A stretch of DNA of 43,225 bases from a virus: IMG/VR virus record IMGVR_UViG_3300034072_001479, positions 1-43,225 of that record; one strand, 5' to 3'. The notes under the pieces were generated by a model. The model saw only the letters and a list, made by a program, of their open reading frames with translations, made no database searches and was not told the origin of the DNA. This document shows positions 1-43,225 of this stretch, piece by piece; the first letter of the stretch is position 1, and each line of letters begins with the position of its first letter. The translations under genes were made by a program, and so were the position numbers.

Positions 1-680
1 TATTTCCATTTGTAACCATATGCTGTTTTTTGTCTTCCATGGAGTACACAACTTATACCACCCTGGTCTTTTTGGAATCCTAAAGATTGAGCAGCAGCTG
101 TTATTGAAGGGAATTCATTTATGTATTCTCCCATTTTGTTTAGTTGGATTATTGGTTTATTTTTCTTTTCAAAAAAGGATTGTGGTTGTTTTTTTCCTTT
201 CAATGCTTCTGATATTTTAGGATAGGTTTTACCTTTTCTAGAATTACTTCGTTTTAATCTTGTTTCTGGGAATTGTTTGGTTCCTAATTTAGCTTTCCTT
301 TGTTTTTGTTTGGTTTCAATGGAATGTTTTTTTCCTTTTAGGATTTGTACTCTTTTTTTAACATGTTCTTGGGTTTGTTTGTATCCTTTGCTTCCACTTT
401 CTCCACCTTCGCTTATGTTGACTAGTTTACCTTGTGGATCAGAATTTTTTCTCCCATATTGTTTAATATATTCAATTTCTAAACGACATGCTTCTTCTTT
501 TGTGAGATTGGTGTGAACTATTTCAACAATAGGTTCCCCATATTTTTTAACATAATGTTTCCATATGGGGTTTCTTTCAGTAAAATTAGTGGGTCTATAT
601 TTATTTGATCCTATCCCAATATAAAATACTTCTTTGGTGATTGGATTTAAATGGAAATAAAGGCAATATGTATTTATCAT
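1..680 (-). CDS. GIY-YIG homing endonuclease, 3' end cut by window edge
   Basis: Read by hand from the ATG at 680 the frame stays open for 226 codons to the left edge. The N-terminus carries a GIY-YIG-like nuclease start (TYCLYFH then VFYIGIGS). The middle is rich in Lys with NUMOD3-like repeats (TQEHVKKR, SIETKQKQ), and the C-terminus ends in ITAAAQSLGF and GRQKTAYGYKWK, the DNA-binding tail seen in the other GIY-YIG genes of this window. It probably makes a site-specific double-strand break to spread itself. The last visible bases are TA, so the stop or a Tyr follows at once and the gene is almost complete. A TATAAT stretch lies just before the start. Confidence 0.85.
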   Translation of the reverse strand, partial: MINTYCLYFHLNPITKEVFYIGIGSNKYRPTNFTERNPIWKHYVKKYGEPIVEIVHTNLTKEEACRLEIEYIKQYGRKNSDPQGKLVNISEGGESGSKGYKQTQEHVKKRVQILKGKKHSIETKQKQRKAKLGTKQFPETRLKRSNSRKGKTYPKISEALKGKKQPQSFFEKKNKPIIQLNKMGEYINEFPSITAAAQSLGFQKDQGGISCVLHGRQKTAYGYKWK

Positions 681-724
681 TGCAATTATAATTTTGGTCG
701 ATTATAACTATTGCAAAGATGGGG

Positions 725-752
725 AGAGGTGCGCAAAAACGCACCTCTTTTA
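725..752. terminator. Hairpin after the DUF932 gene
   Basis: Nine-base stem (AGAGGTGCG / CGCACCTCT) with a six-base loop, just past the stop of the leftward gene at 761. The T run (CTTTTAT) follows the stem only on the plus strand; on the minus strand CCCC follows. It may end leftward transcripts by structure alone, or block rightward ones. Confidence 0.55.
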
Positions 753-760
753 TGTATTCT

Positions 761-1558
761 CTAAACAAAACTCCCAGCGATCTCCCACAATTTCTCGTTT
801 ACTTTAAGATCTTGTTGGAAGTTTTTAATTTGTCGTGCTTTTCTTACTTTATCACCCGTTTTGTATTTGAAGTCACCTGAAATTATTTTCTCTTGAATGA
901 CATTAAATACACTCCATAAATCATTTCCTTTATCCTCATCACGGACAGGTTTGATTAATTCTTTAAGATCAATTTTAAACACTTTAATTTGATCCTCAGT
1001 GAACCGTGTGGTTAAAGCCTTTTTAGCTAATTCAATTGACTGTTTAGGTTCAAGTGTTTTCTGTTTCATCTTATTCATAGATTCAACGGTAAGGGGAAGC
1101 AATTCGACAACACCTTTAATTTTCTCTTGCAATTCATCGAATGTATAACCCATATGACGTATTTTCAAATCCTCAAAATCTTGAGTGGAAATCACCAAAC
1201 CATTTTCACAAACCATTCGGAAAAGTGCACATTTAAAAACAAATGAACTTTTCCCATCATGGGAATTCGATATAAGGACATGGGGAAACACTGTATCACC
1301 ATCCTCCCCATTGATTACAACATCTGGGTTTCGGAATACTAATAGGTGTTTTTGGAATCCCACACCCTTACGTGCTTTGACTTGTTTGGCATCAACAACA
1401 CCCCAACCCAATTTTTCCATATCCTCAATTACAACTGAGGTTGGGATATGAGTGTATTTTTCTGAGGTGTCTGGTGAAGGAGTGGAAGTGAAAATGCTTG
1501 GGGCATTTTTCTTAATTTCATTCATTGTCAAAAATCCATCTTTACTTAAATCTAACAT
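761..1558 (-). CDS. DUF932 family phage/plasmid protein (copy 1)
   Basis: A 265-residue protein matching the DUF932 pattern: GVGFQKHLLVFRNPD near residue 70, then VFPHVLISNSHDGKSSF, a cysteine-bearing stretch FKCALFRMVCENGLVIS, and a Lys-rich helical C-terminus with a conserved Trp in DLWSVFNVIQEK. DUF932 proteins are common in phages and plasmids; their biochemical role is not settled. A second copy lies at 17529-18281. The gene stands alone between its own promoter (1606-1635) and the hairpin at 725-752. Confidence 0.8.
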   Translation of the reverse strand: MLDLSKDGFLTMNEIKKNAPSIFTSTPSPDTSEKYTHIPTSVVIEDMEKLGWGVVDAKQVKARKGVGFQKHLLVFRNPDVVINGEDGDTVFPHVLISNSHDGKSSFVFKCALFRMVCENGLVISTQDFEDLKIRHMGYTFDELQEKIKGVVELLPLTVESMNKMKQKTLEPKQSIELAKKALTTRFTEDQIKVFKIDLKELIKPVRDEDKGNDLWSVFNVIQEKIISGDFKYKTGDKVRKARQIKNFQQDLKVNEKLWEIAGSFV

Positions 1559-1605
1559 ACTTTTCTTTTTTAATTTTTAAAATAACTTTTCTTTCTTAAC
1601 ATCTT

Positions 1606-1635
1606 CAATATACGAAATTTCTCCTGTGAATCCAA
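1606..1635 (-). promoter_or_regulatory. Phage promoter P1 (TTG-N20-TATATTG)
   Basis: Minus strand TTGGATTC, then TTTCGTATATTG with exactly 20 bases between TTG and TATATT. It precedes the start at 1558 by 48 bases. Its spacer is nearly the same sequence as that of the promoter at 2226-2255. Confidence 0.75.
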
Positions 1636-1638
1636 ATT

Positions 1639-1983
1639 TTATCTTTGGTTATAAATTTCGTTTGCTTTCTCTATTGCTTTTTGTCTTGCTTCGTTTCTAC
1701 TTTCTACGTTTTCAGAATGTTGTTCAAGTTTTCTAAGTGTAGAATCTATCCTTTCTACTTTCCATTCATATTTTTCAAAGAATGTGCGTACAGTCAAATA
1801 AAACCCTACACTATCAAAGAAGTCTACATATACTCCGTATTGCATTGATAACGTTAACTCTGTGAACCATTGATAAGGATTATCATTACCTTCTATATCT
1901 GAGTAATACTTTTGAAAGTGGCAACGACCATCACCACAAACTAACCACTTTTCAAAATCTTCTTTACATTTTCCTGTCAACAT
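1639..1983 (-). CDS. Hypothetical protein, 114 aa
   Basis: Not recognised. It has two Cys in CGDGRCHF near the N-terminus, an aromatic middle and a charged, coiled-coil-like C-terminal third (residues about 75-114). It follows the gene at 1989-2204 by a few bases, so both are likely made from the promoter at 2226-2255. Confidence 0.6.
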   Translation of the reverse strand: MLTGKCKEDFEKWLVCGDGRCHFQKYYSDIEGNDNPYQWFTELTLSMQYGVYVDFFDSVGFYLTVRTFFEKYEWKVERIDSTLRKLEQHSENVESRNEARQKAIEKANEIYNQR

Positions 1984-1988
1984 AACTC

Positions 1989-2204
1989 TTATTTTTCTTT
2001 ACAATATTCCCATTTATATTCATGATGGTCTTTACACCATTCATTGAATTGATATCTTCCTTCTTTGAACCACCACTCATTAAAGGCATAATTACCTCCA
2101 TCATTAACAAATGACATCATAGTTTCGTGTTCATTTAATCTACAACCTTGAGGATCATATTTTGACACGTCAACATCTGTAAATGGTATTTTCTTACCTT
2201 CCAT
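1989..2204 (-). CDS. Hypothetical protein, 71 aa
   Basis: Not recognised; starts MEGKKIPFTDVDVSKYDPQG and has an aromatic, His/Cys-containing C-terminus (KDHHEYKWEYCKEK). A longer frame beginning with TTG at 2255 exists, but that extension reads straight through the promoter at 2226-2255, so the ATG at 2204, 22 bases after the promoter box, is taken as the start. Confidence 0.65.
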   Translation of the reverse strand: MEGKKIPFTDVDVSKYDPQGCRLNEHETMMSFVNDGGNYAFNEWWFKEGRYQFNEWCKDHHEYKWEYCKEK

Positions 2205-2225
2205 AACCTTCTTTTTATTATACTT

Positions 2226-2255
2226 TAATATACGAAATTTCTCCTGTGAATCCAA
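2226..2255 (-). promoter_or_regulatory. Phage promoter P2 (TTG-N20-TATATTAAAG)
   Basis: Same box and 20-base spacer as P1; a stretch of about 33 bases is shared with P1 (1606-1640), so one was probably copied from the other. Start codon 22 bases downstream at 2204. Confidence 0.8.
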
Positions 2256-2279
2256 ATTTTATTTTGAATATCGATTTAT

Positions 2280-2331
2280 AAAAACAAAAAACCCTAGCAG
2301 TTTCTGTTGATCAGACAGTCTTACTAGGGTT
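2280..2331 (-). terminator. Rho-independent terminator
   Basis: Minus strand: AACCCTAG ... CTAGGGTT stem of eight pairs, an inner CTGT/ACAG pairing in the loop, then TTTTGTTTTT. It directly follows the structured RNA at 2339-2389 and the gene at 2397-2738. Confidence 0.85.
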
Positions 2332-2338
2332 GTAAAAG

Positions 2339-2389
2339 ACCTACCCTGGTACGCCGACCGTGGACACCACAATCCAAAGCGTGGTAGGT
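2339..2389 (-). ncRNA. Small structured RNA before a terminator
   Basis: The 51 bases fold as ACCTACC/GGTAGGT (7 pairs), then ACGC/GCGT (4 pairs) after a five-base bulge, capped by GTGG-TGT-CCAC. It is far more GC-rich than its surroundings, has no convincing reading frame, and sits between the stop of the gene at 2397 and a strong terminator. It could be a stable small RNA or a regulatory 3' structure; no known family recognised. Confidence 0.55.
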
Positions 2390-2396
2390 ACTGTTA

Positions 2397-2738
2397 TTAC
2401 TTAAATAAAGTTCCTTCGTAATGTTTACGAGTTGTTTCTGATGGGTTTTCAAAATACATAGCCATATATTTACTAGCTGTTTCAAACTTTTCAAATACAA
2501 ATGTTTGACACCCAACATTAACTAAAAAACCATTGTTTACCTGTCGAATACTAACCTCATAATCTGCAATCCTTATTTCTTCAACAGGATTGGGAATTGG
2601 GGTATTCCTTACAGGATATTCTTCACTACATTTCATTTCTTCATCATTTCCTTCTCCTCCTAGAGAAATGAGATCTACAATTGCCTCTTGGAATGCTATT
2701 CCCAAATCTTCTACTCGTTCTTGTTGTCTTCTGTTCAT
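2397..2738 (-). CDS. Hypothetical protein, 113 aa
   Basis: Not recognised. Helical N-terminus (RRQQERVEDLGIAFQEAIVD), acidic linker, and a C-terminal half with alternating hydrophobic residues (YEVSIRQVNNGFLVNVGC, then TFVFEKFETASKYMAMYF) that suggests a small alpha/beta fold. It lies downstream of the tRNA/ncRNA group and upstream of the structured RNA at 2339. Confidence 0.6.
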   Translation of the reverse strand: MNRRQQERVEDLGIAFQEAIVDLISLGGEGNDEEMKCSEEYPVRNTPIPNPVEEIRIADYEVSIRQVNNGFLVNVGCQTFVFEKFETASKYMAMYFENPSETTRKHYEGTLFK

Positions 2739-2795
2739 ATAACTTATTTTAACTTATAAACCTTATTTTAAATAACCAAATATTTTTAATCTTTT

Positions 2796-2892
2796 AATAG
2801 AAGGCGAGAGCTTATTGCGATTCGTCTCTCTCGTCCACTTACCGGGTCATAGACGCCTCTATCCGGGTTGTGGCTTCCGCTTGCCTTCTATT
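2796..2892 (-). ncRNA. Structured RNA abutting tRNA-Met
   Basis: The 97 bases are closed by a 10-pair stem (AATAGAAGGC / GCCTTCTATT). Inside are a CCAC/GTGG stem that holds an ATAGA-GGCG-TCTAT hairpin, and a second arm CGAGAG/CTCTCG: a three-way-junction layout. It starts only two bases after the tRNA-Met 3' end, so it should be cut from the same transcript. T4-like phages also carry extra stable RNAs in tRNA clusters, but this sequence matches no family I recognise. Confidence 0.6.
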
Positions 2893-2894
2893 TG

Positions 2895-2968
2895 TGGTCC
2901 ATCCTGGGCTCGAACCAGGGACCTTGTCATTATGAGTGACCTGCTCTAACCAGCTAAGCTAAAGGACC
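2895..2968 (-). tRNA. tRNA-Met (CAU)
   Basis: Cloverleaf with acceptor GGTCCTT/ATGGACC (one T-T mismatch), D arm with GGTTAGAGC, anticodon loop CTCATAA (anticodon CAT), variable loop AGGTC and T arm CCTGG-TTCGAGC-CCAGG. CCA is not encoded. An Ile-tRNA whose CAU is modified cannot be excluded. Confidence 0.88.
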
Positions 2969-2974
2969 TTTGTA

Positions 2975-3064
2975 TAGTCAGGACAGGACTCGAACCTATT
3001 TCGTCCTTCCAGATAATTTCTTATCCTAATAATGAAGGGTGTTAACCATATACACCACCTGACT
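2975..3064 (-). tRNA. tRNA-like gene with enlarged anticodon loop
   Basis: Acceptor AGTCAGG/CCTGACT pairs perfectly, D arm GTGT-ATATGGTTA-ACAC, T arm ATAGG-TTCGAGT-CCTGT. The anticodon stem CCTTC/GAAGG (3038-3034 with 3009-3005) closes a 24-base loop instead of 7; the extra part holds a GATAA-GAAA-TTATC hairpin. The anticodon cannot be read safely (ATT or TAT are possible in the 5' part). It could be an intron-containing, decayed or specialised tRNA. It begins at the stop codon of the small gene at 3066. Confidence 0.65.
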
Positions 3065-3065
3065 A

Positions 3066-3224
3066 TTATATTCCTATCATTAACAAAAAATCACGATATT
3101 GTTTATTTTCTTCTTCAATCCACATTACCATTTGACAATCCTCGAATGAACCTTGAAACACTACAGAATTATCATCTTCATTTATCAATTGCCAGGTATC
3201 ATTTGTTAGATTAACAATTTTCAT
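3066..3224 (-). CDS. Hypothetical protein, 52 aa
   Basis: Short frame starting MKIVNLTNDTWQLINEDD with regular alternating beta-like residues, then a charged helix (WIEEENKQYRDF). Its start is 22 bases after promoter P3 and its stop touches the tRNA-like gene, so it is the first gene of the tRNA transcript. Not recognised. Confidence 0.6.
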   Translation of the reverse strand: MKIVNLTNDTWQLINEDDNSVVFQGSFEDCQMVMWIEEENKQYRDFLLMIGI

Positions 3225-3245
3225 AACTTTTTCTTTAATATGAGG

Positions 3246-3275
3246 TAATATACAAACTTAATCTTAAGATTCCAA
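3246..3275 (-). promoter_or_regulatory. Phage promoter P3
   Basis: TTGGAATC then TTTGTATATTACC with a 20-base spacer. The TTG lies inside the last codons of the gene at 3264-3422. It should drive the small gene at 3066 plus the tRNAs and the RNA at 2796. Confidence 0.7.
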
Positions 3276-3422
3276 TTCTTTCTTAACAGAATCTTCTTTT
3301 ATTTTAAGATAAATATCTACCAAATCCAACAAATCGTATTTCATTAGATATTTTTCCATTCTCTCAATGATATACTTCTTTTGAGTTTCTTCATCACGGA
3401 TTTTTAAACTTACTTCATTCAT
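3264..3422 (-). CDS. Hypothetical protein, 52 aa
   Basis: Starts MNEVSLKIRDEETQKKYIIE; highly charged and helical throughout, with no motif recognised. The start codon overlaps the stop of the GH16 gene (ATGA), a sign of translational coupling. Confidence 0.6.
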   Translation of the reverse strand: MNEVSLKIRDEETQKKYIIERMEKYLMKYDLLDLVDIYLKIKEDSVKKELES

Positions 3423-4135
3423 AACTGTTTGTATTTAAAATATTTAACTTGCATTAAACTAGGTTGGTGGTGGTTTAAAGGTAAATCTTTTTGCAACCAA
3501 TTGTTTATCAAAACATTCATTTTTGTATTTTCAAATTGGGCTAATATACTTTTATCTGTAATCTTTCTTACCACTTTCCCATCCCATTTAATTTCAATTA
3601 CATCTGGTGTCCACAACAAAGAATACTTTATAAAATGTTTGTGAGGATTTTTCCACCCCCATCTTGCACTTTCAGCCCCAATGCTATAGTTGTATGGATG
3701 CTTTCCGAGATGAATATTGCTCTCCACTCTCCAAATTTTCCCCAAAAGAAAATCAGCCCAGTTAAAGTATGAACCATTCTTGTTAGAATACCCCTCAAAT
3801 ATATCTATTTCAGGTGGCCAAGAATCCCAACTCCACATCCAAAACGCTGGCCAATTATAGGATCCATAGGGTAGTCTAGCTTCTATTTCAAATTCACCAT
3901 ATCCAAACTTTTCCAAACATGATACTGTTCCCATACCATGTGTTGCAGTGTATGTTTCTCCGGTTGGGGTGGTGAATGTTTTTTTATTGAGGTGAGTAGT
4001 TAAATGAAGTGTGCCTTTGTGGATTGAGACAGCGGATGGATCCATCCAAAATCTAGGATTAGAGGCATCCCATTGTCCCCATCTTTCATTTGTTATCCAT
4101 TTATAACCTGACCATTCTAGTTGGGTTGTTTCCAT
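3419..4135 (-). CDS. GH16 family glycoside hydrolase
   Basis: A 238-residue protein with the GH16 catalytic signature WPPEIDIFEG (residues about 106-115: the two Glu act as nucleophile and acid/base, with the Asp between them). Typical aromatic GH16 context is present before it (YGEFEIEARLPYG, then WPAFWMWSWDSW). GH16 enzymes cut beta-1,3/1,4 glucans or galactans such as laminarin, agarose or carrageenan; the substrate is not readable here. There is no signal peptide. It may be a depolymerase or a virion enzyme acting on host or algal polysaccharide. It is coupled to the secreted-protein genes upstream. Confidence 0.85.
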   Translation of the reverse strand: METTQLEWSGYKWITNERWGQWDASNPRFWMDPSAVSIHKGTLHLTTHLNKKTFTTPTGETYTATHGMGTVSCLEKFGYGEFEIEARLPYGSYNWPAFWMWSWDSWPPEIDIFEGYSNKNGSYFNWADFLLGKIWRVESNIHLGKHPYNYSIGAESARWGWKNPHKHFIKYSLLWTPDVIEIKWDGKVVRKITDKSILAQFENTKMNVLINNWLQKDLPLNHHQPSLMQVKYFKYKQL

Positions 4136-4143
4136 TTATGGTT

Positions 4144-4707
4144 TTATTTAATGATTGTTACGTGGCCTATTTCTTTGTATCGAGCATCTGTGTATTTGTC
4201 TCCAAACCAAATTACCCAAGTATATGTTCCATTTTGACAGATTCTGCCTGCATATGTTCCATCCCATTGTACTGTGTGATCAAAAGATTCCCATACAATT
4301 TCTCCCCATCGGTTAAATATTAACAGATGAAAATCTTGAGGATCAAATCCAGAAGTAAAAACCGGCCCCCAACTATTGTTTACTTCATCCTTATCTGGTG
4401 TGAATGAATTTGGAACATAATAAATTAAAGGATCACATTCGGTAACAGTTACAACATATGTTACTGGTTCGCTAGGACAATTCAAAGCATAATGAATTGC
4501 TGTGATTGTGAATACTCCGGTATCTAACCAAGTAATGGCTACAGGATTTCCATAATAGTACTGTCCATCAACTTGCCATTCTGTTTCTCCACCTTCACTA
4601 GACTCTGCAGAGTACAGAAAGGTTTGTGGTTCATCATTGCATATGGTTATGGATTGTTGCGATAGTGCAACATTGCAACATAATAATATGAATAGAAACA
4701 ACCTCAT
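4144..4707 (-). CDS. Secreted protein with T9SS type B sorting domain
   Basis: Signal peptide MRLFLFILLCCNVALSQ, a PKD/Ig-like beta region (residues about 18-90) and a C-terminal domain of the gliding-motility/CHU_C type: YVPNSFTPDKDEVNN, then LLIFNRWGEIVWES, WDGTYAGRICQNGTYTWVI and a final GHVTIIK. This is the sorting signal for the host type IX secretion system (type B), so the protein should leave through the host outer membrane. Its start overlaps the stop of the gene upstream (TAATG). Confidence 0.85.
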   Translation of the reverse strand: MRLFLFILLCCNVALSQQSITICNDEPQTFLYSAESSEGGETEWQVDGQYYYGNPVAITWLDTGVFTITAIHYALNCPSEPVTYVVTVTECDPLIYYVPNSFTPDKDEVNNSWGPVFTSGFDPQDFHLLIFNRWGEIVWESFDHTVQWDGTYAGRICQNGTYTWVIWFGDKYTDARYKEIGHVTIIK

Positions 4708-5270
4708 TAGTTATGCGATATTGGTGATAAGGTTGGTGTTGGATTAACAGTGACTGTGGTAGTTGTTGTGAATGTACATCCTCCTTGAGTAAATGTATAT
4801 GTTAATGTAAATGTACCAGGTCCTGCTGTTTGAGGACAAAAAGTATTTCCTACTACACCCGTACCAGTTAGAACACCACCAGCTGGAGTTGTAGTAACGG
4901 GAACACAAGCATCTGTATCACAGAAAGGTCCCAATGCTGTTATTGTAGGGTTAACTAGCAATATGAACACATCCAATGTTGAAGGTGGAGAATCACATCC
5001 TGTACCATTTGATGCTACAACACTTACACCATTTGGTATCAGGCCTGGTGCTGCATTCGACCAATCAACTCCAATCTGATTGGTTCCTTGCCCCGATGTG
5101 ATTGTACCAGGTGCTGCTACAGTCCATGTGTAGGTGGTACCCGGAGTATTGGTAACTTGATAAATAGATCCGGGGGTTTGGTAACATACCGTATCAGGGT
5201 TAATAGTGGTTAGCTGTGTGAAAGCAAATGTGCTTGTTAAAAGACTTAAAGATAATAGTAACTTTTTCAT
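4707..5270 (-). CDS. Secreted Ig/PKD-like repeat protein
   Basis: Signal peptide MKKLLLSLSLLTSTFAFTQ followed by Thr/Pro/Gly-rich beta-sandwich sequence of the kind found in large Bacteroidota surface adhesins (PGTTYTWTVAAPGTI; later GPGTFTLTYTFTQGGCTFTT). It ends without a sorting domain; the next gene (4144-4707) supplies one. Four Cys may form disulphides. The two proteins could form one surface or virion complex, or be the parts of a formerly single adhesin. Confidence 0.7.
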   Translation of the reverse strand: MKKLLLSLSLLTSTFAFTQLTTINPDTVCYQTPGSIYQVTNTPGTTYTWTVAAPGTITSGQGTNQIGVDWSNAAPGLIPNGVSVVASNGTGCDSPPSTLDVFILLVNPTITALGPFCDTDACVPVTTTPAGGVLTGTGVVGNTFCPQTAGPGTFTLTYTFTQGGCTFTTTTTVTVNPTPTLSPISHN

Positions 5271-5274
5271 ATTA

Positions 5275-5856
5275 TTAATTGTGTAATATAGCTCCTATGC
5301 TAGGAAGCTGTGGGTTAATAGTTCCGTTAAATACTTGAAATGGTGTTGCTCCATCGCAACTAGTGCTATTCCAACTCCCCCATAGTCCATCTGAACCTGG
5401 TGTTACAGCTATTGCCAAACTTTGAGGAGTGCATCCTTGTGCTACTGTAAGTGTTACGCAAAAAGTCCATGTGCAGGATCCTGAATCGCCAAAATCATCA
5501 CCAGTCTGACCATCTAAGTCTAAGTCAAAGAAATATCCTGGTCCAACTACACCTACGGGTGTATTCACTGAATTTAACCATATCCATTGACCACCAGATG
5601 CATTTCCTCCACAATTAGCAGGAGCTGATGCAGGTTGCACACTTGCCCAACCAGAACCTAGTGTCAAATCAAATCCCTCAAACCAATTGCTCCCAACTTG
5701 AGAATATCCATTCATAGTAAAACACATTGTTACCGTTTGGCCTGGTGAGTATTGGTTTGCAATTGGAGGTGGGGTTAGTGTGAATGACTGGGTTCCATTA
5801 CATTGAGAATATGCAATTCCATGTAATAGTGTAAGTAATGTCAATAACCATTTCAT
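5275..5856 (-). CDS. Secreted protein, 193 aa
   Basis: Signal peptide MKWLLTLLTLLHGIAYSQ, then Gly/Ser/Trp-rich beta sequence with about eight Cys (CNGTQSF, NCGGNASGG, SCTWTFC). It is the first of three secreted genes read one after another and, like the middle one, ends in His-Asn. No catalytic motif is seen. Its start follows AT-rich sequence similar to the ATATTTAT motif before other genes here. Confidence 0.65.
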   Translation of the reverse strand: MKWLLTLLTLLHGIAYSQCNGTQSFTLTPPPIANQYSPGQTVTMCFTMNGYSQVGSNWFEGFDLTLGSGWASVQPASAPANCGGNASGGQWIWLNSVNTPVGVVGPGYFFDLDLDGQTGDDFGDSGSCTWTFCVTLTVAQGCTPQSLAIAVTPGSDGLWGSWNSTSCDGATPFQVFNGTINPQLPSIGAILHN

Positions 5857-5870
5857 ATTAATAAATATCG

Positions 5871-7112
5871 TTAATTCGATAAAAGTGCTTTAATTGTTGG
5901 GTGTGATTGATAGTTTTCGATTGTAAAATCAGAAGGCTTCATTTGTCTAATGTAAGCATCAAATGATTCTTTCCTCACTTCTTTTGCGTTTTCAGTTGTC
6001 CAACTTTCAATAAACCATCCAAAACTTAGTTTAGGTAGTGGATATGGTTCTCTCGTCATTTGTTCCTTTGCTTGTTCAATATGATTCAAATACAAATGAA
6101 CATCACCTAAATTCCCAATCAATTCATCAGGAACCATATTAACTTCTTTTGCTATGATTTCTAATAACAAGCCGTAAGATGCAATGTTGAATGGTAAACC
6201 TAAGAATGTATCTACTGAACGTTGATTCCACATTAGAGAAATTGCTCTGGTTGGGATTCCGATTTGATTAAAGTATTCTTCTTTTGATATCCCCATATCA
6301 TCTCTCCATTTAGAGACAGGGTATGTTTCTTTGTTTCCTCTTCTATATTGTGACCTTTCTTCCAAACTCAACTCTCTAGTATAAACTTGAAAACCATAAT
6401 GACAAGGTGGTAACACCATTTGATCTAATTCACCTACATTCCAAGCATTAACCATTAGTCGTCTTGAGTCTGGGTTTGTTTTAAGGTCGTTGATTAGGTT
6501 TTTGATTTGGTCTAAAGAATTATTTTGATATTCTATCTTAACGCCATATTTGGTAACATCCTCACCATTGTTAATTGCTTCAAGTACTTTAGGCTGGTCA
6601 GAACCTTTTACATCCTTTAGGTCATAATTTATTACATTCCGTCTTCCCCAACTTCTCCATTGTTTACCATACACAGGACCTAAATCACCCCACTTCTTTG
6701 CGAACTCTGCATCTGTTTTGATTTTGTTGATGAACTCTTCTTGTGTGTATTGTATCGGTCTAACTGAGATAAGATTATCACTCAATAGCGGTCCACCTGT
6801 ATTAGATGGGGGTGAAGTGTGACTTTTACAATAGTTCTTATAAGCATCACCATCCCAAATATGACAATCATTATCAACAAGGTATTTGATATTTGTATCA
6901 CCATGTAGGAACCATAACAATTCTGTTGCTATAAGACGGAATGGCATTCGTTTACATGTTAAAAGTGGAAAACCGTCTGACATCTTGTGTCGAATCTGTC
7001 TTCCAAATACTGAAATTACTTCTCCGTTTCTGGTTTGTTTTTTAGTTCCGTTTTCTAAAATATCCTCTAATAATTTATTATATTGGGGATCTAAATTGTT
7101 TTTCTTTTCCAT
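5871..7112 (-). CDS. thyA: Thymidylate synthase, long form
   Basis: Converts dUMP to dTMP using methylene-tetrahydrofolate. Catalytic Cys is in VLPPCHYGFQVY (about residue 237); DSRRLMVNAWN (phosphate-binding Arg pair), RSVDTFLGLPFNIASYG and GDVHLYLNH are intact. At 413 residues it is about 150 longer than bacterial ThyA; the extra sequence lies near residues 90-140, 165-210 and 250-280 and contains no intein motifs. Its start overlaps the end of a GIY-YIG gene by 22 bases. Confidence 0.95.
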   Translation of the reverse strand: MEKKNNLDPQYNKLLEDILENGTKKQTRNGEVISVFGRQIRHKMSDGFPLLTCKRMPFRLIATELLWFLHGDTNIKYLVDNDCHIWDGDAYKNYCKSHTSPPSNTGGPLLSDNLISVRPIQYTQEEFINKIKTDAEFAKKWGDLGPVYGKQWRSWGRRNVINYDLKDVKGSDQPKVLEAINNGEDVTKYGVKIEYQNNSLDQIKNLINDLKTNPDSRRLMVNAWNVGELDQMVLPPCHYGFQVYTRELSLEERSQYRRGNKETYPVSKWRDDMGISKEEYFNQIGIPTRAISLMWNQRSVDTFLGLPFNIASYGLLLEIIAKEVNMVPDELIGNLGDVHLYLNHIEQAKEQMTREPYPLPKLSFGWFIESWTTENAKEVRKESFDAYIRQMKPSDFTIENYQSHPTIKALLSN

Positions 7113-7762
7113 ATATAACCGTATCCTTTTTTTGTTATTCCTCTTAAATTAGCTGTTATAGTAGTTGGGTCACATCCAAGATATGCAGCTGCTACTTTTG
7201 TACCCTCCCATTCTTTAATAAAATTACCTTCTAAATCATATTGTAAAATGGGTTTCTGTTGCTGTTTAGCCCATGTTTTATAATCTCTATTAGGTGTTTT
7301 TCCTTTTTTCCCTTCGGATATTTTACGTTTAGTTTCTTCAGAGATATTTTGTTTAGCTTTACTTATATTTTGTTTATGTTCTTCTGTTTTAGGTTTTCTA
7401 AGTTTTTGTTTTGTTTCTTCAGAGCGTTTTTTACCTTTGGCCCCTTCAGAAATTCTCTGTTTTGTTTCTTCACTCCTAGGTCCTCCACTACTATCAAAAT
7501 AATCACAATTTAAACCATCTTCTACTGAGGTGTAATATTTTTTCCAATAGTATTCTCTTTCATGTAGTTGTTCTTTTAAGCATTCTTCAATAACTTCAAA
7601 TGTATGGTTTTCTACACCATACCCTTTTAATGAATTTAAAATTTTCCTTCCAGCTGAGCGTTTGGCTAATCTTTTATATTCTTTAAATCTTCGTTCAATA
7701 TTAATACTTTGCCCAATATAAACTTTACCTTTTGGGTTTGTAATTTTATATATTCCTACCAT
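7091..7762 (-). CDS. GIY-YIG homing endonuclease
   Basis: N-terminal nuclease domain MVGIYKITNPKGKVYIGQS, Lys-rich middle with several NUMOD3 repeats (SEETKQRI, SEETKQKL, SEETKRKI), then the C-terminal VAAAYLGCDPTTI and GYGYIWKRK DNA-binding motif. It is free-standing (not in an intron) and overlaps the thyA start by 22 bases, a usual place for such genes because thyA is conserved among phages. Motif ATATTTATAATAAAA precedes its start. Confidence 0.92.
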   Translation of the reverse strand: MVGIYKITNPKGKVYIGQSINIERRFKEYKRLAKRSAGRKILNSLKGYGVENHTFEVIEECLKEQLHEREYYWKKYYTSVEDGLNCDYFDSSGGPRSEETKQRISEGAKGKKRSEETKQKLRKPKTEEHKQNISKAKQNISEETKRKISEGKKGKTPNRDYKTWAKQQQKPILQYDLEGNFIKEWEGTKVAAAYLGCDPTTITANLRGITKKGYGYIWKRKTI

Positions 7763-7765
7763 ACA

Positions 7766-7780
7766 TTTTATTATAAATAT
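7766..7780 (-). promoter_or_regulatory. ATATTTATAATAAAA motif before GIY-YIG gene
   Basis: One of five exact copies (others 22622, 23402, 38896, 41046; a partial one at 24735). All lie 0-10 bases before a start codon on the minus strand and all border homing-endonuclease genes. It holds TATAAT, so it may be a promoter giving very short leaders, or a translation-start element. Confidence 0.5.
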
Positions 7781-7835
7781 ATGGAAGGGCTAGCTTTTTT
7801 ATTAGTTAGTAAAGGAAAGTTTTATTTGTTTTAGT

Positions 7836-8069
7836 TTAATATCCATAATTTACCTTGATTGCCATTGCTTGATTCTCACCTGCTTTGCCAAAATCTTTCA
7901 TCACCTCAATTGCAATGTCAGTATCTAATTGACAAATAATATTAGAGAAATATCCTAACATACTTTCCTTATCAGTTTCATATTGTGGGGGAAACTCTAA
8001 CATAAACCCCCCTATCTCTGATATGATGGTATTTACTTTACCTTGTCTTTCTTTATCTAATTTACTCAT
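7836..8069 (-). CDS. Hypothetical phage protein, 77 aa
   Basis: Starts MSKLDKERQGKVNTIISEIG; a small, mostly helical protein without known motif. Its start codon lies inside junction repeat R1, overlapping the stop of the gene at 8062-8232. Confidence 0.65.
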   Translation of the reverse strand: MSKLDKERQGKVNTIISEIGGFMLEFPPQYETDKESMLGYFSNIICQLDTDIAIEVMKDFGKAGENQAMAIKVNYGY

Positions 8070-8086
8070 CTTTGTTTTGGTTTAAT
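8062..8086 (-). repeat. Junction repeat R1 (25 bases)
   Basis: Identical to R3 (8939-8963) and R5 (9361-9385). Minus strand: AACCAAAACAAAGATGAGTAA. In one frame it encodes LNQNKDE-stop of the upstream protein, in another the start Met-Ser of the downstream protein. Confidence 0.85.
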
Positions 8087-8232
8087 CTTGGATATAACTC
8101 TTTTAAAACATCTCTAACACGTTCATTGTTGATTGCACTTTCTAATTGTTTAATGTAAGTTAGAACAGCTTCATCAACTTTGAAATGTTTGTATTCTGTT
8201 GGAGATATTTTTACTGAAATGTAGCTACTCAT
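8062..8232 (-). CDS. Hypothetical protein, 56 aa
   Basis: Read by hand: starts MSSYISVKISPTEYKHFKVD and ends LNQNKDE. Charged and helical; the N-terminus (ISVKISPTEY) recalls ribbon-helix-helix proteins, but this is weak. The stop overlaps the next start within repeat R1; its own start lies 3 bases after the stop of 8235-8636. Confidence 0.6.
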   Translation of the reverse strand: MSSYISVKISPTEYKHFKVDEAVLTYIKQLESAINNERVRDVLKELYPRLNQNKDE

Positions 8233-8234
8233 GT

Positions 8235-8636
8235 TTAACATTTTAACCCTCCTCTAAATTTCTTTTTTTCATTTACTACTTTCAATGAATCCGTACCTAT
8301 GGTATCTTCTTCCTTTTTCCCAAACATGCCTTGAGGTATCATATGGCTGGTGAGTATTTCTGAAGGGGTGCAGTATTTAACCTTCATAGGATCAGTTTCT
8401 GTTTGAATGGGTGTTTCACAAATGGGTCTAAATATGTTTGGATCAGTTTCCCAAACAGGAGTAAATGATGGTTTTATATGATAAGGATCTTTTATGTTAT
8501 CTCTGTTTGGAGTTGCTTTTTCGAATACCAAATTTAAATGATCTTTTATAATTTGGGTTTGTCTTTCGTCCAAGTTAGTTGGATTGAATATCTCCATAAA
8601 TCCTTGCAACCAATATGTAAATTGTTCTGGAGTCAT
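8235..8636 (-). CDS. Conserved phage protein of unknown function, 133 aa
   Basis: The N-terminus MTPEQFTYWLQGFMEIFNP followed by a helix IIKDHLNLVFEKATP resembles a small protein found in many phages of varied hosts; I know no function for it. The C-terminal half is Pro/Thr-rich and poorly structured, ending in a basic KKKFRGGLKC. Confidence 0.7.
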   Translation of the reverse strand: MTPEQFTYWLQGFMEIFNPTNLDERQTQIIKDHLNLVFEKATPNRDNIKDPYHIKPSFTPVWETDPNIFRPICETPIQTETDPMKVKYCTPSEILTSHMIPQGMFGKKEEDTIGTDSLKVVNEKKKFRGGLKC

Positions 8637-8648
8637 TGTTAATCTAAA

Positions 8649-8789
8649 TTATTCATTGATAATTTCTTTAAGTCTTTTAATCTCTTCGATAACATCATCA
8701 CCTAGTTCAATCTTTGACATCAGGGATAGATCAATCATCTGAATGTATAGCAGCTCGATTAGAGCGTCTTTTGCTTGTTCTTTATTCAT
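8649..8789 (-). CDS. Hypothetical protein, 46 aa
   Basis: Read by hand: MNKEQAKDALIELLYIQMID, then EELKRL-type helices; a small acidic helical protein. Start lies in junction repeat R2 and overlaps the stop of the gene before it (GATGAATAA). Confidence 0.55.
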   Translation of the reverse strand: MNKEQAKDALIELLYIQMIDLSLMSKIELGDDVIEEIKRLKEIINE

Positions 8790-8800
8790 CTTTGTTTAAT
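8782..8800 (-). repeat. Junction repeat R2 (short form)
   Basis: Shorter version of the 25-base junction (missing the CAAAAC part): encodes LNKDE-stop of the upstream gene and the ATG of the gene at 8649-8789. Confidence 0.7.
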
Positions 8801-8946
8801 CTTTTTTCAATAATGGATTCGAGTTCTGCTGTTATTTCATTTTCAATATTATCATCAAGGTTATACCACCAATCATCAAACCCATTTCTATCACACAATG
8901 AATCTATGATTTCTAAAACGCATTTTTTGATTTCTAATTTACTCAT
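8782..8946 (-). CDS. Hypothetical protein, 54 aa
   Basis: Read by hand: MSKLEIKKCVLEIIDSLCDR, then NGFDDWWYNLDD, ending EKRLNKDE. Helical and acidic with a Trp pair; no family recognised. Both ends lie in junction repeats (R3 at the start, R2 at the stop). Confidence 0.6.
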   Translation of the reverse strand: MSKLEIKKCVLEIIDSLCDRNGFDDWWYNLDDNIENEITAELESIIEKRLNKDE

Positions 8947-8963
8947 CTTTGTTTTGGTTTAAT
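8939..8963 (-). repeat. Junction repeat R3 (25 bases)
   Basis: Exact copy of R1 and R5, joining the gene at 8939-9163 to that at 8782-8946. Confidence 0.85.
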
Positions 8964-9163
8964 GCCTCTAATATACTTTGTAAAAAAGGTAAAGACAAAT
9001 CTTGAAGAGTAGTCGTTTGTTCACTTCCACAATGGTTAGACATCAAAACCATCCAATCACAATCTCTTTGATGTATTCTTATACCTTCAATCTCTATTTC
9101 AAATGCTGAAATGTCTTTTATGTGAAAATCATAATCTATTTCTGGGTGTCTATAAATTCTCAT
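8939..9163 (-). CDS. Hypothetical protein, 74 aa
   Basis: Starts MRIYRHPEIDYDFHIKDISA and has alternating beta strands (FEIEIEGIRIHQRD) then a helix ending in LNQNKDE. No known family. Start and stop both lie in junction repeats. Confidence 0.6.
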   Translation of the reverse strand: MRIYRHPEIDYDFHIKDISAFEIEIEGIRIHQRDCDWMVLMSNHCGSEQTTTLQDLSLPFLQSILEALNQNKDE

Positions 9164-9368
9164 CTTTGTTTTGGTTAAAATAAATTATATGTCTTTTAGA
9201 TATTGGATGTTCATTACCTTTTGAATCTCTAACCATATACAACCCTGATTTGGTTTTTCTTATAATGGTAAAGATTTCTTCATTTCTATAATTTCTCCAA
9301 GGTTGTGACATTCTTAGATCTCTCCCAAAATCAATTGTAGTTTCTTTTCCGATATATTCTTTACTCAT
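9150..9368 (-). CDS. Hypothetical protein, 72 aa
   Basis: Starts MSKEYIGKETTIDFGRD; the pattern of short strands (IFTIIRKTKSGLYMVRDSKG) suggests a small beta-barrel. It ends NQNKDENL because repeat R4 differs slightly and lets the frame run two codons further, overlapping the next gene by 14 bases. Confidence 0.6.
   Translation of the reverse strand: MSKEYIGKETTIDFGRDLRMSQPWRNYRNEEIFTIIRKTKSGLYMVRDSKGNEHPISKRHIIYFNQNKDENL
9159..9178 (-). repeat. Junction repeat R4 (variant)
   Basis: Minus strand TTAACCAAAACAAAGATGAG; as R1 but with a different base after it, so the upstream frame does not stop at once. Holds the start codon of 8939-9163. Confidence 0.75.
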
Positions 9369-9385
9369 CTTTGTTTTGGTTTAAT
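9361..9385 (-). repeat. Junction repeat R5 (25 bases)
   Basis: Exact copy of R1 and R3. Ends the protein at 9361-9765 with LNQNKDE and starts that at 9150-9368. Confidence 0.85.
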
Positions 9386-9765
9386 TCTTCAATTATGTTG
9401 TCCAGACTCTTCTTCACTTTCACACCCGATCTTCTCTTAATTGACTGTGCTCTCTTCTCTTGAACCTCATTGAACTGTTCTCGGAGTTTATCTTCGGTTT
9501 TCTCTGCTATCTTGATCTCATACTGATAGACACTGTTGATGATGGTCATTTTACCATGCTCAAGAATGGCTAATATTTCACGTTTAGAGTTTTCAATCAA
9601 ACGTTCCGAGGATAAAGGTGCACTAACCAATTGACTATCCTGCTCTTTGAGTAGTGTTAAAAATATGTTCACCCCTTTTTGTTCGATTGGGTCGGGAGAA
9701 GTGATTTCGCGTTTAGATGCGCGTTTTTTAACCTTATGTCGTAACCATCTTTGTTTTATTCTCAT
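9361..9765 (-). CDS. Hypothetical coiled-coil protein, 134 aa
   Basis: Strongly basic N-terminus (MRIKQRWLRHKVKKRASKRE), then a long helical part (residues about 55-125) rich in Glu, Lys and Arg that should form a coiled coil. Ends LNQNKDE in repeat R5. No family recognised; the basic start could bind nucleic acid. Confidence 0.6.
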   Translation of the reverse strand: MRIKQRWLRHKVKKRASKREITSPDPIEQKGVNIFLTLLKEQDSQLVSAPLSSERLIENSKREILAILEHGKMTIINSVYQYEIKIAEKTEDKLREQFNEVQEKRAQSIKRRSGVKVKKSLDNIIEELNQNKDE

Positions 9766-9766
9766 G

Positions 9767-10009
9767 TTAATCTAAGTTTAATCCATATGATTCGAGGATA
9801 CCTCGTATCTCTTCTCTCAGCTTATCTGCAACCTCAACCTCTTCGGAAGATGCTTCCTCATTATGACTGATTATTGATGTGCCATACTTTGTTGTTGACC
9901 TTAATAACTGGTCTAAATCCCACATTGCAAGTTTCCATTTGTAACCATCTAAAGCATCTCTTGCTTCTTGTTGCTCTTCTATTCCATCAAATTCTAGAGT
10001 TATTTTCAT
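9767..10009 (-). CDS. Conserved small phage protein, 80 aa
   Basis: MKITLEFDGIEEQQEARDAL followed by GYKWKLAMWDLDQLLRS and an acidic helix ending ESYGLNLD. This layout (short acidic strand, Trp-containing helix, LR..K.G) occurs in small proteins of many phages; the function is unknown to me. Its first 20 codons are nearly identical in DNA to the gene at 16042-16200. First gene after promoter P4. Confidence 0.7.
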   Translation of the reverse strand: MKITLEFDGIEEQQEARDALDGYKWKLAMWDLDQLLRSTTKYGTSIISHNEEASSEEVEVADKLREEIRGILESYGLNLD

Positions 10010-10026
10010 TGTTCTTTCTTTTATAC

Positions 10027-10058
10027 TTTAATATACGAAAAATATTTTAAGAATCCAA
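10027..10058 (-). promoter_or_regulatory. Phage promoter P4
   Basis: TTGGATTC ... TTTTTCGTATATTAAAG with a 20-base spacer, 18 bases before the start at 10009. The TTG overlaps the last codons of the gene at 10047. Likely drives the run of small genes down to 7836. Confidence 0.85.
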
Positions 10059-10268
10059 ATCCTCTAACCCATCCATCAAAGTAACATCCCAATCAGACAT
10101 ATCATCATCTGTATGTGATTTTATAGCGTTAATTAAATCCTGTAATGGAAATCGTATAGGACCATATTCACCATCCGAACAATCAAATTCAACCATATCA
10201 TCTTCTAGGGTTAAATATGTCTTACGACTCCAGGCAGCATTGCCTTTATACACTGTTGTTCGTTTCAT
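10047..10268 (-). CDS. Hypothetical protein, 73 aa
   Basis: MKRTTVYKGNAAWSRKTYLT, then an acidic C-terminal half (DDDMSDWDVTLMDGLEDLDS). Looks like a small beta protein with an acidic tail; DNA-mimic behaviour is possible but not shown. Start overlaps the previous stop by 4 bases. Confidence 0.6.
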   Translation of the reverse strand: MKRTTVYKGNAAWSRKTYLTLEDDMVEFDCSDGEYGPIRFPLQDLINAIKSHTDDDMSDWDVTLMDGLEDLDS

Positions 10269-10504
10269 TGTATTTTTTTATATGTAACTGATTTTACTTC
10301 CTGGAGTTTTTTTTGCTCATAATATTCAAGATAATCTTTTGCTGCCCTAATTGCCTCTTCTTCTGTGAGAATGTCTTTATATATGTCTTCCCATACAATC
10401 TGTGGGCGTTTAATCCAACCTCCTGTTATTTTAAGATTGGCTTGCTGAACACCATAACTTTTTTCTCCATTATTTAAAGTTGATATTTTAATTCTGAGCT
10501 CCAT
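10265..10504 (-). CDS. Hypothetical protein, 79 aa
   Basis: Starts MELRIKISTLNNGEKSYGVQ; strands followed by a helix with EEEAIRAAKDYLEYY-like pattern (TEEEAIRAAKDYLEYYEQKK). Unrecognised; coupled to its neighbours. Confidence 0.6.
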   Translation of the reverse strand: MELRIKISTLNNGEKSYGVQQANLKITGGWIKRPQIVWEDIYKDILTEEEAIRAAKDYLEYYEQKKLQEVKSVTYKKIQ

Positions 10505-10511
10505 TTTATTT

Positions 10512-10766
10512 TTATTTATAAACAGTCGGTCCTTTATGTGGAATAAACTTTTTCATCATGAAAAATATGTTTTGATATTCTTTTAACCTATCTCTTAGTT
10601 CATTTGAATATTTATCTTTTTTGCTAATCACATAAACAAGAAAATTTAATTTCTCCTCGATAGTGATGTTTTGTAAAGATCTCGGTAGTTCTTTGTTAGG
10701 ATCTTGCAAATGTTCAAGTATTTTAATACCATTTTCATACTTGTAATCTCGATTATGAAATGCCAT
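10512..10766 (-). CDS. Hypothetical protein, 84 aa
   Basis: Starts MAFHNRDYKYENGIKILEHL; basic, helical, with a central IEEKLNFLVYVISKKDKY segment. No motif known. In the operon downstream of the metallophosphatase. Confidence 0.6.
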   Translation of the reverse strand: MAFHNRDYKYENGIKILEHLQDPNKELPRSLQNITIEEKLNFLVYVISKKDKYSNELRDRLKEYQNIFFMMKKFIPHKGPTVYK

Positions 10767-10770
10767 TTTG

Positions 10771-10995
10771 TTAACTTCTTATAAAACGATTAGTAGTATA
10801 TTCTTTACCTTCAACTGGTATCTTATCATACCATTCACTGTAGGGACGAGCGTGCCATCCTCCAAATGAAAGTGAACGATAAATTACAAGTTCTTCATTT
10901 GTTTCTGTATGATTACACATACAAACTATTTCATATTGGCCACCTTTATAATGTAGCCATCTTTCTCCTGGTTGTGGGTAGTGCATATTTTTCAT
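10771..10995 (-). CDS. DUF1653 domain protein
   Basis: 74 residues with the DUF1653 pattern: PGERWLHYKGGQYEIVCMCN, then ETNEELVIYRSL, RPYSEWYDKIP and a final TNRFIRS. DUF1653 is a small beta-rich domain found in bacteria and phages without a known reaction. Starts two bases after the phosphatase gene's stop region, so part of the same operon. Confidence 0.8.
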   Translation of the reverse strand: MKNMHYPQPGERWLHYKGGQYEIVCMCNHTETNEELVIYRSLSFGGWHARPYSEWYDKIPVEGKEYTTNRFIRS

Positions 10996-10996
10996 C

Positions 10997-11794
10997 TTAA
11001 ATATATTTTACAATTGTACAATAATCAACACTAAATTCACCATCTACCTCAACAAGATATTCACCAGATGGTAAGGTATCAATATAATAATATTTACCAC
11101 CTGTAGTTTTACCTTTAATATCAATAGAATTCTGTACTGTATGTCCTACGATTTGGGTATACATTTTCTTTATATCTTCGTTTTTGTTTGCTCGTTGTAA
11201 TGAGTTAGGTCGAATCCAAATTGGTGATTGTTCTTCATTGTTACCATACCCATCAACAAACCCCATATACCGGTCCACATAAGAGTTAAATGTAAACTCG
11301 TTTGGTTTGTATTTAAACAAGGCATTCAAAAACTCTGCTACATGAGATTCATCTCCATAATCATGTGTCCAATAACCAACATCTTTTAAAAACTTCGCAC
11401 TTACACCAGCGTGTGTACACAATCTACGATTAATAGTTGTACCCAAAGAAACTGCCATTTGAAACATATCTTCGTTTTCTCTAAAGAATTGCTCAAACTG
11501 AAACATCATGGTAGGTTGGAATCCTGAAGTTCCTCCTCTATCTTTTACACCTGGCCAATAATGGATGTCGTGGTTGCCAATGAGCAGGTATACTTTTTTG
11601 GATGGGTCTAGTTCTTGAAATTTTTTAAACTCTACTATGTCTTGAGCATTACGGAGTTGGGTTAACCCTGCTAGATCATAAGAATCAAAATAGTCTCCTA
11701 TGAAAACAATATTGTCGGCATCACCATGCTTTTCAACAATTTGTTTCCAAACATCAAGACCGTGAATATCTCCTATGTAAATGTTTTTAGACAT
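10997..11794 (-). CDS. Calcineurin-like metallophosphatase
   Basis: All metal-binding motifs of the family are visible in order: GDIHG (residues 8-12), GDYFDS (about 33-38), GNHD (about 73), then THAG (about 127) and GHT (about 218). Such phage enzymes are Ser/Thr or nucleotide (ApaH/PrpE-like) phosphatases; the substrate is not clear. Normal length at 265 residues. It is the first gene after promoter-like sequence at 11815. Confidence 0.9.
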   Translation of the reverse strand: MSKNIYIGDIHGLDVWKQIVEKHGDADNIVFIGDYFDSYDLAGLTQLRNAQDIVEFKKFQELDPSKKVYLLIGNHDIHYWPGVKDRGGTSGFQPTMMFQFEQFFRENEDMFQMAVSLGTTINRRLCTHAGVSAKFLKDVGYWTHDYGDESHVAEFLNALFKYKPNEFTFNSYVDRYMGFVDGYGNNEEQSPIWIRPNSLQRANKNEDIKKMYTQIVGHTVQNSIDIKGKTTGGKYYYIDTLPSGEYLVEVDGEFSVDYCTIVKYI

Positions 11795-11814
11795 ATTTTC
11801 CTTTTCTTTTTATA

Positions 11815-11846
11815 CTATAATATATAAAAAATATTTTAAATATCAA
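11815..11846 (-). promoter_or_regulatory. Weak phage promoter P5
   Basis: TTG, 19 bases, TATATTATAG; lacks the usual TTTCG before the box. Lies 21 bases before the phosphatase start and overlaps the recombinase stop. Confidence 0.5.
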
Positions 11847-12640
11847 ATGGGAAGATTAACTTTGTTTAAAAGTTGATTTGAAACGTGTGTATAAATCTCT
11901 GTTGTTTTGGAGGAGGAATGACCTGCAATTTTTTGGATAATTCTTAGATCTGTTCCATTTTCCAAAAGATTAGTAAAACTAGAATGTCTTAGAGTATGAA
12001 TAGATGAGTTTGGATCAATATAACGTTTATACATTTTTTGACAACTCCCTACAGAATATTTTCTTCCCTTTTGACCATTGAATAAATACTCTTTTGGTTT
12101 ATATTCTAAAAAATATTTTCTCAACATTTCTAGTACTGTTTGTGATAATGGTACTATTCTATCTTTTCTTCCTTTGGCATTTTTAATATGGATTAACATT
12201 CGCTTAGAATCAATATCTTCTATTTTAAGATTAACTATTTCGGAAACACGGAGTCCAACTGAAAATGTTAGGGTAAGGATTGTTTTGTGTTTTAAATTTT
12301 TGATTTTGTTAAGTTGGGATTTGATAAATTCGCTATCAATAACTCTAGGTAGTTTCTTTTCATTCCTGGGTCGTTCTACTTTGGATAGGTGTACATCTTT
12401 CTTATTCAGGACATATTTAGCAAATAATTTCAAACATCCAATATATTGATTTTGTTGAGAGGTGGATGTGAAGTTATATGATTCCAAAAACTTAACAATC
12501 TGATTTGTTGTAATTTGGTATGGGTCTTTTATGTTGTTATGTTGTAGAAAAGTCTTAAGATATGATTTATACACATCAATTGTTCGAGGTGAATAATTTT
12601 TGTATCTTAATTTTTCTGTAAAAATTTCAAGAATCTTCAT
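11843..12640 (-). CDS. Tyrosine recombinase, integron-integrase-like candidate
   Basis: 265 residues with an N-terminal SAM-like core-binding domain (LRYKNYSPRTIDVYKSYLKT) and a catalytic domain holding all key residues: Arg in GLRVSEI, Lys in KNAKGRKDRIVPL, HTLRHS, and His/Tyr in AGHSSSKTTEIYTH. It lies next to the cassette array and on the same strand, at its downstream end. It lacks the extra roughly 20-residue insert typical of IntI between the Lys and HxLRH, so by itself it reads as XerC/D-like; the neighbouring attC sites are what suggest an integron role. Its ATG lies directly after a GTTACAA sequence. Confidence 0.9.
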   Translation of the reverse strand: MKILEIFTEKLRYKNYSPRTIDVYKSYLKTFLQHNNIKDPYQITTNQIVKFLESYNFTSTSQQNQYIGCLKLFAKYVLNKKDVHLSKVERPRNEKKLPRVIDSEFIKSQLNKIKNLKHKTILTLTFSVGLRVSEIVNLKIEDIDSKRMLIHIKNAKGRKDRIVPLSQTVLEMLRKYFLEYKPKEYLFNGQKGRKYSVGSCQKMYKRYIDPNSSIHTLRHSSFTNLLENGTDLRIIQKIAGHSSSKTTEIYTHVSNQLLNKVNLPI

Positions 12641-12701
12641 TTGTAACTAGTTGATTTTTAATGAGTTAAATGTGGTTACATATATATAAGAGTTATAAAA
12701 C
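12641..12701 (-). other. Degenerate attC-like site of cassette 6
   Basis: Right after the stop of the gene at 12703 the minus strand reads GTTTTATAAC, which is the reverse complement of that cassette's own first bases (GTTATAGAAC) with one mismatch, as expected for an R'' site. A GTTACAA candidate R' lies at 12641-12647, immediately before the recombinase ATG. Inner pairing (TGTAAC/GTTACA) is poor, so the site may be decayed. Confidence 0.4.
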
Positions 12702-12702
12702 A

Positions 12703-12834
12703 TTAAGGTTTAACTTTCTTCAATGCTCTAATTTTTCGCTTACGTGTATTTGTGTAAGATTTAATTGCTTTTCTGTCTTCCACATCTAAGTGTTTTAACT
12801 TTTCCAAATGTGGTGCTTTATGTTTTATTTTCAT
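12703..12834 (-). CDS. Cassette 6: basic small protein, 43 aa
   Basis: MKIKHKAPHLEKLKHLDVED, then RKAIKSYTNTRKRKIRALKK: very basic and helical, possibly nucleic-acid binding. It starts 19 bases after the GTTATAG end of the previous attC. Not recognised. Confidence 0.55.
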   Translation of the reverse strand: MKIKHKAPHLEKLKHLDVEDRKAIKSYTNTRKRKIRALKKVKP

Positions 12835-12846
12835 AATATTAACGTT

Positions 12847-12968
12847 CTATAACAACAAATATAAAACATTGCTGTCGTGGTTTCTATATATTATACGTTT
12901 AATTTCAAATTTTATTACATTTATTTACATTCGTGTTGCAACGTTTTATATTTGCAAACGTTATGTGC
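12847..12968 (-). other. attC site 5
   Basis: 122 bases on the minus strand from GCACATAAC to GTTATAG. Arms TTTGCAAATATAAAACGTTG and the matching CAATGTTTTATATTTG pair with one mismatch; the AT-rich centre is about 60 bases. Begins 5 bases after the stop of the gene at 12973. Confidence 0.8.
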
Positions 12969-12972
12969 AAGG

Positions 12973-13221
12973 CTACGGAAGGAATACCACATCAACTTTG
13001 TCGCCCTGTTTTATTCTACCTTCCATCTTTGAATATTGGTAAGGTAGTTTCAATTTCAAATAACCGTGATTGCTTTCTACTGTAAATCCACTTTCTTCAA
13101 CTGTAAATTCAAGTGCGTTATTTCTTCTCAATCCATCTGTAATAATGGTTATTTGTTCAATAGCTTCTTGTTTTGTAATTTCGTGGCTACAAAGTTTTTC
13201 AATTATTTCTTTTACTTTCAT
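12973..13221 (-). CDS. Cassette 5: hypothetical protein, 82 aa
   Basis: Starts MKVKEIIEKLCSHEITKQEA (helical) and continues with a beta-rich part (LEFTVEESGFTVESNHGYLK, then GDKVDVVFLP). Unknown family; the second half looks like a small beta barrel. Starts 45 bases inside the cassette. Typical of integron cassette genes, which are mostly unknown. Confidence 0.7.
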   Translation of the reverse strand: MKVKEIIEKLCSHEITKQEAIEQITIITDGLRRNNALEFTVEESGFTVESNHGYLKLKLPYQYSKMEGRIKQGDKVDVVFLP

Positions 13222-13258
13222 CGTTTCAAATTAAATTTAGTGCTGATAAACCGCCCAG

Positions 13259-13325
13259 CACATAACAGCGGTTTGGCGCAATCACAATCATATTCGAGGT
13301 GCGCCAAGCCTCAAAACGTTAGGCA
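13259..13325 (-). other. attC site 4
   Basis: 67 bases, minus strand GCCTAAC ... GTTATGTGC. Arms GGCTTGGCGCA / TGCGCCAAACC with a short loop; GC-rich against the AT-rich genome. R'' GCCTAAC matches the RYYYAAC consensus and contains the stop codon of the gene at 13319. Confidence 0.85.
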
Positions 13326-13453
13326 CAATAACCCCAGAATAACCATCTATATATTTTAGGGTCACCTTGTTTCCACGTTATTCTATTGAGCCATACTGGT
13401 CTCCAATATTGATACCATGCTCTTGGTGCGTGTTTATGTATCCAAATTTTCAT
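13319..13453 (-). CDS. Cassette 4: Trp-rich small protein, 44 aa
   Basis: MKIWIHKHAPRAWYQYWRPV then a Trp/Arg-rich tail ending FWGYCA. The stop TAA is part of the attC core GCCTAAC. Seven Trp in 44 residues is unusual; it may insert in membranes or be a chance frame, but the cassette has no other gene. Confidence 0.5.
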   Translation of the reverse strand: MKIWIHKHAPRAWYQYWRPVWLNRITWKQGDPKIYRWLFWGYCA

Positions 13454-13468
13454 ATTATAAATTACTGT

Positions 13469-13564
13469 GCCTAACAACGTATATAATGGATACGCCAATA
13501 AGCGGTTTTACATTTATTTAAATTTATCGGTGGCGTACCCATCATATACGCAGCCGTTAGTGGC
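13469..13564 (-). other. attC site 3 (best example)
   Basis: 96 bases, minus strand CACTAAC ... GTTAGGC. R' GTTAGGC fits GTTRRRY exactly. The arms GCGTATATGATGGGTACGCC and its partner GGCGTATCCATTATATACG pair over about 20 bases with two mismatches and a few unpaired bases; a 22-base AT-rich centre separates them. Confidence 0.9.
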
Positions 13565-14072
13565 AATGTAAAGACGACCATATCGCTGAACAGTAACCAA
13601 CTTGAAAATAACAATCTGAAATAGCATTGTGAGCAGTCCCAACAGATTTAAAGTTGTTTTTTATTTCAGGATTGAAACTTACAAGTGTTCTAACACATCT
13701 TTCTTTTCTAAAATCCCACGGAATAGGAATACCAGCTTTATTATAAGCATTTTGTAAAATCCCACAATCAAATCTTGCTGAATTACCCCATATTTGATAA
13801 TCCTTATTACAAAATTGTGAAAACTCTAAAAGTGCTTTTTGAATAGGTAAAACCATTCCTTCAGTCAAATCTTTTTTTGCTTGTTCATTTTGATTTATCC
13901 ACCACATAATAGTTGAAGCATTTACGATTAAACCTAAATCCATACAGCTTTGTAAATCTACATTTACATAAAATTCTTTTCCAGTCTTACCTGTTTCAAT
14001 ATCAAATTCTAATGCCCCGATACTTACTATACTTGAAAAACTTTCGTTTCCCATAGTTTCAATATCTAACAT
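13557..14072 (-). CDS. Cassette 3: DEDDh 3'-5' exoribonuclease-like protein
   Basis: Begins MLDIETMGNESFSSIVSIGA: exonuclease motif I (DIET). Motif II is NSARFDCGILQNAY and motif III AHNAISDC (HxAxxD), the DEDDh arrangement of 3'-5' exonucleases, resembling small Rv2179c-type RNases. A longer frame upstream to 14153 only crosses the attC site, so the ATG at 14072, 27 bases into the cassette, is chosen. The stop lies in the attC core CACTAAC. Confidence 0.85.
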   Translation of the reverse strand: MLDIETMGNESFSSIVSIGALEFDIETGKTGKEFYVNVDLQSCMDLGLIVNASTIMWWINQNEQAKKDLTEGMVLPIQKALLEFSQFCNKDYQIWGNSARFDCGILQNAYNKAGIPIPWDFRKERCVRTLVSFNPEIKNNFKSVGTAHNAISDCYFQVGYCSAIWSSLHCH

Positions 14073-14091
14073 TAAGTGACCAAATACACTG

Positions 14092-14226
14092 CCACTAACA
14101 TCGGTTTTGCAAAACGGTGGGTTCTGTGCTAATTCTGTACTTTTGTTTTTCATTTTATCTTTAGTTTAAAATTGAACATTTGTTTTTCAAAATCCACCGC
14201 TTCGCAAAGCCGAGAACCGTTATATG
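14092..14226 (-). other. attC site 2
   Basis: 135 bases, minus strand ATATAAC ... GTTAGTG. Arms CGGCTTTGCGAAGCGGTGG and CCACCGTTTTGCAAAACCG pair over 19 positions with few mismatches; the long centre is AT-rich. Begins 11 bases after the stop of 14237-14545. Confidence 0.85.
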
Positions 14227-14236
14227 AAATGTTATT

Positions 14237-14545
14237 TTAGATTTTGAGTTTAATCATTTTACAAATCATATCAAATTCATCCATAGTATTACATTCACCA
14301 TTAAACTTAACAGAGTGATTTGGACTATCTTGATTAAATCCATTATCTGTTGTTATAAGTTTTACTGTGTATGTATTGAATGAATGATTTTTACTATCCA
14401 TTTCATATTCAGTTTTTTTAGTTTTCACATATAGAAAAGCACCTTGTCCATCATCTTTCCATACATCACCTTTTTCAAATTTCATTTCGTTGTCAAACTC
14501 AAAACTGAATTTCCAACCCTTTTGTTCAAAATCTTCTTTTTTCAT
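14237..14545 (-). CDS. Cassette 2: hypothetical protein, 102 aa
   Basis: MKKEDFEQKGWKFSFEFDNE, then beta strands (GAFLYVKTKKTEYEM; YTVKLITTDNGF) and a C-terminal helix (DEFDMICKMIKLKI). Possibly a small cytoplasmic alpha/beta protein; not recognised. Confidence 0.7.
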   Translation of the reverse strand: MKKEDFEQKGWKFSFEFDNEMKFEKGDVWKDDGQGAFLYVKTKKTEYEMDSKNHSFNTYTVKLITTDNGFNQDSPNHSVKFNGECNTMDEFDMICKMIKLKI

Positions 14546-14585
14546 ATATTCTTCTTTTATTTGTAAAATCTAAAATAACACATTC

Positions 14586-14641
14586 ATATAACAAATGATA
14601 AACAACATTAAAACGATTGTTTATCATCGGACGTTAGCTGC
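14586..14641 (-). other. attC site 1
   Basis: 56 bases, minus strand GCAGCTAAC ... GTTATAT. Compact form with arms GATGATAAACAA / TTGTTTATCATT (11-12 pairs) and an 11-base centre. Starts 3 bases after the stop of the gene at 14644. Confidence 0.8.
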
Positions 14642-14643
14642 AA

Positions 14644-14916
14644 TTAAATTTTTTGCAGTTCGCTATTCAATTGGTTTCTAATTTCAATCCGTTCGGGCGT
14701 TTCATCTTCGGGGTAATATGTTACACCATTACAAGTGCTTCTGTATTTACCACCAAATCCAAGTTTTCCACAAAACCGCCACTCTCTACATCCATACTTA
14801 TCATCGCAATGGTGGTATATAAAACTACTTCTATCTTCTTCATTTGCACCACCAATTGAAACCAAAAGGTCATACACTTTATTTGCTTTGTCTTTACTCA
14901 AATGTTTTGTTTCCAT
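14644..14916 (-). CDS. Cassette 1: hypothetical protein, 90 aa
   Basis: METKHLSKDKANKVYDLLVS, then GGANEEDRSSFIYHHCDDKY and WRFCGKLGFGGKYRS; His/Cys residues hint at metal or disulphides. No function is known to me. A TTG-started longer frame runs across the junction at 14937; the ATG at 14916 fits cassette layout (21 bases from the junction). Confidence 0.7.
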   Translation of the reverse strand: METKHLSKDKANKVYDLLVSIGGANEEDRSSFIYHHCDDKYGCREWRFCGKLGFGGKYRSTCNGVTYYPEDETPERIEIRNQLNSELQKI

Positions 14917-14930
14917 AATAAAGTTACGTT

Positions 14931-14963
14931 TGCTAACAAGGTATATATGCAATACCCTATTAA
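14931..14963 (-). other. attI-like first cassette junction
   Basis: Upstream edge of cassette 1: minus strand ATACCTTGTTAGCA, preceded by a small inverted repeat GGTAT-TGCATAT-ATACC. GTTAGC matches the R'' complement of cassette 1, so the crossover point is placed at 14937. No long attC palindrome is present, which fits an attI-type site. Confidence 0.5.
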
Positions 14964-15000
14964 GGTTTATATTTAATTTATTACATTTTTTTCAGGTTGT

Positions 15001-15270
15001 CTATTTATATTTCACCATTAAAAATCCTACATACTGGGGGGATGTTGATCTAGCAGCAACTGTTTCTTGTACTTGATAACCTTTAGACAAGTACTTATAC
15101 ATATTTTTTGTTCCTACCACATAAACTGTATTTAAAGGTTTGACAGGAATTGTATATTCAATGTTAGTATTATTATTTCTCTTTTTTGCATCAGATTGAG
15201 AAACTGACAACATTGTGGAAAATATAATTCCACATATAAAGGCTAATGTTATATACTTAATGTTTTTCAT
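15001..15270 (-). CDS. Small exported or membrane-anchored protein, 89 aa
   Basis: Hydrophobic N-terminus YITLAFICGIIFSTMLSVS acts as signal or membrane anchor; the rest is polar with a few strands (VYVVGTKNMYKYL). Last gene before the cassette array. Unrecognised. Confidence 0.6.
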   Translation of the reverse strand: MKNIKYITLAFICGIIFSTMLSVSQSDAKKRNNNTNIEYTIPVKPLNTVYVVGTKNMYKYLSKGYQVQETVAARSTSPQYVGFLMVKYK

Positions 15271-15271
15271 A

Positions 15272-15838
15272 TCAAATCTTTTTAAGTATTAAGCAGCCAT
15301 TTGAATCGAGTTTAGGTCTATATTCTGGTCTTTCTTCTCCTTCTTTGGGCATATTTGCTGGGTAATATATTTTTTCTGTTTCAATTTCAACTCTTATTTC
15401 ATTAACTTTATTTTTGTGTTCTAAAATATAATCAATGTTATTTAAAATGTTATTAACATAATCAGGTAGTGTTAAATCTTTTTCTTCTCTACTTTTTTTA
15501 GCAATTTCAAGCATAAGTTTTTTAACTTCATTTATAGTAAATACCTTATCTTTATTCAACTCCATTGCTTTGTTGAAGCCCCAAACAACCCCAGAATTTC
15601 TTGCCAACCAAGATTCTTCATCACCTTGATTAGGAAATCTTAAATCAGCATCTTCTTTAGCCAACTTCTCAACATCGACAACTCCAAATATCTCGTCACA
15701 GTTTTGTTTGGAGAGTTTTTGCTCAAATATTTCTTCATCAGGATTTAATGATGCTACAAGTGCTTCCGAATTATCAGTTCTTGAAACAAGGAAATAATTA
15801 TAATCTCCTCTATGCTTTAATATTAGTTTTGCTTTCAT
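15272..15838 (-). CDS. Hypothetical protein, 188 aa
   Basis: KLILKHRGDYNYFLVSRTD at the start, a middle acidic region with SWLARNSGVVWGFNKAMEL, and helical C-terminal parts. No known domain. Stop-start overlap with the next gene upstream (15835) shows operon structure. Confidence 0.65.
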   Translation of the reverse strand: MKAKLILKHRGDYNYFLVSRTDNSEALVASLNPDEEIFEQKLSKQNCDEIFGVVDVEKLAKEDADLRFPNQGDEESWLARNSGVVWGFNKAMELNKDKVFTINEVKKLMLEIAKKSREEKDLTLPDYVNNILNNIDYILEHKNKVNEIRVEIETEKIYYPANMPKEGEERPEYRPKLDSNGCLILKKI

Positions 15839-16029
15839 TTTGAATAGGTTTCGTTGTAGTATTGTTCTGCATCTGCTCTTTCATCTTGATCATTCCATCC
15901 ATTATTAGAATAAGCATCTATTATCTGTTGCTTTTCCAACTTCTTAGCATACATAATCATTGCTTCTGTTGGATGATAATTAACTTTTTTAAGCTCTTGT
16001 AATAACCACATTACTGCTGTTTGTTTCAT
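15835..16029 (-). CDS. Conserved small phage protein, 64 aa
   Basis: AVMWLLQELKKVNYHPTEAM, then AKKLEKQQIIDAY: a short helical protein with an acidic, Asn/Tyr-rich tail. Similar small proteins are frequent in phages of Bacteroidota, where they have no known function. Confidence 0.65.
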   Translation of the reverse strand: MKQTAVMWLLQELKKVNYHPTEAMIMYAKKLEKQQIIDAYSNNGWNDQDERADAEQYYNETYSK

Positions 16030-16041
16030 TGTTTTTGTTGT

Positions 16042-16200
16042 TTAAAGGTTAATAATGTTTCCGTATGATGTTAGTCCTTTATCAAATCTTCCATCAAATA
16101 CACATGCAGCATTAGAATAGATAGCATCTCTTGCTTCTTGTTGCTCTTCTATTCCATCAAATTCCATTGTTATCTTCATCTCTTTTTTGTCTTTATCCAT
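16042..16200 (-). CDS. Truncated/recombined paralogue of the 9767 gene, 52 aa
   Basis: MDKDKKEMKITMEFDGIEEQ then QEARDA matches the first 20 residues of the protein at 9767-10009; a run of about 41 bases is almost identical (9956-9999 against 16127-16168). After that the sequence switches to an unrelated tail (VFDGRFDKGLTSYGN). It follows its own promoter at 16221. Looks like a recombination product that still has an open frame. Confidence 0.6.
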   Translation of the reverse strand: MDKDKKEMKITMEFDGIEEQQEARDAIYSNAACVFDGRFDKGLTSYGNIINL

Positions 16201-16220
16201 AACTTTCTTTCTTTTATACT

Positions 16221-16252
16221 CTAAATATATGAAAAATATTTTAAGAATCCAA
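16221..16252 (-). promoter_or_regulatory. Phage promoter P6
   Basis: TTGGATTC, 20-base spacer ending TTTTTCA, then TATATTTAGAG; 21 bases before the start at 16200. Spacer almost identical to P4. Its transcript may run into the cassette array. Confidence 0.8.
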
Positions 16253-16255
16253 AAT

Positions 16256-16750
16256 CTAATCCCAGAATCCTCTAATATCTTTTTCTATCATCTTCCATAG
16301 TATTCTATGTGCTCGATCTTGTTTTTCTTGTGACATTTTGAATAGTTCATCCTTTATCTGTGAGATTTCTTCTGCGTTATCCCATTTCTCATATTCAAAT
16401 TGCATTTTAAACATTGTTGGTTTGGATTTATCTTCAATAAAGTTCACATCCAAAACATTCTCTCCATACATTTCTTTTAGTATTTCCTGGTATTCACAAG
16501 CATAATCATCTTCATAAACTTTATCCATCAACTTAATAATAGTGCGAATACGTTTTGCTGTATCCTTAGCGCACCGAGTGATTGCTTTATCCGATTCTAA
16601 AAATTCTGCTTGTTTTTGAAGTTGAAATTTGAATACCTCGATTGAATAGTGGTAGTCAAAATCATACTGTTTCCAGATGATTGGTAACCATCGGAATACG
16701 TTTCTTATCTGTTGAAATTTACGAGTAAACCAGTATTTTATTTTGGCCAT
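16256..16750 (-). CDS. Conserved phage protein, 164 aa
   Basis: N-terminal FRWLPIIWKQYDFDYHYSIE, a helical middle, and C-terminal KQDRAHRILWKMIEKDIRGFWD. This arrangement (RWLP.IW.D.D.DY at the start, aromatic pair near the end) recurs in phages of many hosts; the role is unknown to me. Overlaps the upstream gene by 13 bases. Confidence 0.7.
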   Translation of the reverse strand: MAKIKYWFTRKFQQIRNVFRWLPIIWKQYDFDYHYSIEVFKFQLQKQAEFLESDKAITRCAKDTAKRIRTIIKLMDKVYEDDYACEYQEILKEMYGENVLDVNFIEDKSKPTMFKMQFEYEKWDNAEEISQIKDELFKMSQEKQDRAHRILWKMIEKDIRGFWD

Positions 16751-16998
16751 ATCTTTATTTTTGGTGTATTTGTATTTTTAACATAACCATAATCTTTCCT
16801 GATCCAATCTAGGAGTTTTCCATTAATTAGATATTCATTTTCTCTCCCATAAATGTTTGTCCTCCAAGAATTGTGGGAGTCTTCTAATGTCCATATAGGT
16901 CCTTCCCAAAATGTATCATATAAAAATACTCCTTTTGGATGAAAATTTATTTTATATCTTTTTCTAACCTTTTTTAATAACCTTGTTTTCATAACCAT
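16738..16998 (-). CDS. Hypothetical protein, 86 aa
   Basis: MKTRLLKKVRKRYKINFHPK: basic start, then Trp-rich strands (WEGPIWTLEDSHNSWRTNIY) and LLDWIRKDYGYVK. A common small phage protein type of unknown role, found next to the 16256-type gene. Start could be either of two ATGs (16998 or 16992). Confidence 0.65.
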   Translation of the reverse strand: MVMKTRLLKKVRKRYKINFHPKGVFLYDTFWEGPIWTLEDSHNSWRTNIYGRENEYLINGKLLDWIRKDYGYVKNTNTPKIKIWPK

Positions 16999-17417
16999 CC
17001 TTTTTGCTCTAAGTGTCTTAGAAAGTTTTTAAATTCTTTTAACCCGGTTGGGTCAAACATATCTCGTGCTTCTTTCATAGATTCTGGGTTATTCTCTAAA
17101 ATACCCCTCATCCAAATAGGATTATCTACATCTTCTACAGTCCAATCATCTCTATCCGGGAGTCTTTTATCTGTAATTTGAATGGAAGGGTCTGGGTAGT
17201 GGTCTTGGAATGTTTCTGCTTCATCTCTTAAGATAACAAATGCCTCAAATGCCCAATCACCTGACTCATAGGTGCATGTGAGTGAATTTGTTACGGCTAT
17301 CTCTTCTGCTTCTAAGTGATCTAGTGGATCATTGATAGAATCTTCTCTAACATACCATACTCCGTTTATTTCAATTCGGTCTTCAATATGCATGTTTAAT
17401 CTAAATCTATTTTCCAT
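16989..17417 (-). CDS. Hypothetical protein, 142 aa
   Basis: Acidic protein; a strand-rich first half (INGVWYVREDSI, then TCTYESGDWAFEAFVILRDE) and a helical second half ending KNFLRHLEQKGWL. Not recognised. First gene after promoter P7. Confidence 0.65.
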   Translation of the reverse strand: MENRFRLNMHIEDRIEINGVWYVREDSINDPLDHLEAEEIAVTNSLTCTYESGDWAFEAFVILRDEAETFQDHYPDPSIQITDKRLPDRDDWTVEDVDNPIWMRGILENNPESMKEARDMFDPTGLKEFKNFLRHLEQKGWL

Positions 17418-17436
17418 AACTTTCTTTCTTTTATAC

Positions 17437-17468
17437 TATAATATACGAAATCTTTTTTAAAAACCCAA
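17437..17468 (-). promoter_or_regulatory. Phage promoter P7
   Basis: TTGGGTTT, 20-base spacer ending ATTTCG, TATATTATAG; 20 bases before the start at 17417. Placed just after terminator 17478-17502. Confidence 0.85.
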
Positions 17469-17477
17469 ACTTTTAGT

Positions 17478-17502
17478 TAACAAAAGCCCCTAAAAAGGGG
17501 CT
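17478..17502 (-). terminator. Rho-independent terminator
   Basis: Minus strand AGCCCC-TTTTTA-GGGGCT followed by TTTTGTT; ends the DUF932 gene at 17529. Confidence 0.85.
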
Positions 17503-17528
17503 CAAGTTATAGGTTATGAAAGTATATC

Positions 17529-18281
17529 TTAATTTAAAACTAATTGGTTTGCCATTCCAAATAATTCCTTGTTTAATTTAAAATCTTGTCTCATATCTCT
17601 AACATTCATAGTTAGATTTTCTTGAATGCGGTTAAATACTTTCCAAGCATCTGTTCCTTCATCCTCTATTCTATTTACTCTTAAAAGTTCATTTACATGA
17701 TCTTCTTTAACTTCATTTCCAAAACGTAATTTTGCAGCATTGTATGCAAACTTCTTTATATCATCTATAGACATATTTGTGTTTCTCATACGATCAATTT
17801 CATCTGCTAAGATTATTGATTTATTATTTAATTCTGTAATGAGCTGAGGTAGTTTACTGTAGTTGATTTCGGTATGTTTAATCTTGGTATGTTCTGCTTT
17901 TTCCATTTTAACCAATCCATTAGAACAAACTAAACGAAAGGCACCTAAACTCATATCTAAAGGTTTTGCTCCACTGCAACTATTTTGAATAGTAATAGAG
18001 GCAAGCGCTTCGATTTTTCCATTGCTATTTTTAATATTAAAATCAGGATGTTGTAGTTGAGCATAGTTGAATCCTACTTTTCTGTTTGATAGTCTTGCTT
18101 CAGCTACACCTTTCAATTCCCAACCTTCACCTTGTAGTTGTTTTATAACATCTAGTGTATCAATATAAAAAGGTTTTTGTTTAATTTTTTGAACATTTTT
18201 AATATTGCTTGAATCTAGTGTGTTAGCGAATGCAATAGCTTTGTCGATGTTGTTGTCAACAGGAATAAATTTGTACTTCAT
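17529..18281 (-). CDS. DUF932 family phage/plasmid protein (copy 2)
   Basis: 250 residues with the same layout as the gene at 761: KVGFNYAQLQHPDF, then ITIQNSCSGAKPLDMSLGAF, RLVCSNGLVKME and the Trp-containing DAWKVFNRIQENL near the end. Conserved position as a single gene between its own promoter (18306) and terminator (17478). The two copies are clearly divergent in sequence, so the duplication is old or they were acquired separately. Confidence 0.8.
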   Translation of the reverse strand: MKYKFIPVDNNIDKAIAFANTLDSSNIKNVQKIKQKPFYIDTLDVIKQLQGEGWELKGVAEARLSNRKVGFNYAQLQHPDFNIKNSNGKIEALASITIQNSCSGAKPLDMSLGAFRLVCSNGLVKMEKAEHTKIKHTEINYSKLPQLITELNNKSIILADEIDRMRNTNMSIDDIKKFAYNAAKLRFGNEVKEDHVNELLRVNRIEDEGTDAWKVFNRIQENLTMNVRDMRQDFKLNKELFGMANQLVLN

Positions 18282-18305
18282 AACGTTTGATTTTTGAACT
18301 TTCAG

Positions 18306-18336
18306 TTAATATACGAAAGGGAGATTGCTCTCCCTA
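18306..18336 (-). promoter_or_regulatory. Promoter P8 with a hairpin in its spacer
   Basis: TATATTAAC box preceded by TTTCG; at the -33 place stands TAG instead of TTG (20 bases apart). The spacer contains GGGAGA-GCAA-TCTCCC then TTTCG, a hairpin that could end the RecA-like transcript (18343). Start at 18281 is 25 bases downstream. Confidence 0.7.
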
Positions 18337-18342
18337 TTCCTT

Positions 18343-19131
18343 TTATTCTTCATTTTGATTGAAAGCATAGTGCACACCATCTCTATAGATCGAAAAGAAT
18401 ATTTTAAAATCTTTATCACAGTCTCGATTTTTCTCAAAATGTAATGTTCTCTCTAAACCATCTTTTGAACGTTCTACTTTACAATAGGATTCCATCATAT
18501 GTTTTAATCTATTTGATCCTGCAAATTCCTCTGATTTGGTGAATTGTTGGATATTGATGAATGAAGTATAATATCCTTTTGTATTTTTTCCATTTTTAAC
18601 TTCATCCTGAAGTTTCAAGAACCACGATTCGGCTTGTTTAGATGAACCTCCATTTTGATCCTTATACATATCTAATATCTCAGCAATTGAATCAATAGCA
18701 ATCACGTCATACCCTAAATTAAAGACATGTTCAATTACTTCTTTAACATTGTCCATGTGATCTTTTAGAAACAATGTTTGGATACAACTGAATGCAGGCA
18801 TTCTCTTACAATATTTGTAATGGCCAATTTTATCCATTTCTCCTTGCACTAGCAAACATTTCAAACCTTGCATTGTAAACTTTGAAAGCATATCCATTAC
18901 TAGGGTAGATTTACCTGACCCCGGTCCACCTGCAATCATCATTGATGTACCTGGCATTAAACCACCTTCAGTAGATAATATAATATCTATTTCTGTGTTT
19001 GTTTTTAATGGAATAAACAGTGATTCGTTAAACTGTAATTCACTTCCTCTAAACAGTTTTACTGTTGAAAGATCAATTTCTTTTTTTACTTCCATTTTAC
19101 TTGGTCTTCCTCTTCTTTTTGTAACTTGCAT
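18343..19131 (-). CDS. RecA/RadA-like ATPase
   Basis: Walker A GGPGSGKST (about residues 68-76), Walker B-like YDVIAIDSIAEI (about residue 140), and KQAESWFLKLQDEV with later NIQQFTKSEEFAGSN, as in phage RecA-fold proteins (UvsX/Sak4/RadA-like). The N-terminus has an AT-hook-like KRRGRPSK. It probably acts in recombination or DNA repair. At 262 residues it is shorter than host RecA and nearer to Sak4-type recombinases. Confidence 0.85.
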   Translation of the reverse strand: MQVTKRRGRPSKMEVKKEIDLSTVKLFRGSELQFNESLFIPLKTNTEIDIILSTEGGLMPGTSMMIAGGPGSGKSTLVMDMLSKFTMQGLKCLLVQGEMDKIGHYKYCKRMPAFSCIQTLFLKDHMDNVKEVIEHVFNLGYDVIAIDSIAEILDMYKDQNGGSSKQAESWFLKLQDEVKNGKNTKGYYTSFINIQQFTKSEEFAGSNRLKHMMESYCKVERSKDGLERTLHFEKNRDCDKDFKIFFSIYRDGVHYAFNQNEE

Positions 19132-19158
19132 AACCTTTTACTTTTTCAAATTTATAAC

Positions 19159-19190
19159 CTTAATATACGAAAAATTCTTTTAAAATCCAA
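19159..19190 (-). promoter_or_regulatory. Phage promoter P9
   Basis: TTGGATTTTA, 20-base spacer ending TTTTTCG, TATATTAAGG; 28 bases before the start of the RecA-like gene. Confidence 0.85.
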
Positions 19191-19199
19191 ATTAAACAA

Positions 19200-19427
19200 T
19201 TATCTCCAATTGTTCATATCCAAATTACGTTGAAAATAAACGTATCCAGGAGTGTGATCGTAGTTTTCCTTGTCAAGTTTATCTTGTCTTTCCTTCATAT
19301 AGTTTCCAAATACACTCAATCCTATTACTATTAACCATGCTTTCCACCAATGTTTGGGATGGAACATAAAGTAGAATAGTATGAAGATAAACGCTAAAAA
19401 ACCTAACCCTCTTAAAAAATCTTTCAT
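19200..19427 (-). CDS. Small membrane protein, 75 aa
   Basis: Hydrophobic segments FLAFIFILFYFMF and AWLIVIGLSVFGNY form two membrane helices, then a charged tail. A TTG-led extension upstream to 19463 overlaps the previous gene; the ATG at 19427, right after that gene's stop, is used. Unknown role. Confidence 0.65.
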   Translation of the reverse strand: MKDFLRGLGFLAFIFILFYFMFHPKHWWKAWLIVIGLSVFGNYMKERQDKLDKENYDHTPGYVYFQRNLDMNNWR

Positions 19428-19428
19428 T

Positions 19429-19617
19429 TTAATTAAATTTAGTTGAAAACACAACAACCTCAAATGCCTCTTGTAGTTTTAGGTCTGGGTTTTTTATTTG
19501 CCACCTAACTAGATTGCAAAAGTCATTTATACCACCTTGTGGGGCTTTTTGTGTAACAACTCTTCTAGCGTTTTTTTCTGCTAAAGCAAGTTTATATAAA
19601 TAATCTTGTGAATACAT
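19429..19617 (-). CDS. Hypothetical protein, 62 aa
   Basis: MYSQDYLYKLALAEKNARRV, basic and helical, with CNLVRWQIKNPDLKLQEAFE. First gene after promoter P10. Not recognised. Confidence 0.6.
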   Translation of the reverse strand: MYSQDYLYKLALAEKNARRVVTQKAPQGGINDFCNLVRWQIKNPDLKLQEAFEVVVFSTKFN

Positions 19618-19638
19618 AACCTTAATTTTTTAATATAC

Positions 19639-19670
19639 TTTAATATACGAAAGAAAATTTAAAAATCCAA
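19639..19670 (-). promoter_or_regulatory. Phage promoter P10
   Basis: TTGGATTTTT, 20-base spacer ending CTTTCG, TATATTAAAG; 22 bases before the start at 19617. Confidence 0.85.
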
Positions 19671-19871
19671 TTCCTCCCACTCAATATCTTCTATAGTCTC
19701 ACAAAACATAAAATGGGTATTATCTCTTAAAACATGATCTGCCCCACACCAATCTCTAAATATTTTTACATTATCCATGTTTAAGAGATTATCTGAAATG
19801 TTGAATCTGGAGATTGGTAAAGTTCTTAAGATGAGGTAGGCTTTTCCACCGTGAATATATAACTGTTTCAT
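19659..19871 (-). CDS. Hypothetical protein, 70 aa
   Basis: MKQLYIHGGKAYLILRTLPI and DWCGADHVLRDNTHFMFCET; small mixed alpha/beta protein ending in an acidic IEDIEWEELDF. Its stop codon overlaps promoter P10. Unknown. Confidence 0.6.
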   Translation of the reverse strand: MKQLYIHGGKAYLILRTLPISRFNISDNLLNMDNVKIFRDWCGADHVLRDNTHFMFCETIEDIEWEELDF

Positions 19872-19966
19872 TTTCTTTTAAAGATTTCATATAATATTGC
19901 TCCCAAACCACCAACAGCAACTACCCACATCCAAGTTTGAGTTAATATTTTTAACAGATCAATCAT
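19868..19966 (-). CDS. Membrane microprotein, 32 aa
   Basis: Read by hand: MIDLLKILTQTWMWVVAVGG then a membrane span (GLGAILYEIF) and KRK tail: one membrane helix with a basic cytoplasmic end. Start overlaps the upstream stop and stop overlaps the downstream start (ATGA), so it is translationally coupled and likely real. Phage holin helpers look like this, but evidence is limited to topology. Confidence 0.5.
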   Translation of the reverse strand: MIDLLKILTQTWMWVVAVGGLGAILYEIFKRK

Positions 19967-20171
19967 CCCTATCTTTTAGGTTTTTTATGTTCTGGAAGAT
20001 TCCATAGATAAATGCGCCTATAAATATTAAAAGAGTTAATGGCCAAATAACAGCTATTATAAAACGTTCATACATTTTTAATTCACCTTTGGTTTTTGAA
20101 TGAAGTACTTCTATAAAGATAAGAAATACCAACCCTATTAAACAATAATTTAAAACGCTATAACTAAACAT
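19959..20171 (-). CDS. Two-helix membrane protein, 70 aa
   Basis: Helices VLNYCLIGLVFLIFIEVL and FIIAVIWPLTLLIFIGAFIY with a short Lys-rich linker and a charged tail. Holin-like size and topology, but no lysis gene is adjacent, so the role is open. Confidence 0.6.
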   Translation of the reverse strand: MFSYSVLNYCLIGLVFLIFIEVLHSKTKGELKMYERFIIAVIWPLTLLIFIGAFIYGIFQNIKNLKDRDD

Positions 20172-20376
20172 AATATTTTTCTAAGTGAGTAAAATACGTT
20201 CCTTTTTTAATCATCTTAACCTGATTATCGTTTACAAGAGGTTTAGCATCCTCTAAGTTAGGAGAGAAGAAGGGATATCCTCCCTTCAACCCTGCAAATA
20301 CCTCTGCATTTTCATTCAATAGGTAGAACTCGGGTTCTTTTTCCTCTTGATATTTTTTATTTAAAAGTCTTTTCAT
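20164..20376 (-). CDS. Hypothetical protein, 70 aa
   Basis: MKRLLNKKYQEEKEPEFYLL; ends with KKGTYFTHLEKYYV. Small, charged, with aromatic C-terminus; unrecognised. Overlaps its downstream neighbour by 8 bases. Confidence 0.6.
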   Translation of the reverse strand: MKRLLNKKYQEEKEPEFYLLNENAEVFAGLKGGYPFFSPNLEDAKPLVNDNQVKMIKKGTYFTHLEKYYV

Positions 20377-20378
20377 AC

Positions 20379-20765
20379 TTAAAATCCATAGAATGGGTCA
20401 AAAGATAGATCCATACCTTTTTTAGGTTCCTTTTCTTCAACATCAAACTCTTTAGAGTCATCTTCATACCAATCATCTCTTTCCAAAGCCTCTATCAACT
20501 CATCCCCATCTTCATCTTTGTATTCAGGCAATAATCCAACACGTTCAATTAAATGCCAAACTCGATCTTTCCAAAGGTCCAACTTAACCCCTTCAATAAT
20601 ATCATCTCCTTTCATCCCATTTTCAGTTAACTCTGAAAGATGAACTAGGAGTTGTCCACTCAAATGGTCAAAAGCCTCAACATCTATGTTATCGCTTTTA
20701 AACATTTGTTTAAGATCAAGAAATTGGTTTGTGATTGGGAATTCTGTTTTTATCATAACTTTCAT
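20379..20765 (-). CDS. Acidic hypothetical protein, 128 aa
   Basis: Helical, very acidic toward the C-terminus (EYKDEDGDELIEALERDDWY, then DDSKEFDVEEKEPKKG) and ending DLSFDPFYGF. No motif recognised; acidic phage proteins sometimes mimic DNA, untested here. First gene after promoter P11. Confidence 0.6.
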   Translation of the reverse strand: MKVMIKTEFPITNQFLDLKQMFKSDNIDVEAFDHLSGQLLVHLSELTENGMKGDDIIEGVKLDLWKDRVWHLIERVGLLPEYKDEDGDELIEALERDDWYEDDSKEFDVEEKEPKKGMDLSFDPFYGF

Positions 20766-20779
20766 TTTTAAATATAGTA

Positions 20780-20809
20780 AAATATACGAAGGCCTCTTTA
20801 AGAGGCCAA
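20780..20809 (-). promoter_or_regulatory. Promoter P11 with perfect hairpin in its spacer
   Basis: TTG then GCCTCTTAAAGAGGCCTTCG (20 bases) then TATATTTTAC; 15 bases before the start at 20765. The spacer is the inverted repeat GGCCTCT/AGAGGCC, which also forms a terminator-like stem after the secreted-protein gene at 20815. Confidence 0.85.
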
Positions 20810-20814
20810 CTTTT

Positions 20815-21864
20815 TTATCTAAGAGTTTTTATGGTAGAACCATCATCATATACTTCAATGACAACTCCCCTATAACTTTCATCTATATCCTGTCCTAACA
20901 TATTTGTTATTTTAACAAGATTTTTCTTTACTCTATTATCTATTGAGATAGGCCCATATGTTTTAGAATTTCCATCCATATCAACCTGAACTAGTTGGTA
21001 ATAGTTGATTTGGTTTGGAAAAGATTTATCCACAAAGCTGTATTGTATCTTTTCTTGGCTATTCCCTGAGGCTTCGGTTATTGAGATAGGTGTAGATTCA
21101 TCAAACACTCCATTAGAGGATCTTTTAAGCAAAAAGTGAGATGAATTGTGCTCTGAGGAAGTTTCCCATCTAATAATATTGAGGTTATCAACTGTAATCC
21201 CATTAAACATGATCAACTCAACGGGTAACCCTGATAGTTCAAAAAGTTCAATATTATCTATCCACCAATCTTCTCCATTTGCATTTGCTCTAACATATAA
21301 ATCTACCGCTAAATTAGTGTTTCCTTGCGGTATAACTAATGATATATCTGACCATCCATCACCTGTATTGGTTCTATCTCCCCCCGCTGTTGGTGTATAA
21401 ACTTGATTTACCCCATCCAATGTTTCTGAGATTACCCCATTTGTATTATAGTTCCATGTTGCATTATTGAACCCACGGATTCTCATTTCAGCCAAATATG
21501 AAAATCCTCCATCTGTTGAAACCTGAACTTCAACATAATCTCCAGTATCCATCCCACCTGATGCTGCTGCAGGATTTGATAGGCGTTGAGCTGCTAACCT
21601 AAACTTAAAAAGATGTGGTTTTGTTGGGTCTAACGGAACATTTGGTAAAACATACCAATCGTATTCGTAGGTGCTTGTTCCAAATCCAATTAATGCTGCC
21701 GATACTGTTGGAGAAACTGATATGTCTGTGTAGAATCCTGAGGAGTTATAGAGCCACCAGTCTCCAAACCAAGTAAAGTTTTCAATATAATCGTAGTAGA
21801 TAGGGGTTTGTGAATTTGAGATACTACTCAAACTCAACATTAAGGTTGTTAATAACTTTTTCAT
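20815..21864 (-). CDS. Secreted protein with T9SS-type C-terminus
   Basis: Signal peptide MKKLLTTLMLSLSSISNSQ. The body (349 residues) is a jelly-roll/beta-rich secreted protein: GMDTGDYVEVQVSTDGG, WWIDNIELFELSGLPVELIM, then a fibronectin-like segment with WETSSEHNSSHFLLKRSSNG. The end ITNMLGQDIDESYRGVVIE then VYDDGST resembles the T9SS type A sorting domain. Expected to be exported by host machinery. Expressed with the 21880 gene upstream, and ended by the hairpin in P11. Confidence 0.75.
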   Translation of the reverse strand: MKKLLTTLMLSLSSISNSQTPIYYDYIENFTWFGDWWLYNSSGFYTDISVSPTVSAALIGFGTSTYEYDWYVLPNVPLDPTKPHLFKFRLAAQRLSNPAAASGGMDTGDYVEVQVSTDGGFSYLAEMRIRGFNNATWNYNTNGVISETLDGVNQVYTPTAGGDRTNTGDGWSDISLVIPQGNTNLAVDLYVRANANGEDWWIDNIELFELSGLPVELIMFNGITVDNLNIIRWETSSEHNSSHFLLKRSSNGVFDESTPISITEASGNSQEKIQYSFVDKSFPNQINYYQLVQVDMDGNSKTYGPISIDNRVKKNLVKITNMLGQDIDESYRGVVIEVYDDGSTIKTLR

Positions 21865-21879
21865 TTGTATTTTGTTAGA

Positions 21880-22395
21880 TTAATCTCCTGTCCATCCTCC
21901 TTTTGAAGGTCTTCCTCCAGGCTGTTCATAAGGGTTTATATTGGGGTTTTCTTTAAAGCCAAAATTGGTTTTAGGATATTTGATTTTTGGGAAGGTAACT
22001 TCAACTCCATTTCTCCTCAAAATTCCCATCATTTTTTCAAGGTAAGTTTCACTTGGTCTTCCATTTAAAATAAAAGAAACTACAACATCTTTACTTTGTT
22101 GTGGTTCAAACTCCTCATCTGGGATATCATTGATTGCTAAAGCATTAGCTATAATGTCTTTTCTTGGAATTAAAGGATAAGGTGATTCATTCAATGGTAA
22201 GGAAGTATCCTTTCTAAACACTAATTTTATATTCCCATTTGTGAGTTGAATTTTTAGAGTGGGACCACCATCATCCTCTATAACCTCGGCTCTTCCACCT
22301 TTCCATAGGATTGTTTCTCCTACCTCATAGGTGTTTTCTGATAGGGCTTTTTTAAGTTCCTCTCTAATGAGTTGTTTTAGTTGTGAGTGTTTCAT
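21880..22395 (-). CDS. Phage protein with LKQLIREE N-terminus, 171 aa
   Basis: MKHSQLKQLIREELKKALSE is a start seen in many proteins of marine phages, with a following small beta domain (YEVGETILWKGGRAEVIEDD). C-terminal part is Pro/Asn/Gly-rich (NPYEQPGGRPSKGGWTGD). Function unknown; may be a structural or scaffold-associated protein. Confidence 0.6.
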   Translation of the reverse strand: MKHSQLKQLIREELKKALSENTYEVGETILWKGGRAEVIEDDGGPTLKIQLTNGNIKLVFRKDTSLPLNESPYPLIPRKDIIANALAINDIPDEEFEPQQSKDVVVSFILNGRPSETYLEKMMGILRRNGVEVTFPKIKYPKTNFGFKENPNINPYEQPGGRPSKGGWTGD

Positions 22396-22619
22396 TGCAT
22401 TCTTTTTCTAAAAAATTCTCTCAATTCAGCTTCCTCTTGGTTAGGTAAAACATAGTCATAGTCATCCATGGACAATACTCTGCCTTCACTAGACATTTCA
22501 ATAATATTATCTGCTAATGTATGAAGATCCATATCTGTTTTAGCATCCTCTCTTGCATATTCAAGTAGACGAATGAACAAAGGAACATCTAGTTTTATTA
22601 CATCTTTTGGGTTTGACAT
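22392..22619 (-). CDS. Hypothetical protein, 75 aa
   Basis: MSNPKDVIKLDVPLFIRLLE, then EDAKTDMDLHTLADNII and YVLPNQEEAELREFFRKRMQ. Helical; the layout recalls phage proteins of unknown function. A longer frame from 22664 overlaps the GIY-YIG gene; the ATG at 22619 right after the ATATTTATAATAAAA motif is chosen. Confidence 0.65.
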   Translation of the reverse strand: MSNPKDVIKLDVPLFIRLLEYAREDAKTDMDLHTLADNIIEMSSEGRVLSMDDYDYVLPNQEEAELREFFRKRMQ

Positions 22620-22621
22620 AT

Positions 22622-22636
22622 TTTTATTATAAATAT
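22622..22636 (-). promoter_or_regulatory. ATATTTATAATAAAA motif at GIY-YIG 3' border
   Basis: Exact copy of the motif, lying between the end of a GIY-YIG gene and the gene at 22392. The same GIY-YIG gene has another copy before its own start. Confidence 0.5.
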
Positions 22637-23397
22637 TAAAGTTTTTCTTTCCATATATATCCATAAGCAGTTTTTTGTTTTCCTCTGATGCATGCTCTTA
22701 TGTTGTCACTTCCTTTTTTATTAAATGATTCTTCTGCTGATGCTGCTGAGGGATATTGAGCAATGAAATTTCCTTGTTTATCGTACTGGGAGGCAGGGGT
22801 TGAGGTGGATTCAATGGATTTTTTTCTCATTTTATCTAACCAAGGTCTATTCTTTCCTATTTCTCTAAATTTTTGCTTGGATTCTTCAGTATGTATTGGA
22901 ACCCCAGTTTTGGATTTTGAAATTTTCTTTTTAGTTTCTTCTTTCATTTTATAAGGAGGCCTAGAAGGTTTTTCTTTTTCTCTTTTCAGAGTAGCCTTAC
23001 TTTTTTCTTCCCATAGGGGTTTTAATACTTTTAATCTTTTATTTTTATGTTCTTTACTTTGGGATATCCCTTTTTTAGCTTCACTCATTAGTTTTTTAGT
23101 TTGACTACTAAACAGAGAGTTTTGTTCTCCTAATTTACAATTCAATCCATCTTCTAAGGCATCATAGAACAAACCCCAATAAATTTCTCTCTCATTTAGT
23201 TTTTCAAGGGGACATATTTCAATAATTTCCCACACGTGGTTTTCTATACCATATTTTTCAAAAGATCTTTTTATTTTAGGCATACTAGCCTTATTTACTC
23301 CCCCAGATAGATACCATTTCCTCCTTCCATCTAGATTTTTACTTTGTCCTACATAAACTCTATTTGTTGGGGATGTCCATTTATATATTCCAACCAT
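22636..23397 (-). CDS. GIY-YIG homing endonuclease
   Basis: MVGIYKWTSPTNRVYVGQSK (GIY..YVG), Arg in RRKWYLS, catalytic-type Glu in LNEREIYW, Lys-rich NUMOD3 repeats (SKEHKNKR, KEETKKKI, TEESKQKF) and a C-terminal SAASAEESFNKKG..GKQKTAYGYIWK tail. Free-standing; flanked on both sides by the ATATTTATAATAAAA motif, suggesting that it was inserted beside the gene at 22392. Confidence 0.92.
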   Translation of the reverse strand: MVGIYKWTSPTNRVYVGQSKNLDGRRKWYLSGGVNKASMPKIKRSFEKYGIENHVWEIIEICPLEKLNEREIYWGLFYDALEDGLNCKLGEQNSLFSSQTKKLMSEAKKGISQSKEHKNKRLKVLKPLWEEKSKATLKREKEKPSRPPYKMKEETKKKISKSKTGVPIHTEESKQKFREIGKNRPWLDKMRKKSIESTSTPASQYDKQGNFIAQYPSAASAEESFNKKGSDNIRACIRGKQKTAYGYIWKEKL

Positions 23398-23401
23398 AAT
23401 A

Positions 23402-23416
23402 TTTTATTATAAATAT
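23402..23416 (-). promoter_or_regulatory. ATATTTATAATAAAA motif before GIY-YIG gene
   Basis: Exact copy, four bases before the GIY-YIG start at 23397 and touching the stop of the SWIM-finger gene. Confidence 0.5.
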
Positions 23417-23880
23417 TAGATTTTTCCACTCTCCATCACCCAGGAACGAACTTCTTTCAAATGCTTACAATTTCCTTTAGATCTTATAGCTCCAAAACAA
23501 TCACAAAACAGAGTACCTTTCTTTGTATATCGAACGGTATATGTACCTCCTCCACTTGAGGATTCAAATTTCCATGTTTTTGGTTCCTCAACTATCTTTT
23601 CCTCTTTTTCCTGTTGAATATGTTTTTGAGATTTTACCTCTACAATATCAGAGAATTCAGTATCGGGATGACATTCAATTCCTGATGGGAAAATGTAGGT
23701 TTTGGTGCCTAGTTTTACAATTGCTGGAGGGGTATAATCGTGTTTTTCAACTTTATATTTAAAGGGTTTTACTAAACAGTGTCTAATCCCCTCATCTTTG
23801 ATTTTGATTATTGGTTGACCACTCACAATTTCTTTATCCTCGGAATAGTCCATGTATATTCTCCAAACTTCGTAAAGCAT
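23416..23880 (-). CDS. SWIM zinc-finger-like protein
   Basis: C-terminus holds LFCDCFGAIRSKGNCKHLKE, matching the SWIM pattern CxC(x)nCxH; the preceding GGGTYTVRYTKKG strand pair is usual for this finger. The N-terminal half is a beta-type region of unknown fold. SWIM domains bind nucleic acid or proteins. Start at 23880 is 18 bases after P12; an internal ATG (23853) is possible. Confidence 0.75.
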   Translation of the reverse strand: MLYEVWRIYMDYSEDKEIVSGQPIIKIKDEGIRHCLVKPFKYKVEKHDYTPPAIVKLGTKTYIFPSGIECHPDTEFSDIVEVKSQKHIQQEKEEKIVEEPKTWKFESSSGGGTYTVRYTKKGTLFCDCFGAIRSKGNCKHLKEVRSWVMESGKI

Positions 23881-23897
23881 AACCTTCTTTTTATAAA

Positions 23898-23929
23898 CAA
23901 AATATACGAAAGGATTTTTTAAAATCCAA
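23898..23929 (-). promoter_or_regulatory. Phage promoter P12
   Basis: TTGGATTTTAAAAAATCCTTTCG then TATATTTTG: 20-base spacer that is itself an inverted repeat (GGATTTT/AAAATCC). The box is close to the Bacteroidota TAnnTTTG consensus. Confidence 0.85.
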
Positions 23930-23930
23930 G

Positions 23931-24269
23931 TTAAGATATAGTAAGTGAGTAAGCTCCTGTTCCTCTTAACCTATAGGTACTTCCTGTAACAGCCAAATCG
24001 GGGGTGAAAACAAATGAAGATACTCCGGGTTGAACCACCACAGATGCTATATAGGATGAAGTAACCAAACTCATTGAACTTGATACAACGTATGTTCCTT
24101 CAAAATTCTTAACAGACCCACTATCATAAAACCCATAATAGTTTCTGTTGGTCTCCATTGTAAAATAGGATGATACTGAAGGGTTTGTGAAGGTGAAAGT
24201 TTGAGCTCCACTCAAATCCTCACCAATAGATCCTGTCCCATATAGTTGAGAAGAGGTATATGTTGCCAT
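23931..24269 (-). CDS. Probable virion (decoration/fibre-type) protein, 112 aa
   Basis: Rich in Ser, Thr, Val and aromatic residues in a regular beta pattern: SQLYGTGSIGEDLSGAQTFT, later YYGFYDSGSVKNFEG and GVSSFVFTPDLAVTGSTYRL. No Cys, no charged clusters: typical of small phage structural proteins. Exact role is not identifiable. Confidence 0.55.
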   Translation of the reverse strand: MATYTSSQLYGTGSIGEDLSGAQTFTFTNPSVSSYFTMETNRNYYGFYDSGSVKNFEGTYVVSSSMSLVTSSYIASVVVQPGVSSFVFTPDLAVTGSTYRLRGTGAYSLTIS

Positions 24270-24575
24270 TTATTTTTTCTTTTCCTTTAAATATTCTAAT
24301 GCTTTAACCACCTCCGAACATACCTCATACATTTCATATTTCTCTAAAATGGGAAGTTGGTTGGTTAAGGTTTCCTCAAAATCTTTTCTATCAATGGTAA
24401 TATCATATATACTCCCATCCTCAATCACAGCCACACTAAAAACGTGTAAATGTCTTTTTCTACCCTTAAGGTTCTTCAAAATAGTTTCAACTAATGCTCC
24501 CGAAACTTCTCTATCTTGGTTATTGATCAAATCCTCAAATTCATCATTGTTGTTTACTGTAAGTTCCAAAGCCAT
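24270..24575 (-). CDS. Hypothetical protein, 101 aa
   Basis: MALELTVNNNDEFEDLINNQ, then strands (HLHVFSVAVIEDGSIYDITI) and a helical end LEYLKEKKK. A small mixed protein typical of phage structural regions; unrecognised. Starts one base after the stop of the small gene at 24577. Confidence 0.6.
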   Translation of the reverse strand: MALELTVNNNDEFEDLINNQDREVSGALVETILKNLKGRKRHLHVFSVAVIEDGSIYDITIDRKDFEETLTNQLPILEKYEMYEVCSEVVKALEYLKEKKK

Positions 24576-24576
24576 G

Positions 24577-24732
24577 TTAAAATAATTTTAAAAAATCAGT
24601 ATTTATTTGTTTTGATTTGAGCTTTTCATTCCTCTCATCATCTTTAAGCATCTTATCTGCTAACTTCTCTAAGTGTTTTTCTTTTTGCTTATCAAAGTCT
24701 TTAACAATCTTGGTATGCTTTTTATTTTTCAT
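24577..24732 (-). CDS. Hypothetical helical protein, 51 aa
   Basis: Read by hand: MKNKKHTKIVKDFDKQKEKH then LEKLADKMLKDDERNEKL; a single charged coiled-coil-like helix. The start lies 2 bases after an ATTATAAATAT motif and the stop one base before the next start, so it is likely translated. Confidence 0.6.
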   Translation of the reverse strand: MKNKKHTKIVKDFDKQKEKHLEKLADKMLKDDERNEKLKSKQINTDFLKLF

Positions 24733-24734
24733 CA

Positions 24735-24745
24735 ATTATAAATAT
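24735..24745 (-). promoter_or_regulatory. Partial ATATTTATAAT motif
   Basis: ATATTTATAAT only (11 of 15 bases), between the HNH-like gene and the 51-residue gene. Confidence 0.4.
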
Positions 24746-25395
24746 TATACTTTTTTACTAACTAATGAATATGGATCATCATCTTCGTTATCATAGAACC
24801 CTAGTTCACGTAACCTAGCAATGTGATATTCATCCAACTGCATTTGGTCGTTTTGAATTTTCTGAGTTGTTTGGTGAGATTCTAATTTCTCAACATCTTT
24901 TTCAGAGAATATCTGGCCATAGTATAGAAAGTAACAATTATAGCATACAAGGGAAGCATTCCCATTTCCCCAATTTGTTGATTTTCCATCTTTAAAATGC
25001 AATATCAAGGGCACTTTATTATCCAAAACTCTCCTCTCATGAAACCCACACGAGTGGCATTCCTCTTTCCACAACCCCTCAACAACCATCCTATGTTTTA
25101 GTTTTTGAGGAGAAAAATGAGATGCATCTACCCTACCCTCTATTATATCAAGTAGAGGTGGTTCTTTTCTTTTATAATTCCCACCATTGGCGGCAAACTT
25201 TGGAATACCTTTCCCAGATTGGTTCTTATGTAGTTCAAACAAGGTTTTCCCCGTCTCCTCATCCACATATCTCTTCATCCAATCTTTCAAATGCCAATAA
25301 GAACAATTCAAGTAACGTGCTGCTGCACGTACCGATTTGGTCTTCTCCATAGCATCTATAATCTGTCCTTTGGTATAATCTTTTCTTCTAGGCAT
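24745..25395 (-). CDS. HNH-like zinc-binding endonuclease with N-terminal HTH
   Basis: N-terminal helix-turn-helix (IIDAMEKTKSVRAAARYLNC) and a central zinc region: ECHSCGFHERRVLDNKVPLI, LHFKDGKSTNW, ASLVCYNCYFLYYG. The two CxxC pairs and HxxDG fit HNH/endonuclease VII-type proteins, although the first His of HNH is not obvious. It may be a homing or recombination nuclease. The HTH resembles that of terminase-small-like or NUMOD-linked proteins. Confidence 0.7.
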   Translation of the reverse strand: MPRRKDYTKGQIIDAMEKTKSVRAAARYLNCSYWHLKDWMKRYVDEETGKTLFELHKNQSGKGIPKFAANGGNYKRKEPPLLDIIEGRVDASHFSPQKLKHRMVVEGLWKEECHSCGFHERRVLDNKVPLILHFKDGKSTNWGNGNASLVCYNCYFLYYGQIFSEKDVEKLESHQTTQKIQNDQMQLDEYHIARLRELGFYDNEDDDPYSLVSKKV

Positions 25396-25398
25396 GCG

Positions 25399-25572
25399 TT
25401 ATTCATCATCCTCTACAAACTCAATATCATTCCACGTATCCTCCTTTTCCCCATAAAGTCGCGTCTGTACGCGTTTAGGTTTCATATCAGAACAATCAAC
25501 ACACACTTTGGTGTTTGGCAATGCTTTAAGTCTTAAAGGGTTAATTTCATTTTTACATTTTACACAGTTCAT
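25399..25572 (-). CDS. TraR/DksA-like C4 zinc-finger protein, 57 aa
   Basis: Read by hand: MNCVKCKNEINPLRLKALPN then TKVCVDCSD. The CxxC...RLKALP...CxxC pattern is that of the DksA/TraR C4 finger, which reaches into the RNA polymerase secondary channel. The acidic C-terminus (EFVEDDE) replaces the usual helix. It could tune host transcription, or be only a zinc ribbon. Confidence 0.7.
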   Translation of the reverse strand: MNCVKCKNEINPLRLKALPNTKVCVDCSDMKPKRVQTRLYGEKEDTWNDIEFVEDDE

Positions 25573-25597
25573 ATCATATATTTTTCCAATATGTATG

Positions 25598-25996
25598 TCA
25601 TATTTTAATTTTTTTCAAAACCCTATACAATTGTTTTGGAGTGTTTATGATGTGTTCCTTCCCATCATTTAACCTTAAGGTCAAGTTTTTTCCCTTCTCT
25701 TTTTCAGGATAGGACAACACCCACCACATTATGATTTGCGCCTTAACCTGTCCATAATATTTATATATCAGCCCCTCTATAATATGGTGTAGTGGATCCT
25801 CATATAAGGTCAAATCAATTCCTACCTCCAATAGTTGTAGAGTTCTCTCATCCAGGGTAGTTATTGCCTCCAATAGGTTACAGAAGAACTCCTCCTCTTT
25901 TCTCTCCAAGGATTTGGGGTTCTCGGTGATTTGAACTCCCTCACCCATAAAATCGGTGATGCTTTTTAAAATCTTACCTTCTTCTTTTCTCAACAT
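25598..25996 (-). CDS. Conserved phage protein, 132 aa
   Basis: MLRKEEGKILKSITDFMGEG, an acidic helical middle (LEAITTLDERTLQLLEVGID, LTLYEDPLHHII) and a C-terminal beta part (KNLTLRLNDGKEHIINTP). The frame is open from a TTG at 26020; the ATG at 25996 is preferred. It overlaps the end of the previous gene by 23 bases. Resembles a small family seen in phages of several hosts; function not known. Confidence 0.6.
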   Translation of the reverse strand: MLRKEEGKILKSITDFMGEGVQITENPKSLERKEEEFFCNLLEAITTLDERTLQLLEVGIDLTLYEDPLHHIIEGLIYKYYGQVKAQIIMWWVLSYPEKEKGKNLTLRLNDGKEHIINTPKQLYRVLKKIKI

Positions 25997-26138
25997 TAAA
26001 CAGTTTTGTAAATTCTTCAATAGTTAATTTTTTAATTTTGGCGAACATTTGTGTTGCCTCTTGGTGTGTTTGAGCCAATGTAGAGCCTATGGGCTCTTGG
26101 TTTGGGTCGTTTTTACTATAAAAAATGTAAGTTTTCAT
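25974..26138 (-). CDS. Hypothetical protein, 54 aa
   Basis: Read by hand: MKTYIFYSKNDPNQEPIGST, then AQTHQEATQMFAKIKKLTIE. Starts 11 bases after promoter P13; it is the head of the transcript going to 23931. Unrecognised. Confidence 0.6.
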   Translation of the reverse strand: MKTYIFYSKNDPNQEPIGSTLAQTHQEATQMFAKIKKLTIEEFTKLFNVEKRRR

Positions 26139-26148
26139 CTTTATGGTT

Positions 26149-26179
26149 TTAATATACGAAAGAAAGTTTGAGTTTACAA
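26149..26179 (-). promoter_or_regulatory. Phage promoter P13
   Basis: TTG, 20 bases (spacer ends TTTCTTTCG), TATATTAAAAC; 11 bases before the start at 26138. Confidence 0.8.
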
Positions 26180-26212
26180 GGGGTTTTTAATTTGAGGACT
26201 GTATATACGTAT

Positions 26213-26233
26213 TAAGGTGGGGTGGGGTGGGTT
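26213..26233 (+). other. G-rich tract, possible G-quadruplex
   Basis: Plus strand AGGTGGGGTGGGGTGGGTTA: G runs of 2, 4, 4 and 3 separated by single T, striking in an AT-rich genome. It starts in the last codon region of the glycosyltransferase gene and fills part of the spacer before promoter P13. The leftward transcript here is C-rich. Confidence 0.6.
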
Positions 26234-27296
26234 AGGAAAGTTTTATGAGATCTTTTTGATATTCTGTTAGTGAGTTTATTGTTATTTTTAAATTTCCTAA
26301 TTCAAATTCTCCTATTTCTCCACTATCTTTGATTATAGCATTTAGCTGTTGAATTATTTGAAAATCTTGTTGTGAGAATTTGTTTCCATCTATCTCTACT
26401 ATTATATCCTTCCCCTCATTAAACCATGGTTCTAGAGCTTGTTTTAGTTGAGGGTTTGGGTTAACTAACTTATAGGTTTTTTTATAAACAGGTGATACAA
26501 TGGGTTTCATCATATTAGTATGTTGAACATTTGTACCCCATTTTTTAATGAAAGCAATAGTTGATTTATCCATATCTTCCTTCCATTTTTTATGTCTTTG
26601 CTCATCTCCATCAAATGAACCTGCTCCTCTACCCGTAAAATGATAAACAAACCCACTCCATGTTTGGACAAATCCAAACCCAGCTAAATCCATCCTATTA
26701 AAAATATCAGAATCTTCTCTACAAGAGTGAAGGATTGGATCATGTCCACCTAGTATTTCCAAATATTCTTTTTTGTACATCATCCAAGGTGCAAATATAC
26801 CTTCTGTGGTTGGGATTGTTGGGTTATATTCTTTAACATATTTGTTAAATTCATCCTCTTTAAATTCTTCAGGGTACACCCCAAAATCTTCTAATATTTT
26901 TTCTCCGTTATTTGGATGTAAAGGTGGTTCAATACGAGTTGCACATACTACTGTTTTTTCTTTCAAGTGTTTATACAACTCATAATCAGCATTTGGGGCC
27001 AAAATCATATCAGCATGGAATATCATGAATATGTCTGTGGTTGAATGTTCAATACAATAGTCATATGCTTTTCCAATTCCAAATAAACTTTTACCCAAAT
27101 TTGGATTTACAAAGTACTTTAAATTATATTCATCTTTTACTTGTTCTAACCACTCTACCGTCCCATCTTCATCAGAATCAACGAATATTATAATTTCATG
27201 GTCTTTTCGGGATGCATTTTCTCTAATTGAGGGGATACAAGTTTTAAGGTATCTTAAGTTTGATTTACTTGGGATGCAAAAGGTTATTTGTTTCAT
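26232..27296 (-). CDS. Family 2 glycosyltransferase with C-terminal extension
   Basis: GT-A domain: MKQITFCIPSKSNLRYLKTC, FVDSDEDGTVEWL (nucleotide site) and the DxD-like FHADMI about residue 96; DPILHSCREDSDIFNR then FVYHFTGRGAG are acceptor/metal motifs of the family. Residues 265-354 are an added domain (DIIVEIDGNKFSQQDFQIIQ). It adds a sugar to a glycan, lipid or virion protein. Last gene of the surface-sugar operon, overlapping its upstream neighbour by 4 bases. Confidence 0.85.
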   Translation of the reverse strand: MKQITFCIPSKSNLRYLKTCIPSIRENASRKDHEIIIFVDSDEDGTVEWLEQVKDEYNLKYFVNPNLGKSLFGIGKAYDYCIEHSTTDIFMIFHADMILAPNADYELYKHLKEKTVVCATRIEPPLHPNNGEKILEDFGVYPEEFKEDEFNKYVKEYNPTIPTTEGIFAPWMMYKKEYLEILGGHDPILHSCREDSDIFNRMDLAGFGFVQTWSGFVYHFTGRGAGSFDGDEQRHKKWKEDMDKSTIAFIKKWGTNVQHTNMMKPIVSPVYKKTYKLVNPNPQLKQALEPWFNEGKDIIVEIDGNKFSQQDFQIIQQLNAIIKDSGEIGEFELGNLKITINSLTEYQKDLIKLS

Positions 27297-28144
27297 AATG
27301 ATTGGAGGGCTAAATTAAATATATGTTTAGTATCATTATTAATTTGAGTTAATTTTTCAGAATTATATTTAATATAATTTACATAAATGGGATTATTTAA
27401 ATATTTTCTATTTTCTTGTATAGTGATACCCTTCATAATATATTGGGTAGCATTTAATTTTTTGGATGATTCTGCTATAAATGTATCTTCTAATCCATAC
27501 CCTTTAACATCTGATGGGAATTGAATTTGGGATATTAATTTAGAACTTATAGTAGTAAACCAACCACCTGCAAACTTTATATTTTTATTTTGAATTAATT
27601 CAACTTCTTGATTGATTGCTTTTACTATAAAAGGATCAACTGCATTTACATCAGTCCCATCGTAAGGTAAATAACTTAAAGAATCCCATGATTGGTCCCA
27701 AAATTTATAAACTTGTGGGGATATAATGTATAAATCTTCTTTTACATGTTCAAGCGTTTCTTGTAAATAATAAAAAATATAATCATTAAATATTACATCT
27801 AGATCTAATAAAATAAATCCATCATATTGATCTGTTAATGTTTGTAAGTATACTCTTTGATCAACAATACCCCAATATTTGTCTGTGTGATTTATTTCAA
27901 TTTTATTTTCATTAGTCCAATCAAATTTAGTTAGTATATGATTAAATTTATCTAAAATAAAATCTTTAGAAAGAATACTTTTATCCCAATCAATAATTTC
28001 AGTGTTAAGATTTAAAACAATATGAGTATCTATCAACATGTTATCTGAGGTATATTTAGATGCTACTTTTAATTGGGAAGCAATATTATCAAAATCATCT
28101 ATTTCTCTAGGGAATATATGGAGTAAAAGAAGAAATTTTTTCAT
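27293..28144 (-). CDS. Glycosyltransferase-like protein
   Basis: Carries GFILLDLDVIFNDYI (DLD at about residue 112, a metal-binding DxD), then GGWFTTISSKLI and YGLEDTFIAESS, the order of motifs seen in GT-A transferases. N-terminal MKKFLLLLHIFPREIDD is a buried strand rather than a signal. Low GC compared with neighbours. The family is not certain; the operon and the DxD support transferase activity. Confidence 0.65.
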   Translation of the reverse strand: MKKFLLLLHIFPREIDDFDNIASQLKVASKYTSDNMLIDTHIVLNLNTEIIDWDKSILSKDFILDKFNHILTKFDWTNENKIEINHTDKYWGIVDQRVYLQTLTDQYDGFILLDLDVIFNDYIFYYLQETLEHVKEDLYIISPQVYKFWDQSWDSLSYLPYDGTDVNAVDPFIVKAINQEVELIQNKNIKFAGGWFTTISSKLISQIQFPSDVKGYGLEDTFIAESSKKLNATQYIMKGITIQENRKYLNNPIYVNYIKYNSEKLTQINNDTKHIFNLALQSL

Positions 28145-29001
28145 AATTTGATTAGTTTATTAATTAATTGTTGTTTTTTAAAAGGTGTAATTTCTAAATC
28201 ATCATATGTTGATTGTTTGAAATCACAATATTCTTTACATATTTCTGAACCATGGAGTGAGGTAAGTTTATCTTTCCAAATGGTATTATGAGTTACCATA
28301 GCATGGATTTCTTCATTACTCCATTCAAATGTTTTTCCATCATAACCATTTGATATACCATTATCACCATATCCAACTACTATTACTTTATCAAATCCCA
28401 TAAACCAAAGTAATTGAAATAAAATACCAGATACATTACCGCCAGGGATTAATTGGAGTGGATTAGTGCCATATCCAATAATACTTTCTGGGATGTCTGG
28501 GCTTAATGGGGGATAAGATTCACCTTGTTCATTTCTATATTCGATACAAAGGTGGGTGTTAGGTGTTGATTTGCAATATTCTTCTCCATGATGTTTGGGT
28601 AATTGACCTGTTGTAAATGAATAATTATAAATTGGAAATTCATTACAAGCAATAACTTTAATTAAGTTAGGATTTTGTTGTATAATTTCTTTTTTACCTT
28701 GTATCCAAATTGGTTCAGAATCATAATTAAATCCTGCTTGATTTCTAAGTAATTTCCCACCAGTAAATTTAAATAAACAAAATTCTTTATCTTCAAAGTA
28801 TTCTCTTGCAATTGAATTATCAGCAGTAATATACATATCACAATTTGGATATGTTTTAATATTATGGTTTACAGTAATGGTAAAGTTATTAGAAATAATA
28901 TCTTGGATGTCTTTAACTTGGTTAGTTGAAGGACCTCCTAAAATACAAAACGCCGTATGACCTTTTGCTATACCTTTCCAATTATCATTTATATAACTCA
29001 T
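28141..29001 (-). CDS. Maf/DUF115-like protein (PF01973-type), candidate nonulosonate transferase
   Basis: AFCILGGPSTNQVKDIQDII and FTITVNHNIKTYPNCDMYIT match the Rossmann-like start of 6-HMPK/MAF_flag10 proteins, with GGNVSGILFQLLWFMGFDKV then IVVGYGDNG later. Maf proteins of this domain attach pseudaminic or legionaminic acid to flagellin; a transfer role would fit the CMP-sugar genes just upstream. Its acceptor is unknown. Confidence 0.6.
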   Translation of the reverse strand: MSYINDNWKGIAKGHTAFCILGGPSTNQVKDIQDIISNNFTITVNHNIKTYPNCDMYITADNSIAREYFEDKEFCLFKFTGGKLLRNQAGFNYDSEPIWIQGKKEIIQQNPNLIKVIACNEFPIYNYSFTTGQLPKHHGEEYCKSTPNTHLCIEYRNEQGESYPPLSPDIPESIIGYGTNPLQLIPGGNVSGILFQLLWFMGFDKVIVVGYGDNGISNGYDGKTFEWSNEEIHAMVTHNTIWKDKLTSLHGSEICKEYCDFKQSTYDDLEITPFKKQQLINKLIKL

Positions 29002-29183
29002 TTATTATTAGCTAATTTTTTAGATAATTCATTTATAAGATTATCATCATTAGTAATTCTCTTAAATACTTCTCTTGTTTCTTCAGGAGCATGAGTGAAT
29101 GCTATACGTAAAATGTCCATCCAATTTACATTGTTTTTACCTCTTACTTTCTGGATTTCATCAATAATTTCTAAATCAGTCAT
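28998..29183 (-). CDS. Small protein of the sugar operon, 61 aa
   Basis: MTDLEIIDEIQKVRGKNNVN then WMDILRIAFTHAPEETREVF. Short helical protein; very similar small genes accompany nonulosonate genes in other genomes as I recall. Overlaps its neighbour by 4 bases and is preceded by the GNAT gene at one base. Function unknown. Confidence 0.65.
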   Translation of the reverse strand: MTDLEIIDEIQKVRGKNNVNWMDILRIAFTHAPEETREVFKRITNDDNLINELSKKLANNK

Positions 29184-29184
29184 A

Positions 29185-29604
29185 TTATTGTTGTTTAATG
29201 TATTTTATTTCATCTAATTGATTGAATCCATTCTTTTGGACCATTTTAATTGAAGCTATATTTTCAGGTTTAATTTCAGCTATAAAATTACCTGTTTTAT
29301 CTTTTAAAAATAATTCAAGAATTTTAGTTCCATAACCATTTCCCCTTTGATTGGGAGCAATACTCCATGATAAAATATATTTGTTAGTTGCTACATTATC
29401 TGATCTAATAGATCCTACAGGAATGTTATTATCTTCTAGGATATAAATTTCTCTATATGGATTGAGTAAACTATCGTTGAACCATAATTTATGAGTTTGT
29501 TCAGATACTTCTCCTGTTTCAAATGAATTTTCTCTAGTTGTAGGATCATTTCTCCAATCTAGGAGAATTTTCCAATCGTTATGTGTTGATTTTCTTAATT
29601 GCAT
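29185..29604 (-). CDS. GNAT acetyltransferase (PseH-like)
   Basis: 139 residues with GNAT layout: LLDWRNDPTTRENSFETGEV (acceptor loop), YILEDNNIPVGSIRSD, then ILSWSIAPNQRGNGYGTKIL (acetyl-CoA loop with RGNGYG). In pseudaminic acid synthesis PseH N-acetylates the 4-amino sugar; the position between synthase and Maf-like genes suggests a similar step here. Overlaps the synthase by 10 bases. Confidence 0.8.
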   Translation of the reverse strand: MQLRKSTHNDWKILLDWRNDPTTRENSFETGEVSEQTHKLWFNDSLLNPYREIYILEDNNIPVGSIRSDNVATNKYILSWSIAPNQRGNGYGTKILELFLKDKTGNFIAEIKPENIASIKMVQKNGFNQLDEIKYIKQQ

Positions 29605-30572
29605 ATAAAATCGTCTTCATTATAATCTCTATCTGCTGTTTTACCTAAAGTAAATTCAAAATGTTTTGCAGGTATATTTCCTTCTAAAAATGGTCGTTTA
29701 GTTGTAATATTATCCTCAGTTAATATATCCCCTTTCTTAATATCAGTTTTAGCTACTACTGAACGCATTGCTTGTTTGAATGATTGTTCTGATTCGGAGT
29801 ATTGGTTAAGTTGGGGAGTAATGGTTAATTCTGCTTGTTTAATTAAATCAATCATTTCTTTTAATTGATTAGGTTCCAAAGCAAATGGATGATCAGGGCC
29901 TGGTAAATGTCTGCTTAGAGTAAAATGTTTTTCAATTACTGTTGCTCCCATAGCTACAGCTAAAGCAGGAGTTAAAGTAGACATAGTATGATCTGAGAAT
30001 CCGGTTTTATATCTAGAGTCTAAAGATAATGATTGAACTATTTTTAATCCAGCATCTTGCATTGGGGTAGGATAAGCATTATTACAATGCATTAAAGTTA
30101 AATCATTTCCGTATTTGTCTGCTATTTCAAATATTTTACCTAAGTAATTCATTTCAAACCCAATACCTAAAGAAATAACTAAAGGTAATTTAGCTGAGGC
30201 AACCATATCAACAAATCTGAAGTCGGTTGATTCGAATCCTGCTATTTTGAGACGTTTAACACCTAGGGCAACTAATTCATCAACTGCTTTTTCATCAAAT
30301 GGTGTTGACATAAATTCAATACCTTTTTCATCACAGTATTGTTTTAAATCTTTTTGCCATTCACGTGGTAAGGCAATATCATCAATTAGTTTATTAATAT
30401 CTTTATAACCAGCAAAATCAGGAGTGTTTTTACTATATAAAGTATTTGATGAATATGTTTGAAATTTACAAGCAGATGCTCCAGCTTCTAAAGCAACATC
30501 AATTAATGATAGTGCTTGTTTAAAATTTTTATTATGATTAGCTCCTGCTTCTGCTATTACAAATGTGTTCAT
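29595..30572 (-). CDS. Nonulosonic acid synthase (NeuB/PseI family)
   Basis: Condenses phosphoenolpyruvate with a 6-deoxy or N-acetyl hexose to a nine-carbon sugar acid. IAEAGANHNKNFKQAL, CKFQTYSSNTLY, EFMSTPFDEKAVDEL, LKIAGFESTDF, LMHCNNAYPTPM, GFSDHT and VIEKHFTLSRHLPGPDHPFA are all present and in the usual order. An SAF (antifreeze-like) domain closes the protein (RSVVAKTDIKKGDILTEDNI). KIAGFE is nearer to PseI than to NeuB (KIPSGE). Full length, 325 residues. Confidence 0.92.
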   Translation of the reverse strand: MNTFVIAEAGANHNKNFKQALSLIDVALEAGASACKFQTYSSNTLYSKNTPDFAGYKDINKLIDDIALPREWQKDLKQYCDEKGIEFMSTPFDEKAVDELVALGVKRLKIAGFESTDFRFVDMVASAKLPLVISLGIGFEMNYLGKIFEIADKYGNDLTLMHCNNAYPTPMQDAGLKIVQSLSLDSRYKTGFSDHTMSTLTPALAVAMGATVIEKHFTLSRHLPGPDHPFALEPNQLKEMIDLIKQAELTITPQLNQYSESEQSFKQAMRSVVAKTDIKKGDILTEDNITTKRPFLEGNIPAKHFEFTLGKTADRDYNEDDFICN

Positions 30573-31378
30573 ATTAAATATTTTAATAACTTATTTGCTT
30601 CTTCAAAACTATTTATACAATGTGCATTATTTTTAACGCAATTAACAAAATACTTTATTTCTTCAACATACATATCATTTTTTATTTCAAAATGTACTCT
30701 ACGTAATATATCCCCTTCTAAAATATCAAAATAACGATGGTATTCTTCTGAAAGATAGTTTAAAGTAAAATCAGCTATAGTTCCATTTTGAAACTCTATT
30801 CTACCAATAACTAAATCTTCAGTATCATTTGTTATATTTGTTAACTTATTTTTAATATACGAAATATTTTTTATATCTCCAAATTTAGAATAAAGATAAT
30901 CCAATTCATGTATAACATCTAAAAGTACTCCACCTCCCAAATGCTTATTAGCACTATACGATTTTAAGTGATCAGTTTGTGATCTCCATTTTTTTAAATC
31001 ATACCCAAAGTAAACGTTAATATATTTTGAATTTGGATTAATTGATTTTACTTCGTCTGTAAATCGTAGATTACATCCCACCATTGTGGTTAAATCTTTT
31101 TTTTTAATTATATTTAATAATTCTTCAACCCCTTCATTTGACGAATAGAATGGTTTTTCACAAAATATAGGGATATTATATTGAGCTAACTTAATACAAT
31201 GTTCTATATGTTTTATATTTGGAGAACAAACAAAACCTAAATCAAAACCTTCTTGCAATATATCATCTATATTATCAATTTCATCTATATCAACTATTTT
31301 AGTTTGGATTCCTAGATTATTCAAATTAGTAGAATGTCTTTTTCCAATTGAGCCTCCTCCTATTATAATTGCTTTCAT
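30569..31378 (-). CDS. Gfo/Idh/MocA-type oxidoreductase
   Basis: IIGGGSIGKRHSTNL is the NAD(P)-binding loop, GFVCSPNIKHIEH follows, IFCEKPFYSS is the diagnostic EKP motif, and GGGVLLDVIHELDYL is the conserved substrate-site helix. At 269 residues it is short for the family (lacks part of the C-terminal domain). Similar enzymes occur in Campylobacter legionaminate/pseudaminate clusters (PtmF-type). Starts overlap neighbours by 4 bases at both ends. A perfect promoter-like box lies inside (30852-30882). Confidence 0.85.
   Translation of the reverse strand: MKAIIIGGGSIGKRHSTNLNNLGIQTKIVDIDEIDNIDDILQEGFDLGFVCSPNIKHIEHCIKLAQYNIPIFCEKPFYSSNEGVEELLNIIKKKDLTTMVGCNLRFTDEVKSINPNSKYINVYFGYDLKKWRSQTDHLKSYSANKHLGGGVLLDVIHELDYLYSKFGDIKNISYIKNKLTNITNDTEDLVIGRIEFQNGTIADFTLNYLSEEYHRYFDILEGDILRRVHFEIKNDMYVEEIKYFVNCVKNNAHCINSFEEANKLLKYLI
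30852..30882 (-). promoter_or_regulatory. Promoter-like box inside a gene (P15)
   Basis: TTG, 20 bases (ending AATATTTCG), TATATTAAAAA within the oxidoreductase gene. It fits the phage consensus exactly and could start an internal transcript for the synthase gene at 29595 onward. The residues encoded (GDIKNISYIKNK) look ordinary, so chance is not excluded. Confidence 0.45.
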
Positions 31379-32064
31379 TTGTTTAAGTATAATTTTTCTG
31401 CTACTTCAAATTGCCAAGGCCAATCAATATCAAAACATTCAATTTCTTCCATTACAAAGAAATTAGGATTGCCTGGTTCTTTAAAAGTTCCCATATAAAT
31501 TCCGTTTGCAATATCTTCTGTAGATCCCGCGTACAATGAATGGGCTGCTTCATAACAGGTTTCAACAAACTTAGTCTCTAATGTAGCTAAGTATTTATCT
31601 TCTCCAAAGAAACGATTTAACATTTTACCTTCATTATCAAATAAAAATGTTTTTTTCTCAAATACTCCAAATAAACCATTTGAATCTACCTCTAAAAATT
31701 GCTTAACAAAATTATCTATTGTTTCTACTTTTAATAGTGGGTTACAAGCATTAATGATTACAAAGTGTTTGAATGGAAGTTTATCATGCCATTCTAGGGC
31801 TTTTTGTAATGTAACGGGTTCTTGAGTTGATTCCTCACTTCGAACAAAATAATTTACATTATGTTTTCTAGCAATTTCAATCAATTCATCATCCATAACT
31901 GAAAGATAAAAGTTATCTTTTGGGATGATTGATGATTGGAGTACTTTCTCAATTGTTATTTCAAATAAACTTGAGTGAGCAAATGGTCTAAGCATTTTAT
32001 TTGGAACACGGGTTGATTGTGTTCGAGCTTGAATTATAAAAACGGTGTCTTTAATGTTTTTCAT
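31375..32064 (-). CDS. CMP-nonulosonate cytidylyltransferase (NeuA/PseF-like)
   Basis: Activates the nine-carbon acid with CTP. IIQARTQSTRVPNKMLRPF is the nucleotide-binding loop of the family, VTLQKALEW follows, INACNPLLKVETIDNF holds the usual Asn/Pro region, and the C-terminal ECFDIDWPWQFEVAEKL matches NeuA's ECFDIDTPEDF-type end with the metal Asp pair. 229 residues, full length. Translationally coupled on both sides. Confidence 0.88.
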   Translation of the reverse strand: MKNIKDTVFIIQARTQSTRVPNKMLRPFAHSSLFEITIEKVLQSSIIPKDNFYLSVMDDELIEIARKHNVNYFVRSEESTQEPVTLQKALEWHDKLPFKHFVIINACNPLLKVETIDNFVKQFLEVDSNGLFGVFEKKTFLFDNEGKMLNRFFGEDKYLATLETKFVETCYEAAHSLYAGSTEDIANGIYMGTFKEPGNPNFFVMEEIECFDIDWPWQFEVAEKLYLNK

Positions 32065-33341
32065 TAGCTATTTTTTCTAAAGATTGCAGTACCACGTTTA
32101 CCTTCTAATGCAGAATCAATATTATTTATATTTTTACTCACAAACTCAAAAGCTTTATCAGCAGCATCAATTGTTTTTTGAATATCTTTCTTCGTATGTG
32201 AAAAATTGATATAAATAACATTCGGAAATAATATATTTTGTTTTACCATTTCTTGATAAAATAAATATTTTAACCCATCTGCATCTTCATACGTTTCTGG
32301 GTTAAATGTTAGGTTATGTCTTGGGGCATCTCCAGCAAATATTACATCTAAATTATGTTTTTTGGCTGCATTTTTAATACCAACATCCAACATATTTCCA
32401 AGTTCCCAAATATGATTATAATCTTTAGTTTGTAATTCTTTAACAGTAGCAATAGCAGCTGCTATAGATAATGCTTCACCACCAAATGTCATTGAGAAGA
32501 AAGCATGATTCAATTCATTCATGTATTCTGCTTTACCAGCAATAATACCTAAAGGCATCCCGTTAGCTACTGCTTTTCCCATACAACATAAATCAGGGGT
32601 AACTCCAAAATATTCTTGAGCCCCACCTAAACTCCATCTAAACCCAGTTACTACTTCATCAAAAATAAGTACGGCTTTATATTTAGTACATAATTTTCTA
32701 ACACCTTCTAAAAATCCTGGTTTAGGGGTGGTTAAGGCTTGGGGTTCAATAATAACACCCGCAACGTCTCCTTTTTCAAGTAATTTCTCTAAACTTTCAA
32801 GATTATTATATTCGAATTCACCAATTAATTCTTTTAAACAAGATGGTACTCCATATGGTCTCATTGAAATAGCATGCCAATCTCCCCAACCATGATAACC
32901 ACCTGCTGGTTTAAGGATTTTTTCTTTACCAGTATATGAGCGAGCAATTCGAACAGCAGCCAAATCAGCATCAGTACCATTCTTACAGAATCTAACTTGT
33001 TCAGCACAAGGGACTACATCTGAAATTAATTGGGCTAATTCTTGTTCTAATAATGTAGGCCAAGAAAATATGATTCCATCTTTAAGTTGTTTTTTAATGG
33101 CTTTATTTGTTGATTTGTGATTATATCCTAAAATAATAGGACCTAAAGCACACATGTAATCAAGATACTTTTTTCCATCTAAACCATACAAATAAGCTCC
33201 TTTTCCTGATTTTACAAATTTAGGATAAACCCCATCAACAAATTGATCAGGACATTTACTCATCGTTTGAGTACCTCTAGGCATTAACCTAAGAGCATTC
33301 CCCCAGAGTTCTTCTTCATTGATTTTTTTTCTAGTTAGCAT
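32064..33341 (-). CDS. Class III aminotransferase (glutamate-1-semialdehyde mutase type)
   Basis: PLP-dependent enzyme: VLIFDEVVTGFRWSLGGAQE carries the Asp that binds the PLP ring, LCCMGKAVANGMPLGIIAGK the catalytic Lys. FCKNGTDADLAAVRIARSYT and GGYHGWGDWHAISM are family motifs. Full-length core (about 425 residues). In nonulosonate routes the amino group is normally added by a DegT/PseC-type enzyme; a class III enzyme here is unusual. A TTG-led 6-codon extension exists to 33359; the ATG at 33341 is used and still overlaps the upstream gene by 11 bases. Confidence 0.88.
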   Translation of the reverse strand: MLTRKKINEEELWGNALRLMPRGTQTMSKCPDQFVDGVYPKFVKSGKGAYLYGLDGKKYLDYMCALGPIILGYNHKSTNKAIKKQLKDGIIFSWPTLLEQELAQLISDVVPCAEQVRFCKNGTDADLAAVRIARSYTGKEKILKPAGGYHGWGDWHAISMRPYGVPSCLKELIGEFEYNNLESLEKLLEKGDVAGVIIEPQALTTPKPGFLEGVRKLCTKYKAVLIFDEVVTGFRWSLGGAQEYFGVTPDLCCMGKAVANGMPLGIIAGKAEYMNELNHAFFSMTFGGEALSIAAAIATVKELQTKDYNHIWELGNMLDVGIKNAAKKHNLDVIFAGDAPRHNLTFNPETYEDADGLKYLFYQEMVKQNILFPNVIYINFSHTKKDIQKTIDAADKAFEFVSKNINNIDSALEGKRGTAIFRKNS

Positions 33342-34341
33342 CTTGTAATCCTTTTTCAATTAATTTAATTAAATATTCTTTATCATGATTTAAGAAAATC
33401 CCTGAGTTGAACTCAGGGCCATCATATTTTTTAAGGGGATATTCTTTATTTGTAAATTGTGGGATAACACAAAGTAATCTATTACAATGCTCTGTTGTAA
33501 ACCCATCTAAAAATTTAGATTCGTATGTAAAAGGTAATTCTGTTTTAGCAATCATATCTTCATGAAATTTTTCCCCGGGTCTCATTCCAACAACTTTATA
33601 TTTAATTTTTTTATCTAATTTAAGAGATAATGATTGAATAATAGTTTCCATATCAAATGAATCAAAATAAGGAATAAATACCTCTCCTCCAATACTGTTG
33701 ATTAATGAAGATAAAACCGTGTTAACTGCATCTTCTAATGTAAATAAAAATCTGGTGCAATCTAATGATGTAACATTAATGTTTTTATCTTGAGATAATA
33801 AATCCACCCATAATGGAATAAATGAACCTCTACTTGCAATTACATTTCCGTATCGTACTGAACTAAAAATGGTGTGGTTTGAATTATGATCAAAATTGGA
33901 GAATAAACGTTCAGCGGTAAATTTAGATGCTCCATAGACATTAATAGGAATACATGCTTTATCTGTTGATACTAAAATACATTTATCAACCATAGCTTCT
34001 AAACAAGCATTAGCTACATTAATAGAACCTTGAATATTTGTTTTAACACATTCTTCAGGGTAATATTCCATATCATCAATTCGTTTTAAAGCCGCAGTAT
34101 GGATAACATAATTTGGTTTATATAAACGTAATGTTTTAGATAATTGTTCATAATCCCTTATATCGCCAATTACTCGAATAATTGATTTGTCTTGACCGAA
34201 ATATAATGCTTGTTTACCTTCGTCTCTACTGTATACAATTATTTTACAATTGTATTTTTTTAATTTTTGGATAATAGCTCTACCTAAAGAACCAGTACCT
34301 CCTGTAATCAAAATTGTTTTGTTGTTAAAATTATCAGCCAT
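33331..34341 (-). CDS. UDP-sugar 4,6-dehydratase, PseB/CapD-like
   Basis: Short-chain dehydrogenase fold: ILITGGTGSLGRAIIQKLKK (NAD site), VIHTAALKRIDDMEYYPEEC, then LVSTDKACIPINVYGASKFT with the YxxxK pair, and late VVGMRPGEKFHEDMI. The whole order is that of PseB/FlaA1/CapD enzymes making UDP-4-keto-6-deoxy hexoses from UDP-GlcNAc, first step of pseudaminic acid synthesis. 336 residues, intact. Confidence 0.92.
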   Translation of the reverse strand: MADNFNNKTILITGGTGSLGRAIIQKLKKYNCKIIVYSRDEGKQALYFGQDKSIIRVIGDIRDYEQLSKTLRLYKPNYVIHTAALKRIDDMEYYPEECVKTNIQGSINVANACLEAMVDKCILVSTDKACIPINVYGASKFTAERLFSNFDHNSNHTIFSSVRYGNVIASRGSFIPLWVDLLSQDKNINVTSLDCTRFLFTLEDAVNTVLSSLINSIGGEVFIPYFDSFDMETIIQSLSLKLDKKIKYKVVGMRPGEKFHEDMIAKTELPFTYESKFLDGFTTEHCNRLLCVIPQFTNKEYPLKKYDGPEFNSGIFLNHDKEYLIKLIEKGLQDAN

Positions 34342-34342
34342 G

Positions 34343-35503
34343 TTAATTGTATATGTTTATTAAATAATTTGCTATTCTTTGGGATGCATTACCATCATTG
34401 AATTCATCATATAATTCTAGCAATGCCGTATTGTCATATTCGAATTTTTGATTTAAATCTACGACATCTTCATACGGTTTCAAAATATTTTTAAATTTAC
34501 TCATAAACAAATCGTATCTATCTTTAAATTTTTCTATTCTATGTTCTCCTATTTTTTCTACAAATTCATCCCATGAATTAACATTCATTAATGGAGCCCA
34601 AAAATTATATTCATTTCCCTTAAAATTTTCTAAATCCATATCAAACATAACTCCACTATCATCTGAGTCAACATAATATACTGTTTTATTGAAGTATAAT
34701 GGATAGTACATAACTGATGTAATAACCCCAATATGAATATCTCCTAATTGGGAGAATGAATACATTTCATTTTCATCTCTAATTAGTCTAAATTGTGGAG
34801 ATGGGGTGAGATTATTTTCTGTAAAATCACTAGGAAAATCTGTAAATTCTTTTGGGTGTGGTTTATAGAATAAATGATGAGTTGAACCATATTTACTTTC
34901 TAATTCTTTGGAAATATTAATAATGTTTGGTCTAATATTATCTTCCATTGAACCATATAAAACTATTACTGGTTTGGTTAGGTTATATTTCTGTTGAATG
35001 GTTTCTGTTGGGACATTTTTTAAAATGTCAAATTTAGGGATACCTGTTACAATAGATTTTCTTTTAATCCAACCCGCTTCAAGTTTAGATTGATATGTCC
35101 ATGTACTATGATCAAAGAAAACATCAATCATATTTGTTGGAAATTTCATTCTACTTAAAATTTCTAATCTAGTTTTTATATTATTATAAAGCCAAGATGA
35201 ATTTTCTAAATTACATACTATAGCCCCAATTTGTTTAAATTCTATTATTATATTTGTTTCAGGTAACCATGATTCTCTAGTAATTAAAACTATGTCTGGT
35301 TTGAATGGGAGTAGAAATCCAACTGATTTAGATTCAAAATTAGGGTAAGTAAAGTAATCTATATTTGATTCATATCCAAATTGACCATCTGTAGGGTAAA
35401 CAAAAATATAGTCACAATCTCTTTGTGATAGTTCATTAACCACATTCTTTACTTCAATATATCCTCTATTATCAGAAGCATATATTAATATTTTTTTTCT
35501 CAT
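34343..35503 (-). CDS. GT-B-type glycosyltransferase or glycerophosphotransferase-like protein
   Basis: ILIYASDNRGYIEVKNVVNE gives a Rossmann start, then LITRESWLPETNIIIEFKQI, VIVLYGSMEDNIRP and HLFYKPHPKEFTDF (the KPHP phrase common in CDP-glycerol transferases and GT-B enzymes). Two-domain size (386 residues) fits. The donor and acceptor are unknown. Located in the operon between the sugar pathway and glycosyltransferases. Confidence 0.65.
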   Translation of the reverse strand: MRKKILIYASDNRGYIEVKNVVNELSQRDCDYIFVYPTDGQFGYESNIDYFTYPNFESKSVGFLLPFKPDIVLITRESWLPETNIIIEFKQIGAIVCNLENSSWLYNNIKTRLEILSRMKFPTNMIDVFFDHSTWTYQSKLEAGWIKRKSIVTGIPKFDILKNVPTETIQQKYNLTKPVIVLYGSMEDNIRPNIINISKELESKYGSTHHLFYKPHPKEFTDFPSDFTENNLTPSPQFRLIRDENEMYSFSQLGDIHIGVITSVMYYPLYFNKTVYYVDSDDSGVMFDMDLENFKGNEYNFWAPLMNVNSWDEFVEKIGEHRIEKFKDRYDLFMSKFKNILKPYEDVVDLNQKFEYDNTALLELYDEFNDGNASQRIANYLINIYN

Positions 35504-35505
35504 GT

Positions 35506-36348
35506 TTAAAATTGTTTGATCATTCCATATTGATCAAATTGAGGCATTTTTCCCCATTTTGATAACCATTTTTGAGCATTGTCTGCTTCTGCTTTTCTTT
35601 GACGATCTGAAGATCGACCGTTATTTTCTTCTAATCTATGGCTTCCTCTAGCTCCAAAATGCCATACTATTGAAGATGAAGGTAGGATAAAACGAACACT
35701 ATGTTGTAACATTCTTAAAAATAAATCATGGTCATCCCAAGATGTAGGAGCAAATAATGGATCATTTCCTCCAACTTCATCCCATAATGATTTTTTAACT
35801 AACCCGGAAACACCTTCACCTTTAGGAATTTCATAACCTTCATTCATTTGTTTAAATTCTTCTACCCAATTCTCAAATGAAGCACTATCAAAATCATGAT
35901 AGTATGCTCCAAACATATCCAATGGAATTAAAGATGTTCCATATCTATCTGGGGAGTTAAATATGTTAGGTTCTATTCTATATGAATTCACCCATAATTT
36001 TTCATTTGGGTACTTTTCATGGATATCTAATAATGCTTTATCCCAATCTTTAGTTACATAAAAATCAGAATGTAAAAAGTTAATAAACTCTGTTTTTACT
36101 TTATCTGCACAAAAGTTCATCCCACCCCCAATCCCTAGAGGTACATCATTTTTATCTATATAATATTCTAGGTTATACTTATCTTGATTTTCCTTTAACC
36201 ACTCATCAGTCCCATCTGTGCAATTTTCAGCATGGATAATAAAAGGAGCATCTTTAAAATAACTATTTTTTCTAACAGATTTAATAGCCAGTTTTAAATA
36301 TGGAAGATTATTATAAGTAGATATACAAAATGTCAATGGGTTCATCAT
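35506..36348 (-). CDS. Family 2 glycosyltransferase
   Basis: GT-A protein, 280 residues: TFCISTYNNLPYLKLAIKSV, INFLHSDFYVTKDWDKALLD (DxD region), then GGNDPLFAPTSWDDHDLFLR and a C-terminal IVWHFGARGSHRLEE. Close in layout to the gene at 26232. Starts with the last base of the stop of the 56-residue gene (ATGA). Confidence 0.85.
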   Translation of the reverse strand: MMNPLTFCISTYNNLPYLKLAIKSVRKNSYFKDAPFIIHAENCTDGTDEWLKENQDKYNLEYYIDKNDVPLGIGGGMNFCADKVKTEFINFLHSDFYVTKDWDKALLDIHEKYPNEKLWVNSYRIEPNIFNSPDRYGTSLIPLDMFGAYYHDFDSASFENWVEEFKQMNEGYEIPKGEGVSGLVKKSLWDEVGGNDPLFAPTSWDDHDLFLRMLQHSVRFILPSSSIVWHFGARGSHRLEENNGRSSDRQRKAEADNAQKWLSKWGKMPQFDQYGMIKQF

Positions 36349-36515
36349 TTCTTCTGTAATTTAACAAATTCTCTAACTTTAGCTCCTAACTCTTGATCAT
36401 TTGGGTATGAGTTAGTTAAACTTGTGATAATATCAAGTTTTAGTTTTAAGTCTAAATATTTAACCTTATTGTTAAAGTTATCTTTTTCTAAGCCAGTATA
36501 CACCTCGTTACTCAT
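36345..36515 (-). CDS. Hypothetical protein, 56 aa, between two glycosyltransferases
   Basis: Read by hand: MSNEVYTGLEKDNFNNKVKY then LDLKLKLDIITSLTN and VREFVKLQKK. Helical and charged. Both its start and its stop overlap the neighbouring genes in ATGA, so all three are translationally coupled; this makes it a likely real gene. Unknown function; could be a small subunit of a transferase. Confidence 0.65.
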   Translation of the reverse strand: MSNEVYTGLEKDNFNNKVKYLDLKLKLDIITSLTNSYPNDQELGAKVREFVKLQKK

Positions 36516-37135
36516 ATCGTCTCGTAAAACTTGTTTTGTTTTTCTTGTCTTTCTATTTGTTTTGGATGAAATAAAGACATCTCTAAAGCCTCAGGAAATT
36601 TTGTCCACGTTTTAAATCCTGTTATTTTTTCATGCACTTTACCTTCCCATTTAATTGCAGGATCATTTCGATAAAGTCTCATTTGATAATCGGGCCAATT
36701 CACCCATCCATGTTCATTTACTCTCCAGCCCCATTTTTGAACGTGTGCGTCGGTTAAGCCTTCAACTGTGTTGACTCTAGGTACCATACAAACATCAAAA
36801 TCATTTGACTCTATAATGTTATGAAGGTTTTCTATTAAGAATTCATTTGGAATCTCATCTGCATCTATTTGAAAGATGTAGTCGCCTGAGCAATGTTTGG
36901 TTAGGTTGTTTTTAAATTGAGCGAAGTCTTTGTCAAGCTCATGAATTAAAAAAGTAATATTATCCTTTATTCCATCACTTGTAAGATAGGTATAAACACC
37001 ATTATCTAGTTGACCTCCATTATCTTGTTGCACAACAATCTCATCTTCCTCTCGTTTATGTTTGAGGATGAATGGAATCAAACGTTTGATTTCCTCTATT
37101 TCGTTACAGACTGTTATTGCGTAAGAGATTTTCAT
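36512..37135 (-). CDS. Family 2 glycosyltransferase
   Basis: MKISYAITVCNEIEEIKRLI, then DEIVVQQDNGGQLDNGVYTY, FQIDADEIPNEFLIENL (DAD metal motif) and RMLYRNDPAIKWEGKVHEKI-type C-terminal region (YRNDPAIKWEGKVHEKI). 207 residues, small for the family but with all core motifs. Similar enzymes often add hexoses to lipopolysaccharide. Confidence 0.85.
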   Translation of the reverse strand: MKISYAITVCNEIEEIKRLIPFILKHKREEDEIVVQQDNGGQLDNGVYTYLTSDGIKDNITFLIHELDKDFAQFKNNLTKHCSGDYIFQIDADEIPNEFLIENLHNIIESNDFDVCMVPRVNTVEGLTDAHVQKWGWRVNEHGWVNWPDYQMRLYRNDPAIKWEGKVHEKITGFKTWTKFPEALEMSLFHPKQIERQEKQNKFYETI

Positions 37136-37371
37136 TTTAATACGTGTCTTTTAAGATTATTCAATAGAGCTTGAAGATCAGCAAAGTTCGTGTATCTAAC
37201 AGCCGGATCCGTGTCAAAAAACTCAACAAACCATTCACCATTTTTAACCTCATCGTTAGCACTTGAGATAAAGCTTAGTCCGTTTGCTATATCTAATGTA
37301 TAGTAATAGAAATCATTATCTGGGGAGGTTTGTTTTTCAAAACCTAGAAGTTGTATTTCTTTTTTTGTCAT
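37132..37371 (-). CDS. Hypothetical protein, 79 aa
   Basis: MTKKEIQLLGFEKQTSPDND, YYYTLDIANGLSFISSANDE, then WFVEFFDTDPAVRYTNF; a compact alpha/beta phage protein type, not recognised. Overlaps neighbours by 4 bases on both sides. Confidence 0.65.
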   Translation of the reverse strand: MTKKEIQLLGFEKQTSPDNDFYYYTLDIANGLSFISSANDEVKNGEWFVEFFDTDPAVRYTNFADLQALLNNLKRHVLK

Positions 37372-37586
37372 TTTAATAGATTTTGTTCTAAAAGTTGTTC
37401 TCGTTTATAGTTTAATTTGCTTCTTAAGTGGTCAGCTTGCCACAAATATTCATCTGCATTAAAATGATTTTGATTTTTAAAGTTTTGAATACATTTCATT
37501 GCAGGGAAAGTTTGTTGATAGGTTTGACAAGAATCAATAACTTTCTCTAACCATACTAAAACGTCTGCGGGATGTTTGCTTCTCAT
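37368..37586 (-). CDS. Hypothetical protein, 72 aa
   Basis: MRSKHPADVLVWLEKVIDSC then QTYQQTFPAMKCIQNFKNQN and HLRSKLNYKREQLLEQN. Helical; unrecognised. First gene after promoter P14, heading the transcript that leads into the sugar operon. Confidence 0.6.
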   Translation of the reverse strand: MRSKHPADVLVWLEKVIDSCQTYQQTFPAMKCIQNFKNQNHFNADEYLWQADHLRSKLNYKREQLLEQNLLK

Positions 37587-37602
37587 AACTTTTAATTTGA
37601 TA

Positions 37603-37632
37603 AATTATACGAAAGCCTCTTTAAGAGGCCAA
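37603..37632 (-). promoter_or_regulatory. Promoter P14 with hairpin in its spacer
   Basis: TTG, then GCCTCTTAAAGAGGCTTTCG (20 bases), TATAATTTATC; 17 bases before the start at 37586. Spacer nearly identical to P11 although 17 kb apart. It would drive the surface-sugar operon and end the transcript of 37640. Confidence 0.85.
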
Positions 37633-37639
37633 CGTTTTT

Positions 37640-38086
37640 TTATCCTTCTAAAGCTCCAATATAGTCCAAAGCCGCTACATACTCATACTCTTCAAACAAC
37701 TTCATAGTGTTCATATCAGTTTTGTAAGAAGTTTTTAAAGTGGAGTTTGACTGTTCTTCTTCTGTTACAGGGCGTGATTTAACAGAGGCCCACTTCCAAT
37801 TTGAACCATTTGATCCATAGGGAAACACCATGCCTTTCCCTTCAGCATTAACGGTTTGTGGTATCCATGTTAATCCAGTTTCAGGATCTTTCCATGCTAG
37901 GTCCTTATAGAGTTCGGGAAGGGTTTCTGTTTGTTGTTGGTAGAATTCTTCTCCTTCTTTCATTAAACTATTTGTCCAAAAACCGCAAGATAAACTCATA
38001 TAGGTTGTAATTTCAGGGGTATTTTGGATTTTATAGCATAAAGATCCTTGAGATTTTGGGCATTTGATTATTTCGTCGTGTTGCAT
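37640..38086 (-). CDS. Hypothetical phage protein, 148 aa
   Basis: N-terminal CPKSQGSLCYKIQNTPEITT with a possible metal pair, then LSCGFWTNSLMKEGEEFYQQ and PETGLTWIPQTVNAEGKGMV; ends FEEYEYVAALDYIGALEG. Trp/Tyr-rich, looks like a compact alpha/beta phage protein. Unrecognised. Confidence 0.65.
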   Translation of the reverse strand: MQHDEIIKCPKSQGSLCYKIQNTPEITTYMSLSCGFWTNSLMKEGEEFYQQQTETLPELYKDLAWKDPETGLTWIPQTVNAEGKGMVFPYGSNGSNWKWASVKSRPVTEEEQSNSTLKTSYKTDMNTMKLFEEYEYVAALDYIGALEG

Positions 38087-38109
38087 ATTTTTTTATTTTA
38101 ATATATTAA

Positions 38110-38889
38110 TTATTTTTTATATTTCCAAATATATCCAAAAGCTGTTTTTTGTTTTCCTTGACAACAGGCTGTTATATCTCCTTGTCTGTTTGGTTTCTCT
38201 AAATATAAACATGCTTCTGTTATACTTTGGAAATCTTTAATATGATTTCCTTGTTTGTCATATTGGGTAACTGGTTTATTACCTTTATTTTTCATTAAAT
38301 ATGACATTTTATCTTTAGTTTCCTGTGTTTTTGGAGGTTTGTTGTTGAAAGGAATATATAGATTTTTTTCTATAAGGTATTTTTTAATAGTGGAGAAAGT
38401 AACATTTAATGTATTGGCTATCTCTTGAATGTTTTTAGTTTCATATAATTCTTCTATCTTACCTTCAGGGATATTTTTTAATTTGTAGGCATTTCCAATT
38501 TTATTTTGGGTTATCTTTTTACAGGTTTCCTCAGATAAAGGTTTTCCCTTTCTCCAAATAGATATCTTTTGCTTTGTTTCTTCGGAATGGTTAAATCCAG
38601 ATACACCTTCTCCACCATCTGTTAAATTACATAAATTTTTTCTCCCTATTTCCAATATAATTTTCTTTTCAAGATCCAAACATTCTTGTTCATCTTTTGA
38701 TTCAAAAACAATTTCAATATCAAATACTCCATTCAATTTTTTTATTTTATTGGTCAATTTTTTATTTTTGTTGTGAACCCAATAGTTTAAATGATAATTG
38801 ATTCTATCATAAGTTTCAGTTCGTTTTCCTTTTCCAACATAAAAAATAACCCCATTTGAAAGTAATCTATAAACATAAAAAATTTCCAT
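38110..38889 (-). CDS. GIY-YIG homing endonuclease
   Basis: MEIFYVYRLLSNGVIFYVGK (divergent GIY..YVG), SKDEQECLDLEKKIILEIGR (catalytic-type Glu), NUMOD3 HSEETKQKISIWRKG, a middle helix-turn-helix (IQEIANTLNVTFSTIKKY) and final CQGKQKTAFGYIWKYK. Full length, 259 residues. It sits between glycosyltransferase genes. The ATATTTATAATAAAA motif lies before its start. Confidence 0.92.
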   Translation of the reverse strand: MEIFYVYRLLSNGVIFYVGKGKRTETYDRINYHLNYWVHNKNKKLTNKIKKLNGVFDIEIVFESKDEQECLDLEKKIILEIGRKNLCNLTDGGEGVSGFNHSEETKQKISIWRKGKPLSEETCKKITQNKIGNAYKLKNIPEGKIEELYETKNIQEIANTLNVTFSTIKKYLIEKNLYIPFNNKPPKTQETKDKMSYLMKNKGNKPVTQYDKQGNHIKDFQSITEACLYLEKPNRQGDITACCQGKQKTAFGYIWKYKK

Positions 38890-38895
38890 ATATCG

Positions 38896-38910
38896 TTTTA
38901 TTATAAATAT
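38896..38910 (-). promoter_or_regulatory. ATATTTATAATAAAA motif before GIY-YIG gene
   Basis: Exact copy, seven bases before the start at 38889. Confidence 0.5.
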
Positions 38911-38926
38911 ATGGAAACTTTAAATT

Positions 38927-40231
38927 TTACCCATTTTGGGGTTCAACTTTACTCAATTTGGGGAGTTGAATGCGTTTGAGGGAGGGCAATTGCAATTGAA
39001 CTTGTTTTGGGAATTCTGGGATTTTATTGTCGAGTATTTCTCCAAGTTTTTCTTTCATTTTTTCAAAGGAGAAGTTTGTACGTGATTTATATCCTTGACG
39101 TTTCCCTTTATCTACATAGTTTTTATAGTTTTCAAAAACATCTTTCAAGTATTGACCTACATGACCTGTATCAACGCTAAACCATTCTGCTTCTTGGAGA
39201 AGCATATTGTTTGCTGCAGATGGATGAACTTTTGTCATATTTCCTGGGAGTAGAGTTGTGAATTCGGGGTCTAGGAAATCTGTATGGCCACTCCAATTTG
39301 TTGTGATGATTGGTTTGTTTGTTAAGCTGAATTCAAGTAGAGGTCTACCAAATCCTTCCCCTTTAGTTAGGTTAACCATTGCTTTAACTTTGGAGTGATT
39401 GTAGATGGAGTTCATTTCCTCATCTGTAAAATCTCCATGTAAAAGATACACATTGGGTAGTTTAGTTGCTTTTACTGTTGATTTGATTGCTCTAATTCTT
39501 TTTAACAATTCATCACGATCCATATATGATGTTGAGACTGTTGAGGTTTTTAAAATGAGAGCAGGTGCTTTAGATTTGTTTTTGAATGTTTCAAAAAATG
39601 CTTTGATAAGCAACCCAACATTTTTTCTATCCTCACCCATTTGTCCTTGCATCCAATGTCCTACAAAAAGATATGCAAAATCTTCTTTAACATTAAAATC
39701 TACTTTACAAGGTGAATTATCAGGTTTATAAACTTCTGTATTTGCTCCTTCAAACAATATTTCACTATCTCCTGTCCACTCAATATACCCAACAACTTGT
39801 TGTGTTCTTTGATCTCGTTTTTCAAATTTAGAATTTTTCAAAACATCAATTGTATGTTTTGAGGATCCAAGTACTAGATTCATTCTTTGACAACCTTCAA
39901 CCCACTCTGCAGGAGCAATTGTGGTTTCAATTCCTGCTGTAATTAAACAATTCCATTTTCCAACTTGCTGGGCTTCTGAAGGGATGGTGATCCAAAACAT
40001 AATGTCGGGTTGGGATGATAGTTGGGGGGTGAAGTACTCCTCTAAAAATTTCCATTCTGGGTTTTCATTTATGAAATTCATAGAGGTATTTCCCCACCTA
40101 CAAGGGATAATTTTAATATCCCATTCATCTTTTTTTAACTCAATAATAGCTTTAGCTATATCTCTACTTCGAGCTCCGTAACCTGAAAAGGTTTGTACTG
40201 GGGCGTATATTGCGCATGTTGTTTTATTCAT
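38927..40231 (-). CDS. GT4-type (GT-B) glycosyltransferase
   Basis: 434 residues. N-terminal CAIYAPVQTFSGYGARSRDI (glycine-rich acceptor start), LVLGSSKHTIDVLKN, AYLFVGHWMQGQMGEDRKNV (donor-site strand), NVYLLHGDFTDEEMNSIYNH and TKGEGFGRPLLEFSLTNKPI, which holds the EGFGxPxxE signature of GT4. The C-terminus is an extra Pro/Gln tail. It overlaps the nuclease gene upstream by 8 bases. Confidence 0.9.
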   Translation of the reverse strand: MNKTTCAIYAPVQTFSGYGARSRDIAKAIIELKKDEWDIKIIPCRWGNTSMNFINENPEWKFLEEYFTPQLSSQPDIMFWITIPSEAQQVGKWNCLITAGIETTIAPAEWVEGCQRMNLVLGSSKHTIDVLKNSKFEKRDQRTQQVVGYIEWTGDSEILFEGANTEVYKPDNSPCKVDFNVKEDFAYLFVGHWMQGQMGEDRKNVGLLIKAFFETFKNKSKAPALILKTSTVSTSYMDRDELLKRIRAIKSTVKATKLPNVYLLHGDFTDEEMNSIYNHSKVKAMVNLTKGEGFGRPLLEFSLTNKPIITTNWSGHTDFLDPEFTTLLPGNMTKVHPSAANNMLLQEAEWFSVDTGHVGQYLKDVFENYKNYVDKGKRQGYKSRTNFSFEKMKEKLGEILDNKIPEFPKQVQLQLPSLKRIQLPKLSKVEPQNG

Positions 40232-40928
40232 GGATTTCTATTTTGTTATTGTAATGTATGATGATAAATTTACATTTCAAAGCTTTTATAATTTTTTCTT
40301 GTCTTTTCTTGTCTTTTTTATTTTGTTTGGGGAGGGAGTGATGTTTTTCATAATATTCTATAACCACATTTCTTTCAATATCATACCCATCAACCCAATA
40401 ACCTAATTGTTTTATTCTAAATTCCCCTCCGTTTAACGCATGTTGAAAGCTATATCCATTTTCTTTTCCATATTGTTCTATTATTTCACAAGCTTTAGGA
40501 TTAAATTTAGGTTTCCATATTTTATTTTTAAAATAATATTCTTTTTGGCAATCCCTATTACAAAAATGGTGGGAATCTAATCTATGTTTTTGACTTTCTA
40601 TTAGATTGTTACATTCTAGACATTGGATAGTTAATTTTTGGTGAGATTCCCATATATAAGATGTATCCCTACCTTTTAGTTTTTTAGATATTTTTTCTCC
40701 TCTAGAAGTGTTATTTTTTATAGAGGGATGGTTCAACATCTTTTTTGAAATAGCATCCTTGACATGTTGGCTTCTCTTTTTACCCTTATTTTTTAAACCT
40801 GTGTTTTGTCTAGAGCAATAACTACATATTTTATTTCCTTTTTTACTTTTTAAGTAACTATACTTGTCTTTATAAGTTATTAATTTTTGACATTTAGGGC
40901 AATTTTTCTCCCATTTTTCTTCTTTCAT
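40224..40928 (-). CDS. Homing-endonuclease-like protein with Vsr/EDxHD-type nuclease domain
   Basis: N-terminal zinc pairs (NCPKCQK; CSYCSRQ), a Lys-rich linker with ISKKMLNHPS NUMOD-like parts, a second Cys/His cluster (IQCLECNN, HHFCNRDC), and a C-terminal nuclease domain VDGYDIERNVVIEYYEKHHS then KDKKRQEKIIKALKC, the pattern of Vsr-like/PD-(D/E)XK homing nucleases. Free-standing. Starts inside the end of the small gene at 40894. Confidence 0.75.
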   Translation of the reverse strand: MKEEKWEKNCPKCQKLITYKDKYSYLKSKKGNKICSYCSRQNTGLKNKGKKRSQHVKDAISKKMLNHPSIKNNTSRGEKISKKLKGRDTSYIWESHQKLTIQCLECNNLIESQKHRLDSHHFCNRDCQKEYYFKNKIWKPKFNPKACEIIEQYGKENGYSFQHALNGGEFRIKQLGYWVDGYDIERNVVIEYYEKHHSLPKQNKKDKKRQEKIIKALKCKFIIIHYNNKIEIHE

Positions 40929-41046
40929 CTTTAATATTTTTTAAAATTAAATTTTCTACAAATTTTTGAAGTTTTAATCCATTATCGTCACAATATTTTT
41001 TTAATTGTGTATGAACTTCTTCTTTGATGATTATAGACTTTTTCAT
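40894..41046 (-). CDS. Small ribbon-helix-helix-like protein, 50 aa
   Basis: MKKSIIIKEEVHTQLKKYCD then NGLKLQKFVENLILKNIK: one beta strand followed by two helices, as in ribbon-helix-helix repressors. Overlaps the nuclease gene by 35 bases, so it may regulate it. A longer frame from 41076 only reads the motif before the ATG. The start directly follows the TATAAT motif. Confidence 0.65.
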   Translation of the reverse strand: MKKSIIIKEEVHTQLKKYCDDNGLKLQKFVENLILKNIKDERRKMGEKLP

Positions 41047-41060
41047 TTTATTATAAATAT
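41046..41060 (-). promoter_or_regulatory. ATATTTATAATAAAA motif
   Basis: Exact copy overlapping the start codon of 40894-41046 by one base. Confidence 0.5.
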
Positions 41061-41103
41061 TAAAGGGGTATACCAAAGTATACCTTTTTATATTACTCTT
41101 TTA

Positions 41104-41328
41104 TTAATTATTTATTGGGGAGGTTGCTGCTTTAACTGCCCACATTGCTGCTTCTTCATAGCTGGTTTGGGCTAGGGATGCTAAACGGGCATCTTGTTTT
41201 TTTAAAGCTTCACATATATCTATCAATTCAGCTGTTTTTATTTTTAACTCAGTCACTAAATTGTCATTTTTTACATTAAATGAAACGCGAACTCTTTGTT
41301 CTCCAATTGTGTTTTCTTGATTTTCCAT
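41104..41328 (-). CDS. Acb2/Tad1-type small protein, candidate cyclic-nucleotide sponge
   Basis: 74 residues: EQRVRVSFNVKNDNLVTELK, TAELIDICEALKKQ, ARLASLAQTSYEEAAMWAVK AATS. The RVRVSFN start, the AELI helix and the EEAAMWAVKAAT end match a common phage family that I know as the Acb2/Tad1 hairpin domain, which traps cyclic dinucleotides and cyclic oligonucleotides (anti-CBASS, anti-Thoeris). Only two bases separate it from the 2H phosphoesterase gene upstream. The ligand and activity are inference. Confidence 0.65.
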   Translation of the reverse strand: MENQENTIGEQRVRVSFNVKNDNLVTELKIKTAELIDICEALKKQDARLASLAQTSYEEAAMWAVKAATSPINN

Positions 41329-41330
41329 GT

Positions 41331-41900
41331 TTAATCTATGTTTATATTAATTTTATCTTGGTCTCCATTTGGTTTTGAATATATAACGAGTTGAGGGGTT
41401 AATTGAAATTCTTGTCCTTTTAGCATGTCTACATATTTTTGCCCTTGTCCTGGTTTGAGATACCCTATAGTAGTATGGGGATGGTAATCAGGGAAATTTG
41501 TTGTGTGAGGGTATTGGGTTAATTCTTTATTTATTTCATGAAGATTATCTCCAACAACATCAAATTTTAAAACATCATATTGCTCATTTTTAAATAAAGA
41601 AACATTATGAAGTTTACAAGTATAAAATGTATATTTATCTGTTACTTTTTCTACATCTTCAGTAGTCACTTCAGGATGAAGACCATATAAAAGAGTACAA
41701 TGAGGTTCATCTTCTAACCCAAATGTTCTATCTCCTTCTTCATAATATATATCTTCAGGGTCAATAACATCATGTATTTTATTCATTTCAGGAAAATTGA
41801 AATATACCATAGCACAACCAAACTCATATATTTGGTCTGATCCTTCTTGAAGGAGGGGGTTATTGTTAAGGTATTCTTTTAAGTTAAAATCGTCTGCCAT
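41331..41900 (-). CDS. 2H phosphoesterase (LigT/Acb1-like)
   Basis: Two HxT motifs: DEPHCTLLYGLHP (about residue 65) and FPDYHPHTTIGYLKPG (about 140), the catalytic pairs of the 2H superfamily that cleaves or forms 2',5' and 3',5' bonds in RNA or cyclic nucleotides. Anti-CBASS 1 (Acb1) of phages is a 2H enzyme degrading CBASS signals. Placement directly before the Acb2-like gene supports this role here, but a RNA-repair role is possible. 189 residues, usual size. Confidence 0.8.
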   Translation of the reverse strand: MADDFNLKEYLNNNPLLQEGSDQIYEFGCAMVYFNFPEMNKIHDVIDPEDIYYEEGDRTFGLEDEPHCTLLYGLHPEVTTEDVEKVTDKYTFYTCKLHNVSLFKNEQYDVLKFDVVGDNLHEINKELTQYPHTTNFPDYHPHTTIGYLKPGQGQKYVDMLKGQEFQLTPQLVIYSKPNGDQDKININID

Positions 41901-41903
41901 TTT

Positions 41904-43225
41904 TTAATATAATAATTCGTGTGAAACATATTCATCTTGGGTCTCATTGGCATTGATGAATTCAAATTTTACTCGTGGTGTCCACGTTTCAAAAAGTTTA
42001 TCTAGCGCGTTTATTACACGAACCCCCATCAACTCACCTGTGAAACCTGCCTCATCAGACAATGCCCATTCTCTACCGGCTTTACCTAACTCTTTACGTT
42101 CTTCTCTACTCATATTGTATAGCTCAACCAAATGTTCAGTTGCATCTTCAGGTTTACATCTGTCATCCCAAATATAAGGTGTTTTAGGTGAGCCTTGTAA
42201 CGAACGGTTAGTTGGATATACTGGGAAGGCCCACCTACCATGTCTCAGGTATTTACCTGTATGATTAGAAGGTACTTCAGGGGTTGGTGTGTACCACTCT
42301 CCATTTTCATCTTCAAAACGCATTTGATCTTGCATTCCACCTGTTACATTTGCTATAATGGGTGTACCTGCTAAAATAGCCTCTGTTAAGGTAAGACCCC
42401 AACCTTCATTTGATGTTAACAAGATTTGTGCATCTGCTATATTATATAGCATGTTTAGTTCTTGTTGTGGAAGTTTGGATTGAGAGAAATAGATAGCATT
42501 TGGATAGTCTTTAAACAATACTTTTCTAACTGCCTCTAAATCTGTCCCATGTTCACTTACTACTTCTGTGTGAAGAATAAAAGCACATTTTTCTGCTTCT
42601 TCTTTTGGCAAACGATCTAGAAAATATCTCCAAGCCAACATTGCATCTGGAATTTGTTTTCTTCGGATGTTTCTAGAATTAAAAAATAGTATAAAGTTTT
42701 TTTCTTCTCCTGCAAACACATTCTTTTTAAAAGAAACCATAGATGGATCATTGTCAGGGATAGGGTAGTATAGTTTTTCGTTCAGACCATGTGGAACATA
42801 TTCTAGGATTTTACCTTTTGCTTTATCCCCTAAAACTAGCTCATTGATGAGTTTTGTTTGTTTTGAAATCGCTAACAACGCATCACAAGCCTCATAGTAT
42901 GGTTTGTTATACATTGGAGTTGGAAAATCATCCCAAATGTTAAGATAGATAATTGGGGTTGTTTTGCGAATTTCTGCCTCCATAGCAAACAACCATTCAA
43001 AGTATCTTGGATCTGTGATGATCATGATGGCATCTGGTTTTTCTACTTGGATAAACTGACGAAGTAGGTCAGGAGTACCATACCCATCTACAGGATAGAG
43101 AAAAACAGATGAATCATCTATTCCAGCATTTTTATTTGTGTCTGCTGAAATGTCAAAACGTTTTCCTTTTTCGGGGTGTTGAATAGCTCCTGCTATGTTT
43201 ACCCAATTAAAATGATGAGCGGTGT
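41904..43225 (-). CDS. Glycosyltransferase (GT-B), 5' end cut by window edge
   Basis: An ATG exists at 43025, but the same frame stays open to the right edge and adds a clearly coding stretch (NWVNIAGAIQHPEKGKRF, VFLYPVDGYGTPDLLRQF), so the gene starts outside the window. It shows LNIWDDFPTPMYNKPYYEAC, LFFNSRNIRRKQIPDAMLAW, and LTSNEGWGLTLTEAILAGTP, the EGWGLxxxE donor signature of GT4-type enzymes. It is the upstream end of the cluster seen here. Confidence 0.9.
   Translation of the reverse strand, partial: TAHHFNWVNIAGAIQHPEKGKRFDISADTNKNAGIDDSSVFLYPVDGYGTPDLLRQFIQVEKPDAIMIITDPRYFEWLFAMEAEIRKTTPIIYLNIWDDFPTPMYNKPYYEACDALLAISKQTKLINELVLGDKAKGKILEYVPHGLNEKLYYPIPDNDPSMVSFKKNVFAGEEKNFILFFNSRNIRRKQIPDAMLAWRYFLDRLPKEEAEKCAFILHTEVVSEHGTDLEAVRKVLFKDYPNAIYFSQSKLPQQELNMLYNIADAQILLTSNEGWGLTLTEAILAGTPIIANVTGGMQDQMRFEDENGEWYTPTPEVPSNHTGKYLRHGRWAFPVYPTNRSLQGSPKTPYIWDDRCKPEDATEHLVELYNMSREERKELGKAGREWALSDEAGFTGELMGVRVINALDKLFETWTPRVKFEFINANETQDEYVSHELLY

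Follow-up and report, generated by a model that had tools for sequence, protein, structure and literature searches.

The window analysed here is a 43,225-nt stretch of viral DNA (IMG/VR record IMGVR_UViG_3300034072_001479). It carries a tyrosine recombinase gene and, adjacent to it, six small genes that we likewise found on the minus strand; one of the six encodes 59 aa from a TTG or 44 aa from an ATG. A sequence-only reading had described a phage-borne array of integron-like cassettes with the recombinase next to it, a view that our analysis supports, and such arrays are present in many related contigs. The features are as follows, with strand where one was assigned.

11843..12640, minus strand: tyrosine recombinase gene, 265 aa, of an insert-less sister lineage of integron integrases
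12678..12695, plus strand: attI-like site of putative function, a TATATATAA box and then the core G|TTA (GTTA at 12692-12695)
12693..12960: cassette 1, gene 12703-12834 (43 aa) with attC 12850-12963
12850..12963: attC-like hairpin 1, 114 nt (scan score 14.8)
12961..13318: cassette 2, gene 12973-13221 (82 aa)
13263..13321: attC-like hairpin 2, 59 nt, weak (read by eye; under the score threshold)
13319..13556: cassette 3, gene about 13319-13453 (44 aa)
13472..13559: attC-like hairpin 3, 88 nt (scan score 15.6)
13557..14219: cassette 4, Rv2179c-like 3'-5' exonuclease gene 13557-14153 (Pfam PF16473, E 9.9e-55), with its ATG and N-terminus inside attC 4
14096..14222: attC-like hairpin 4, 127 nt, bearing a start codon (hairpin scan)
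14220..14633: cassette 5, gene 14237-14545 (102 aa)
14589..14636: attC-like hairpin 5, 48-nt mini-attC
14634..14963: cassette 6, gene 14644-14952 from TTG, or from an ATG near 14916; closed by a half-deleted sixth attC at about 14934-14963 (core 14934-14937), where the array ends

The site starts proposed earlier were correct within 3 to 4 bases. The feature at 12641, earlier called a decayed attC, is more plausibly the attI-like site, and the full consensus match claimed for hairpin 3 holds for GTTRRRY on the R' side but not for RYYYAAC on the other. Our analysis of the window turned up no structural gene.

Hairpin sites in the window and in related phages

A scan without spacers scored three array sites at 8.2 to 9.2 and three places elsewhere at 9.6 to 10.8, returning 12 rows on both strands against 2.7 in shuffles. 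As it failed to pick out the array, unpaired spacers beside the core were permitted in the next scan. This purpose-written scanner, made after the sites had been seen, returned exactly four TAAC/GTTA hairpins scoring at least 10 on the 43-kb coding strand, all within the claimed array and none elsewhere. The chance level in 40 dinucleotide shuffles was 0.83 sites at this cut-off and 0.025 sites at 14 or above, where three were observed. The coding strand of hairpin 3 folds as DNA at -20.5 kcal/mol. An Rfam search of 10500-16500 gave a single match, to an lncRNA family with an E value of 2.6, which we took as chance.

Individual hairpins recur elsewhere. Hairpin 1 has an 89.9% identical stretch in the huge phage record LR756500, a near-identical copy of hairpin 4 precedes different genes in L184 and L185, and the 48-nt type of hairpin 5 is found in 22 of 80 phage loci, including L003, which is the window's own phage. 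These 80 loci, all from viral contigs, are the relatives of the recombinase that we retained. Forward-oriented sites lie almost entirely upstream of the recombinase (342, or 0.80 per kb) rather than downstream (12, or 0.021 per kb), and at least one is present in 57 of the 58 loci with more than 1.5 kb of upstream sequence; one long locus, L061, has none. The phage-locus scan returned 286 sites against 4.5 in shuffles, 256 of them unique, and repeatedly sampled phages (e.g., L029-L031) were kept in the locus counts. Chance sites are commoner in real control loci than in shuffles: three isolated phages with integrases related to this recombinase and 10 Xer loci gave four scattered sites, scoring 12.0 to 12.6, in 89,764 bases. 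LR745206 has hairpins, and whole-record searches for the recombinase found none there and only an 88-aa fragment in LR756500. A terminase was detected in 22 of the 50 contigs tested, some matches being weak.

An attI-like motif lies between the last cassette and the recombinase in 66 of the 69 phage loci examined (of 80; those omitted are mostly near-copies and loci that begin at the gene), by a loose pattern that the array-less L061 matches too. Phage cassette genes face attI, with attC at the 5' end of the gene; the canonical layout, in which transcription would run outward from attI and attC follows the gene, was not found in the phages and is found in their bacterial relatives. At 132 long sites we counted 87 ORFs of at least 30 codons that cross the core from a start codon inside attC, compared with 4 at 104 short sites and none at 10 mini-sites.

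Unit boundaries and cassette exchange

The two ends of a unit are complementary across the gene, with values of 0.61 to 0.84 at outer positions 1-6 and 8-11, and the two half-sites of one site pair at the random level (phage, n=176). Bacterial arrays show both of these features too (n=58). In either set, R'' and R' are brought back together over the gene within one cassette unit. Since a gene's two ends match each other and not the neighbouring half-site, the genes were shuffled at the hairpin core.

The hairpin and gene of cassette 5 recur in L187 at 94% aa identity, with breaks at TAAC on both sides. Relatives of cassette 2 in L192, L193, and L194 diverge immediately past ...CACATAAC; upstream, the hairpin is reduced to its right end in L192 and is not seen in L193, L194, or L195. 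The relatives of cassette 2 thus do not keep its hairpin whole. Because arrays vary between related phages and cassettes have moved with breaks at the predicted core, the relatives do not carry the identical arrays that had been named as evidence against the integron-like reading.

Few cassettes are common to different loci by whole-cassette DNA comparison. Among 194 phage gene segments we found only four homologous, non-identical pairs, little material for seeing which hairpin accompanies a gene. The upstream hairpin alone is kept in two of them at the 99% background level, or in one if the level is set at 95%; another pair comes from a single phage sampled twice, and one retains neither hairpin. 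No cassette is common to the 194 phage and 51 bacterial segments (tblastx, E 1e-5). Of 150 phage cassette proteins, matches to Pfam covered nine families with one protein apiece, and matches to PADLOC covered 58 families, the 25 matches listed all being to methyltransferase models with one protein each.

The recombinase and its bacterial relatives

The recombinase scores 151.7 bits against the IntI profile TIGR02249, below the cut-off of 265. Two segments of about 23 aa of the Shewanella IntI are missing from it, profile positions 178-255 fall in a gap, and the IntI-specific insertion in the catalytic domain is absent. R131, K156, H215, R218, H241, and Y250, which we take to be the catalytic residues, are invariant among the aligned recombinases. 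In our tree, array recombinases are sister to IntI and outside it, and together with IntI they are set apart from XerA/C/D at 100/89, with two XerA chains sampled; grouping with these two XerA chains gave a p-AU of 0.044. The phage recombinases form their own clade, inside which two contigs binned as bacteria also fall. The array recombinase shares its fold and domain organisation with XerA, XerC, and XerD (XerA 5hxy, Z 16.2, rmsd 10.7 over 251) but belongs to a separate clade. In five of five Bacteroidota genomes it is encoded by a gene distinct from those for XerD and for a further Xer that we took to be XerC, three genes in all. The IntI-specific insertion is said to be essential (PMC8138268). 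We found no published description of this lineage in the literature searched, a set that excluded bioRxiv and most subscription journals.

Chromosomal arrays of Bacteroidota (L084-L163, L270-L281) have a homologous recombinase (41 to 52% identity). Their hairpins agree in geometry with those of the phages, and a motif resembling the phage attI-like one occurs in 22 of 78 bacterial loci, 50 to 160 bp behind the recombinase. In the attI orientation, phage hairpins match the bacterial ones in spacer asymmetry and in the A and C beside the core, and both have C opposite A at outer position 7. Unlike in the phages, the bacterial genes face away from attI, which is the canonical polarity, the recombinase gene and the array are oppositely oriented, and many of the proteins are extended at the N-terminus by about 75 to 100 aa. 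By our own count, members of the recombinase family scoring at least 204 bits occur in 48 of 60 genomes from the family of Flavobacterium limicola. Thirty short genome loci, whose flanks were too short for arrays to be judged, gave 10 sites (2 in a single round of shuffling); 12 longer stretches taken in their place, two of them shortened by contig ends, gave 16 against 0.33, with at least one site in 9 of the 12 and at least two in 3.

A proposed phage-native exchange system and its alternatives

The array is not a canonical integron. It shares with canonical integrons an adjacent tyrosine recombinase, mostly one-gene cassettes, an array of unrelated small genes, hairpin attC-type sites with a GTT core between genes (identified here with our purpose-written scanner), and an R box reunited in the circular cassette. 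It differs in a recombinase of a sister lineage without the IntI insertions, in reversed cassette genes with an attC that often bears the start codon, and in spacers of 5 and 2 nt, which are mostly equal in the few sites of Shewanella and Vibrio control integrons under the same scan. The earlier proposal of an integron-like array stands with three qualifications: the recombinase is not an IntI, the cassette polarity is reversed, and parts of integrons had already been described from phages (Qi et al. 2023, PMC9892861).

The array, its geometry, the unit boundaries, the shared and reshuffled cassettes, the flipped polarity, and the phylogeny can all be read from sequence, and the explanation that we consider best, with considerable confidence, is that large Bacteroidota phages have a native system of integron type, in which recombination would act as follows. 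The 265-aa Xer-type tyrosine recombinase, of a lineage next to IntI, would catalyse recombination between a hairpin attC, presumably folded as a single strand, and the putative attI-like site (TATATATAAGAG|TTA) that lies a short way upstream of the recombinase gene, with strand exchange predicted within the conserved core C-G|TTA (attI orientation). Together, attC and gene make up the mobile unit, which as a circle would regain TAAC and a matched outer stem of roughly 11 bp. Newly acquired units would insert beside the recombinase, pushing older units outward. The cassette gene is flipped relative to attC: it is read toward attI and in line with the recombinase, which makes attC the predicted 5' leader of the gene. 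In about two-thirds of the long sites, attC contains the start codon and would add to the gene product an N-terminal peptide that continues in frame through the core.

That a phage captured a canonical bacterial integron, as in published cases, seems highly improbable. The general layout and core are indeed integron-like, and canonical IntI does occur in phages: Qi et al. (2023, PMC9892861) describe phage integrons as captured bacterial ones or integrase-less attC clusters, reporting three complete integrons plus a cassette-less integrase in temperate phages, 17 integrase-less clusters (CALINs) in phages, and use of five of six phage attC sites by IntI1 in an assay. Against capture stand the low IntI score with two missing IntI segments, the separate phage clade beside IntI (its two bacteria-binned contigs included), and the opposite gene polarity. 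Arrays of attC type in phages are common to that study and ours, and the part of it drawn on here describes no distinct phage recombinase lineage. In its Bacteroidota example with a reported attC cluster, Polaribacter phage P12002L, we found four scattered scanner matches of mixed geometry against 1.0 in shuffles, with no cluster, and no recombinase of the array type.

We give very little credence to the hairpins being MITE-like transposons, terminators, or other repeats between genes, near an ordinary phage integrase. The hairpins are short and some are repeated, as with the 48-nt type, and recombinase relatives from isolated phages (33 to 36% identity) are mostly annotated as integrases. Yet the sites are almost confined to one side of the recombinase, complementarity runs across the gene and not across the hairpin, the loosely defined attI-like motif recurs, and the control loci yielded only scattered sites. 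It is unlikely, if somewhat less so, that the arrays are relics, once mobile and now fixed as operons with hairpins as leaders or regulators. Contig L003 matches the window without a difference over 16.8 kb, half of the last attC in the window is deleted, and some arrays lack the recombinase. In contrast, cassette order differs between the near-identical phages L048 and L051, L067 has a perfect second copy adjoining attI, contig ends close to the recombinase fall on its array side in 24 cases versus 6, and the recombinase ORF is full length in all 80 loci (263 to 271 aa).

With the phage-native system as the preferred explanation, we lean toward the broader view that integron recombination is older and wider than IntI: an insert-less sister lineage would run chromosomal arrays in Flavobacteriaceae and an autonomous exchange network in large Bacteroidota phages, where attC would double as a plug-in leader giving captured genes a start codon and an N-terminal tag. 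Apart from the integrons of Chlorobi and Ignavibacteriae, a single complete one was reported for Bacteroidetes with IntegronFinder 2.0 (PMC9024848), as against a recombinase family in most of the genomes counted here. The system described here bears on whether the IntI-specific insertion is required for folded-attC recombination or arose later. The cassette arrays point to a large pool of small phage genes, mostly uncharacterised. If the model is true, these phages would have their own gene-capture platform, not a borrowed one, and a means by which viruses could swap genes quickly. The attC leader would let any gene be dropped in and expressed at once, and a reversed cassette with an attC-borne start codon would be a new solution to the expression of captured genes.

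The array in the window

The window's record is a complete linear IMG/VR entry and probably a genome fragment. Its minus strand runs from a half-deleted attC through six small genes to a tyrosine recombinase, and the intergenic hairpins carry TAAC/GTTA cores. The features referred to are as follows:

~14934-14963, minus strand: half-deleted attC
13263-13321: fifth, weaker hairpin
11843-12640, minus strand: tyrosine recombinase of 265 aa

We scanned the 43 kb for sites with both cores and an inner inverted repeat. Four were found, all within the array, where shuffles led us to expect 0.83 at the cut-off score and 0.025 at the score met by three of the four; a stricter first scan of the window did not set the array apart. 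In the array sites, including the fifth, which was read by eye, the inner stem begins 3-4 nt farther from TAAC than from GTTA. The scanner was written after the sites had been seen, and the checks on it are shuffles, the unequal site counts on the two sides of the recombinase, and control loci.

The window also encodes a thymidylate synthase, homing endonucleases, and sugar genes; none of the structural genes tested for was found in it. The thymidylate synthase (5871-7112, minus strand; 413 aa) covers only ~280 profile positions and thus appears to contain an insert of some 130 aa; next to it, at 7091-7762, is a gene for a GIY-YIG homing endonuclease. A gene run at ~26232-43025 (minus strand) matches glycosyltransferase, aminotransferase, and nucleotide-sugar functions. 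Two neighbouring proteins (4144-5270, minus strand) carry a CHU_C type IX secretion signal domain and a PKD-like domain, which are Bacteroidota surface features, here on a phage contig. ARAGORN places a 92-nt tRNA at 2974-3065 (minus strand), adjoining a tRNA-Met (2894-2968); its TTA anticodon corresponds to the TAA stop codon, and it may be a suppressor or, alternatively, a tRNA-Leu/Ser that was mis-set.

Arrays in viral contigs and bacterial genomes

Of 182 viral-contig relatives of the recombinase, we retained the best 80; the contigs are mostly fragments with inferred hosts. These loci (1,063,131 bases) hold 286 sites, 256 of them unique, against 4.5 in shuffles, and sites are present in 69 of the 80. 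With the score threshold lowered slightly, forward-oriented sites have a density of 0.80 per kb on the upstream side of the recombinase (342 sites) and of 0.021 per kb on the downstream side (12 sites). Where more than 1.5 kb upstream was available, 57 of 58 loci have at least one site and 54 at least two; the sole exception, L061, has no upstream site. The controls, 13 loci (89,764 bases) from three isolated phages with related integrases plus ten Xer loci, gave four sites scoring 12.0-12.6, which is above the shuffle expectation. Of 50 contigs tested, 22 match a terminase with an E-value of 0.001 or lower, several of them weakly. Hairpins are also present in two huge-phage records, LR756500 (462 kb, L234), where the recombinase is only a fragment, and LR745206 (634 kb, L235), where no recombinase was found; both may borrow the enzyme of the host or of another phage.

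Among genome loci, we sampled the best 80 of at least 547, mostly from Bacteroidota. They contain 108 sites against 2.5 in shuffles, with at least one in 43 of the 80. In the family of Flavobacterium limicola, 52 of 60 genomes have a recombinase match at E 1e-45, and by our own count 48 of 60 reach at least 204 bits; a lower-scoring group, at 190 bits or less, includes XerD genes. Twelve of these places, read at greater length, yielded 16 sites against 0.33 expected, at least one in 9 of the 12. Domains encoded by bacterial cassettes include GmrSD, HEPN, PIN, RES, and MerT, from a search with 44 of the 46 proteins; only a few of the phage cassette proteins searched (150, out of 165 ORFs with a length of at least 55 aa) have any match.

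Breakpoints and the mobile unit

In 176 consecutive phage site pairs, the outer 11 bases at one end of a gene complement those at its other end (0.61-0.84 at each position other than outer position 7, a near-constant mismatch), while the two halves of a single site pair at random level. Pair by pair, 150 favor the same-gene reading, 18 the other, and 8 tie; bacterial arrays show a like pattern (58 pairs). Since ends match across the gene and site halves pair at random, the units have, by their sequences, been shuffled at the hairpin core.

The sequence-only reading had proposed an integron-like cassette array, and the arrays of related phages bear it out: cassette order is not fixed, and units recur with breaks at TAAC. 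Two phage loci, L048 and L051, are 97% identical from the recombinase onward and share cassettes in changed order, one standing beside the attI-like site in L051 and within the array in L048. The hairpin and gene of the window's cassette 5 are found together in L187, and the match breaks off at TAAC on either side. For the cassette 2 gene, divergence in L192, L193, and L194 begins directly behind TAAC; upstream, L192 retains the hairpin end only and L193-L195 no hairpin. The window's hairpin 4 stands before different genes in L184 and L185, and L067 has a perfectly duplicated cassette gene, the second copy beside the attI-like site. Contig ends within 2.5 kb of the recombinase number 24 on the array side and 6 on the other in 80 phage loci, and 38 and 9 in 80 bacterial loci, an excess expected of variable or repeated arrays. 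Against array variability counts the identity of the window and L003 across 16.8 kb. The window's cassette 6 also occurs in a second contig, which stops 16 bases past the gene, exactly at the next TAAC core (L189:3306-3322); this stop may reflect arrays that vary within the population. A relative of the cassette 5 gene (L188:2900-3291, 82% identical) lacks hairpins and lies behind the apparent 3' end of a tRNA gene.

In 66 of 69 phage loci looked at, using a loose pattern for the box, TAAC closes the last gene, and a TATTATATATA-like box stands between it and the recombinase; the opposite strand reads TATATATAATAG|TTA. Of the 78 bacterial loci long enough to show it, 22 have a TATATACAAG|TTA-like motif at a distance of 82-116 bp behind the recombinase. 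We read both motifs as candidate attI, where units would insert.

Oriented by the candidate attI, phage hairpins follow the bacterial pattern, TAACA...CGTTA with the shorter spacer first. Outer position 7 has C in 74 of 101 bacterial and 189 of 245 phage hairpins, and the base facing it is A in 94 of 101 and 237 of 245. Bacterial cassette genes point away from attI (44 forward, 2 reverse, and 5 without ORF; n = 51). Phage genes share the recombinase strand (166, versus 7 and 2; n = 175) and therefore face attI, so that the mobile phage unit would be attC then gene. Homologous gene segments lend this thin support. Among the four phage pairs that are not identical, the upstream hairpin alone is kept in two when judged at the 99% background level (in one at the 95% level); another pair is the same phage and has both hairpins, and the last has kept neither. 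In bacteria, the one pair retains its downstream hairpin.

The start codon often lies inside the hairpin loop of long phage sites (113-151 nt). ORFs of at least 30 codons that start there cross the core 87 times at 132 long sites (phases 64, 21, and 2), 4 times at 104 shorter sites, and never at 10 mini-sites. The hairpin encodes the first residues of the window's exonuclease; the stretches surrounding six exonuclease relatives (L174-L176, L180-L182) had no scanner match.

A recombinase beside IntI

The best NCBIfam match of the recombinase is the XerA/integron-integrase model (191 bits; cut-off 220), and the IntI model scores 151.7 bits, below its cut-off of 265. The enzyme lacks two segments of ~23 residues found in Shewanella IntI. 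Its AlphaFold model (pLDDT 77, pTM 0.54) aligns with XerA 5hxy over 251 positions (Z 16.2, rmsd 10.7) and with the integron integrase 2a3v over 245 (Z 14.9, rmsd 7.8). In two trees, phage and bacterial array recombinases form a clade adjoining IntI and separate from XerC and XerD; the second also separates them from XerA, represented by two chains (support 100/89), and supports the clade itself at 83/96. The phage enzymes fall into a single clade, joined there by L084 and L087, two contigs that were binned as bacterial. An N-terminal extension of ~75-100 aa is frequent in bacterial array recombinases (L084-L163) and absent from phage enzymes. One Ignavibacteria bin (L126, L213) encodes a canonical IntI (439 bits) alongside an insert-less recombinase, which has one site of bacterial geometry behind its gene.

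Qi et al. 2023 (PMC9892861) report from temperate phages three complete integrons and an integron integrase that stands alone; they also describe 17 clusters without integrase. According to Smyshlyaev et al. 2021 (PMC8138268), the IntI insertion is essential for integron function and incompletely conserved in its own subgroup. The paper on IntegronFinder 2.0 (PMC9024848) gives one complete integron in Bacteroidetes, that of Salinibacter ruber, with others in Chlorobi and Ignavibacteriae. We found no account of the insert-less array recombinase lineage in the literature searched. Judged on sequence, the phage system appears to work as integrons do, but its recombinase falls outside IntI.
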